Below are positions 1 through 30,285 of a stretch of DNA of 30,285 nt, piece after piece. The notes under the pieces are model-generated. The model had not been told where the DNA came from, did no database searches, and saw only the letters and a program-made list of their open reading frames with translations. Numbering within the stretch: position 1 is the stretch's first letter; each line of letters opens with the position of its first letter. The stretch comes from a virus. The stretch spans positions 1 through 30,285 of IMG/VR virus record IMGVR_UViG_3300023179_000363; one strand, given 5' to 3'. Position numbers and translations under genes: made by a program.

Positions 1-51
1 AGGCGGTACATCTCTGTGCCCTGCCATGCGGATGATGTCATCTCGATTCAT
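1..51 (-). CDS. Small phage protein, N-terminal fragment
   Basis: The frame opens at ATG 51-49 and runs off the window after 17 codons, reading MNRDDIIRMAGHRDVPP. Short phage proteins beginning with a similar M-x-R-D-D-I-I-R-M-A stretch are common in phages of Gram-negative bacteria and have no known function. The start overlaps the last 14 bases of the small membrane-protein gene to its right, a typical translational-coupling arrangement. An AAGGAG-like sequence (revcomp of 59-64) lies just upstream. Only the beginning is visible, so no function is assigned. Confidence 0.6.
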   Translation of the reverse strand, partial: MNRDDIIRMAGHRDVPP

Positions 52-154
52 TCAGAAACTCCTTAACCATGAACCAAACCGTTAATGTAGCAACTAAGCA
101 GCCAAGAAACATGATGTAAAGAATCATGCAAATTAGTGCGTCTAATGTAGTCAT
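38..154 (-). CDS. 38-aa single-pass membrane protein
   Basis: This frame starts at ATG 154-152 behind an AAGGAG Shine-Dalgarno (revcomp of about 158-163) and ends at TGA 40-38. The product is mostly one hydrophobic segment (about residues 6-29, with ICMILYIMFLGCLVATLTV as its centre), followed by a short charged tail (KEFLNESR). The good ribosome binding site and the coupled overlap with the next gene argue that it is real. It sits directly downstream of tRNA-Leu. A small inner-membrane protein is as far as the sequence goes; no family is recognised. Confidence 0.6.
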   Translation of the reverse strand: MTTLDALICMILYIMFLGCLVATLTVWFMVKEFLNESR

Positions 155-169
155 ATCTCCTTCTCTCCT

Positions 170-258
170 TGGTGCCAGAGGCCGGAATCGAACCGGCACA
201 ACCTGTTATGGTCGGCAGATTTTAAGTCTGCTGTGTCTACCGATTTCACCACTCTGGC
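170..258 (-). tRNA. tRNA-Leu (anticodon UAA)
   Basis: On the - strand a complete class II tRNA can be folded. It has a 7-bp acceptor stem (GCCAGAG with CTCTGGC), anticodon stem GCAGA/TCTGC with loop CTTAAAA giving anticodon TAA, a long variable arm as expected for leucine tRNA, and T-arm GCCGG TTCGATT CCGGC. The 3' end is encoded as ACCA. It would read UUA and UUG codons. It lies between the MazG-like gene and a small membrane-protein gene, so it is probably co-transcribed with the early - strand genes. Phage tRNAs often supplement codons that are rare in the host. Confidence 0.96.
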
Positions 259-264
259 TTTTGG

Positions 265-567
265 TTACTCTTTAACAAAAGCACCGCCACTTACTACCTT
301 GCCCTTGCGGTCCTTGATTTCGTTGTACGCATGGGCCAAGCACTTAGTCACATCCACATTCCACATCTGACAATAAATAATCAGACATACAATAACATCA
401 CCTACGCCATCTATCCTACCCGCGTAGTCAGCTTTTAACTCTGCACTTGCCAACTCGCCAAGTTCTTCTACTGCTTTTAACAACTGAGCTTGTGGGGTCG
501 AGTACGCAGTGATATCTCGGGCAAATGCCCATTCTCGTACCCGTTGCTCCAATTCTTCAAAATTCAT
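265..567 (-). CDS. MazG-like nucleotide pyrophosphohydrolase
   Basis: The 100-residue product carries the all-alpha NTP pyrophosphatase (MazG-like) signature: KAVEELGELA at about residues 31-40, with the metal-binding E-E-x-x-E pattern, and a downstream G-D-V-I-V acidic helix at about residues 56-60. Family members hydrolyse (d)NTPs to monophosphates and PPi. Phage versions are thought to clean or rebalance the nucleotide pool, or to lower host alarmone signals. Length fits the single-domain phage type. The gene ends 7 bases before the tRNA and begins 11 bases after the zinc-ribbon gene. Substrate cannot be read from the sequence. Confidence 0.85.
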   Translation of the reverse strand: MNFEELEQRVREWAFARDITAYSTPQAQLLKAVEELGELASAELKADYAGRIDGVGDVIVCLIIYCQMWNVDVTKCLAHAYNEIKDRKGKVVSGGAFVKE

Positions 568-577
568 CTAGTTGCCC

Positions 578-910
578 CTATAGATAGTCCGGTAAATAAT
601 CAAAGTCAGGGTCCATCCAAGATTCTTCCAGTTCTCGAATTTCCCTAAGCGCTTCTATTCTACGTCTAGCATTATTAACTTTAAGTGTTGCCGTTGCTTT
701 TTTCGCAACTTTTTTTGTTGTTGGCGTTTTTTGCTTGAGTTCGGGTGTAAGTGCAGGGGGTTCTTTAGGTTTTGCTTTGAGGAGATTTAACTCATCCAAA
801 GTTACTTCAATAGTAGAGAACCTATGCCCACAAGTTATACATTCTCGCCTTCTTCTTGTTCCTCGGCGGTCAACGACTTTTGTCCCAGCGGAACATTTTT
901 CGCATTGCAT
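578..910 (-). CDS. NrdR-type zinc-ribbon protein without ATP-cone
   Basis: The N-terminal 40 residues match the zinc ribbon of the ribonucleotide-reductase repressor NrdR: CEKC at residues 3-6, then RRRREC, then CGHRFSTIEV. The four cysteines would bind one zinc and the arginine patch would contact DNA. NrdR proteins continue into an ATP-cone that senses dATP/ATP. Here that domain is absent and is replaced by a low-complexity Lys/Ala-rich linker and an acidic tail (ELEESWMDPDFDYLPDYL). It is therefore a DNA-binding ribbon without the nucleotide sensor. No ribonucleotide reductase gene lies in the window. The start overlaps the end of the upstream frame by 76 bases, which is long. The CxxC at residues 3-6 requires this start. 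Confidence 0.75.
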   Translation of the reverse strand: MQCEKCSAGTKVVDRRGTRRRRECITCGHRFSTIEVTLDELNLLKAKPKEPPALTPELKQKTPTTKKVAKKATATLKVNNARRRIEALREIRELEESWMDPDFDYLPDYL

Positions 911-1179
911 TTCTTATTTAGTTCTCTTTGTCGCGGCAGTCTGCCAAAAATAAACCCGTCTTCGTCTACGTCAAACACTACTTCTGGGTTTTCGCATTTT
1001 CCTTCATCAATCATCCGTGCTTGATACTCTGGGGTGCAGTCCTCGCATACAGATGATTTTTGATTAACCATAGATATTCTTGCTGCATCTTTCCATAGAT
1101 TAAAGTTTTTAATTTCTTCGATGGGCCAGCATTTGGGCATGGGGCTACCGAAAGTTACTTGTTTTTTATATTTAGTCAT
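835..1179 (-). CDS. Phage protein with CxxC...C putative zinc site
   Basis: ATG 1179-1177 overlaps the stop of the upstream gene by 8 bases (ATGACTAA), so I prefer it over longer in-frame starts, which would run through that neighbour. The 114-aa product contains VCEDCTPEYQARMIDEGKC (about residues 44-62), with three cysteines followed by N-P, a pattern seen in small phage proteins of unknown role and possibly metal-binding. The tail is acidic (EEQEEGENV) and overlaps the following zinc-ribbon gene by 76 bases in another frame. No function is assigned. Confidence 0.55.
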   Translation of the reverse strand: MTKYKKQVTFGSPMPKCWPIEEIKNFNLWKDAARISMVNQKSSVCEDCTPEYQARMIDEGKCENPEVVFDVDEDGFIFGRLPRQRELNKKCNAKNVPLGQKSLTAEEQEEGENV

Positions 1180-1411
1180 AGATAGGACTTGCCCATAGTT
1201 TTGTTGAAACTTGCTCTGCGTGGTATTGGTCATGCCATTCTCGCCACGAGAAGCCTTTGTGTATTGGTTTATCTGGACATACACAGAAGTAATCGTAATC
1301 AATTGCATAAACGGAAGGGTTTTCCAAAGTAAGCGGCTTGTATCTGCTTTTTTGTACTTCCCCTTCCTCCATGCCCAAAGTTGCTGTAATAACAAAAATT
1401 GGATTAGTCAT
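1172..1411 (-). CDS. Hypothetical phage protein, 79 aa
   Basis: The frame starts at ATG 1411-1409 (MTNPIFVITATLG) and stops at 1174-1172, overlapping the next gene's start. A TTG two codons earlier is possible but unlikely. The first residues are hydrophobic, the middle is tyrosine-rich (YAIDYDYFCVC), and the end has a W-R-E-W-H-D-Q-Y-H stretch. No strong Shine-Dalgarno is visible. The coupled overlap is the main support for a real gene. I do not recognise the family. Confidence 0.5.
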   Translation of the reverse strand: MTNPIFVITATLGMEEGEVQKSRYKPLTLENPSVYAIDYDYFCVCPDKPIHKGFSWREWHDQYHAEQVSTKLWASPIYD

Positions 1412-1459
1412 TTGCAAAAATTAAAAACCAAAAACGGCTAGAAGCTACGGGGCATCGTA

Positions 1460-1663
1460 TCACCAGTTCCCTGCCTTCTCCGCTTCATTCGCCGCCCATG
1501 CACGAAGTTGACGCGCTGCCACAATCATTTCATTAGTCATCTCGGGAACAGTGTCCACCTTCTTGTGTAGACATAGGTCGTGTAACTCTTGGCACATCTT
1601 ATCCATCTTCAACAGGATTGGAGCGTAGTCGAACAGTTCGTCATGAGCGAGATTGGTTTGCAT
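1460..1663 (-). CDS. Hypothetical 67-aa helical protein
   Basis: The short product is predicted to be mostly helical (MDKMCQELHDLCLHKK; VAARQLRAWAANEAEK). It overlaps the 3' end of the VRR-NUC gene by 23 bases, the tight packing expected in an early phage operon. There is no recognisable domain. Function unknown. Confidence 0.5.
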   Translation of the reverse strand: MQTNLAHDELFDYAPILLKMDKMCQELHDLCLHKKVDTVPEMTNEMIVAARQLRAWAANEAEKAGNW

Positions 1664-1952
1664 TTACGATTTCCTTTATTAGCGATTCAAGTTCATCTAG
1701 GTTTGTTTCCCGCACAACCAAAGCGCGCCCCAAAGAGTCGATTATGCGCTGAAGTTCCCGCTGTTGTAGTGCTGTCGGATTGTTGTCGCCAGCCTTACAT
1801 TCAATCCCCACGAAACGCCCCCTGACACAGGCAATGACATCAGGGATGCCGCTCCGTCCATACCCACCAGTAGCGGGATAGAAGAAGTAGACATTGTATT
1901 TCTTGAGAATTGCGGAAACTTTAGCCTTGACTCGGCTTTCTGGAGTCGCCAT
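1641..1952 (-). CDS. VRR-NUC domain nuclease
   Basis: The 103-aa protein is a minimal VRR-NUC (PD-(D/E)xK superfamily) nuclease. It shows GIPDVI with D38, then GIECKAG with E51 and K53, then a downstream glutamine pair (Q64-Q65) in ALQQREL. Phage stand-alone VRR-NUC proteins act as structure-specific nucleases, for example on Holliday junctions, and are usually found among replication and recombination genes. It is the first gene after a terminator and has its own candidate promoter (1983-2011) and a palindromic element upstream, so it likely heads a separate leftward transcript down to the tRNA. Domain assignment is firm; substrate is inferred. Confidence 0.88.
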   Translation of the reverse strand: MATPESRVKAKVSAILKKYNVYFFYPATGGYGRSGIPDVIACVRGRFVGIECKAGDNNPTALQQRELQRIIDSLGRALVVRETNLDELESLIKEIVNANQSRS

Positions 1953-1982
1953 TGGGTGTCTCGTTGTTGTCGTTATGGGCCT

Positions 1983-2011
1983 ACACTACGCGGCCAACCG
2001 TCCGATGTCAA
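1983..2011 (-). promoter_or_regulatory. Candidate sigma70 promoter for the VRR-NUC operon
   Basis: On the - strand TTGACA (2011-2006) is followed after 17 bases by TAGTGT (1988-1983). The -35 is perfect; the -10 keeps the three most conserved positions (T, A and the final T). It lies 31 bases upstream of the nuclease start codon and just left of palindromic element A, which would sit about 60 bases upstream of the transcription start. Confidence 0.5.
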
Positions 2012-2020
2012 TACCCCAAA

Positions 2021-2052
2021 GGCACAAATCGACATCAATGTCGAAATGTTCC
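2021..2052. promoter_or_regulatory. 32-bp palindromic element, copy A
   Basis: Core TCGACATCAATGTCGA (2029-2044) is a perfect 7-bp inverted repeat around CA. Outer arms are GGCACA on the left and TGTTCC on the right. It lies between a leftward terminator and a leftward promoter, about 10 bp upstream of the -35 box. This placement would suit an activator or a loop-forming repressor. One of seven copies in the window. Confidence 0.8.
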
Positions 2053-2057
2053 AGACG

Positions 2058-2081
2058 TAAAAAAACCGCCCGAAGGCGGTT
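2058..2081 (-). terminator. Rho-independent terminator (leftward)
   Basis: On the - strand a 7-bp stem AACCGCC/GGCGGTT with a TTCG tetraloop is followed directly by a T-run (the A-run at 2058-2065 on the + strand). It ends the leftward transcript that contains 3418-2233 and separates it from the VRR-NUC operon. Confidence 0.88.
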
Positions 2082-2092
2082 AGAAATGCAAA

Positions 2093-2110
2093 GGCCACCC
2101 GAAGGTGGCC
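2093..2110. other. Second tetraloop hairpin next to the terminator
   Basis: GGCCACC, CGAA, GGTGGCC form a perfect 7-bp hairpin 12 bases to the right of the terminator hairpin. It has no T-run. On the leftward RNA it would come just before the terminator and could stabilise the 3' end against exonucleases. Confidence 0.6.
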
Positions 2111-2121
2111 CGTGTGGGGGT

Positions 2122-2200
2122 TAGCAGATTCCGCGCCCCCGCGCGGTGTTGGAGAGTCGGGCTTGTATCCTAGCCCCCCAGTTCATAGCAACATCTGCTA
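2122..2200 (-). ncRNA. Candidate structured RNA in a 3' untranslated region
   Basis: On the leftward transcript this stretch can fold into a closed multi-branch shape. The outer stem is 8 bp (2122-2129 with 2193-2200, TAGCAGAT/ATCTGCTA). Inside it are a 5-bp hairpin (2159-2163 with 2172-2176) and a 6-bp GC hairpin with a four-base loop (CCGCGC 2131-2136 with GCGCGG 2141-2146). Two further hairpins and the terminator follow, and no open frame of note covers it. It is not a tRNA: the arms and loops do not fit and there is no CCA end. It could be a small RNA or simply a stable 3' end. The fold is by eye. Confidence 0.4.
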
Positions 2201-2232
2201 GGCGTCTATGTCGTGGGGAATGATTACAGTCA

Positions 2233-2421
2233 TCAGTAGAGCGCAGCTTCCGCACCTACCGATTTAATACTATCCACTTGCTTTTCCTTTTTCAAGCGGG
2301 GTTGGACTACCAACCTGAGGCCGCACTTTCCATTTAGATACTGTTCGGCCTCTTTGCGTATATAAAACTTACGCAGAGCGCCGTCATCGTCGTGGACTTC
2401 AAACCGTGGCTGTGTCTTCAC
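2233..2421 (-). CDS. Hypothetical 62-aa protein, GTG start
   Basis: I choose GTG 2421-2419 (VKTQPRFEVHDDD) because GGAG lies 9 bases upstream and the start overlaps the preceding gene by only 23 bases. A longer frame would run deep into that gene. The product is charged, with KFYIRKEAEQYLNGK in the middle, and ends 33 bases before the structured 3' region. It looks like a small soluble protein; the family is not recognised. Confidence 0.55.
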   Translation of the reverse strand: MKTQPRFEVHDDDGALRKFYIRKEAEQYLNGKCGLRLVVQPRLKKEKQVDSIKSVGAEAALY

Positions 2422-3418
2422 TTGTTTCGTTCTCCACAAATTGCTTTCGATAGATAAAAAACAGATAGCTGTCATCGCTGCTTTGTACCTTAACGCCGAT
2501 GTTCGGTATTGCATGGTCGGTCTCCGCTAGTGTAAGCGTAGCAATCTTTTCTTTAACCCAATCCGGCGCATCCTCTAGGTTAGCAAAGTCTGTCATGTTC
2601 GCACACACGTTGTGTTTTGTGATGTTTGAGTATGCAAAGCGAATGACTGGAATCAAGCTAGTGCCGTCAGGTATCTTCTCACCTTCTTTTTGCAGGATAG
2701 TCTCAAACAATCGGATGCCGCCGTTACGCAATCTAATCGCAAACGCGGCGCTACCGTCACCCAACGCATTTGGAATCTCGTTCTTAATTTTACGGCGAGC
2801 TTTGAATACATTTGCAGTAGAGAATAGTTCTTCCGAAATTTGAAAATTCATCGACTTCGGAATGTCAGCAAAGGTTAGCTTTTCAAGGCCGACTACTTTG
2901 TTGTTTTCAAAAGTTAGGACTTCCGAAAACCAAATGGCAAGTTCTTGTTCCCGCATACGAACGCATCTTTGCATTTCTCGTTCTGCTTGGTCTGTCAACG
3001 TATCTATGCGGCGGTAAAGTTTATCAATTGTTTCGTTGAGAATCTTGTCTACGCTCGGCTTGCACATCAGCCTCTTGGCGTGGCGAACCGCTGCGTTCAA
3101 GTCCGTGGTTATTATCTTATTGCGATTGCCACGGCGCTTGTTGACATTGGGTGAGCCAATACCAAAGGCTGGGTCAGACTGGCCTTCGGAATTAGTTTTT
3201 CCGTTGTGGTTGGCGTATTCAATAGTACCGATGAAATCAACCCCATCGAATATATCGAACCCATTGGTCACAATCTCCCCGCCATATTCGATGGTGCTGC
3301 CAGCACTTTCAAATGTGAAGGTAGAGTTTTGCTTCATCAGTTTATTAACCGCAAGGTCAAGCATGGGGTGCATACGGTTAGTGTTACGTGCGAGTTTGAT
3401 ACGGTTGCTAGATGACAT
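2399..3418 (-). CDS. Hypothetical phage protein, 339 aa
   Basis: ATG 3418-3416 (MSSSNRIKL) is placed 8 bases after GGAG, and a GTG two codons earlier is less likely. The N-terminal third contains SAGSTIEYGGEIVTNG and DFIGTIEYANHN, predicted beta strands. The middle is a long charged helix region (KLYRRIDTLTDQAEREMQ), and the C-terminal part mixes strands and helices. I see no catalytic motif. It lies 32 bases after the 295-aa coiled-coil gene and is probably in the same transcript as the VWA/MoxR module, so a role together with those proteins is possible but not shown. Confidence 0.7.
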   Translation of the reverse strand: MSSSNRIKLARNTNRMHPMLDLAVNKLMKQNSTFTFESAGSTIEYGGEIVTNGFDIFDGVDFIGTIEYANHNGKTNSEGQSDPAFGIGSPNVNKRRGNRNKIITTDLNAAVRHAKRLMCKPSVDKILNETIDKLYRRIDTLTDQAEREMQRCVRMREQELAIWFSEVLTFENNKVVGLEKLTFADIPKSMNFQISEELFSTANVFKARRKIKNEIPNALGDGSAAFAIRLRNGGIRLFETILQKEGEKIPDGTSLIPVIRFAYSNITKHNVCANMTDFANLEDAPDWVKEKIATLTLAETDHAIPNIGVKVQSSDDSYLFFIYRKQFVENETSEDTATV

Positions 3419-3450
3419 TTTCACTTCTCCGTTGTTGGTAAATGTTTACT

Positions 3451-4338
3451 TCAGAATTGAAACTTCGAAAGAATCTCGTCCACCTTGGACTTAACTTCGG
3501 TACGCATATCGGCATCATGTCGCATATCCTGCGAGTCCAAGCCAAAGATTGCGTCGGAAAGTTCCCTACGTGCAGCTTCAAGTTTCGGGTCGCCGGTCAG
3601 GTTCATGTGCTTGAGTAGGTCACATAGTTCTTGCGCATTGCTCATAAGCGAATCCCGAAACACCGTCTTCGTTCCAGTATCCGAAACTTGGAGTCGGTCA
3701 CTCAGATGCGTAAGGCACTTATGTAACCGCTGCCAGCACTCCGACATAGCTTCGCTGATGCGAGAGTCAAACGCTTCTTGAAACTGCTTGACAAGTTCTT
3801 CGTTTGCCTTGGTGCCAATGTCTACGCGGAAATCACCCGAGACTGGTACTGGAGAAATAGCAAAGTCGAATGCAAACTTCCTCTTGACTTCCTCCGCGCT
3901 TGGGTACTCGTTGCGGTCAAACATCTCGCCAAGGTTCATCGCAGCAGCAGACACCATCTCGTCGTACCGACTGAGGAAATCATCTACCATGCCCTCATAT
4001 TCGGTGCGGTGCTTGTCTAGCTGCGCCATGTAATCAAAAAACTTGGACGATGGAAGCAATCGCAAGCCTTGGTCATTCCACGGTAGGGTTACTTGTACGT
4101 TCCAGTTACGGATACGCGCCGCACACTTGGTAATCTCATGTAACAACCGAGTGCCAGCCATCAGGTCTTTCTCATACTTACCCGCCCGAGCCTGCGTCTT
4201 TTTCGCAATATCAACTTCCTCGCTAACCTTGCGGTCTGTCTTGCTTGCGCCCCACGCCTTTACGGACAGTTCAATTAACATCGCGCTCGAAGCAATGCTA
4301 ATGTGTTCGCTTTGCGGTTCGAATACCTGTGTGTTCAT
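3451..4338 (-). CDS. Helical protein of the MoxR/VWA module (DUF3150-like?)
   Basis: The 295-aa product is largely helical and charged, with IELSVKAWGASKTDRKVS near residue 23 and several long amphipathic helices (KFFDYMAQLDKHRTEYE; FQEAFDSRISEAMSECWQ). Phage and plasmid MoxR/VWA loci often include a protein of this size and composition annotated DUF3150. The resemblance is by general pattern and not secure. Its start overlaps the ribbon-helix-helix gene by ATGA and has GGAG 7 bases upstream. Palindromic element B sits 14 bases upstream of its start codon, so its expression may be controlled separately from the genes to the right. Confidence 0.65.
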   Translation of the reverse strand: MNTQVFEPQSEHISIASSAMLIELSVKAWGASKTDRKVSEEVDIAKKTQARAGKYEKDLMAGTRLLHEITKCAARIRNWNVQVTLPWNDQGLRLLPSSKFFDYMAQLDKHRTEYEGMVDDFLSRYDEMVSAAAMNLGEMFDRNEYPSAEEVKRKFAFDFAISPVPVSGDFRVDIGTKANEELVKQFQEAFDSRISEAMSECWQRLHKCLTHLSDRLQVSDTGTKTVFRDSLMSNAQELCDLLKHMNLTGDPKLEAARRELSDAIFGLDSQDMRHDADMRTEVKSKVDEILSKFQF

Positions 4339-4550
4339 TTGTCATCTCCTTGGTACACATCGACATTGGTGTCGATTTGTTCTTGCTTCTTAGCCTTTTG
4401 GTATTCAAGGCAAATGTGTAGAACAACCTGCGCGTAAGACGGCGCAAACCCTAGCTGCTTCATCAACTCCCCACGAACCTCGTCCAGAACTGCAACTGCA
4501 TCTGGAGATACGCTCAGACCCACGCGGCCATCATGTCTGCCTTGTCTCAT
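4335..4550 (-). CDS. Small ribbon-helix-helix-like protein
   Basis: Start ATG 4550-4548 (MRQGRHDG) has GGAG 7 bases upstream; longer readings would overlap the VWA gene. In the 71-aa product a short strand (RVGLSVSP) is followed by helix DAVAVLDEVRGELMKQLG, a turn, and helix SYAQVVLHICLEYQKAK. This is the order of a ribbon-helix-helix (CopG/Arc-like) DNA-binding fold. It is a candidate for the protein that binds the dispersed palindromes, since copy B lies inside its own 3' end, encoding I-D-T-N-V-D. The fold call is from pattern only; a plain helical protein is the alternative. Confidence 0.55.
   Translation of the reverse strand: MRQGRHDGRVGLSVSPDAVAVLDEVRGELMKQLGFAPSYAQVVLHICLEYQKAKKQEQIDTNVDVYQGDDK
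4352..4383. promoter_or_regulatory. 32-bp palindromic element, copy B
   Basis: Core TCGACATTGGTGTCGA (4360-4375) with left flank GGTACACA and right flank TTTGTTCT. It overlaps the last codons of the ribbon-helix-helix-like gene and ends 14 bases upstream of the next start codon, just before that gene's GGAG. Confidence 0.8.
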
Positions 4551-4554
4551 TTCA

Positions 4555-5853
4555 TCACTCCTTGTCAACGTAAACGGAAACACCATAAGAGGGAACGAAT
4601 GATTCATTCCCCACCACACACCACAACACCGGCAACCCCAACTGCTCAAATGCGGAGCCGCCGTCCCCACCATAGAAGTAGCCGTCAGTAAGCATCACGA
4701 CTGCTACCACATCCTCAACCACATCCTTGTTTGCGCCATCTGCCATCCACACAGGAACACACACAGGGTCAGTACCCCCACCTCCCGCAGGTTTTGTAGA
4801 TGATGCGATTTCGTGCATATCTTCTTTGCCGTACTGTTCCACCGATGCAACTTGGGTATCCCAATACAGCAGGATGATTCCGTCGGGCTTTACTTCGTCT
4901 GCAATGTAAGTCAACTCACCGAGAAACCTACCCAACAGCGTATCACCAATAGAACCGCTTGTGTCGAGACCAACCAAAACTTTTCCAACTTTATGCGCGA
5001 TGGTAGTCGGTAGGAAAATGTCTACACCAACAAACCGTTTGTGGAACCGCTTGAAGGTTGCATCGTCGTGTCCTTTGCATACGGCCTTAACAAAGTCACG
5101 CAGCACATCTTCCCACTTGACCTTGGGTGCGAGAAGTTTCTTGATGTCACGCGATACATCACCGTTTAGCTTGCCAGCCAACTGCGCGCCCTGCCGCAAT
5201 GCGCCGTCAATCTTTTCTCGCAGCTCGTCCTCTTGCTCCTTGGTCAAGGCCTTGGCTTCATCCCAACCGTGTTCGTCAAACTGCTTTTTAAGCAATTCGT
5301 CAAAACTATTTGGTTTATTTGGACCATTCGGTGATGGGGTGCCCCATCCCCCGTCAGTTCCTTGCCCATCTTCAAGGCCATTGTCCTCATAGATTTTGTT
5401 GAACACTTGCTTGGCGTCCATGTCCCGATACTGCTCGTCATAACAACCGAGTAGCTCGCCGTTCTCATCAGTAGGGAACTCGACTTCGTTCCCATGCGGG
5501 TCCATATCAACGATTTGCAGATTGATAACAAAGTCACAAGCCATGTTCGCCACTTGCGGATGACGCTCGTACAGACTACGCCACACAATCGTGTGCCGAT
5601 ACGCCATGTGCATAAGCTCGTGGATAAGCACAAACAACAACTGCTTGTCATTGAGAATCTGGATAAACTCACGGCCCAGCTTGATGTTGATGCCGTCGGT
5701 GTACGCAGTCGGGTGGTCATCGACTACTTCAATGGTGCCGACCATGAGCAAACCGGAAAACAAAATCCAGCGGCGGCTGCTCAGTACCTTGTAGATGACG
5801 CGCTCGACGCGCTGCTCTTCGGTCAGTACCGAACTAAATTTTACTGAACCCAT
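4555..5853 (-). CDS. VWA-like metallopeptidase protein (DUF2201 type)
   Basis: The 432-aa protein joins two recognisable parts. Near the N-terminus VLIHELMHMAYRH holds a zincin motif HELMH (residues 78-82). The C-terminal half is a von Willebrand factor A fold with MIDAS elements GLDTSGSIGD (D297, S299, S301), GGTDP (T361) and LTDGYF (D390). Between them is a Gly/Asn/Pro-rich linker (about 163-185). This is the architecture of DUF2201-type putative metallopeptidases, which are encoded beside MoxR-type AAA+ ATPases. The ATPase is thought to remodel the VWA partner or its targets. Start ATG 5853 has GGAG 7 bases upstream and overlaps the preceding gene by 13 bases. Biochemical role in phages is unknown. 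Confidence 0.85.
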   Translation of the reverse strand: MGSVKFSSVLTEEQRVERVIYKVLSSRRWILFSGLLMVGTIEVVDDHPTAYTDGINIKLGREFIQILNDKQLLFVLIHELMHMAYRHTIVWRSLYERHPQVANMACDFVINLQIVDMDPHGNEVEFPTDENGELLGCYDEQYRDMDAKQVFNKIYEDNGLEDGQGTDGGWGTPSPNGPNKPNSFDELLKKQFDEHGWDEAKALTKEQEDELREKIDGALRQGAQLAGKLNGDVSRDIKKLLAPKVKWEDVLRDFVKAVCKGHDDATFKRFHKRFVGVDIFLPTTIAHKVGKVLVGLDTSGSIGDTLLGRFLGELTYIADEVKPDGIILLYWDTQVASVEQYGKEDMHEIASSTKPAGGGGTDPVCVPVWMADGANKDVVEDVVAVVMLTDGYFYGGDGGSAFEQLGLPVLWCVVGNESFVPSYGVSVYVDKE

Positions 5854-6131
5854 TTCGTCTCTCCTTGTTCTTGTAAGAGTTCTACTGCTTCGTCGTAGCT
5901 ATCTCTGATGGCGTCATAAGTAGACGCTAGTCCTCTAACAAATAGCTCTCTAGATATTCCTGCTTGTACTGCGTACATACCGGCAAGGGTTGTGCTTGCA
6001 ACTATTGCGACCACGTGTGCAGACACAGGGTTACCCGCGTCATCTAAGACTTCGGCCTCAGACTCAGATAGGTTTTTGATTGCTGTGTTGGCGGCGACAA
6101 CCATCGCCGCTATCATTTCTTTCTCATTCAT
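5841..6131 (-). CDS. Hypothetical 96-aa protein within the MoxR/VWA module
   Basis: ATG 6131 follows a GAGGGG ribosome binding site. The protein is acidic and helical, with an alanine/valine-rich stretch (SAHVVAIVASTTLAGMYAVQ, about residues 37-56) that is only moderately hydrophobic and a polar C-terminus (YDEAVELLQEQGETKWVQ). It sits between the ATPase and VWA genes and overlaps the latter by 13 bases, so it is co-expressed with them. No family is recognised. Confidence 0.6.
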   Translation of the reverse strand: MNEKEMIAAMVVAANTAIKNLSESEAEVLDDAGNPVSAHVVAIVASTTLAGMYAVQAGISRELFVRGLASTYDAIRDSYDEAVELLQEQGETKWVQ

Positions 6132-6149
6132 TTGGATGCCCCTCGGTGA

Positions 6150-7214
6150 TTAGAACAAGTAAGCGTTGTCACGCGCCCACGAAACAAACGCGCTGCTGCT
6201 GAACAGGACATCTTTCTTCTGCGGGTTCTTGCTTGCAGTCAAACAGAAGATGGACTGAAGTTCCTTCGGGCAACGCTTGAGATACTCAAACCACTTGCCG
6301 ATGTTCTTGTTGTCGATACGCATAACCGCACCGAACGCCATGATGCAAAGCGCAGACACGTGCTTCGGCACAGGTGCAGTCAATGGGTTAGCAATAACTT
6401 CAGCCCACGGTGTAAGTTCATCTGCCATCTGGATGTAGGCCACCATGTCACGCGCACCCGAATAGCCGATGGTTCCTTCCAGCGCAGTAATCAATGCGTT
6501 GGTCGTGTACTTGTCACGGTTACGCACAATCGTCGATGCACCCGCAACAGAACGCGGCGAACAGAACGCAGCTTGCGGACGCTTGGGGTTGTAGTTGTAG
6601 TGATTGTCAGCTTGCGCGGCGTCCTTGTAGCTTTGGAAGATTTGCGGAGTCTCACGCGCCCATGCCATAACTTCCGGCACGATGTCGTTGTGTACCGCCC
6701 AATCGTCAATCCATTCTTGCGTAGTGGGGTTCTTGATTGGCAATTCAGTCACGCGATTGCGGCTGTGTGCTTTCATCACATCGCCAACACCGTCGCCGCT
6801 AAAGTTACCAGCAGTGATGACGACAGACTCAGGATTTATGGTCAGCCCACCGATACGGCGCGGGTGCGTCAGCACAGGGTGCAGGGTGTTCTTCACGCCG
6901 TTCTCGCCTTTGGTAAACTCGTCAAGGAAAATGCAAAGCGGCTCGTCAAGATGGAATCCCCAGAACTCGTTGGGGTAGAACTGTGTGGTGCGCGTCTGAT
7001 GGTTGGGCATGGGGATGCCGATGTCGCCAATCTCTAGGTTAGGTACGTCCATGTAGATAGGCTTCATGTTAAGGCGCTCGGCGATAACCTTATGCATCGC
7101 GGTCTTACCGATACCCGGCGTGCCGACTAAGTGAAAGGTATTGCGCGGGTTGGCGCAGATAAGGTCAACCGCTTCTTTGAGAGTGACGGCGCCGTTGGTT
7201 GCGACTTGTGACAT
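6150..7214 (-). CDS. MoxR-type AAA+ ATPase
   Basis: Walker A GTPGIGKT (residues 31-38), Walker B CIFLDEF (94-100), sensor-1 asparagine in ITAGNFSG (N137) and candidate arginine fingers in HSRNRV (R152, R154) identify an AAA+ ATPase of the MoxR/CbbQ kind. Such ATPases work as hexamers and pair with VWA-domain proteins to remodel or activate targets. The VWA partner gene lies just downstream here. The length (354 aa) is usual, with an extra C-terminal helical part from about residue 255. Start ATG 7214 follows AGGAG by 8 bases. Palindromic element C lies 76 bases upstream. Confidence 0.93.
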   Translation of the reverse strand: MSQVATNGAVTLKEAVDLICANPRNTFHLVGTPGIGKTAMHKVIAERLNMKPIYMDVPNLEIGDIGIPMPNHQTRTTQFYPNEFWGFHLDEPLCIFLDEFTKGENGVKNTLHPVLTHPRRIGGLTINPESVVITAGNFSGDGVGDVMKAHSRNRVTELPIKNPTTQEWIDDWAVHNDIVPEVMAWARETPQIFQSYKDAAQADNHYNYNPKRPQAAFCSPRSVAGASTIVRNRDKYTTNALITALEGTIGYSGARDMVAYIQMADELTPWAEVIANPLTAPVPKHVSALCIMAFGAVMRIDNKNIGKWFEYLKRCPKELQSIFCLTASKNPQKKDVLFSSSAFVSWARDNAYLF

Positions 7215-7253
7215 TGCGAGTTCTCCTGAATAGATAGTAGATAAGACGTTGGA

Positions 7254-8558
7254 TTAATTGCTAACTTCGATACTGCTAACTTCATTGCTGCCACACATCG
7301 ACATTGCTGTCGATTTGTTCTGTACCTTCTTATATTCGGTGAAGGCGTTTACAAAGATAAAGTTTTGGTTGCGCGAGTTCTTAGCCTCGTTCTCGGCGGG
7401 CTTGAATATCCTGTCGGCGTAGCAAACCTTTATCGTTTCTTCCAATACCTCATACATACTGTCATTGCGACAACTAGCAAGCTCGGGTGCTACACCGCGT
7501 AAATCAGGCCAAGCATACGCAACACCACGCGGTCCACTAACGATGATAATGATGTGCGCCTTCAGCCACTCAGTCGGGTCGTTGCCTTGCATCATCTGCA
7601 ATAGCTTGTTCGCGTTCATGCCAAGCTGCGCTGAATCATTCTCAAGAATAGCTGGCAGTCCGTTGAACGGTTGCTTGGTCAAGTAACCCAGCGTCGCCGT
7701 GTTTGCCCTATGGATTTGCGACATCCTGACTGAGTGCGCTCGATGACAGATTGCCATGATGAAATGCTCAATCAAATAATTTTCCGTAATCGGTCTGCTC
7801 CAGAAAGGGTGTTCGGAACCCTCAAACAACTTACGCAATTCGGGCACGATGTTTGGCAGTTCTGAAGTTGGCGTGTCTGGTGGTATCCCCAAAACCTCAA
7901 GGCCAACGCGCCGCGTATCGCCGCTGTCGTATTGCCGCATTGCATTAAGTGTTCGGCAGTAGTCTATGAACGGCGCAATGGTTGGTGTAACTTCCTTGCA
8001 TACCTTATGCCATTCCTTCTTATCCATGTGCCAGTTGCTGTAATGCTCACCTTCCACGGTAATAATGTGTGTGCATCCGTGGATGCTGTTGAACACCGAC
8101 GATAGGGTGTTGAGGTTGATAACCAGCGGGTCTGTCGAGCCGATGAGGTATTTATCGGTTACAGGGTATTGTGCAAACTCTGTCGGCGACCGCGCGTGGG
8201 CGTTAGCCTCGACGAATATCATCTTGCCTCTGTCGATATACACCGTGCCATAGTCCGACGGCAGAATCTTGTCTATGAACGCAGCAGTACTTGGTGTCAC
8301 CCAACCGTTGTGTTTGAGAAGAATGGTGTCGGTCTGCTTGAGAAACGTAACACACGGCGAACCGTACAGGACGCACTCGATGTTCTCGTCTTTGTCCATG
8401 CGCAGCTCCAAGTGCTTGTATCTACGCGCACCTAGGGGCCGAATCTCAGGGTTGCTACCACGGATAGGTGTGGTGCTTTGGTACCGTTTGTATGCCTCGT
8501 TGTATGTGCGCAGTTTTGGTATGAACGCTCCAGATAGCGGGCCGTTGCCATATGCCAT
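7254..8558 (-). CDS. Large phage protein of unknown function, 434 aa
   Basis: I choose ATG 8558 (MAYGNGPLSGAF) because it begins one base after the stop of the upstream small gene; in-frame codons further upstream would overlap it. The N-terminus, including IPKLRTYNEAYKRYQST and PIRGSNPEIRPLGARR, looks like a family I have seen annotated only as hypothetical in phages. The middle has ILPSDYGTVYIDRGKMIFVE and repeated strands; no catalytic motif is clear. The 3' end carries palindromic element C. It may belong functionally with the ATPase gene that follows 39 bases later. Confidence 0.75.
   Translation of the reverse strand: MAYGNGPLSGAFIPKLRTYNEAYKRYQSTTPIRGSNPEIRPLGARRYKHLELRMDKDENIECVLYGSPCVTFLKQTDTILLKHNGWVTPSTAAFIDKILPSDYGTVYIDRGKMIFVEANAHARSPTEFAQYPVTDKYLIGSTDPLVINLNTLSSVFNSIHGCTHIITVEGEHYSNWHMDKKEWHKVCKEVTPTIAPFIDYCRTLNAMRQYDSGDTRRVGLEVLGIPPDTPTSELPNIVPELRKLFEGSEHPFWSRPITENYLIEHFIMAICHRAHSVRMSQIHRANTATLGYLTKQPFNGLPAILENDSAQLGMNANKLLQMMQGNDPTEWLKAHIIIIVSGPRGVAYAWPDLRGVAPELASCRNDSMYEVLEETIKVCYADRIFKPAENEAKNSRNQNFIFVNAFTEYKKVQNKSTAMSMCGSNEVSSIEVSN
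7290..7321. promoter_or_regulatory. 32-bp palindromic element, copy C
   Basis: Core TCGACATTGCTGTCGA (7298-7313) with right flank TTTGTTCT. It is inside the last codons of the 434-aa gene, read there as K-S-T-A-M-S-M, a different frame from copies B and E. It lies upstream of the MoxR-type gene. A 10-base direct repeat (GAAGTTAGCA on the - strand) follows within 40 bases. Confidence 0.78.
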
Positions 8559-8559
8559 C

Positions 8560-8733
8560 TCACACCCCCACTCGATAGCAGACATACGCATCAACACCCA
8601 TGCTGCTAGACGCGTGACAGTCCAAGGCTTTTAGTTGCCAGTCAACACCGATGTTGATGAGTGTCAGCACCACCAGAACAGCAAGCACCGCACCGACCAT
8701 CAACCCCGTGTAGAAGTTATCTTCGTCAATCAT
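8560..8733 (-). CDS. 57-aa membrane protein
   Basis: Start ATG 8733-8731 (MIDEDNFYTG) is set by GGGGAG 6 bases upstream. Residues 10-28 (GLMVGAVLAVLVVLTLINI) form one membrane helix, followed by a polar tail with two cysteines (C42 and C54). Two bases separate the start from the preceding stop and one base separates the stop from the next start. It is one of two adjacent small membrane proteins; both could act at the inner membrane early in infection. No family is recognised. Confidence 0.6.
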   Translation of the reverse strand: MIDEDNFYTGLMVGAVLAVLVVLTLINIGVDWQLKALDCHASSSMGVDAYVCYRVGV

Positions 8734-8734
8734 C

Positions 8735-8869
8735 TCAGTCTCCCCATGCGCCAAACGCTCTGGCGATTTGTGCTACCACCACCACGATGGAAGCAACCAC
8801 AACTGCGTACATCAGCCGACGCTCGGCCTTCGTCAATTCTTCTTCTTGCTTAGGGTCGTACAGTTTCAC
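8735..8869 (-). CDS. 44-aa membrane protein, GTG start
   Basis: A GTG start (8869-8867) lies 8 bases after AAGGAG. The product (MKLYDPKQEEELTKAERR at the start) has a charged N-terminus and one hydrophobic segment (about 19-35, MYAVVVASIVVVVAQIA), then ARAFGAWGD. It overlaps the gene upstream by 20 bases and ends just before the next start. Its good ribosome binding site and membrane-protein composition support it. Confidence 0.6.
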   Translation of the reverse strand: MKLYDPKQEEELTKAERRLMYAVVVASIVVVVAQIARAFGAWGD

Positions 8870-9023
8870 GTCTCTTCTCCTTGGTTGTCAGCACATACTT
8901 GATGTAAGTCTGGTTGTTCTCAGCTAGTAACCGCTTGCGTTTGTTCTCGTCGGCGATTGCAGCTTTGCGTTGGTGATGGTTCCTGATGTAGCTGTAGTCG
9001 CGTGTTGTTCCCTCAGTCGCCAT
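8850..9023 (-). CDS. Small basic protein, 57 aa
   Basis: ATG 9023-9021 follows GGGAG by 7 bases and overlaps the previous gene by 11 bases. The product is rich in Lys/Arg (RNHHQRKAAIADENKRKR; TTKEKRRETVRP) and likely helical, so nucleic-acid binding is possible. A longer in-frame reading exists upstream but would lie wholly within the preceding gene. Function unknown. Confidence 0.6.
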   Translation of the reverse strand: MATEGTTRDYSYIRNHHQRKAAIADENKRKRLLAENNQTYIKYVLTTKEKRRETVRP

Positions 9024-9363
9024 CTTTCTGCTCCCGCTTCGCAGCCTTAGCCACGCGCATCTTCTGCATACGCTCGTAGTCGCGTACCCTGCGCTCGTAT
9101 TCGGTTTTGGGGATAGCCATGCGAACGGATACGAACATGGTCTCACCGTCATCTCCTGCTTTAAGCACAGTCCAGTCTTGCTTGGTGTACTTCCAATCAA
9201 TCTCGCCCACGTTTTGTGCGGCGGTCATAAGCGCGTAGCGGTGCGCCCTTCTTGCCATTGCTTGTGTGTATGCGTGGTGCGGCACGTCGGTGGCGTGGGA
9301 TTGGTTATGTTGGAACAGTTCGACGTCGGTGTCGATTTGTTCCCAGTTGGTTTGGCTGGTCAT
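9013..9363 (-). CDS. Hypothetical 116-aa protein
   Basis: ATG 9363 follows GGGAG by 7 bases. The protein starts MTSQTNWEQIDTDVELF, then has a His-rich stretch, and ends in a very basic helix (RMQKMRVAKAAKREQKDGD). The codons for residues 7-17 contain palindromic element E. The EQIDTxV stretch recurs near the end of the ribbon-helix-helix-like protein only because both genes contain the same DNA element in the same frame. Function unknown. Confidence 0.62.
   Translation of the reverse strand: MTSQTNWEQIDTDVELFQHNQSHATDVPHHAYTQAMARRAHRYALMTAAQNVGEIDWKYTKQDWTVLKAGDDGETMFVSVRMAIPKTEYERRVRDYERMQKMRVAKAAKREQKDGD
9312..9343. promoter_or_regulatory. 32-bp palindromic element, copy E
   Basis: Core TCGACGTCGGTGTCGA (9320-9335) with full outer arms GGAACA (9312-9317) and TGTTCC (9338-9343). 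It sits 20 bases inside the coding region of the 116-aa gene, where a bound protein could block elongation. Confidence 0.85.
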
Positions 9364-9365
9364 TC

Positions 9366-9614
9366 TCAGTCTCCCTTGGTCTCGGTGGTGTTGAGGGCGT
9401 GTTCGATAGCGCGGATTAGGATTGGTACGTTGCGCTCACGCGGGTGCATCAGATGTTGTTGCAGTTGAACCGCAAGATTGCGGAACATATTGATGTGTTG
9501 CTTGCGTGTGTCGAGTAAATGCAGGACTCGGGATAGTTTCTCGTTGGCCTCCTTGGTCTTCGTGGTTAGCTCGCGCAGTTGCAGGATGTGGTTGGTGATG
9601 TCAACGGTGGTCAT
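9366..9614 (-). CDS. 82-aa coiled-coil protein
   Basis: ATG 9614-9612 has GGAG 6 bases upstream; a longer reading would overlap the neighbouring gene. The sequence shows heptad-like helices (ITNHILQLRELTTKTKEAN; LSRVLHLLDTRKQHINMF) over most of its length. The gene is the second in the leftward early transcript. A dimeric or oligomeric accessory protein is likely; no family is recognised. Confidence 0.58.
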   Translation of the reverse strand: MTTVDITNHILQLRELTTKTKEANEKLSRVLHLLDTRKQHINMFRNLAVQLQQHLMHPRERNVPILIRAIEHALNTTETKGD

Positions 9615-9627
9615 TGTTGTCTCCTGA

Positions 9628-9765
9628 TTACAGTTGCCGGTCAGCTTTGGGGTTGATGTAAACCAGTCGCCCGAACAGGAAGTGGCCGTTGTGGATTTGG
9701 TTCTGCACCCTGACTGCTTGGGTGTAGTACATGGGGTAAATGAGGCGGAAGATGAATCGGAACAT
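9628..9765 (-). CDS. 45-aa basic protein, first gene of the early transcript
   Basis: ATG 9765-9763 has GGAG 7 bases upstream. The product starts MFRFIFRLIYPMYYTQ, then QNQIHNGHFLFGRLVYINPK. It is aromatic and basic and could associate with membranes through its first 15 residues. The start codon and ribosome binding site lie inside palindromic element F, so binding of a protein to this DNA, or folding of the RNA, would directly affect expression. It is the first gene after the strong leftward promoter. Confidence 0.55.
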   Translation of the reverse strand: MFRFIFRLIYPMYYTQAVRVQNQIHNGHFLFGRLVYINPKADRQL

Positions 9766-9790
9766 TTCGACACTCCTGTCGTTTTGTGCC
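9759..9790. promoter_or_regulatory. 32-bp palindromic element, copy F
   Basis: Core CGACACTCCTGTCG (9768-9781) with outer arms GGAACA (9759-9764) and TGTGCC (9785-9790). It covers the GGAG and ATG of the 45-aa gene and lies about 55-85 bases downstream of the predicted transcription start. Confidence 0.82.
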
Positions 9791-9850
9791 ACATGGGTGG
9801 CGGGTTGATGAAGGTAGAACACAGGACGCTCTCCAACGTGTCCTTCGGAC

Positions 9851-9879
9851 ATTGTATCATATTCCTACGCGTTTGTCAA
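9851..9879 (-). promoter_or_regulatory. Strong leftward early promoter
   Basis: On the - strand TTGACA (9879-9874), a 17-base spacer and TACAAT (9856-9851) make a near-consensus sigma70 promoter. Transcription would start near 9844 and run through the run of small early genes. It is placed at the edge of the repeat-rich region. Confidence 0.85.
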
Positions 9880-9976
9880 ATAGTTGTGACGTCCTAAAAG
9901 TTTAATTGTTCCAAATGTTCCATGGGATGTGTGTAGCTATGGAACAATTCGAAATCCTACAATAAATATGGTTTGT

Positions 9977-9996
9977 AATGTTCCAGATGGAACATT
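9977..9996. repeat. Palindrome AATGTTCC-AGAT-GGAACATT
   Basis: Perfect 8-bp arms around a 4-base centre (9977-9984 and 9989-9996). The hexamers face the opposite way from those in the 32-bp elements. Confidence 0.8.
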
Positions 9997-10097
9997 AGGG
10001 TACGTGGGATGGAACAATAGGGTGTCAGGGGTGCGGTGCGCGTAAGTGGTTCATTTTATTATTATTTATTAAAAAATATAGATAGAGAGAGATGTAT

Positions 10098-10232
10098 TGT
10101 TCCAATGTTCCACGTTTTTTCGAAAATGTACCCTCGTGTGGCAAAAATTTTTTTCCCTGCAAAATACCTTCGACAGATAAATTTTCTCCAGAATGTGCTC
10201 ATACTTCCCAAAAAACGTGGAACATTGGAACA
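10098..10232. repeat. Perfect 23-bp inverted repeat with 89-bp spacer
   Basis: The left arm 10098-10120 (two TGTTCC, then CACG and a T-run) is the exact reverse complement of the right arm 10210-10232. The spacer contains another half-core TTCGACA near 10168. It could form a cruciform or an RNA hairpin, or bring four binding sites into symmetric positions. The arms are not flanked by a target duplication and hold no transposase, so this is not an insertion sequence. Confidence 0.85.
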
Positions 10233-10329
10233 TTCCTTTATAATCAACGACTTAACTTGGAACAATGCTTGGAACATTTGGAACAAATGGCCTGTTTATG
10301 GAACAATTCGAAATCCTACAGAATCCAAT

Positions 10330-10361
10330 GGAACAATTCGACACCAATGTCGTTTTGTTCC
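10330..10361. promoter_or_regulatory. 32-bp palindromic element, copy G
   Basis: Core TCGACACCAATGTCGT (10338-10353) with outer arms GGAACA (10330-10335) and TGTTCC (10356-10361). It closes the iteron-like array on the right. Its left half (GGAACAATTCGA) equals the beginning of the 24-bp direct repeat, which ties the two repeat types together. Confidence 0.85.
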
Positions 10362-10447
10362 AACACCGAATTTGAGCGCACAGTACGCGCGTAGGCTGCG
10401 GCGTCTTTTTCACCAGTTCCCTCCGGTCACTCCCTGCGCGAGGGCAT

Positions 10448-10472
10448 AAAAAAACCCCCGCCGTAGCGGGGG
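10448..10472 (-). terminator. Rho-independent terminator (leftward)
   Basis: On the - strand a 7-bp GC stem CCCCCGC/GCGGGGG with TACG loop is followed by seven T. It ends the single-gene transcript of the 207-aa protein and insulates the repeat region from it. Confidence 0.92.
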
Positions 10473-10488
10473 CCGTGATGCGGGTGAA

Positions 10489-11112
10489 TCAGGCTTTCGG
10501 CAGCATTGCTTTGATAGCCTCAAGTACCTTCCGGTTGTTGGCGTTCCACTGCAACGCGACTACAGCCTCGCGCACCTCTTTGCGCAGTGCGATGAATGAT
10601 TCCTGCGCCTCTTTGGTTTCGGCCTTAACCTGCGACGCGATGGCCTTGTGAACCATCTGCGCCTCTTTGAGCGCCTCCACTGTGCCAGCCTCCACCAAGG
10701 CCTTTGCTTTCTGCGCCAGTACTGCGCGAGGTTCCGCTGCAAGTGCCTCTACCTTCTTTGCTTCATCCTCGCGCCCCTTGGCTACCTTCTCGGCCTTACC
10801 CTTGGCCTTAGGCTTGGCCAGTCCGCAGCGCGACGCCAGTAGCAGCGCAAACCGTTCCCAGCCCTTCTGCGGGTCATCCAGAGGCGAGGCCTTAATCCAC
10901 GATTCGCGGTACGCGTTCCATTGTTCCAGAGTCGGGTCAATACCTAGACGCTTAGCTGCAGCGTCGACGACAGTGAATATGGCAGTTTCGCCCTTTGCGA
11001 ACGCCTGCGAGTCTAGCTTCGCACCGTCCATGATATCGGCAAAAGGATTGACAACGCCTGCGGCGTTAAGGATGGATTCGGGCTGACCCGATGACTTGGT
11101 GATTGTGCTCAT
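10489..11112 (-). CDS. Early phage protein with Ala/Lys/Glu-rich helical tail, 207 aa
   Basis: ATG 11112 follows GGAGGG by 6 bases. Residues 1-100 look globular (ILNAAGVVNPFADIMDGAK; QWNAYRESWIKASPLDDPQK). From about residue 100 there is a long Lys/Ala/Glu-rich helix (KPKAKGKAEKVAKGREDEAK; LVEAGTVEALKEAQMVHKA), likely a coiled coil. It is a single-gene unit with its own terminator, upstream of the iteron-like region, with palindromic element H about 100 bases before its start. A replication-initiation, nucleoid-like or regulatory protein would fit that position, but I see no known domain. Confidence 0.72.
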   Translation of the reverse strand: MSTITKSSGQPESILNAAGVVNPFADIMDGAKLDSQAFAKGETAIFTVVDAAAKRLGIDPTLEQWNAYRESWIKASPLDDPQKGWERFALLLASRCGLAKPKAKGKAEKVAKGREDEAKKVEALAAEPRAVLAQKAKALVEAGTVEALKEAQMVHKAIASQVKAETKEAQESFIALRKEVREAVVALQWNANNRKVLEAIKAMLPKA

Positions 11113-11211
11113 GATGTACCCTCCGATGGGCGTTAAGTGGCGACGTCCGCCACAACGTCATCCTACAGTATCCAACACCTGGTAGCGTGAATCTTTTGTT
11201 ACAAGTCGCGC

Positions 11212-11243
11212 GGTACACTTCGACGCGCGTGTCGATTTGTTCC
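11212..11243. promoter_or_regulatory. 32-bp palindromic element, copy H
   Basis: Core TCGACGCGCGTGTCGA (11220-11235), left flank GGTACACT, right flank TTTGTTCC. It lies in the divergent region about 100 bases upstream of the 207-aa gene and 200 bases before the rightward promoter. Confidence 0.82.
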
Positions 11244-11253
11244 ACCCAGTAAC

Positions 11254-11272
11254 GCTAATGATTATCATTCTC
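11254..11272. promoter_or_regulatory. Fur-box-like 19-bp palindrome
   Basis: GCTAATGATTATCATTCTC matches 16 of 19 positions of the classical Fur consensus GATAATGATAATCATTATC. It stands 10 bases from element H in the divergent control region. It may be coincidence, because the core AATGATTATCATT is a simple palindrome. No iron-related gene is in the window. Confidence 0.35.
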
Positions 11273-11291
11273 GGTACCGTCGACCCTGTCG

Positions 11292-11323
11292 CCCCCGTCG
11301 CCCCCACCGGCCCCCGGCCCCCC
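11292..11323 (-). other. Four-run G-quadruplex motif (G-rich on - strand)
   Basis: On the + strand four cytosine tracts of 5, 5, 5 and 6 bases (11292-11296, 11301-11305, 11311-11315, 11318-11323) are separated by loops of 4, 5 and 2 bases. The - strand therefore fits a canonical G-quadruplex pattern with at least five tetrads. It lies in the intergenic region between the - and + transcription units (11113-11475), which contains no gene. Confidence 0.7.
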
Positions 11324-11439
11324 AAGCCGCAATCGATGGAACCTAGGGGGACATTTTCTCAATAATCTGCACTGTCAAAGACCATATTTTGAAATACCCC
11401 CCTATAGGAGTCCCAACCTCCTCCTAATCAAAAATATCA

Positions 11440-11467
11440 TTGCAAAATAAAAAATAGTGTTTATAAT
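11440..11467 (+). promoter_or_regulatory. Main rightward promoter
   Basis: TTGCAA (11440-11445), a 16-base AT-rich spacer and a perfect TATAAT (11462-11467). The expected start is near 11474, two bases before the ATG of the HNH gene, so the first gene would be translated from an almost leaderless message. The upstream sequence is A-rich, as in UP-element promoters. Confidence 0.75.
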
Positions 11468-11475
11468 CCGCACCC

Positions 11476-11811
11476 ATGACTACAAGCTACGAAAAATACG
11501 GTAAGAAGTACTACGAAGGGAACCGCGAAAAATGCGTGGAGCGCAACCGTGCGTACCAAATAAAGCAGAAGCAAAAATGGTGGGAATATAAAAAAACTTT
11601 GAAGTGTGAACGTTGTGGAGAAGACCACCCCGCATGCATTGATTTTCACCACATTAATCGCAATGACCCAGATAAGAAGCACGTAAGCAAGCTCATACAA
11701 AACCGGCTGTACGCTCAAGCGTATAGGGAAGTGAAGAAGTGCATTGTGGTGTGTGCTAACTGCCACCGAAAGATTCACTGGGATGAACGGCAAGAAGAGC
11801 TGAACAAATGA
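11476..11811 (+). CDS. HNH endonuclease
   Basis: The 111-aa protein has a compact HNH fold with zinc knuckles: CERC (residues 44-47), FHHINRND (57-64) with the catalytic histidine pair, and CANCHRKIH (93-101). HNH proteins next to the terminase genes are frequent in cos-type phages, where they assist the terminase in genome cleavage. A free-standing homing-type enzyme is the alternative. It begins 8 bases after a perfect -10 box with no Shine-Dalgarno. The stop overlaps the next start by ATGA. It leads the whole packaging/head operon. Confidence 0.88.
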   Translation: MTTSYEKYGKKYYEGNREKCVERNRAYQIKQKQKWWEYKKTLKCERCGEDHPACIDFHHINRNDPDKKHVSKLIQNRLYAQAYREVKKCIVVCANCHRKIHWDERQEELNK

Positions 11812-12437
11812 TTGAGAAAGCCGCCGACGTTGCACACCACAAAGTCGAACCTGACTTCGACCACCCTATTCCTGCAAACCCTACGGACAAAGAGCCGCGC
11901 GACCCGCAAGAGAAGGTCAAGGTTAGTGCTACAACGGCGCGCCTTTTGGGTGAATTGGGGATGCCCTTAGATATGACTATGGCGGAAGCCGCCGAGGCGC
12001 AAGACCTATTTGCCGGTCACCCAGAGAAAGAACCCGGTGATGTATATAAGCAAGGCGTGGCTGTGCGCCTGTCGGCTCTATTAAATGTTTACGACAAACA
12101 AATCGTAGATGATGCGGTACAGCTTCGGCATTACATTACAAACCGGCTAATTGAAATCTCCAGTTGTGGCACCGCTAAGGATGAGCTACGGGCTTTGGAG
12201 CTGCTGGGTAAGATTAGTGACGTTGGCCTGTTTACTGAGAAGCAGGAAATCACAGTTACGCACCGCACTAGCGAAGAGCTGGAACATGCAATTAAGGAGC
12301 GGGTTAAGCGGCTTATTCACAGCAATATTATTGACGTTACACCTGAAGATACTGAATTAGATAATTTAAAAACCCAAGTTCACGAAACCGAATCCGAACC
12401 CATAGAAGATGCAACCGACGATTCAGACGCTAACTGA
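11808..12437 (+). CDS. terS: Terminase small subunit
   Basis: The 209-aa protein precedes the large subunit and shows the DNA-packaging small-subunit-like core HYITNRLIEISSCGTAKDE and ALELLGKISDVGLFTEKQ (about residues 109-145), with a disordered N-terminus and a strongly acidic C-terminus (ETESEPIEDATDDSDAN). The small subunit recognises the phage packaging site and hands the DNA to the large subunit. Helices YKQGVAVRLSALLNVYDKQI may form the oligomeric ring. Position and composition support the assignment better than any single motif does. Confidence 0.8.
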   Translation: MIEKAADVAHHKVEPDFDHPIPANPTDKEPRDPQEKVKVSATTARLLGELGMPLDMTMAEAAEAQDLFAGHPEKEPGDVYKQGVAVRLSALLNVYDKQIVDDAVQLRHYITNRLIEISSCGTAKDELRALELLGKISDVGLFTEKQEITVTHRTSEELEHAIKERVKRLIHSNIIDVTPEDTELDNLKTQVHETESEPIEDATDDSDAN

Positions 12438-13953
12438 AGAGGAAATTGATTCTTTCCTAAAGCTTCTTCCGGCTATGTCGGATGGAGAGAAGCGCGACTT
12501 TCTTGAGAAGCTAGACCACTACGAGAAGGTAAAAGATAAAGAGCTGTCGAGAAATAACTTTCTGCATTTTGTGCAAAAGGTTTGGCCTACGTTTATTCAC
12601 GGAGCGCACCATGCGAAAATGGCCAGAGCATTTGAGAGAGTGGCAAGAGGAGAAATTAAACGCCTTATCATCAACATGCCCCCGCGGCATACGAAGTCGG
12701 AATTTGCGTCGTACCTCCTTCCCGCATGGTTTTTGGGTAATTTCCCACAGAAAAAGGTTATCCAGACTTCGCACACGGCAGAGTTGGCTGTTGGTTTTGG
12801 CCGCAAAGTTCGTAACTTGGTTGATAAAGAAGAATATAGGAAGGTATTTGAGGGAGTTGAGCTACAAGCTGACTCTAAAGCCGCTGGTCGTTGGGCTACT
12901 AATGCAGGTGGAGAATACTTTGCTATTGGTGTGGGGGGTGCTGTTACTGGTAAAGGTGCTGACCTACTGATTATTGACGACCCGCACAGCGAACAAGAGG
13001 CCACTTTGGCCGAAGTAAACCCTGAAGTGTACGATAAAACCTACGAATGGTATACATCAGGCCCTCGGCAGCGTCTCCAACCGGGGGGTTCTATCGTCGT
13101 AGTGATGACACGGTGGTCTAAGAAGGACCTGACGGGTCAAGTTTTGAAGGCTGCAGCGCAAAGAAGCGGGGAAGAGTGGGAAGTTATTGAATTTCCAGCA
13201 ATTTTACCCTCTGGCAAACCTTTGTGGCCGCAATTTTGGTCTTTGGGTGAGCTTTCTGCGCTTAAAAATGAACTTCCGCACTCAAAATGGATGGCGCAGT
13301 ACCAGCAAGACCCCACAAGTGACGTATCAGCCATCATTAAACGTGAATGGTGGCAGCTTTGGGAGCGAGAAACACCCCCGCAGTGTGAATTTATTATCCA
13401 GTCGTGGGATACAGCGTTCCTAAAAAGCGAGCGTGCTGACTATTCTGCATGTACGACATGGGGTATTTTCTATAAAGAAGACGATACCGGTGTATCACAA
13501 GCGAACATCATTCTCCTTAATGCGTTCAAAGACCGCATGGAGTTTCCAGAGTTAAAGCAAGTCGCTAAACAAGAGTATTTGGAGTGGGAACCGGATAGCT
13601 TAATTGTAGAAGCAAAGGCTGCTGGCTCCCCCCTAATCTTTGAACTGCGACAAGCAGGCATACCTGTACAAGAATTTACACCAAGTAAAGGCAATGATAA
13701 GATTGCACGACTTAATGCTGTTGCTGATATATTTGCATCAGGACGTGTCTGGGTCCCAAACACTAATTGGGCTGAAGAATTAGTAGAAGAAGTCGCAAGC
13801 TTCCCTAGTGGGGAGCATGATGACTTGGTGGATAGTATGACCCAAGCGCTTCTTCGGTTTAGAAAAGGCGGATTTTTACGGCTTGGCACGGACTATGAAG
13901 ATGATGCCCCTAGCTTTAGAAGTCCAAGAGAAAAACGCTTTTACGCTATGTAG
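12409..13953 (+). CDS. terL: Terminase large subunit
   Basis: The 514-aa protein has both motor and nuclease parts. The ATPase has Walker-A-like MPPRHTKSE (residues 90-98), typical of phage terminases, Walker B LLIIDDP (186-192) and a coupling region VVMTRWSKKDLTG. The RNase-H-like nuclease shows QSWDTAF (D334), LIVEAKAAGSP (E401) and GEHDDLVDS (D471-D472). It translocates DNA into the prohead and cuts it to genome length. The gene overlaps the small subunit by 29 bases with only a weak ribosome binding site, so translation is probably coupled. Confidence 0.97.
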   Translation: MQPTIQTLTEEEIDSFLKLLPAMSDGEKRDFLEKLDHYEKVKDKELSRNNFLHFVQKVWPTFIHGAHHAKMARAFERVARGEIKRLIINMPPRHTKSEFASYLLPAWFLGNFPQKKVIQTSHTAELAVGFGRKVRNLVDKEEYRKVFEGVELQADSKAAGRWATNAGGEYFAIGVGGAVTGKGADLLIIDDPHSEQEATLAEVNPEVYDKTYEWYTSGPRQRLQPGGSIVVVMTRWSKKDLTGQVLKAAAQRSGEEWEVIEFPAILPSGKPLWPQFWSLGELSALKNELPHSKWMAQYQQDPTSDVSAIIKREWWQLWERETPPQCEFIIQSWDTAFLKSERADYSACTTWGIFYKEDDTGVSQANIILLNAFKDRMEFPELKQVAKQEYLEWEPDSLIVEAKAAGSPLIFELRQAGIPVQEFTPSKGNDKIARLNAVADIFASGRVWVPNTNWAEELVEEVASFPSGEHDDLVDSMTQALLRFRKGGFLRLGTDYEDDAPSFRSPREKRFYAM

Positions 13954-13960
13954 GTGACGT

Positions 13961-14692
13961 ATGTCAGATAAAGAAGATGCTTTAAAACGTGCCGAAGCCA
14001 TTAGAGACTATGCAATATTAGAGACCGGAATGTCTCGGGCGCATGAAGTTAATCCGGAAGTATATAGTGAGATTGTCAATTATTTAGGAAAATACGGGAA
14101 GATTCCCGAGTTTGCTAGGGACTATTTAGGTGACGCATCGGGGGAATTTAATTATAACGTTTGGGATAGCAAAGACCGAGGTGAAATTTTATTCAATAAA
14201 AGATATGGAGCTATTCCACACCCATCTACTGTGCTTCATGAATTAACACACGCCGCGGATAGGCAGCTTGGTTTGCATTATGCAGCGCTTAGAAAACAAG
14301 GCATACAAAACCAATTCACAGATGCGTATGAACAGTTTAGAACGGTGCCCCGAAGAAGCTTATTTGATAATTCTGAACAAAAAGGTATGGGCATAGAGGA
14401 GGCAATTAAAAAATTGTCCCCTAAGTCGTGGCGTGAAACGAACAAAGAGTATAGAGCCACCCCCGACGAAGCCCTAGCGTTTGGAGTTGGTAATTCCGCT
14501 ACACAAACTCCTGATTCGTACCCTTCGTACCCCCTGCATTTAGACCCTACATTATATACTAATTTTAGAATACTATTAGATTTAGCTAATAGGTTTCCCA
14601 TACCGCAAGAAAAAGAAACCAAAAAGAGGGGCGGGGGTAAGATTTCCTTGTCAGAAGAATACAACAAGGGCGGAAAAGTCAGTTTAATTTAA
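13961..14692 (+). CDS. HExxH putative zinc metallopeptidase
   Basis: The 243-aa protein contains STVLHELTHAADRQLG with HELTH at residues 93-97, the zincin motif; E170 in ATPDEALAFG is a candidate third zinc ligand. The surrounding sequence does not match a head-maturation protease family I know. It lies between terminase and portal, where some phages carry morphogenesis proteins. No serine-type prohead protease is visible between portal and capsid, so a maturation or lysis-related protease role is possible. The C-terminus ends in GGGKISLSEEYNKGGKVSLI, a GGKV patch shared with other proteins in this genome. Confidence 0.7.
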   Translation: MSDKEDALKRAEAIRDYAILETGMSRAHEVNPEVYSEIVNYLGKYGKIPEFARDYLGDASGEFNYNVWDSKDRGEILFNKRYGAIPHPSTVLHELTHAADRQLGLHYAALRKQGIQNQFTDAYEQFRTVPRRSLFDNSEQKGMGIEEAIKKLSPKSWRETNKEYRATPDEALAFGVGNSATQTPDSYPSYPLHLDPTLYTNFRILLDLANRFPIPQEKETKKRGGGKISLSEEYNKGGKVSLI

Positions 14693-14701
14693 GGACGTAT
14701 T

Positions 14702-17209
14702 ATGGCCATCGACAAAGCACTAAACCCCGCCCCTCTTGGGATGGACGCAACAGAAGAAGACCAAGCGGTGCAGGCGCCTGAATTTGAGATTGAGATTCAG
14801 GATGACCAGCCTGAAGAAGGTGATACAGAAGAAGTAAGCGTAGAGGTTGACGATGAGTTCAACGCTAATCTTGCGGAAGATATGGATGAGGGTCAGCTTA
14901 CAGAGCTGGCTGGAGACCTTCTTGAAGATTTTGATACGGACGTGTCCGCCCGTAGAGATTGGTTAGAGACGTATGTAGATGGCCTAGAACTGCTTGGTAT
15001 CAAGATTGAAGACCGCACGGAGCCGTGGCCCGGAGCGTGTTCTGTGTATCACCCCTTGCTTGCAGAAGCTTTGGTTAAGTTCCAAAGCGAGACCATTATG
15101 GAGACCTTCCCACCAGCTGGTCCTGTAAAGACCAAGATTGTTGGTAAAGATACGCCCGAGAAGGAAGACGCGGCTAAGCGCGTGCAGGAAGACATGAACT
15201 ATCAGCTTACTGAAGTTATGTCTGAATACCGGCCAGAACATGAGCGCTTGCTTTGGGGTCTGGGCCTTGCAGGCAACGCGTTTAAGAAAATCTATTTTGA
15301 CCCATACATCAACCGCCAAGCAGCTATTTACATCCCCGCTGAGGACATGGTGGTCCCTTATGGCGCCAGTAATTTGGAAACTGCAGAACGTGTAACGCAC
15401 GTAATGCGGAAGACCAAGAACGAATTAAGGAAGCTTCAGGTAGCAGGGTTTTATCGGGACGTTGACTTAGGCGACCCGGTTAATGTGCTAGATGCGGTTG
15501 AGAAAAAGATTGCAGAAAAGATGGGCTTCCAAGCTACATCGGATGAGCGCTATAAGATTTTAGAAATGCACGTTGATTTAGTCATGCCGGGAGATGAGGA
15601 TAAGGATGACTCTGGGCATGAAACAGGCATTGCTCTGCCGTATGTAGTTACTATTGAGAAGAGCAACCAAACTATTCTGGCTATTCGGCGTAATTGGAAT
15701 CCTGATGACCCGTCAAAACAAAAGCGTCAGCATTTTGTGCATTATGGGTATATCCCCGGATTTGGGTTTTATAACCTAGGACTTATTCATTTAATCGGTG
15801 CCTTTGCAAAATCAGGCACTATGCTCATGCGGCAGCTCGTAGATGCCGGAACGCTATCCAACCTACCCGGTGGATTTAAGGCACGCGGCCTCCGTGTCAA
15901 AGGTGACGATACCCCTATCGCTCCTGCAGAGTTCCGTGATGTGGACGTGCCCAGTGGCACTATCCGTGACAACATCATGCCGCTCCCCTACAAGGAACCT
16001 TCTCAAGTTCTGATGGCATTAATGAATCAGATTGTCGAAGAGGGCCGTCGGTTTGCCAGCGCAGCAGACTTGAAGGTTAGCGATATGTCCTCGCAATCGC
16101 CGGTTGGTACCACACTGGCTATTCTTGAGCGTACGTTAAAAATTATGTCGGCAGTACAGGCCCGCATTCACTACGCTATGAAGCAAGAATTTAAGCTTCT
16201 TGCGGGCATTATTCGAGACTACGCGCCCGAGGAATATGAGTTTGACCCCGAAGAAGGTGACCGCAAAGCTCGCAAATCTGACTACGACATGGTTGAGGTT
16301 ATTCCAGTTAGTGACCCCAATGCCGCCACAATGTCGCAAAAAGTTGTGCAGTATCAGGCAGTTATGCAAATGGCGCAAGGTACACCTGATATTTATGACA
16401 TGAAAGAGCTTAATCGGCAGATGTGTGAAGTATTAGGTATTAAGAATATCGACAAACTCATACCGCCTGAAGAGGAGCAAAAGCCCAAAGACCCCGTGTC
16501 TGAAAATATGGCGTTCCTAAATAATCAACCAAACAAAGCGTTTATCTATCAGGACCATCAAGCACATATCCAGACGCACATGATGTTTATGCAGGACCCC
16601 AAGATGGCGCAGATGGTTGGGCAGTCACCTAACGCACAACAGATTCAGGCTGCGATTCAGGCGCACATTGCTGAACACTTGGCGTTTGAGTATCGCAAGC
16701 AAATTGAACAACAGCTTGGTATGCCGCTACCGGCTCCGGACGAAGAACTACCAGAAGATATTGAGCTTGACTTGTCACGTATGGTTGCGGACGCCGCACA
16801 GAAACTATTGCAGCAAAACCAAGCAGAAGCTCAACAACAGCAAATTCAGCAACAGCAACAAGACCCAATTATTCAGATGCAACAGAAAGAGTTGGAGCTT
16901 AAGGAACGCGAACAAAGCATGAAAGAACAAAAGGCTATGGCCGACGTTCAGCTTGAAAAAGAGCGGCTAAATATTGAGCGCATGCGGGTTGAGTCACAAG
17001 ACCGCCAAAAGGGCTTGGAAGTTGGGGTAAAGGCAGTTATGGACTCACGTAGGCACGATGACCAGCAGCGGAACGAGGGCATGCGCATGGGGCTTGATGC
17101 AACGAAGCACGATAAGCAAATGGCGCATCAATCGCAACAAACGAGGGAACAAGCGCTAGCTCAAGTCCTGCAGGCCCAACAAGCAGCATTCAATAAAGGC
17201 AACCAATAA
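14702..17209 (+). CDS. Portal protein
   Basis: At 835 aa this is a large portal of the type found in podovirus-like phages. An acidic disordered N-terminus (to about residue 65) leads into the portal core (RRDWLETYVDGLELLGIKIE; EPWPGACSVYHPLLAEALVK). The stretch GYIPGFGFYNLGLIHLIG followed by AKSGTMLMRQLVDAG is typical of this family's wing/stem region. The last 180 residues are Gln-rich and coiled-coil, consistent with a barrel or crown. The portal is the dodecameric gateway at one capsid vertex through which DNA enters and leaves. Its place after the terminase and before scaffold and capsid agrees. Confidence 0.93.
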   Translation: MAIDKALNPAPLGMDATEEDQAVQAPEFEIEIQDDQPEEGDTEEVSVEVDDEFNANLAEDMDEGQLTELAGDLLEDFDTDVSARRDWLETYVDGLELLGIKIEDRTEPWPGACSVYHPLLAEALVKFQSETIMETFPPAGPVKTKIVGKDTPEKEDAAKRVQEDMNYQLTEVMSEYRPEHERLLWGLGLAGNAFKKIYFDPYINRQAAIYIPAEDMVVPYGASNLETAERVTHVMRKTKNELRKLQVAGFYRDVDLGDPVNVLDAVEKKIAEKMGFQATSDERYKILEMHVDLVMPGDEDKDDSGHETGIALPYVVTIEKSNQTILAIRRNWNPDDPSKQKRQHFVHYGYIPGFGFYNLGLIHLIGAFAKSGTMLMRQLVDAGTLSNLPGGFKARGLRVKGDDTPIAPAEFRDVDVPSGTIRDNIMPLPYKEPSQVLMALMNQIVEEGRRFASAADLKVSDMSSQSPVGTTLAILERTLKIMSAVQARIHYAMKQEFKLLAGIIRDYAPEEYEFDPEEGDRKARKSDYDMVEVIPVSDPNAATMSQKVVQYQAVMQMAQGTPDIYDMKELNRQMCEVLGIKNIDKLIPPEEEQKPKDPVSENMAFLNNQPNKAFIYQDHQAHIQTHMMFMQDPKMAQMVGQSPNAQQIQAAIQAHIAEHLAFEYRKQIEQQLGMPLPAPDEELPEDIELDLSRMVADAAQKLLQQNQAEAQQQQIQQQQQDPIIQMQQKELELKEREQSMKEQKAMADVQLEKERLNIERMRVESQDRQKGLEVGVKAVMDSRRHDDQQRNEGMRMGLDATKHDKQMAHQSQQTREQALAQVLQAQQAAFNKGNQ

Positions 17210-17211
17210 AA

Positions 17212-17403
17212 ATGAACGACACGCTTGAGTATCTGATTAAAAAAATCGGAGAGGAGCGCACCAATCTCGCAGATTGTTTGGTTGAAGGCAACCTAAACGA
17301 TTTTGCGCAATATCAATTTTTGTGTGGCCAAGCCCGAGGTCTTTTGGTCGCACAAGTACTTATCCAAGACCTTGCAAAACAACTGGAGTATGACGATGAC
17401 TGA
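17212..17403 (+). CDS. Small helical protein after the portal, 63 aa
   Basis: It starts 3 bases after the portal stop and overlaps the co-chaperonin-like gene by 8 bases. The protein looks like two helices (EYLIKKIGEERTNLADCLVE and DFAQYQFLCGQARGLLVAQV), ending in acidic residues. Similar tiny proteins sit after portal genes in related phages with no known role. No clear Shine-Dalgarno is present, which suggests coupling to the portal. Confidence 0.65.
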   Translation: MNDTLEYLIKKIGEERTNLADCLVEGNLNDFAQYQFLCGQARGLLVAQVLIQDLAKQLEYDDD

Positions 17404-17755
17404 AGAAGTCACGCAGGAAAAACCCACGCAATTACCCGAACCAAAAGGCTATCGGATTCTTTGCGCAGTTCCTGATGTTGGGGACACATATGAAAATGGT
17501 CTGTTAAAAGCAGATAAGACAAAAGAAGTAGAAGCAGTTTCTACGGTAGTTCTTTTTGTTCTTAAGCTTGGAGACCAATGCTACAAAGATGTAGACCGGT
17601 TTCCGACCGGACCTTGGTGTAAAGAAGGAGATTTTGTCCTTTGCCGGGCTTACGCAGGTACCCGCATCAAGATTCACGGTAGGGAATTTCGCATTATCAA
17701 TGACGATACCGTTGAGGCAGTTGTTGATGACCCCCGCGGCTATAGCCGCGCATAA
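17396..17755 (+). CDS. GroES-like co-chaperonin (Cpn10 fold)
   Basis: The second of two close ATGs (17396) is used because GGAG lies 7 bases before it. After a short acidic lead, GYRILCAVPDV matches the start of the Cpn10 barrel, followed by a region with NGLLKADKTKEVEAVSTVVL in place of the usual mobile loop and strand, then VGD-like steps (KEGDFVLCRAYAGTRIKIHG) and EFRIINDDTVEAVVDDP, which mirrors the E-(Y/F)-x-I-(M/I)-x-x-x-D-I-L-A end of GroES. T4 gp31 is the model for a phage co-chaperonin that lets host GroEL fold the capsid protein. The position between portal and capsid genes fits. Confidence 0.78.
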   Translation: MTEEVTQEKPTQLPEPKGYRILCAVPDVGDTYENGLLKADKTKEVEAVSTVVLFVLKLGDQCYKDVDRFPTGPWCKEGDFVLCRAYAGTRIKIHGREFRIINDDTVEAVVDDPRGYSRA

Positions 17756-17765
17756 GGAGTAAGTG

Positions 17766-18767
17766 ATGGAACAAGAGAACAATATGGAAATGGTTGAATT
17801 TGAATTCCCGGACGAAAACGAAGGGAATGAAACCCCAGTGGAACAAAGTGAAGAATACAAGCGTGCTTACGATGAGGCTTATCGTAAGAGTATGGAAGAA
17901 GATTTTGAAATAGAAGATGACACGCCTGAAGAAGACCGTGGCCGAGAACCACTTCCAGAAAGTGTAGTTAAAGAAATAGAAGCAGATGAACTAGATGATT
18001 ATTCTGACCGCGTTCGCACGCGCATGGCGCAGCTTAAAAAGGTTTGGCACGATGAGCGCCGAGCCAAGGAAGCCACTGTCCGGGAACGTGAAGAAGCGCT
18101 TCGTGTTGCTCAGCAAATCATCGAAGAGAATAAGCGTCTAAAAGCTACGCTTTCTTCCGGTGAAGAATTCCTTATGCAGACCATGAAAGAGGCTGCAGAA
18201 CGTGAATTTGATATTGCCAAGCGTGAATATCGTGAGGCTTACGATGCTGGCGATACTGAAAAAGTTGTAGATGCGCAACAGAGGCTAACTAATGCGCAAT
18301 TAAAAATGCAACAAGTTACTGGGTATAAACCAGTATATGTGCAAAAAGCTTTACAAGATGAATCAAATGCTGTAAATACGCAATTAGAACGGCCCCAAAC
18401 TCCTCGGCCCGACCCAAAAGCTTCTGCTTGGCAACAACGGAATGTTTGGTTTGGAACGGATGAAGAGATGACTAGCTTGGCTTTGGGGCTGCATGAGAAG
18501 CTAGTCAAAAGCGGCGTAGACCCTAGGTCTGACGACTACTACCGTCGTATCGACGATACGATGCGCAAAAGATTCCCCGAGTATTTCGGGGGTACGCAGG
18601 AACAGGCTCCGGCCCAACCTCGCGCAAAGCCAGCCACGGTTGTTGCACCGGCAACGCGTAGCACCGCGCCTAAGAAAATCGTGCTGACCAAGACGCAAGT
18701 AAATCTTGCACGAAAGCTTGGAATTACACCGGAGCAATATGCTCGTGAACTGATGAAAGGGATGTAA
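17766..18767 (+). CDS. Capsid scaffolding protein
   Basis: ATG 17766 has AAGGAG with 6-base spacing; a GTG one codon earlier is less likely. The 333-aa protein is acidic at the N-terminus, followed by a long coiled coil (about 75-185: LKKVWHDERRAKEATVRERE and KRLKATLSSGEEFLMQTMKE), a Pro-rich linker and a basic C-terminus (PKKIVLTKTQVNLARKLGIT). A long helical core with a positively charged C-terminal helix-turn-helix is how scaffolds bind the capsid protein. It lies one gene before the decoration and major capsid genes. Confidence 0.82.
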   Translation: MEQENNMEMVEFEFPDENEGNETPVEQSEEYKRAYDEAYRKSMEEDFEIEDDTPEEDRGREPLPESVVKEIEADELDDYSDRVRTRMAQLKKVWHDERRAKEATVREREEALRVAQQIIEENKRLKATLSSGEEFLMQTMKEAAEREFDIAKREYREAYDAGDTEKVVDAQQRLTNAQLKMQQVTGYKPVYVQKALQDESNAVNTQLERPQTPRPDPKASAWQQRNVWFGTDEEMTSLALGLHEKLVKSGVDPRSDDYYRRIDDTMRKRFPEYFGGTQEQAPAQPRAKPATVVAPATRSTAPKKIVLTKTQVNLARKLGITPEQYARELMKGM

Positions 18768-18769
18768 AA

Positions 18770-19225
18770 ATGGCTGAAAATCGACTTGTACGTGAATTGG
18801 AATCTAGTGAACAAGTGCTGAAGCGTCCTGAGGCGTGGAAGCCCCCCGAGTTACTTCCGGAAGTTCGGAAGCAGCCGGGTTTTGCTTATCGTTGGATTCG
18901 GACCAGCATGCTCGGTCAATCGGACGCTCGTAACGTCTCTTCTAAACTGCGTGAAGGCTGGGAGCCAGTCAAATTGGCGGACCAACCCGAAATGCAATTC
19001 TTTGTAGATGCCGAAAGTAAATTTAAAGATTGTATTGAAATTGGCGGTCTACTGTTGTGCAAAACCCCACAAGAATTTGTGGAACAGCGCAATACGTATT
19101 ATGCAGCACAAGCACAAGCACAAACTGATGCAGTGGATAACAGCTTGATGAAGGAAAACGACGCTCGTATGCCTTTATTTAAAGAACGTAAATCTACTAC
19201 CTCGTTTGGCTCAGGTAAATCTTAA
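18770..19225 (+). CDS. Head-assembly-region protein of unknown role, 151 aa
   Basis: The N-terminus is charged (LVRELESSEQVLKRPEAWKP), followed by a conserved-looking block GFAYRWIRTSMLGQSDARNV and REGWEPVKLADQPEMQFF. The C-terminus is Ala/Gln-rich. I recall similar proteins in the scaffold-capsid interval of environmental phages without function. A minor head or scaffold-associated protein is likely from position. Confidence 0.72.
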   Translation: MAENRLVRELESSEQVLKRPEAWKPPELLPEVRKQPGFAYRWIRTSMLGQSDARNVSSKLREGWEPVKLADQPEMQFFVDAESKFKDCIEIGGLLLCKTPQEFVEQRNTYYAAQAQAQTDAVDNSLMKENDARMPLFKERKSTTSFGSGKS

Positions 19226-19239
19226 TCTAGGAGCTAAAT

Positions 19240-20049
19240 ATGGCTTACCCGACTGTTTCGGCCCCCTACGGCCTAAAGCCGGTGAATCTTATTGGCGGAC
19301 AAGTGTTTGCGGGTTCTACCCGTATGTTCCCGATTGCCAGCGGCTACAACGCCAACCTGTTTTACGGCGATGTGGTTCAACTGACTACGGACGGCACTAT
19401 CGTCGCTAATGGGACCACCAGTGGCACCTCGGCAACCGCTGGCATTGTTGGCGTGTTCCTCGGTGTCCAATACACCAACCCTTCGACCAAGCAGCGCATC
19501 AACGCTCAATACTGGCCCGCTAACACCGTTGCTCCGGACGCTATCGCTTATGTTAGTGATGACCCGGACGCGATTTTCCAAGCGGTTGTCTGTTCGACTG
19601 GTACCACTCTGGCTGCTGTTGGCCAATGGGCCGTCGGCAAGAACGCCGGTCTGTTGCAAAATGCTGGTTCAACCAACACCGGTGATTCGGCTGTTGCTAT
19701 CGGCGGCGCCGCCCCGGCTGCTTCGGCAAAAATCATGCGTATCGTTGGTATCGTTCCGGAGTCGGCAGTTTCGACCACCGCTTCGGGTACCACCAGTGGT
19801 TCGAGCACTTCGGTCACCATCACTGCTGCTAACAGCAACATCCTGCCGTATATGGATGTGACTGGTAGTGGTATCGCTGCTGGTAACTATGTTGCTTCGG
19901 TTTCTGGTACGACTGTGACTCTCGCTGTTGCGGTTAACCTTGCTTCGGCTACGACCCTGACGTTCTCGGGTTCGCCGGAAGCTCTGGTTAAGTTCAACTT
20001 CGGCTGGCACTCGTACTACAACGCCACCGGCGCTGCCGTTGCTACCTAA
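19240..20049 (+). CDS. Capsid decoration/stabilisation-type protein
   Basis: The 269-aa protein begins MAYPTVSAPYGLKPVNLIGG and has the Gly/Ala/Thr/Ser-rich, cysteine-poor composition of an abundant virion protein. It lies directly before the major capsid gene with an ideal GGAG site. Residues about 175-245 form a separate Ser/Thr-rich beta domain (TSVTITAANSNILPYMDVTG; NYVASVSGTTVTLAVAVNLA) inserted before the final FGWHSYYNATG block. It may be a surface-exposed Ig-like or beta-sandwich module. The gene shares very even codon choice (for example TCG for Ser) with the capsid gene, consistent with high expression. Confidence 0.78.
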   Translation: MAYPTVSAPYGLKPVNLIGGQVFAGSTRMFPIASGYNANLFYGDVVQLTTDGTIVANGTTSGTSATAGIVGVFLGVQYTNPSTKQRINAQYWPANTVAPDAIAYVSDDPDAIFQAVVCSTGTTLAAVGQWAVGKNAGLLQNAGSTNTGDSAVAIGGAAPAASAKIMRIVGIVPESAVSTTASGTTSGSSTSVTITAANSNILPYMDVTGSGIAAGNYVASVSGTTVTLAVAVNLASATTLTFSGSPEALVKFNFGWHSYYNATGAAVAT

Positions 20050-20062
20050 TAGGAGTTAAATC

Positions 20063-20974
20063 ATGGCAATTTCTCGTGCCCAGCTACTTAAGGAACTCCT
20101 GCCCGGCCTGAACGCGCTGTTCGGTATGGAGTATGCTCGCTACGGCGAGGAACACAAGGAAATCTACGAAACCGAAACTTCGGAACGTAGCTTTGAAGAA
20201 GAAACCAAGCTGTCGGGCTTCTCGGCTGCGCCGGTCAAGAACGAAGGTACTGCTATTCGTTACGACAACGCGCAAGAAGCTTGGACCGCTCGCTATAACC
20301 ACGAAACCATCGCTTTGGGTTTCTCGCTGACTGAAGAAGCAATCGAAGATAACCTCTACGATTCGCTGTCGGCTCGTTACACCAAGGCTCTGGCTCGTGC
20401 TATGGCATACACCAAGCAAGTTAAGGCTGCTAACGTCCTGAACCAAGGCTTCAACCCCGCTTATGTTGGTGGCGACGGTGTTGCTCTGTTCTCGACCTCG
20501 CATCCGCTTGTCAATGGTGGCGTTAACAGCAACACCCCGGCAGTCGCTGCTGACCTGAACGAAACCTCGCTGGAAAACGCTGTGATTCAAATCGCTGCGT
20601 GGACCGACGAACGTGGTCTGCTGATTGCTGCTAAGCCGAAGAAGCTGATTGTTCCGCCCGCGCTGCAGTTCGTCGCTACTCGTCTGTTGGAAACCGAACT
20701 CCGCGTCGGCACCACTGACAACGACATCAACGCGCTGAAGAACAACGGTTCGATTCCGGAAGGCTACACCATCAACCACTTCTTGACCGACACGAACGCA
20801 TGGTTCCTGACCACCGACGTTCCGAACGGCATGAAGCACTTCGAGCGCACCCCGCTGGCTACCTCGATGGATGGTGACTTTGATACCGGTAACGTCCGTT
20901 ACAAGGCCCGCGAGCGTTACTCGTTCGGCTGGTCGGACCCGCTGGGTATGTTCGGTTCGCCGGGCGCCAGCTAA
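20063..20974 (+). CDS. Major capsid protein
   Basis: The 303-aa protein begins MAISRAQLLKELLPGLNALFG, and the sequence is compatible with the HK97 fold: an N-terminal arm, EEHKEIYETETSERSFEEET in the E-loop region, TARYNHETIALGFSLTEEAI, and a P-domain and A-domain running to YSFGWSDPLGMFGSPGAS. There is no long N-terminal delta domain, so the separate scaffold protein probably replaces it. A good GGAG precedes the start, codon choice is strongly biased, and a strong terminator follows. Capsid is the best call given neighbours and composition. Confidence 0.9.
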   Translation: MAISRAQLLKELLPGLNALFGMEYARYGEEHKEIYETETSERSFEEETKLSGFSAAPVKNEGTAIRYDNAQEAWTARYNHETIALGFSLTEEAIEDNLYDSLSARYTKALARAMAYTKQVKAANVLNQGFNPAYVGGDGVALFSTSHPLVNGGVNSNTPAVAADLNETSLENAVIQIAAWTDERGLLIAAKPKKLIVPPALQFVATRLLETELRVGTTDNDINALKNNGSIPEGYTINHFLTDTNAWFLTTDVPNGMKHFERTPLATSMDGDFDTGNVRYKARERYSFGWSDPLGMFGSPGAS

Positions 20975-20988
20975 GTAGTCTGATGTAC

Positions 20989-21015
20989 GGAGGGGGCTTG
21001 CGCCCCCTCTTTTTT
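20989..21015 (+). terminator. Terminator after the major capsid gene
   Basis: An 8-bp stem GAGGGGGC/GCCCCCTC with TTGC loop and a T-run (21010-21015). It closes the first late transcript. The -35 hexamer of the next promoter overlaps its loop and descending arm. Confidence 0.93.
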
Positions 21016-21025
21016 GCTGTATAAT
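20998..21025 (+). promoter_or_regulatory. Promoter for the 50-aa gene
   Basis: TTGCGC (20998-21003), 16-base spacer, perfect TATAAT (21020-21025). A perfect 7-bp inverted repeat ATGCTGC-ACT-GCAGCAT (21024-21040) spans the expected start site and could be an operator or a 5' RNA hairpin. Confidence 0.55.
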
Positions 21026-21060
21026 GCTGCACTGCAGCATTTAACCTTTAGGAGAAACCT

Positions 21061-21213
21061 ATGAACTTTGATTTTGTCGCCGCATTTACCTCGTTGTCGA
21101 AGTCGTATCGTGAGCTGGCCCACAAGGCCCACGACCAGATGATTGAAGCTTGGATTAAGGCTGAAAAGTCGATTGAAGATAACTGCAAGCTGATGGCGTT
21201 CTGGAAGAAGTAA
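21061..21213 (+). CDS. 50-aa helical protein in its own transcription unit
   Basis: An ATG with GGAG (spacing 6) opens a 50-codon frame with the same biased codon choice as the capsid gene. The product is helical: FDFVAAFTSLSKSYRELAHK, then MIEAWIKAEKSIEDNCKLMA and a basic end. It is flanked by a promoter with TATAAT and by its own terminator, so it is expressed independently of the head operon and probably at high level. Size and separate control fit a small accessory virion or host-interaction protein. No family is recognised. Confidence 0.75.
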   Translation: MNFDFVAAFTSLSKSYRELAHKAHDQMIEAWIKAEKSIEDNCKLMAFWKK

Positions 21214-21215
21214 CC

Positions 21216-21237
21216 AAAGGCCCTTCGGGGCCTTTTT
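21216..21237 (+). terminator. Terminator after the 50-aa gene
   Basis: AAAGGCCC-TTCG-GGGCCTTT forms an 8-bp stem, with a T-run to 21237. It begins 2 bases after the stop codon. The opposing - strand gene ends inside the T-run, so it also separates convergent transcripts. Confidence 0.92.
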
Positions 21238-21607
21238 ACTGATTGTCGTTAACGTGTTTGTACCATGCACGAATAAAATTTTTTAAGTCATCTAAAGAAG
21301 AACCCACAGATACTAATTCGCCGGTTTTGGCAACAAGCCGAATGTCTGTTACCTGCATATCCGCATCAGTGTTCCCCGTTACAAGCAACACACAAAATTT
21401 AGGTGTAGCGCACAATCGGCGAAGCAAAATTTCTTGCCCTGTACTTACTTTTTCGTTAGGCCGCTTCCATTCGCATACCAGAAACCACCCTTTCCGTTCG
21501 TAAACCATATCTAAGTTAGACGGAAGAAACTTAGGATTTTCTGGGATTACGCCCATCAAGTCTTTAAAATCTATATGCGGCGCATTCCTATTACGCATTG
21601 CTCCCAT
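21236..21607 (-). CDS. PD-(D/E)xK-type nuclease-like protein on the opposite strand
   Basis: ATG 21607-21605 (MGAMRNRN) with AAGGA 5 bases upstream is preferred over an upstream GTG at 21634. In 123 aa the pattern LPSNLDMVYERKGWFLVCEW followed by K and STGQEILLRRL gives D33, E46-x-K48 and Q58, the spacing of a PD-(D/E)xK nuclease core. It is the only - strand gene among the late genes, convergent with the 50-aa gene and divergent from the next operon. This placement is typical of a late-acquired 'moron' gene. It may act in exclusion of rival DNA or in recombination. Confidence 0.62.
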   Translation of the reverse strand: MGAMRNRNAPHIDFKDLMGVIPENPKFLPSNLDMVYERKGWFLVCEWKRPNEKVSTGQEILLRRLCATPKFCVLLVTGNTDADMQVTDIRLVAKTGELVSVGSSLDDLKNFIRAWYKHVNDNQ

Positions 21608-21622
21608 ATCATTCCTTTTTAC

Positions 21623-21651
21623 TTGACTATCCACGAATACTATAATATAAA
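21623..21651 (+). promoter_or_regulatory. Promoter for the second late block
   Basis: TTGACT (21623-21628), 17-base spacer, TATAAA (21646-21651). A perfect TATAAT at 21641 is an alternative -10. Transcription from about 21658 gives an 80-base leader before the first start codon at 21739. No gene is seen in the leader; GGCCAA and TTGGCC half-repeats (about 21670 and 21719) could pair in it. Confidence 0.7.
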
Positions 21652-21738
21652 AACCGCATCTAGGGGAACGGCCAACCCAACTGACCTAGCAGACTTTGTA
21701 GAGATGGTTTGGCCAAGTGCTACAACACGGAGATTCAC

Positions 21739-22104
21739 ATGGCTAATTCTACTTTTAGCGGACCAGTTCGCTCGCAGAACGGGTTCCAAACTATTTCGGT
21801 TAATTCGACTACCGGTGCTGTTACCACCACGTCCGTTATCGGCCCCGCAATGGTGGTTGATTCGGTTACTGCTACTGGCAACCTCACGGCCGATAGCGGC
21901 ACTGCTCCGGTCGCTGGCGGCGCTGCTGCCTTCCTTGCTACCTCGACCGCCGGTCTTGGCGTTTATTTTGGCTCGGGCGCACCGACCGTGTCGGCTGCTC
22001 AAGGCTCGCTGTATATCCGCACTGACGGCTCTTCGACCAGCACTCGCTTGTATGTGAACACGAACGGTTCGACGACTTGGACTAACGTCACCACCGCTGC
22101 TTAA
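21739..22104 (+). CDS. Small virion protein, 121 aa
   Basis: ATG 21739 is set by GGAG 6 bases upstream, not by earlier in-frame ATGs. The product is Ser/Thr/Gly/Ala-rich beta protein starting MANSTFSGPVRSQNGFQTIS. Its C-terminal half, SGAPTVSAAQGSLYIRTDGS and TRLYVNTNGSTTWTNVT, resembles the repeat module seen at ends of tail fibres and surface proteins. Biased codon use suggests high expression. A capsid or head-fibre decoration protein is likely. Confidence 0.7.
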   Translation: MANSTFSGPVRSQNGFQTISVNSTTGAVTTTSVIGPAMVVDSVTATGNLTADSGTAPVAGGAAAFLATSTAGLGVYFGSGAPTVSAAQGSLYIRTDGSSTSTRLYVNTNGSTTWTNVTTAA

Positions 22105-22119
22105 TAGGAGTGCGTCATC

Positions 22120-22395
22120 ATGATGCAAACTGACGTTAAAGCCATATCGCTGGCAGCTTCTGGCTCGGCATATGGTGACAGGACACGAGTTCGTGGATTA
22201 GTTGTTGAACCCGGCGCTTCTGCTGGTAGTGTTGTTCTGAAGGATGGTGGCTCAAGCGGTACCACTATTTTCACAGTCAACACCCCGGCAGCAGGTCAGG
22301 TGTTTAATGTTCTGATTCCCGGCGAAGGTATTCTGTTTACCACAAATGTGTACGCCACACTGAGCAATGCAAAAGTGACGGTGTTCTATGGCTAA
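22120..22395 (+). CDS. Small structural protein, 91 aa
   Basis: The start has GGAG with a 9-base spacer. The sequence is a compact beta protein (VRGLVVEPGASAGSVVLKDG; TIFTVNTPAAGQVFNVLIPG) with a terminal VTVFYG. It lies directly after the 121-aa virion protein and overlaps the next gene by 8 bases. Likely a virion component; identity not recognised. Confidence 0.65.
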   Translation: MMQTDVKAISLAASGSAYGDRTRVRGLVVEPGASAGSVVLKDGGSSGTTIFTVNTPAAGQVFNVLIPGEGILFTTNVYATLSNAKVTVFYG

Positions 22396-22648
22396 GACCC
22401 CGGCATGGCAACGTAAAGAAGGCAAGAACCCCAAGGGCGGTTTGAACGCCAAGGGCCGTGCTTCTTATAATGCTGCTAACCCCGGCAAGCCGGGATTGAA
22501 AGCTCCTGCACCACACCCCAAGACAAAAAAAGATGCGGGAAGACGTAAGTCTTTTTGCGCCAGAATGTCGGGTATGCCCGGTGCAATGAAAGATGAAAAA
22601 GGACGGCCAACCCGAAAGGCGTTGTCGCTTAAAGCATGGAACTGCTGA
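22388..22648 (+). CDS. Basic phage protein (DUF6321-like)
   Basis: The 86-aa protein contains PAWQRKEGKNPKGGLNAKGR at the start, then GRRKSFCARMSGMPGAMKDE and ALSLKAWNC. This is a recurrent family in phages and some large viruses, to my memory annotated DUF6321, with no known function. It is very basic and could bind nucleic acid inside the head. Overlaps on both sides show it belongs to the late operon. Confidence 0.75.
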   Translation: MAKTPAWQRKEGKNPKGGLNAKGRASYNAANPGKPGLKAPAPHPKTKKDAGRRKSFCARMSGMPGAMKDEKGRPTRKALSLKAWNC

Positions 22649-23049
22649 ACTGTACTAAGTGCAAAGAAAGTAAACCGAGTACATCGGAATATTTTCCATT
22701 ACATAATAAAAAACGTAATGGTTTAGATAGTTGGTGTCGCTTATGCCGCTCTTCATATCGCAGTGAAACCAATCGTGGCAAATTTAGGGCTGTTATTTCT
22801 GATGAGGCGCTAAAAGAATTAAAAGCATCTACTTTGCAGTGTGTTATTTGCGGAGCAGAAGAAAAATTAGTTGTTGACCATGACCACAAAACTGGGCAAG
22901 TAAGAGGAATGTTGTGCAATCACTGCAACAGGGGTCTTGGGCATTTTAGGGATGACCCGATGCTGTTAGAATTTGCAGCACAATATTTATATGCTGCGCA
23001 TGATGCGCCTAAATGGAAAAAATATTTAGAAAAGGCAGAAACAGCATGA
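22636..23049 (+). CDS. Recombination endonuclease VII family
   Basis: The 137-aa protein has an N-terminal zinc module (CTKC at residues 6-9, CRLC at 34-37), then the endonuclease VII core CVIC (69-72), VVDHDHKTGQVRGMLCNHCN (79-98) with catalytic D-H-D-H, and RGLGHFRDDP. T4 gp49 of this family resolves branched DNA before and during packaging. Its place among late genes fits clearing of junctions for packaging. It overlaps the preceding gene by 13 bases and the next by ATGA. Confidence 0.92.
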   Translation: MELLNCTKCKESKPSTSEYFPLHNKKRNGLDSWCRLCRSSYRSETNRGKFRAVISDEALKELKASTLQCVICGAEEKLVVDHDHKTGQVRGMLCNHCNRGLGHFRDDPMLLEFAAQYLYAAHDAPKWKKYLEKAETA

Positions 23050-23243
23050 CAGAACATCATGAGACCCTTAAAACCGCACTAGATGCAGCGTCTGTTGTAA
23101 CAGCAATTGGCACTTTCATGAATGCTTTACCTGCCGTTGCAGCGTTATTTACGATTGTATGGACGGGCATTAGAATCTACGAAACCGCAACCGTGCAAAA
23201 GTTAATTGCAGCATGGAAAGAAGTGGAGGATAAAGATGCCTAG
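23046..23243 (+). CDS. Small membrane protein, holin candidate
   Basis: The 65-aa product starts at the ATGA overlap (MTEHHETLKT). Residues 15-48 hold hydrophobic segment(s) DAASVVTAIGTFMNALPAVA and AALFTIVWTGIRIY, then a charged tail KLIAAWKEVEDKDA. Size, hydrophobic core and charged end are those of small class II/III holins of podovirus type. No lysin gene is adjacent in the window, so the assignment rests on topology only; it could be another membrane protein. Confidence 0.55.
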   Translation: MTEHHETLKTALDAASVVTAIGTFMNALPAVAALFTIVWTGIRIYETATVQKLIAAWKEVEDKDA

Positions 23244-23721
23244 TGTAAGCAAAAAGCAGCACAACCTAATGGCGGCGGTGGCTCACAACCCGAAGTTTGC
23301 CAAAAAGGTCGGTATCCCGCAAAGTGTGGGTAAGGAATTTAACAAGGCCGATAAAGGCAAACAATTTGAAAGAGGTGGTGAAATGGCAATGAACAAAATG
23401 AAAAATCCCATGATGGGCATGATGGGCGCACGTAAAGCCGCGGACTCCGCAGTTAAAACTACTGCCCCCGCGATGGGCGCTCGCAAGTCTGCAGAGGATG
23501 CAAAACAAAGAATGCAAAAGGCTATGCAAAAGGCTATGCAAAAGAAAGATAGTGCTATGGCTGCACGCAAACCCGCCGCTCCGGCTCCTGAAGCTACAGC
23601 CCCGGCACCAACCATGAAGAAGGGCGGTAAGGTCAAGACCAAGTGCATGGCCGGTGGTGGTTATGTTCGCGCTGCTGACGGCATTACTAAAAAAGGCAAG
23701 ACCAAGGGTAAGTTTGTATGA
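23236..23721 (+). CDS. Basic low-complexity phage protein with GGKV and ADG motifs, 161 aa
   Basis: ATG 23236 has GGAGG 6 bases upstream. The N-terminus SVSKKQHNLMAAVAHNPKFA and KVGIPQSVGKEFNKADKGK is a widespread phage pattern of unknown function. A Met/Gln/Ala-rich helix follows, with a near-duplicated GARKAADSAV / GARKSAEDAK motif. The C-terminus is MKKGGKVKTKCMAGGGYVRA, ADGITKKGKTKGKFV. The terminal GGKV...ADG...KGKTKG block recurs across many phage proteins and may be a virion-targeting or nucleic-acid-binding tag. Very basic. Confidence 0.7.
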   Translation: MPSVSKKQHNLMAAVAHNPKFAKKVGIPQSVGKEFNKADKGKQFERGGEMAMNKMKNPMMGMMGARKAADSAVKTTAPAMGARKSAEDAKQRMQKAMQKAMQKKDSAMAARKPAAPAPEATAPAPTMKKGGKVKTKCMAGGGYVRAADGITKKGKTKGKFV

Positions 23722-23999
23722 GACCGAGTCGGGGTATGGGCGCTATTAATCCTTCAAAAATGCCGAAGGCTAAAACCGTTCGTCGTAAAGACAACCCCGA
23801 CAAAGTTACTCAGTACAAAGAAGGTGGCCTGAGTAAGGTCAACGAAGCGGGTAATTATACTAAGCCGGGTATGCGTAAGTCTTTATTTAACAGCATTAAA
23901 GCTGGTGGTAAGGGCGGCGCTCCCGGCCAATGGTCAGCCCGCAAGGCCCAAATGTTAGCATTACAATACAAAAAGCGCGGCGGCGGTTACAAGGACTGA
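23718..23999 (+). CDS. Basic phage protein with GQWSARKAQ motif, 93 aa
   Basis: The start overlaps the previous stop by 4 bases. The sequence contains KEGGLSKVNEAGNYTKPGMR, KSLFNSIKAGGKGGAPGQWS and ARKAQMLALQYKKRGGGYKD. This pattern is recurrent in phage genomes and in some giant viruses; function unknown. It is strongly basic and glycine-rich and is part of a run of similar small proteins. Confidence 0.72.
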   Translation: MRPSRGMGAINPSKMPKAKTVRRKDNPDKVTQYKEGGLSKVNEAGNYTKPGMRKSLFNSIKAGGKGGAPGQWSARKAQMLALQYKKRGGGYKD

Positions 24000-24000
24000 C

Positions 24001-24246
24001 ATGAAAAAACCACAGCAAAGTCTAAAAAACTGGACCGCGCAAAAGTGGAGAACCAAAAGTGGTAAACCGTCAACGCAAGGACCGAAAGCAACCGGAGAGC
24101 GATACCTCCCGGAAGCGGCGATTAAGTCGTTATCTCCGTCAGAATATGCTGCAACGACTAGAGCGAAAAGAGCTGGAAAAAGAGCAGGAAAACAATTTGT
24201 AGCACAGCCTAAAACTGTCGCAAAGAAAACATCGAGGTATAGGTAA
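24001..24246 (+). CDS. Basic phage protein with KWRTKSGKPS motif, 81 aa
   Basis: SLKNWTAQKWRTKSGKPSTQ, then TGERYLPEAAIKSLSPSEYA and ATTRAKRAG, match a small conserved phage protein type that, together with the preceding gene's type, recurs as a pair. I recall DUF5872 used for this kind of sequence but am not certain. Highly basic, likely nucleic-acid binding. It starts 1 base after the previous stop and overlaps the next start by one base. Confidence 0.68.
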   Translation: MKKPQQSLKNWTAQKWRTKSGKPSTQGPKATGERYLPEAAIKSLSPSEYAATTRAKRAGKRAGKQFVAQPKTVAKKTSRYR

Positions 24247-24614
24247 TGGGCGCTGCGGCCACTAACGGAATCCCATCTGGGGGCAATCCCGTATCTAGTA
24301 TTAATAAACAGGGGCCAGCCTTAGGTGGTAAAGGCGGCGGCACATCCACGCCCGCGCAAATACAACTTCCTCAGCATATCCAACAGACCCTTGCCGGTAT
24401 GTTACAAGGCGCAATGCCGCAGAACCAAAAGCCTAATGGGTTTAATCAGAATGGATTTAATCCATATATGCAAAATCAGCAGCAACAGCAATATCAACAG
24501 CAGCATTCTTCTCAAATGCCCAGTTCGCCGTTAACGTCAGCGTCAAAAACACAGCCGCAAATGCTAACTGCAGCCGGGATAGGCAGCTTAAACCTTAACA
24601 ACATTATTAAATAA
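24246..24614 (+). CDS. Gln/Asn-rich disordered protein, 122 aa
   Basis: The sequence is low in complexity: a GGKGGG patch at about 28-33, then a Gln/Asn/Pro-rich stretch (NPYMQNQQQQQYQQQHSSQM) and a short C-terminal helix (LTAAGIGSLNLNNIIK). It joins the previous and next genes with 1-base overlaps, so it belongs to the operon. The GGKGGG patch occurs again in the 661-aa protein. No function can be assigned. Confidence 0.6.
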   Translation: MGAAATNGIPSGGNPVSSINKQGPALGGKGGGTSTPAQIQLPQHIQQTLAGMLQGAMPQNQKPNGFNQNGFNPYMQNQQQQQYQQQHSSQMPSSPLTSASKTQPQMLTAAGIGSLNLNNIIK

Positions 24615-25021
24615 TGGACTACGAACGCTATAAAAACCCGGATGGGAGCCTGCCCGAATGGGCAGAAAAGTTTAAGGAATGTGAGAAGTATATTGAAGAT
24701 GCGTTGCAGTATTGCAATGGAACACATGAATTGCAGGATGTGGCAGACCAGATTTTTAACGGCGAATTACAGCTTTGGCCTGCTAAAGATACAGCACTGG
24801 TATCACAAATTGTTGTGTATCCAAAAAGAAAATCTATTCATATCTTTTTGGCTGGCGGGAACATTGACGAATTAATCAATATGGAAGAATCAGTATTTTC
24901 TTGGGCGCGTAGACAGGGCTGTGATATGCTGACTTTTTCGGGTAGACTTGGGTGGAGCCGCAGTAAGCTGAAGAATCGCGGATACAAAGCGGACCATATC
25001 ATGATGGTAAAGGATATTTGA
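24614..25021 (+). CDS. GNAT-like phage protein, 135 aa
   Basis: The pattern YIEDALQYCNGTHELQDVAD, then QLWPAKDTALVSQIVVYPKR and FLAGGNIDELINMEESVFSW, then ARRQGCDMLTFSGRLGW, resembles small phage proteins with an acetyltransferase (GNAT) fold found among late and virion genes. Catalytic competence cannot be judged. It precedes the 661-aa low-complexity protein, so a virion or ejection-related role is possible. Confidence 0.6.
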   Translation: MDYERYKNPDGSLPEWAEKFKECEKYIEDALQYCNGTHELQDVADQIFNGELQLWPAKDTALVSQIVVYPKRKSIHIFLAGGNIDELINMEESVFSWARRQGCDMLTFSGRLGWSRSKLKNRGYKADHIMMVKDI

Positions 25022-25022
25022 A

Positions 25023-27008
25023 ATGGGATTTTCAAGCACTGGGTCTACTGGCACTGGAGCTAATAGTAACCAAACTAGCGGCCAAACCAGCAATCAAACC
25101 GGTGTAGGGTCTAATCCTACAACTACTGGGCAAACCCAGCCTACCGGTTCGCAATACGGCGGTAAAGGCGGCGGATACGCACAGCCTAATCCGCAAGATA
25201 CTCCGCGTAATCCGTATGCGGTCAATACAGATACATCATCTCAACAAACGTACATGCCATTTGGGCAAACCGCCTATGGGTACAACATGCAGCGTTTGGC
25301 ACAGCGCATGGACCCTTCCGCAGCGTTGCCGGGTGATTACAACCGCCCTAGTTTCTATCAACCGCAAGCCCCGCAGTTTTTCCAACCTCAAATTGACGTA
25401 GAGGGACTAAAGTCCGCTTTTGGTGGAAAGGGTGGCGGTACGGCCGATACTAAAGGGTCTACAGATACAACAACCCCGGCTACCACTCCCGCAGCTACAG
25501 ATACGCAACAGCCGCAAAACCAATATGATACTAGGTTCAGCGCACTAGAAGAAAAACTAAACCAACTTCTAGCCGCGCGCTCTGGCGCTGGTACAACAGC
25601 CCCAGCTACCTCTGATACGACTACTCCTACCAGCACTTCGGCCGCTACTTCTGGTACAACAGCCCCAGCTACCTCTAGTACGACTGCCCCTACCGGCACT
25701 TCGGCCGCTACTTCTGGTACAACGGCCCCAGCTACCTCTGATACGACTGCTCCTACCGGCACTTCGGCCGCTACAGATTCTGAAATTAAAGATACTGGAG
25801 AAGCTACGTATTCTCAAACGGCGGCTGCTAGTAAATTTGGGGTTGGGACTAATGCAGCGGAGGCGTCTACGCCGCTTACAGATACACAATTATCTGACGC
25901 AAAAGAAGCAAAAGCCGCCGAAGCAACGGCTACAGCAGCAAAAATTGACCCCGTTACGGGCAAGCCAAAATATCAATATGGCACGTATACTGCTCCTACT
26001 GATGAGCAACTATCTGGGTTGGGTAGCAAAGCAAACATTCAATCTTACTATAATCAACAGGCCGCTAGGGCTAAAACTGACTTGGCAGCGGCACAAAAAG
26101 CGCTAAAAGCTGCGCAAAAAAGCGGCTCGATGGATGACCAAGTAGCCGCCCAAAAACAAGTTAGCGCCATCTTACAACGCCAAGCTCAAATTGCCGCGGA
26201 TTCAAAGAAGACATTGGCCCAAGTAGGCAAGACCGGCTATCAAACAGCCTCGCAGATTCAAGCTAGCAAGGATGCAGCAGCTAAGGCCGCAGCAGATAAA
26301 CAGGCAGCAGCTAAAGCACAGGCGGACGCAGCGGCTAAGGCTAAGGCAGATGCAGCAGCTAAGGCCACAGCAGATAAACAAGCCGCGGCTAAAGCCAAGG
26401 CAGATGCAGCAGCTAAGGCCGCCGCAGACAAACAAGCCAAAGCGCAAGCGGATGCACAAGCCAAAGCACAAGCAGAGGCGCAGAAGAAAGCCGCAGCGGA
26501 TACGGCCGCTAAGGCTAAGGCAGATGCAGCAGCTAAGGCCACAGCAGATAAACAAGCCAAAGCACAAGCGGATGCACAAGCCAAAGCACAAGCAGAAGCG
26601 CAGAAGAAAGCCGCAGCGGAAAAAGCAGCCCAAGAAAAAGCCGCAGCGCAAAAAGCAGCCCAAGAAAAGGCAGCCGCCGATAAAGCCGCAGCTCAGCAAG
26701 CCGCGCAGGAAAAAGCTGAAGCAGAGCGTGCCGCTAAAGAAAGAGCGGCTCAAGAAAAAGCGCAAGCAGAGGCGCAGAAGAAAGCCGCAGGGGAAAAAGC
26801 AGCCCAAGAAAAAGCCGCTGCCGCACAGAAGGCCGCAGAAGAAAAAGCCGCTGCTAAGCAAGCCGCTGCAGAAAAAGCCGCTGCAGAAAAAGCAGCAAAA
26901 GCGCAAGCAGCTGCAGCTAAGAAAACGACCAAAAAAGCAAAGGGCGGTACAGTCATTGCCCACAAAGGAATGACGCCCAACCTTAAAAAACAGTTAGGAA
27001 TTAAATGA
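25023..27008 (+). CDS. Low-complexity protein with TolA-like Ala/Lys/Gln rod, 661 aa
   Basis: The protein has three parts. Residues 1-190 are Gly/Thr/Gln/Pro-rich and disordered, with GGKGGG patches. Residues about 190-252 contain three 21-residue repeats (GTTAPATSDTTAPTGTSAAT type). Residues about 415-635 are an almost pure Ala/Lys/Gln/Glu/Asp helix (units such as AAKAKADAAAKAAADKQ), like domain II of TolA. The end is KKAKGGTVIAHKGMTPNLKK, carrying the GGTV patch. It could be an extended periplasm- or tail-spanning rod, or an ejected protein; TolA mimicry is an inference from composition. It sits directly before connector genes. Confidence 0.72.
   Translation: MGFSSTGSTGTGANSNQTSGQTSNQTGVGSNPTTTGQTQPTGSQYGGKGGGYAQPNPQDTPRNPYAVNTDTSSQQTYMPFGQTAYGYNMQRLAQRMDPSAALPGDYNRPSFYQPQAPQFFQPQIDVEGLKSAFGGKGGGTADTKGSTDTTTPATTPAATDTQQPQNQYDTRFSALEEKLNQLLAARSGAGTTAPATSDTTTPTSTSAATSGTTAPATSSTTAPTGTSAATSGTTAPATSDTTAPTGTSAATDSEIKDTGEATYSQTAAASKFGVGTNAAEASTPLTDTQLSDAKEAKAAEATATAAKIDPVTGKPKYQYGTYTAPTDEQLSGLGSKANIQSYYNQQAARAKTDLAAAQKALKAAQKSGSMDDQVAAQKQVSAILQRQAQIAADSKKTLAQVGKTGYQTASQIQASKDAAAKAAADKQAAAKAQADAAAKAKADAAAKATADKQAAAKAKADAAAKAAADKQAKAQADAQAKAQAEAQKKAAADTAAKAKADAAAKATADKQAKAQADAQAKAQAEAQKKAAAEKAAQEKAAAQKAAQEKAAADKAAAQQAAQEKAEAERAAKERAAQEKAQAEAQKKAAGEKAAQEKAAAAQKAAEEKAAAKQAAAEKAAAEKAAKAQAAAAKKTTKKAKGGTVIAHKGMTPNLKKQLGIK
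25590..25778 (+). repeat. Three tandem 63-bp repeats
   Basis: Units begin at 25590, 25653 and 25716, and each encodes a 21-residue Thr/Ala/Ser/Pro-rich segment. Differences are few (mostly single substitutions) except for the last bases of copy three. The number of units could vary between strains by slippage. Confidence 0.88.
26265..26930 (+). repeat. Degenerate repeats encoding the Ala/Lys/Gln rod
   Basis: Blocks such as the sequence around 26335-26390 reappear near 26512-26565 with few changes, and many GCAGCTAAGGC-like units recur. The long open frames on the other strand here are a by-product of this composition. Confidence 0.75.
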
Positions 27009-27727
27009 CTACCACCGGCACCGCATCATTTAATTTAGACCTCAACAATCTTATTGAAGAGGCATTTGAGCGTTGCGGCTCTGAGCTTCGCACGGGCTAC
27101 GATATGCGCACGGCCCGCCGTAGTCTTAATCTTCTTACTATTGAATGGGCCAACCGCGGTATTAATCTTTGGACAATTGAGCAGGGCAGCATTCCGCTTC
27201 TTGCTAATACCATTACATATGATTTGCCGGTTGATACGATTGACTTGTTAGACCACGTTGTGCGTACTGGTAGCGGGCAAAATCAGACTGATATTAATAT
27301 TACTAGAATATCGGAGCCTACTTACTCAACCATTCCTAACAAAAATGCCACCGGGCGTCCAATTCAGGTGTGGGTAAATCGGCGCTCAGGGGCCACCACG
27401 CCAAATGGAGTGCAATATCCACAGATTAATATTTGGCCGCTACCAACAGTTAATGACCAATACACATTCGTATATTGGCGCTTGCGTCGTATTCAAGACG
27501 CTGGCAACGGCGTGACCACACAAGATATTCCGTTTCGGTTTCTACCGGCTATGGTTGCAGGTCTTGCGTACTATCTTTCGCTCAAAATCCCCGACGCCGC
27601 TCAGCGCATTCAGATGTTAAAAGCTGACTACGAAGAGCAATATCAACTTGCAGCCGATGAAGACCGCGAAAAAGCGGCCATTCGCCTAGCACCGCGTGTT
27701 GGGTATGTTGGTGGCGGGGGGTGGTAA
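27005..27727 (+). CDS. Head-tail adaptor/connector-type structural protein, 240 aa
   Basis: The start overlaps the preceding gene by 4 bases. The sequence has LNNLIEEAFERCGSELRTGY, ARRSLNLLTIEWANRGINLW, DNA-end or ring-type beta segments, FVYWRLRRIQDAG, FLPAMVAGLAYYLSLKIPDA and YEEQYQLAADEDREKA. This pattern is a common phage head-tail joining or tail-tube-associated protein found once per genome after portal and capsid genes. A ring-forming adaptor at the neck is likely. Function by pattern and place. Confidence 0.78.
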   Translation: MTTTGTASFNLDLNNLIEEAFERCGSELRTGYDMRTARRSLNLLTIEWANRGINLWTIEQGSIPLLANTITYDLPVDTIDLLDHVVRTGSGQNQTDINITRISEPTYSTIPNKNATGRPIQVWVNRRSGATTPNGVQYPQINIWPLPTVNDQYTFVYWRLRRIQDAGNGVTTQDIPFRFLPAMVAGLAYYLSLKIPDAAQRIQMLKADYEEQYQLAADEDREKAAIRLAPRVGYVGGGGW

Positions 27728-28150
27728 GTGCCCTCCAAGTTTTCGTCTGGCAAATACTCTATTGCGGAATGCGATAGATGCGGGTTTCGTTACAAGCTTA
27801 AACAGCTAAAACGCTTGGTTATTAAAACCAAAAACATTAATATGTTGGTGTGTCCAACATGTTGGGAACCAGACCAGCCGCAATTGTCTCTCGGGCTTTA
27901 CCCAGTTAGTGACCCGCAAGCAGTGCGTAACCCAAGAACTGATACTAGCTATTACACATCAGGTACAGGGGGTTTGCAGCTACAACCGGGTCCGGGACCA
28001 AATGGTATTGGTACAATAGGTGAAGGTAGTAGAATATTTCAATGGGGTTGGAATCCCGTTGGCGGCTCAAGAGCAGACGATAATGGACTAACTCCGAATG
28101 ACCTAATTGCTCAAGGACAAATCGGAAATATTGCGGTTACTACAATTTAA
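27728..28150 (+). CDS. Zinc-ribbon virion-region protein, GTG start, 140 aa
   Basis: It starts with GTG at 27728, immediately after the previous stop. CDRCGF (C15, C18) and LVCPTCWEPDQPQ (C42, C45) form a zinc ribbon. The C-terminal half is Gly/Pro-rich and disordered (SGTGGLQLQPGPGPNGIG). This ribbon-plus-tail protein is recurrent between the two adaptor genes of related phages. Likely structural or DNA-associated; precise role unknown. Confidence 0.7.
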   Translation: MPSKFSSGKYSIAECDRCGFRYKLKQLKRLVIKTKNINMLVCPTCWEPDQPQLSLGLYPVSDPQAVRNPRTDTSYYTSGTGGLQLQPGPGPNGIGTIGEGSRIFQWGWNPVGGSRADDNGLTPNDLIAQGQIGNIAVTTI

Positions 28151-28160
28151 GGAGTACATG

Positions 28161-28358
28161 ATGGAAAAAGATGACCTGAAACAAGACAAAGCCCTCATTA
28201 AGAAGGCTTTCAAGCAGCATGATAAGCAAGAACACAAAGGCGGCAAGGGTACTACCCTGAAGCTCAAGAAGGGCGGCGTCACCTCTGCCGATATGAAGAA
28301 GTATGGCCGCAATTTGGCCCGCGCTATGAATCAGCGCTCGTCTGGTCGGGGTCGCTAA
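28161..28358 (+). CDS. Small basic protein with KKGGVTSADMKK motif, 65 aa
   Basis: ATG 28161 has GGAG with a 6-base spacer; the ATG just before it would leave only 3. Two thirds is a charged helix (KDDLKQDKALIKKAFKQHDK), followed by GGKGTTLKLKKGGVTSADMK and GRNLARAMNQRSSGRGR. The pattern is common in phages, of unknown function. It has the GGV patch shared with other late proteins. Confidence 0.72.
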   Translation: MEKDDLKQDKALIKKAFKQHDKQEHKGGKGTTLKLKKGGVTSADMKKYGRNLARAMNQRSSGRGR

Positions 28359-28359
28359 C

Positions 28360-28599
28360 ATGGCTAAGAACAACAAACCCGCAGAGGTTTACGCAAAACC
28401 TCACACAATGGAAGGTAAAACCGTTTCTGCCGGGGACGCCGAAGTTCATGGTGAGTATAATCCCGACCAGCTTAGCATCTCTGTTGGTAATATTTCGGCA
28501 AAAGCCAGCAACTCTCAAACAAACAAAAACGGCGAAACACAAATCCGTGGTTGCGGTGCTGCTACTAAGGGCACCAAGGCTCGTGGCCCGATGGCGTAA
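28360..28599 (+). CDS. Small phage protein with GAATKGTKARGPMA end, 79 aa
   Basis: It begins MAKNNKPAEVYAKPH and ends RGCGAATKGTKARGPMA, a conserved C-terminal block seen in small phage proteins of the same neighbourhood. It starts 1 base after the previous stop and stops 2 bases before the next ATG. Function unknown. Confidence 0.65.
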   Translation: MAKNNKPAEVYAKPHTMEGKTVSAGDAEVHGEYNPDQLSISVGNISAKASNSQTNKNGETQIRGCGAATKGTKARGPMA

Positions 28600-28601
28600 A
28601 C

Positions 28602-29234
28602 ATGAACTATACGCAACTTGTAACTATTATTCAGGATTACACTGAAAACTCCTTTGCTTCAACGGATATCAATACGTTTATCCAGCAAGCAGAAGAGCGT
28701 ATCTATAATTCTGTTCAGTTACCTGCGCTACGTAAAAACGTTACTGGCACAACTACGGCTGGTAATCAATATCTCGGTGTTCCTTCTGATTGGTTAGCTA
28801 CGTTCTCTATGGCGGTTATTGACCCCACAAACGGAAATTTTCAATATTTGCTAAACAAAGACGTAAACTTTATTCGGGAAGCGTATCCGTCCCCCACGGT
28901 TACCAACATTCCAGAATATTATGCTGTATTTGATAACAGCTCATTTATTCTAGGGCCTACACCTAATTTAGCATATACAATAGAGCTGCATTACTTCTAT
29001 TACCCTGAATCCATTGTCACTGCAGGTACGACTTGGCTAGGGAATAATTTTGAAACCGCGCTACTTTATGGTTCTTTGCTTGAAGCGTATACGTACATGA
29101 AGGGCGAACAAGACGTTATGGGCGTGTACAAACAAAGATATGATGAAGCTATGCAGTTACTCAAACAGCTTGGTGATGGTAAAGATAGGCGCGATGCTTA
29201 TCGTTCCGGCCAAGTCCGTTATCCAGTCCAATAA
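28602..29234 (+). CDS. Tail/neck adaptor-type protein, 210 aa
   Basis: MNYTQLVTIIQDYTENSFAS and INTFIQQAEERIYNSVQLPA form the typical N-terminal helices, followed by beta segments (LGVPSDWLATFSMAVIDPTN; YTIELHYFYYPESIV) and the helix ETALLYGSLLEAYTYMKGEQ. This is a widespread phage structural protein, often placed near the tail, with a ring-like gp4/gp11 type role. Together with the 240-aa gene it probably forms the neck or tail tube. Position before tail proteins supports the call. Confidence 0.78.
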   Translation: MNYTQLVTIIQDYTENSFASTDINTFIQQAEERIYNSVQLPALRKNVTGTTTAGNQYLGVPSDWLATFSMAVIDPTNGNFQYLLNKDVNFIREAYPSPTVTNIPEYYAVFDNSSFILGPTPNLAYTIELHYFYYPESIVTAGTTWLGNNFETALLYGSLLEAYTYMKGEQDVMGVYKQRYDEAMQLLKQLGDGKDRRDAYRSGQVRYPVQ

Positions 29235-29243
29235 GGAATAAAA

Positions 29244-29531
29244 ATGAGCTTTGGTGTTGATGTTCCCGTGCTTCTTGGTGGCGTTACAGTTCACACTACA
29301 AACAACCGTGGGCTTACGCCGGAAGAGCTCGCAGAAATGGCTCTAGACAAGATTATTTATGTTGGTAATCAAAGTCATCCGGCAGTTAGGGAGCAAGCGA
29401 ATGCGTTTAGAAACAACATTCGCCATATTTTAGTTTCTTATATGAATCAAGCTATTGTGTGCCATAACACAACTGTTGCAAAACGTCTCACGGATGCAGG
29501 CTATCCTGAGCTAACCCACCTATTAGATTAA
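29244..29531 (+). CDS. Phage protein of unknown role, 95 aa
   Basis: The start follows AAGGA at a usual distance. It reads MSFGVDVPVLLGGVTVHTTN, then LTPEELAEMALDKIIYVGNQ, then helices (VREQANAFRNNIRHILVSYM). A small protein of this kind recurs in late phage gene clusters. It lies between an adaptor and a tail-type protein. No function is assigned. Confidence 0.65.
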   Translation: MSFGVDVPVLLGGVTVHTTNNRGLTPEELAEMALDKIIYVGNQSHPAVREQANAFRNNIRHILVSYMNQAIVCHNTTVAKRLTDAGYPELTHLLD

Positions 29532-29540
29532 GGAAATATC

Positions 29541-29969
29541 ATGGCTATTACTCAAGCAATGTGCACGTCGTTCAAGGTTGAACTCATGACGGCAACGCAC
29601 AACTTCACCGCCTCTACCGGCGATACTTTCAAGATTGCGCTGTACACCTCGTCGGCCACTCTTGATGCCACTACTACTGCATACACCATTTCTAACGAAG
29701 TAACCGGAACTGGTTATACGGCAGGGGGCAACACGTTAAGCAGCGTGACTCCGACTTCTTCGGGCACTACTGCGTTTACTAGCTTTGCTAATACGACTTG
29801 GAGTACCGCCACCATTACGGCTCGCGGCGCTTTGATTTACAACAGCAGCAAGTCAAACAAGTCGGTGTGCGCGCTGGACTTTGGTTCGGATAAGACTTCT
29901 ACCGCCGGTAACTTCACAATTATTTTCCCGACGGCTGACGCTAGCAACGCAATTATCCGTATTGCTTAA
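29541..29969 (+). CDS. Tail/virion structural protein, 142 aa
   Basis: MAITQAMCTSFKVELMTATH and TGDTFKIALYTSSATLDATT are typical of a small phage structural protein type annotated in many genomes near the tail genes. The sequence is beta-rich and Thr/Ser/Ala-rich (GGNTLSSVTPTSSGTTAFTS) with biased codon choice. A tail tip or fibre-associated protein is likely. Confidence 0.72.
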   Translation: MAITQAMCTSFKVELMTATHNFTASTGDTFKIALYTSSATLDATTTAYTISNEVTGTGYTAGGNTLSSVTPTSSGTTAFTSFANTTWSTATITARGALIYNSSKSNKSVCALDFGSDKTSTAGNFTIIFPTADASNAIIRIA

Positions 29970-29978
29970 GGTGTATAA

Positions 29979-30285
29979 ATGGCCCTTGTCATTGCCGACC
30001 GCGTAAAAGAAACAACCACCACTACTGGTACGGGTACAGTTACCCTTGCTGGTGCCGCCACTGGTTTTCAATCTTTTGCTGTGGTTGGCAACGGCAACCA
30101 GACTTACTACACTATTGCCGGTCAGGGAACTTCTGAATGGGAAGTGGGCATTGGCACATACACTTCTTCTGGCACTACGCTTTCGCGTACTACAGTTCTT
30201 GCGTCATCTAACGCTGGGTCTTTAGTTAATTTTAGTGCGGGCACTAAGGACGTATTTGTTACATATCCTGCGGGTAAAGCAACTT
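29979..30285 (+). CDS. Tail-fibre-type protein, N-terminal part
   Basis: The frame opens at ATG 29979 (MALVIADRVKETTTTTGTG) and runs off the window after 102 codons. The visible part has TYYTIAGQGTSEWEVGIGTY and GTLS-type beta repeats, ending DVFVTYPAGKAT. This N-terminal module is widely found at the head of phage tail fibres and related surface proteins. The receptor-binding part lies outside the window. Confidence 0.8.
   Translation, partial: MALVIADRVKETTTTTGTGTVTLAGAATGFQSFAVVGNGNQTYYTIAGQGTSEWEVGIGTYTSSGTTLSRTTVLASSNAGSLVNFSAGTKDVFVTYPAGKAT

Follow-up and report, generated by a model that had tools for sequence, protein, structure and literature searches.

Seven 32-bp palindromes lie dispersed among the early genes of a virus, and the question they raise is which protein reads them and with what effect on the genes around them. 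The window analysed here is an entire record of 30,285 nt, and the carriers of such arrays form a group of uncultured water phages, an abundant lineage almost none of whose members has been grown.

The palindrome array and its early block

An earlier note on this DNA had placed seven palindromes across the early region and none after 11243, and two scans bear this out. The core TCGACA-N4-TGTCGA, with up to two mismatches, was matched 8 times, against 0.77 expected in shuffled sequences (3 in the richest shuffle). In a symmetric 32-bp matrix the seven copies scored 39.8–46.0 bits, each at its expected position, and the runner-up place, 8634, reached 6.8 bits; for this score 8634, which holds a two-mismatch core match at 8642, was dismissed as a further copy. 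The matrix scan of the whole record returned zero copies beyond 11243. The features of the region are collected in Table 1.

Table 1. Palindrome copies, genes and flanking elements of the early region, in window coordinates
Feature	Position	Strand	Remarks
Hjc-like nuclease	1641..1952	-	end of site-bearing block
Palindrome copy 1	2021..2052		GGCACAAATCGACATCAATGTCGAAATGTTCC; intergenic
Two tandem intrinsic-terminator-like hairpins	2064..2111	-	directly before palindrome copy 1
341-aa protein	2399..3424	-	block member; no assigned function
DUF3150 protein	3451..4338	-	block member
71-aa ribbon-helix-helix-like protein	4335..4550	-	block member
Palindrome copy 2	4352..4383		inside 3' end of 71-aa gene
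DUF2201 putative metallopeptidase/VWA-like protein	4555..5853	-	block member
MoxR-like AAA ATPase	6150..7214	-	block member
447-aa protein	7254..8597	-	block member; no assigned function
Palindrome copy 3	7290..7321		91 bp upstream of MoxR ATPase start
Palindrome copy 4	9312..9343		5' part of 116-codon ORF
Palindrome copy 5	9759..9790		5' part of 164-codon ORF
AT-rich noncoding stretch, 16 GGAACA/TGTTCC repeats	9905..10361		origin candidate
Palindrome copy 6	10330..10361		intergenic; 3' of 207-aa gene, edge of GGAACA cluster
207-aa protein (p207)	10489..11112	-	family search, predicted structure, motif tracking
Palindrome copy 7	11212..11243		intergenic; centre 115 bp upstream of 207-aa start

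Copy 1 stands 84 bp ahead of the Hjc-like gene, right behind the double terminator, while the centre of copy 2 is 29 bp upstream of the DUF3150 start, just ahead of the ribosome-binding site of that gene. Copy 3 sits inside a 447-codon ORF, towards its 3' end. The coding status of the small ORFs around copies 4 (9312) and 5 (9759) is less certain.

The nearest relative, G001 (IMGVR 3300032225_000823, 56,796 bp), keeps all seven sites at the same places, with 28–32 of the 32 bases retained; at copy 5 the match is 32/32, against an ungapped flank identity of 65%. An eighth palindrome, which the window does not have, lies there between the MoxR gene and a 96-aa gene. All eight fall inside 9.3 kb and none in the remaining 47 kb. 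The proposed restriction to the early region therefore holds in both genomes, the late genes being free of the element rather than sharing it equally.

Fixed places and re-coded inner arms

About 35 relatives that share the window's early module (MoxR ATPase, VWA protein and DUF3150 protein) each carry an array of their own, usually 6–11 palindromes of 26–32 bp in the same ~10-kb block. Since automatic whole-genome motif runs had chosen low-complexity coding repeats in several genomes, the seeds for the final motif table were drawn from the early block. Control segments of equal size never held more than 4 of any such dyad, and the early blocks reached 10. In relatives of 56.8–65 kb no more than one stray match lay outside the block, with the exception of the outlier G020, where the block was drawn too short because no recognisable p207 is present. 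The array of the Synechococcus/Planktothrix phage MinM2 extends over its whole genome.

The places of the sites are shared across genomes whose element sequences no longer resemble each other. A site lies 31–56 bp upstream of the MoxR start in most relatives, mostly 33–43 bp upstream of the DUF3150 start (the place of copy 2, occupied in about 20 relatives), and, in nearly all relatives with an Hjc-like gene, mostly 78–130 bp ahead of it; in many relatives, another is found at 0.40–0.44 of the DUF2201/VWA-like gene. AGGAG occurs downstream of 41 of the 239 sites and upstream of only 6, so the sites often stand just before ribosome-binding sites.

The outer arms, GACA/GAACA, are common to most arrays, and the inner 5–6 bp vary by lineage: TCGACA, GTGTCA, GTTACA, CTGAC, ATAAG, CCTAGA and others, at least 10 classes among about 28 genomes, with TCGACA occurring in two distant branches. 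The inner arms have been re-coded in concert at fixed places, as if a lock had been re-keyed at every door simultaneously; the centre of the tag varies by lineage and the places stay constant.

Candidate readers of the palindromes

When 31 shared protein families were ranked by how well their divergence follows that of the motif, p207, which had earlier been named second among the proteins to test, came first, with a partial r of 0.61 (next family, 0.34). Corrected for genome distance, p207 distance and motif distance correlate at r 0.585 (third helix 0.64; p 0.0005). On the gene trees, label parsimony does not separate p207 from the rest: its 10 steps equal the minimum of 10, but the 447-aa and 71-aa families are minimal as well. 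The protein was found in every array genome covering its locus except G020, the most distant of them, where the family search did not recognise it.

The predicted structure of p207 (pLDDT 88.8) is all-helical, with a three-helix N-terminal domain (helices at 42–56, 62–75 and 81–96), a KPK linker and a long coiled coil. Helix 3 starts with QK.WE in the p207s of TCGACA or TCGAAA genomes, even where these are just 20–29% identical to that of the window, and with [IV]K in those of GTGTCA and GTTACA genomes. Searches against Pfam, PHROGs, PDB sequences and PDB/viral folds gave no reliable match, so that the term HTH-like refers solely to the order of the helices, no homology with a known DNA-binding family and no fold match being detectable. 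As modelled, p207 is a new all-helical family and a candidate DNA-binding protein.

On balance, though without great certainty, the sequence comparisons lead us to favour the palindromes as dispersed operators of a phage-encoded, autoregulated early-gene regulator, most likely p207, which would damp the early block. Its gene is the first of the leftward block, with sites just upstream and just downstream, and copy 7 is presumed to be its autoregulatory site. The protein would bind as a dimer through its C-terminal coiled coil, its N-terminal domain would recognise the inner arm peculiar to each lineage by means of helix 3, and it would occupy the sites at the 5' ends of the MoxR/VWA/DUF3150 module and neighbouring genes. 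Accumulating p207 would then damp transcription of the block, probably as a roadblock, stopping elongation within the operon and initiation near promoters. Repression is here preferred to activation; no promoter at a constant distance was found over the 239 sites, and for this reason the sites alone do not fix the sign of regulation, some of them lying ahead of likely -35 boxes, a position suited to an activator.

That p207 is instead a replication initiator, binding the GAACAWT cluster as its origin and regulating itself through the palindromes in the style of iteron plasmids, is unlikely. A dense GAACAWT cluster does adjoin p207 in most relatives, in AT-rich noncoding DNA and at 7–17 per 500 bp where about 1 is expected, and the outer arm of the window, GGAACA, is the repeat sequence itself. 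Nevertheless, the cluster is constant whereas the inner arms and p207 vary, the palindromes of G043, G020 and G051 lack GAACA, and the operators of plasmid Rep proteins are single, unlike 6–11 sites across 10 kb.

A host transcription factor, the motif varying because the phages infect different hosts, is quite unlikely as the reader. The hosts are probably diverse and the sites do lie at gene starts, but motif divergence follows the phage's own p207 far better than other shared families, the outer arms are mostly constant and the other shared genes are without such a correlation.

The 71-aa ribbon-helix-helix-like protein, put forward in the earlier note as a possible binder, would read each 8-bp module with its beta-strand, and the four modules per palindrome would suit RHH dimers. 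In many of the compared genomes its gene is conserved next to a site, and the family has an RHH-like pattern, 3 of 6 members matching CcdA weakly. It is nonetheless a poor candidate, very unlikely to be the binder, and was rejected on its absence and its lack of motif tracking: it went undetected in 7 of the 28 array-bearing genomes, and its divergence follows the motif with a partial r of 0.20, which falls to 0.00 once near-duplicates are removed. An RHH protein would be present wherever its sites are, with contacts varying with the site, and here the likely DNA-contact strand, K-N-S, is identical across TCGACA, GTGTCA, GTTACA and TCGAAA genomes. Its AlphaFold monomer shows two helices, with no useful PDB fold match.

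A role as centromere-like partition or DNA-organising sites, the former also considered earlier, is highly improbable: the palindromes are multiple and dispersed, some of them intragenic, but 14 relatives yielded no ParB_N, the sites gather at gene starts of one transcribed block, and nothing pointed to a plasmid or prophage state. Least probable of all, and rejected, are RNA hairpins acting as terminators or processing sites, since, although a 6-bp stem with a 4-nt loop could form and a T run follows the Hjc-proximal palindrome in about ten genomes, 322 of the 427 departures from consensus disrupt the pairing, against 20 paired double changes, only 23 of the 239 sites are followed by a T run (more are preceded by one), true terminators stand beside the site, and no Rfam match was obtained. 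Departures that are mostly unpaired indicate recognition of the DNA duplex rather than of an RNA hairpin; the earlier view that selection acts on the DNA is supported.

Wider meaning and known systems

As operators of p207, the arrays would make the control circuit of an almost entirely uncultured phage lineage readable. They also name a new candidate DNA-binding family, and dozens of natural protein–site pairs in which both sides vary constitute a data set for a recognition code. Two questions arise: how the 6–11 sites of a genome change together with their places unmoved, and why phages without signs of lysogeny would diversify like immunity groups. Integrase (PF00589) was absent from 14 relatives, several of them near full length, and no relatives of DUF3150 were found across 84,980 host genomes; a terminase scan gave three MAG contigs, one of which (9 kb) carries a DUF3150 fragment, with neither p207 nor the repeat cluster in any of the three. 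An immunity-like specificity in obligately lytic phages, whereby p207 and its 6–11 sites, as a matched pair, would silence the early block of like phages infecting the same cell and rivalry would drive the repeated concerted re-coding, is a doubtful but conceivable answer.

Several known systems resemble the array in part. The operators of KorB, a ParB-family protein of IncP plasmids, are likewise dispersed palindromes and coordinate many genes, but no ParB_N domain was found here among 14 relatives. The C1 repressor of phage P1, a temperate plasmid-prophage, also serves many scattered operators, as proposed here for one phage repressor; those of P1 are asymmetric and genome-wide, unlike the palindromic sites of a single block. 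In the Streptomyces phage phiC31, the conserved inverted repeats (CIRs), palindromes in early intergenic regions, are operators of a single autoregulated protein of the phage. The likeness to our palindromic sites among early genes concerns the general layout, phiC31 being temperate and its repressor a different protein; we know of no description of lineage-wise re-coding of all sites for the CIRs.

The stoperators of Cluster A mycobacteriophages (L5, TipsytheTRex) are 13-bp, asymmetric sites oriented with transcription, present genome-wide at more than 20 per genome in temperate phages; the protein that binds them does so as a monomer and has HTH and Stoperator domains; their motif differs among relatives and tracks the repressor, and a block of elongation is presumed (PMC9283540, PMC6550527). 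Here too, many copies of one motif occupy short intergenic spaces and motif divergence follows that of the protein, p207. In contrast, the present sites are near-palindromes of 26–32 bp, 6–11 of them in one ~10-kb early block, in phages of which 14 were found without the integrase, and p207, with no convincing Pfam or PDB match, appears to belong to an unrelated family. The stoperator-like or early shut-off layout suggested beforehand is supported by the dispersed copies in an early block, and the array is best read as stoperator-like in layout, not as a member of the stoperator family.

Palindrome arrays in the window and among its relatives

The analysis points to a genuine operator network that is common among relatives, changes unusually fast and has a newly proposed candidate regulator. 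All seven palindromes described in the earlier note were found where it had placed them (consensus GGAACA-NN-TCGACA-NNNN-TGTCGA-NN-TGTTCC), scoring 39.8–46.0 bits with a symmetric matrix, against 6.8 for the next-best place in the window. An eighth core match, at 8642, was not above chance level. The window is the whole IMG/VR record (30,285 bp), and the genome may be longer. In the nearest relative, G001 (56,796 bp, terminase 93% identical to the window's), all seven sites are kept and a nearly perfect eighth palindrome lies between the MoxR and 96-aa genes, where the window has unrelated bases; this is a natural gain or loss of a single site. The other 47 kb of G001 are free of the motif.

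Scanning IMG/VR with ACANNTCGACNNNNNTGTCGNNNTGT, and following up, yielded same-motif arrays in nine further records. In the more distant relatives G002–G008 and G033, whose early enzymes show 43–55% identity, the core carries outer arms AACA..TGTT and lies at corresponding gene borders. The DUF3150 protein as query retrieved 80 loci, many with a dispersed palindrome of their own according to an unbiased spaced-dyad search. With motif seeds taken from the early block, arrays were obtained in 37 genomes, usually with 6–11 copies (fewer in short fragments), nearly all within the block from p207, encoding a 207-aa protein, to the Hjc-like gene. Most outer arms read GACA or GAACA, while the inner arms vary, consensuses from other genomes being, for example, GGACAaAGTGTCAnnnTGACACTtTGTCC, GGACAaAGTTAcannntgTAACTtTGTCC, GACAatCTGACnnnnnGTCAGatTGTC, gGACAAAATaAGgnnncCTtATTTTGTCc, cgGACAaTCCTAGAnnnTCTAGGAtTGTCcg, tTCACAaATCGAAannntTTCGATtTGTGAa and ACTTaGCGACATnATGTCGCtAAGT. 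Any dyad reached at most 4 copies in 59 equal-size control segments, compared with up to 10 in early blocks.

Separately, a window ORF of 661 codons encodes a low-complexity repeat protein and contains two sets of repeats. A Dehalococcoidia MAG chromosome (locus L294) carries a piece of a terminase with 73% identity to that of the window; neither p207 nor DUF3150 nor a repeat cluster lies near this piece, which is either a prophage remnant or an assembly mix-up.

Coordinates of the features discussed
Feature	Sequence	Position	Strand
p207	window	10489-11112	minus
GGAACA/TGTTCC repeats, dense cluster (n=16)	window	9905-10361	
71-aa protein	window	4335-4550	minus
Terminase-adjacent gene	window	11808-12437	
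Low-complexity ORF	window	25023-27008	
63-bp tandem repeats	window	25588-25776	
24/30-bp repeats	window	26235-26935	
Eighth palindrome	G001 (flipped)	41545-41576	
Protein with C4 zinc-finger pattern	relative G021	33503-33766	
L294	CP070693.1	256988-267923	

Site positions and re-coding

Across genomes, sites recur at the same distances from conserved gene starts: mostly 31–56 bp before MoxR (91 bp in the window), 33–43 bp before DUF3150 (29 bp in the window) and 78–130 bp before the Hjc-like gene. About half of the genomes have a site within the VWA gene, at 0.40–0.44 of its length, and sites near p207 are also recurrent. All site sequences therefore change together while their places stay. 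When three enzymes of the block are used to build a tree, TCGACA turns up in two branches far apart, and two other classes separate the occurrences of GTTACA, so specificity was switched repeatedly or exchanged. Departures at consensus positions are unpaired in 322 of 427 cases, paired double changes numbering only 20; the earlier claim that selection acts on the DNA is thus borne out, the duplex being what is selected.

In the window, 16 GGAACA/TGTTCC repeats are packed into AT-rich noncoding DNA beside p207. At the corresponding place in most relatives, p207 is adjoined by a cluster of GAACAWT repeats (7–17 per 500 bp, against about 1 expected), often oppositely oriented on its two sides and likewise within AT-rich noncoding DNA. 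Since the cluster is constant among genomes whose palindromes differ in their inner arms, it is a separate element, possibly a replication origin.

The candidate reader of the sites

p207 is present in every array genome covering the locus, except the outlier G020, and often in two copies. AlphaFold predicts, with confidence (pLDDT 88.8), an all-helical protein with three helices at 42–56, 62–75 and 81–96, followed by a basic linker, which holds the family's only invariant residue (P101), and a long coiled coil. No convincing match was found among Pfam, PHROG, PDB sequences or folds. Corrected for genome distance, p207 divergence follows motif divergence (partial r 0.585; third helix alone, 0.64; p 0.0005), and p207 ranked first of 31 families, each in at least 13 genomes (0.61 vs 0.34 for the next). 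In the distance-corrected test, tracking was intermediate for the terminase-adjacent gene (0.30), and absent or barely present for the block enzymes, for the 71-aa protein and for two fast-evolving proteins of 447 and 341 aa. The region where the third helix starts shows QK.WE in TCGACA/TCGAAA genomes, even though their p207s are only 20–29% identical to the window's, and [IV]K..WKR in GTGTCA genomes, while D mostly replaces K in CTGAC/GTGAC genomes. On gene trees, label parsimony does not tell the families apart. By its correlation with the motif, p207 is the preferred candidate for the protein reading the sites.

The 71-aa protein, previously named as one candidate binder, belongs to a conserved ribbon-helix-helix-like family encoded directly before DUF3150 in many genomes; nevertheless, 7 of the 28 array genomes gave no detectable member of the family, and the strand by which it would contact DNA is unchanged over different motifs, which argues against this role.

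Besides, a GCTACCGCGTTGAAATGACCGTTCC-like conserved stretch recurs upstream of p207 copies in the CTGAC-type genomes G040, G047, G048, G052 and G055, and G021 and about 30 relatives encode, inside the early block, a small conserved protein whose C4 zinc-finger pattern resembles that of DksA/TraR and which was not found in the window.

Mode of regulation and known systems

Since no fixed promoter-to-site distance was found over 239 sites, and the likely promoter of p207 copies lies before the site in several and after it in others, roadblock repression is the favoured, putative mode. At the Hjc-like gene, intrinsic terminators precede the site in the window and many relatives, and a conserved TATACT-type promoter follows it in most relatives, the window's copy scoring under the threshold of the consensus scan. 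The partition system also suggested in the earlier note finds no backing. Neither integrase nor ParB_N was found in 14 relatives, nor DUF3150 relatives in 84,980 prokaryote genomes, so that these records, several of them incomplete, give no indication of lysogeny or of partition of the ParB type.

The distant, annotated Synechococcus phage MinM2 (OQ594354.1; loci L290, L291), with a related terminase and the MoxR/VWA/DUF3150 module, has 38 matches to the palindrome CGGTTCAGnCTGAACCG across its whole genome, late genes included; in many cases a start codon follows about 29 bp downstream. The proposed resemblance to L5 stoperators holds for layout and for specificity divergence, as known from Cluster A (PMC9283540, PMC6550527). 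The palindromes differ from Cluster A stoperators in asymmetry, number, spread and temperate lifestyle, and are therefore not members of that class. The inverted repeats of phiC31 and the operators of P1 may be closer or equal analogues.

Follow-up and report, generated by a model that had tools for sequence, protein, structure and literature searches.

A MoxR-type ATPase, a VWA protein with a putative metallopeptidase domain and a DUF3150 protein are co-inherited in phages and plasmids

We found that a phage MoxR-type ATPase gene and its VWA partner are co-inherited with a third gene, encoding a DUF3150 protein, with near-obligate co-occurrence and co-evolution; the three genes form an accessory set that is present all-or-none and is shared with plasmids. 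The ATPase–VWA pair of phages is already known (N4 gp24/gp25; Iyer 2021), and what is new is DUF3150 as a third component beside it. The window, a 30,285-nucleotide stretch of viral DNA, carries on its minus strand the genes for a MoxR/midasin-like AAA ATPase (phrog_1297, 354 aa, 6150–7214), a VWA protein with an N-terminal putative metallopeptidase (phrog_1314, 432 aa, 4555–5853) and the DUF3150 protein (295 aa, 3451–4338), which Pfam, co-occurrence and co-evolution indicate to be the third core component. A preliminary description of this DNA had listed an ATPase, a 96-aa protein, a HELMH-plus-VWA protein, a small ribbon-helix-helix (RHH)-like protein and a large helical protein, and all five are indeed encoded on the minus strand. 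Its large helical protein is the DUF3150 family member, whose role as a third component it missed, and the bounds it gave the module (4335–7214) leave the DUF3150 gene outside. It had also described one overlapping set, which holds for the 96-aa and VWA genes (13 nt) and the RHH-like and DUF3150 genes (4 nt), but not for the ATPase and 96-aa open reading frames, which are separated by a gap of 18 nt. Nothing supports the view that the module is unusual for a phage: among 50,697 phage records, 471 contain relatives of the ATPase and 704 contain relatives of the VWA protein, N4 gp24/gp25 included.

The window ATPase matches phrog_1297 (E 1e-48), is recognised by the Pfam models AAA_5 and AAA, and contains a Walker A motif (GTPGIGKT) and a Walker B motif (IFLDEF). 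The earlier reading of it as a MoxR-type enzyme is supported, and its motifs are intact and conserved, with K37, D98, E99 and R221 invariant in 74 of 74 ATPases. AAA_3, which we take to be the MoxR-type Pfam model, matched 1 of 35 ATPase members, the window protein not among them, and AAA_5 matched 13 of 35; the best solved match of the ATPase profile was midasin. The three profile models drew on 9 to 17 sequences, the window's own among them.

The VWA protein matches phrog_1314 (E 8.2e-72) and, in Pfam, DUF2201_N (3.6e-21) and the VWA-like DUF2201 (8.9e-11). It carries HELMH at residues 78–82 and a MIDAS site formed by D297, S299, S301, T361 and D390, and the earlier claim that both are intact extends well beyond the window: H78, E79, H82, N103, D107 and N111 and the five MIDAS residues are conserved in every one of the 73 phage VWA proteins counted, all at least 330 aa long. 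The stretch TA[AY]T[DN]G[IK]N is also present in all 73 long proteins, conserved through the set's own selection; HExxH conservation is not such an artefact, because the pattern HE[IL]MH occurs in only 2 of the 73. HExxH and DxSxS are both present in all six VWA proteins from records selected by their major capsid protein (MCP), which are free of the pattern bias. Relatives without the catalytic residues, which had been named as a refuting outcome, were seen in none of the phages but in part of the plasmid and bacterial contigs, where 7 of 61 VWA proteins longer than 300 aa lack HExxH. Because both motif sets are intact and conserved, the ATPase and the VWA protein are likely, as judged from their sequences, to be under selection for activity. 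The predicted model of the VWA protein (pLDDT 81) matches VWA folds, with residues 286–432 aligning at Z 13.6 and rmsd 2.4 over 144 positions. For the putative zincin part there are the DUF2201_N match and a weak M48 match, residues 1–255 being hardly covered by the fold search.

The DUF3150 protein scores 26.6 bits against PF11348, its sole Pfam match (gathering cut-off 24.9), is alignable with eight relatives and has no match in PADLOC. Its predicted model (pLDDT 88, pTM 0.60) gave no clear solved fold in Foldseek (best E 0.29); residues 181–295 matched only generic four-helix bundles in tied rows (VIA-align Z up to 8.7), the N-terminal half being barely probed. We found no mention of DUF3150 in the literature searched. 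Because a clear solved fold match is absent, a role for the protein as an adaptor is a guess.

Co-inheritance of the trio is apparent in loci fetched by the VWA gene alone. Two peptide patterns gave 167 loci, and of the best 80, all from uncultivated phages, 75 contain all three genes on one strand, and the five incomplete ones all end at a contig edge; where at least 2.5 kb of flank was available on both sides, 52 of 52 loci were complete. Three gene orders occur: DUF-ATP-VWA 61 times, ATP-VWA-DUF 8 times and ATP-DUF-VWA 6 times. Across 25 lineages, each represented by one locus with the rest dropped, pairwise distances correlate strongly between VWA and ATPase (r 0.93), VWA and DUF3150 (0.89) and ATPase and DUF3150 (0.89), as against 0.32, 0.24 and 0.26 in comparisons with a nearby nuclease gene. 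Plasmid records with DUF3150 contain a VWA gene in 41 of 44 cases, directly adjacent in 39. Occurrence of the gene set on plasmids had gone unmentioned in the preliminary description. DUF3150 occurs without a VWA gene in 17 of 78 bacterial loci and on a Manganitrophus plasmid. DUF3150 is not required by every ATPase–VWA pair, since it was undetected within the fetched stretch of 10 of 10 pair loci from schitoviruses, jumbo phages and other phages.

Less constant genes surround this core. The RHH-like protein (71 aa, 4335–4550, minus strand) is a recurrent accessory: in other loci, too, a similar small protein is encoded beside the VWA gene (12 matches), which makes the earlier assignment plausible, but Pfam does not recognise it, three members having given no match at E 1. 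Its likeness to RHH proteins was judged by eye and by recurrence, hence the label RHH-like only. A 112-aa reading of this gene starts inside the VWA gene, and the 71-aa frame is likelier, its relatives being equally short. The 96-aa protein (5841–6131, minus strand) has no Pfam match and, although present as described, is not core; of the 82 relative loci searched, only the near-identical contig G001 gave a match, the 50,697 phage records gave none at E 1, and we rejected it as a component. In nACB1 and At2 small genes occupy the same position, and blastp matched neither to the 96-aa protein. Upstream lies a 447-aa protein, X (7254–8597, minus strand), possibly of a neighbour family, weak homologues of which adjoin the module in other phages: hhalign against VWA-adjoining proteins of other lineages gave 89.7% probability over 102 columns with X112 and 30% with X126, and tblastn found matches in L106–L108. 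These links are too weak to claim X as a conserved fourth component. Two operator-like, unstranded palindromes, B (4353–4382, at the RHH/DUF3150 junction) and C (7291–7320, at the 3' end of gene X, which precedes the ATPase gene), had been said to flank the set. Both are real, but B falls within the set once DUF3150 is reckoned to it, and C within the end of the upstream gene. The 30-bp pattern, allowing up to 3 mismatches, occurs at 5 sites versus 0 in 100 shuffles, and 7 palindromes are spread along 2022–11242; they are no special marker of the module.

We consider it about an even chance that the three proteins constitute a MoxR-vWA ternary remodelling or protease machine that, early in infection, acts on a complex belonging to the host or to the element. 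By analogy with NorQ/NorD, an ATPase hexamer would be plugged by the VWA protein, whose MIDAS site would hold a client that ATP hydrolysis remodels; the N-terminal zincin-like domain of most members might cut the client or one of the cassette's own proteins. As the dedicated third subunit, whether an adaptor, a sensor or a regulator, DUF3150 would set the choice and timing of remodelling. The distribution of the module suggests that the client may be a cytoplasmic complex, either the host's or the element's, acting in defence, replication or transcription and met early after entry, and would not be the conserved phage head.

The distribution also bears on virion assembly, in which virion proteins would be folded or put together by the ATPase and VWA protein and trimmed by the peptidase domain, as proposed for the pair in jumbo phages (PMC7824862). 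The ATV proteins p618 and p892 interact with virion proteins (PMC4124505). However, the four complete cultured phages whose head, portal and terminase genes are homologous (MCP 63–65% and TerL 52–59% identical) all lack the three genes. Among ten records with the same MCP, the same six carry VWA, DUF3150 and ATPase genes and the same four carry none; of these four negatives only G045, whose MCP is 86% identical, was seen to span the usual cassette region, and G043 breaks there. Where MCPs are 76–90% identical, module proteins are only 29–43% identical (near-identical contig G001 left out). Plasmids, moreover, carry the module, and here it occupies the early arm, on the strand opposite to the structural genes. 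The cassette is all-or-none and absent from 4 of 4 cultured relatives, which speaks against its being obligatory for construction of the conserved virion, and we reject such a role. We retain virion assembly as a rather unlikely alternative because tail parts differ: the module may serve variable tail parts, and sister phages may lack it because their tail clients differ, not because its role lies outside the virion.

Two other readings compete with that of an early remodelling machine. The module could be an anti-phage conflict system in which a MoxR-vWA ternary complex senses a competitor and lets the peptidase act, as has been argued for iSTAND/VMAP systems; this would fit its fast divergence, its presence on phages and plasmids, and the same core pair with a distinct third protein in described systems (PMC7159879 and PMC12839542). 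Yet Pfam found no effector domain other than the zincin-like one, and a PADLOC scan of seven module-region proteins returned nothing but a weak match, through the P-loop, between the ATPase and IetA (E 5e-4), so that a known defence system was rejected; we judge this reading unlikely. We regard as quite unlikely a replication or recombination factor that loads, recycles or removes the phage's DNA-replication or recombination proteins. Such a role would suit the early-arm position, the nuclease gene found nearby in 28 of 31 lineages, the location of N4 gp24/gp25 within a dCTP deaminase–helicase–polymerase region, and the distance of ~10–16 kb between the pCAR1 cassette and genes for SSB, RecT and lambda-exonuclease, but the module evolves independently of the neighbouring nuclease, and sister phages have the replication genes without the module.

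For the remodelling machine, recognition of DUF3150 as a co-evolving third part defines a candidate three-protein complex to reconstitute, with a job testable as one unit, and all-or-none presence within one phage lineage provides natural with/without pairs for function tests. The published proposal found for the phage pair, virion assembly, is weakened, at least for this lineage. We found no tested function for the MoxR-vWA genes of N4-like phages or SXT/R391-type elements in the literature searched. A bolder possibility, which we think on balance improbable, is that the MoxR-vWA(peptidase)-DUF3150 trio forms a ternary class of its own among MoxR-vWA machines, specific to mobile elements: an exchangeable accessory weapon with which phages and conjugative plasmids would pull apart or cut (defence) complexes of the host as they enter, DUF3150 serving as a target adaptor that changes fast.

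Among known systems, the closest is the phage MoxR-vWA-metallopeptidase pair (N4 gp24/gp25; jumbo phage group 2.2), in which a homologous ATPase and a VWA protein with N-terminal HExxH lie close together in the loci examined. In the window, likewise, the phrog_1297 ATPase adjoins the phrog_1314 protein, a metallopeptidase–VWA fusion with intact HExxH and MIDAS, but DUF3150, nearly always present in the phages described here, was undetected in the fetched stretch of all ten such loci; the available part of PMC11879866 holds nothing on N4 gp24/gp25. Like the window's trio, ORF101–103 of the conjugative plasmid pCAR1 encode a MoxR ATPase, DUF3150 and a VWA protein in a row, although the plasmid's ATPase bears a CbbQ_C domain and its VWA protein resembles CoxE/NorD and lacks DUF2201. 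The ORF100–103 block of pCAR1 is conserved in R478, Rts1, SXT and R391, and MoxR-vWA genes are common to SXT/R391-type elements, according to the available part of PMC2642839, which names only the MoxR and VWA genes. A virion-assembly MoxR-vWA system of the ATV p618/p892 type would be expected to be needed for the virion type that carries it, whereas the module here is absent from 4 of 4 complete phages with related virion genes. MoxR-vWA ternary conflict systems (VMAP, iSTAND, FtsH, beta-propeller) likewise join the core pair to a distinct third protein, and some of their vWA proteins have peptidase domains (PMC7159879). In the present case the third protein is DUF3150, no effector suite was seen and the genes are phage- and plasmid-borne, as far as Pfam and PADLOC matches to the proteins show. 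The NorQ/NorD, CbbQ/CbbO and RavA/ViaA systems, unlike the trio, are cellular and two-component, with a known target in the case of NorQ/NorD and, to our knowledge, no known peptidase domain in any of them. They nevertheless likely share a common principle with the machine proposed here, in which a VWA protein plugs an AAA hexamer and binds the target through its MIDAS (PMC9976466).

In the window, a virus record of 30,285 bases, the minus strand codes the left arm and the plus strand codes the right arm, which carries the terminase, portal and major capsid protein (MCP). The minus-strand arm is probably early, judging from its gene content. In transcription order it carries protein X (447 aa, 8597-7254), a MoxR-like ATPase (7214-6150; Pfam AAA_5/AAA), a 96-aa ORF between the ATPase and VWA genes (6131-5841), a protein with HELMH and VWA motifs (5853-4555; Pfam DUF2201_N and DUF2201), a small RHH-like ORF after the VWA gene (4550-4335) and a 295-aa protein with Pfam DUF3150 (4338-3451). 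Proteins X and Y (2399-3424) flank the module of ATPase, VWA and DUF3150 genes, and weak relatives of protein X adjoin it in other phages. The RHH-like gene has matches in 12 other loci, just one of which is not directly beside the VWA gene; the 96-aa gene was found in the window and the near-identical contig G001 alone. Elsewhere lie a tRNA-Leu (taa) at 170-258 followed by a MazG-like gene at 265-567, a probable phage GroES co-chaperonin (17303-17755, from similarity and gene order compared with annotated relatives) and a 661-aa protein (25023-27008) bearing three 63-bp repeats and a long series of short repeats (25588-25776 and 26235-26935). The latter has no relative in the five phage records compared, and is probably a fibre-like part.

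The ATPase-VWA pair is known in phages and is not new. The ATPase matches phrog_1297 and the VWA protein phrog_1314, with tblastn relatives in 471 and 704 of 50,697 phage records, respectively, and N4 gp24/gp25, listed in a table of PMC2784036, is a pair of the same kind. The phrog_1314 label "HNH endonuclease", copied into many phage annotations in GenBank, is misleading for this VWA-metallopeptidase family. Only 4 of the 50,697 phage records yielded DUF3150, compared with 44 of 72,556 plasmid records. Forty-one of these 44 also hold the VWA gene, which directly follows DUF3150 on the same strand in 39, lies 2.9 kb off in one and sits at the opposite record end in the other. The order is ATPase-DUF3150-VWA in the Burkholderia, Rhodovastum, Variovorax and Cupriavidus plasmids examined, and several genes separate ATPase from DUF3150 in a Simplicispira plasmid. 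On pCAR1, a MoxR protein with CbbQ_C, DUF3150 and a CoxE/NorD-like VWA protein are consecutive, a block that a passage of PMC2642839 describes as conserved in R478, Rts1, SXT and R391.

We found the same association in viral loci. Of 167 viral VWA relatives, the best 80 were taken; all three genes lie on one strand in 75 of these loci (DUF3150-ATPase-VWA in 61, ATPase-VWA-DUF3150 in 8 and ATPase-DUF3150-VWA in 6), the five incomplete loci are at contig edges, and each of the 52 loci flanked by 2.5 kb or more on either side has all three genes. Bacterial contigs fetched by DUF3150 (n=78) hold all three genes in 57 cases, DUF3150-VWA in 3, ATPase-DUF3150 in 1 and DUF3150 alone in 17. DUF3150 stands behind a different AAA ATPase in phage Tunturi_3 (L007:5090-9744) and in a Manganitrophus plasmid (L023:2854-5876), where DUF1257 and DUF2997 accompany it and no VWA gene is annotated. 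A cluster of ~500-aa proteins lies upstream of DUF3150 in 13 bacterial loci.

Across 25 lineages with all genes, represented by one locus each, pairwise distances correlated within the module (r=0.93 for VWA-ATPase, 0.89 for VWA-DUF3150 and 0.89 for ATPase-DUF3150; values reached in 0 of 2000 permutations), compared to 0.32, 0.24 and 0.26 against a nearby nuclease gene (reached in 3, 39 and 27 of 2000 permutations). By these distances, the three genes evolve as one unit. The motif residues are retained: every one of the 73 viral VWA proteins has the same H78, E79, H82, N103, D107, N111 and MIDAS residues, all 74 ATPases share K37, D98, E99, N137 and R221, and HExxH and DxSxS are kept in six VWA proteins obtained free of search bias. 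Plasmid and bacterial VWA proteins have both motifs in 53 of 61 cases, lacking HExxH in 7 (L021, L028, L032, L033, L035, L058 and L076, on plasmids or bacterial contigs, all with MIDAS kept) and the DxSGS pattern in 1, suggesting that MIDAS binding is less dispensable than peptidase chemistry. When modelled with AlphaFold2 (pLDDT 81), the VWA protein matched VWA domains including the human midasin MIDAS domain, in a comparison that barely probed the peptidase half.

The module is accessory. Relatives of the window's virion genes, among them those for the capsid protein (63-65%), the terminase (52-59%) and the portal (42-44%), occur in the cultured phages Pelagibacter HTVC023P and HTVC027P, DSL-LC04 and 023Pt_psg01, all four complete, and profile and protein searches of their whole records found VWA, DUF3150 or ATPase relatives in none of the four. 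A match in 023Pt_psg01 (E 0.014) was short and contained a stop, and the positive control, MinM2, yielded all three genes. Ten records from IMG/VR, all those of 40 kb or longer among the 80 retained capsid loci, were compared: 6 have all three genes and 4 have none. Of two module-negative records, G045 (66 kb) is continuous from terminase to genes found after the module elsewhere, and the G043 contig breaks within that interval. The window's capsid type is present in 25 of 35 module-bearing records searched (35 of 81 in all); the other 10 may be fragments. Four phages whose MCPs are 76-90% identical to the window's share just 29-43% identity in module proteins, against 49-71% in terminase, excluding G001 (MCP 93%, module proteins 94-99%). 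Gene orders also differ between close virion relatives, suggesting cassette exchange. IMG/VR contains at least 600 stretches that match the MCP (20063-20974), which marks a common lineage of uncultivated phages, with Pelagibacter phages among its closest cultured relatives.

A 30-bp palindrome near GAACAAATCGACA-N4-TGTCGATTTGTTC occurs seven times in the window. Every site lies within the minus-strand arm, most of them at the ends of genes (2022-2051, 4353-4382, 7291-7320, 9313-9342, 9760-9789, 10331-10360 and 11213-11242). The part of G001 fetched has eight sites; one of them, a perfect palindrome immediately after the ATPase gene, has no counterpart in the window. By eye, reading frames differ among sites, making DNA binding likelier than protein repeats; the palindromes look like an operator network and are possibly operators of a phage regulator. 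A possible origin or regulatory region of ~600 bp at 9860-10490 is rich in TGTTCC/GGAACA repeats and also contains a 28-nt inverted repeat and an AT-rich stretch.

Occurrence in phages and conjugative plasmids, all-or-none presence, location in the early arm, fast divergence and absence from virion sisters together favour a cytoplasmic client that is encountered early in infection, possibly in host defence, replication or transcription, and make a general virion role less likely. A virion-assembly role has been proposed, in a passage of PMC7824862, for the MoxR-vWA pair with N-terminal metallopeptidase of jumbo phages. By analogy with NorQ/NorD, as described in parts of PMC9976466, the VWA protein would plug an AAA hexamer and grip the client through its MIDAS; the zincin-like domain would cut the client or a partner, and DUF3150, predicted to have a four-helix bundle at its C-terminus behind a mixed N-terminal part, would serve as adaptor or regulator.
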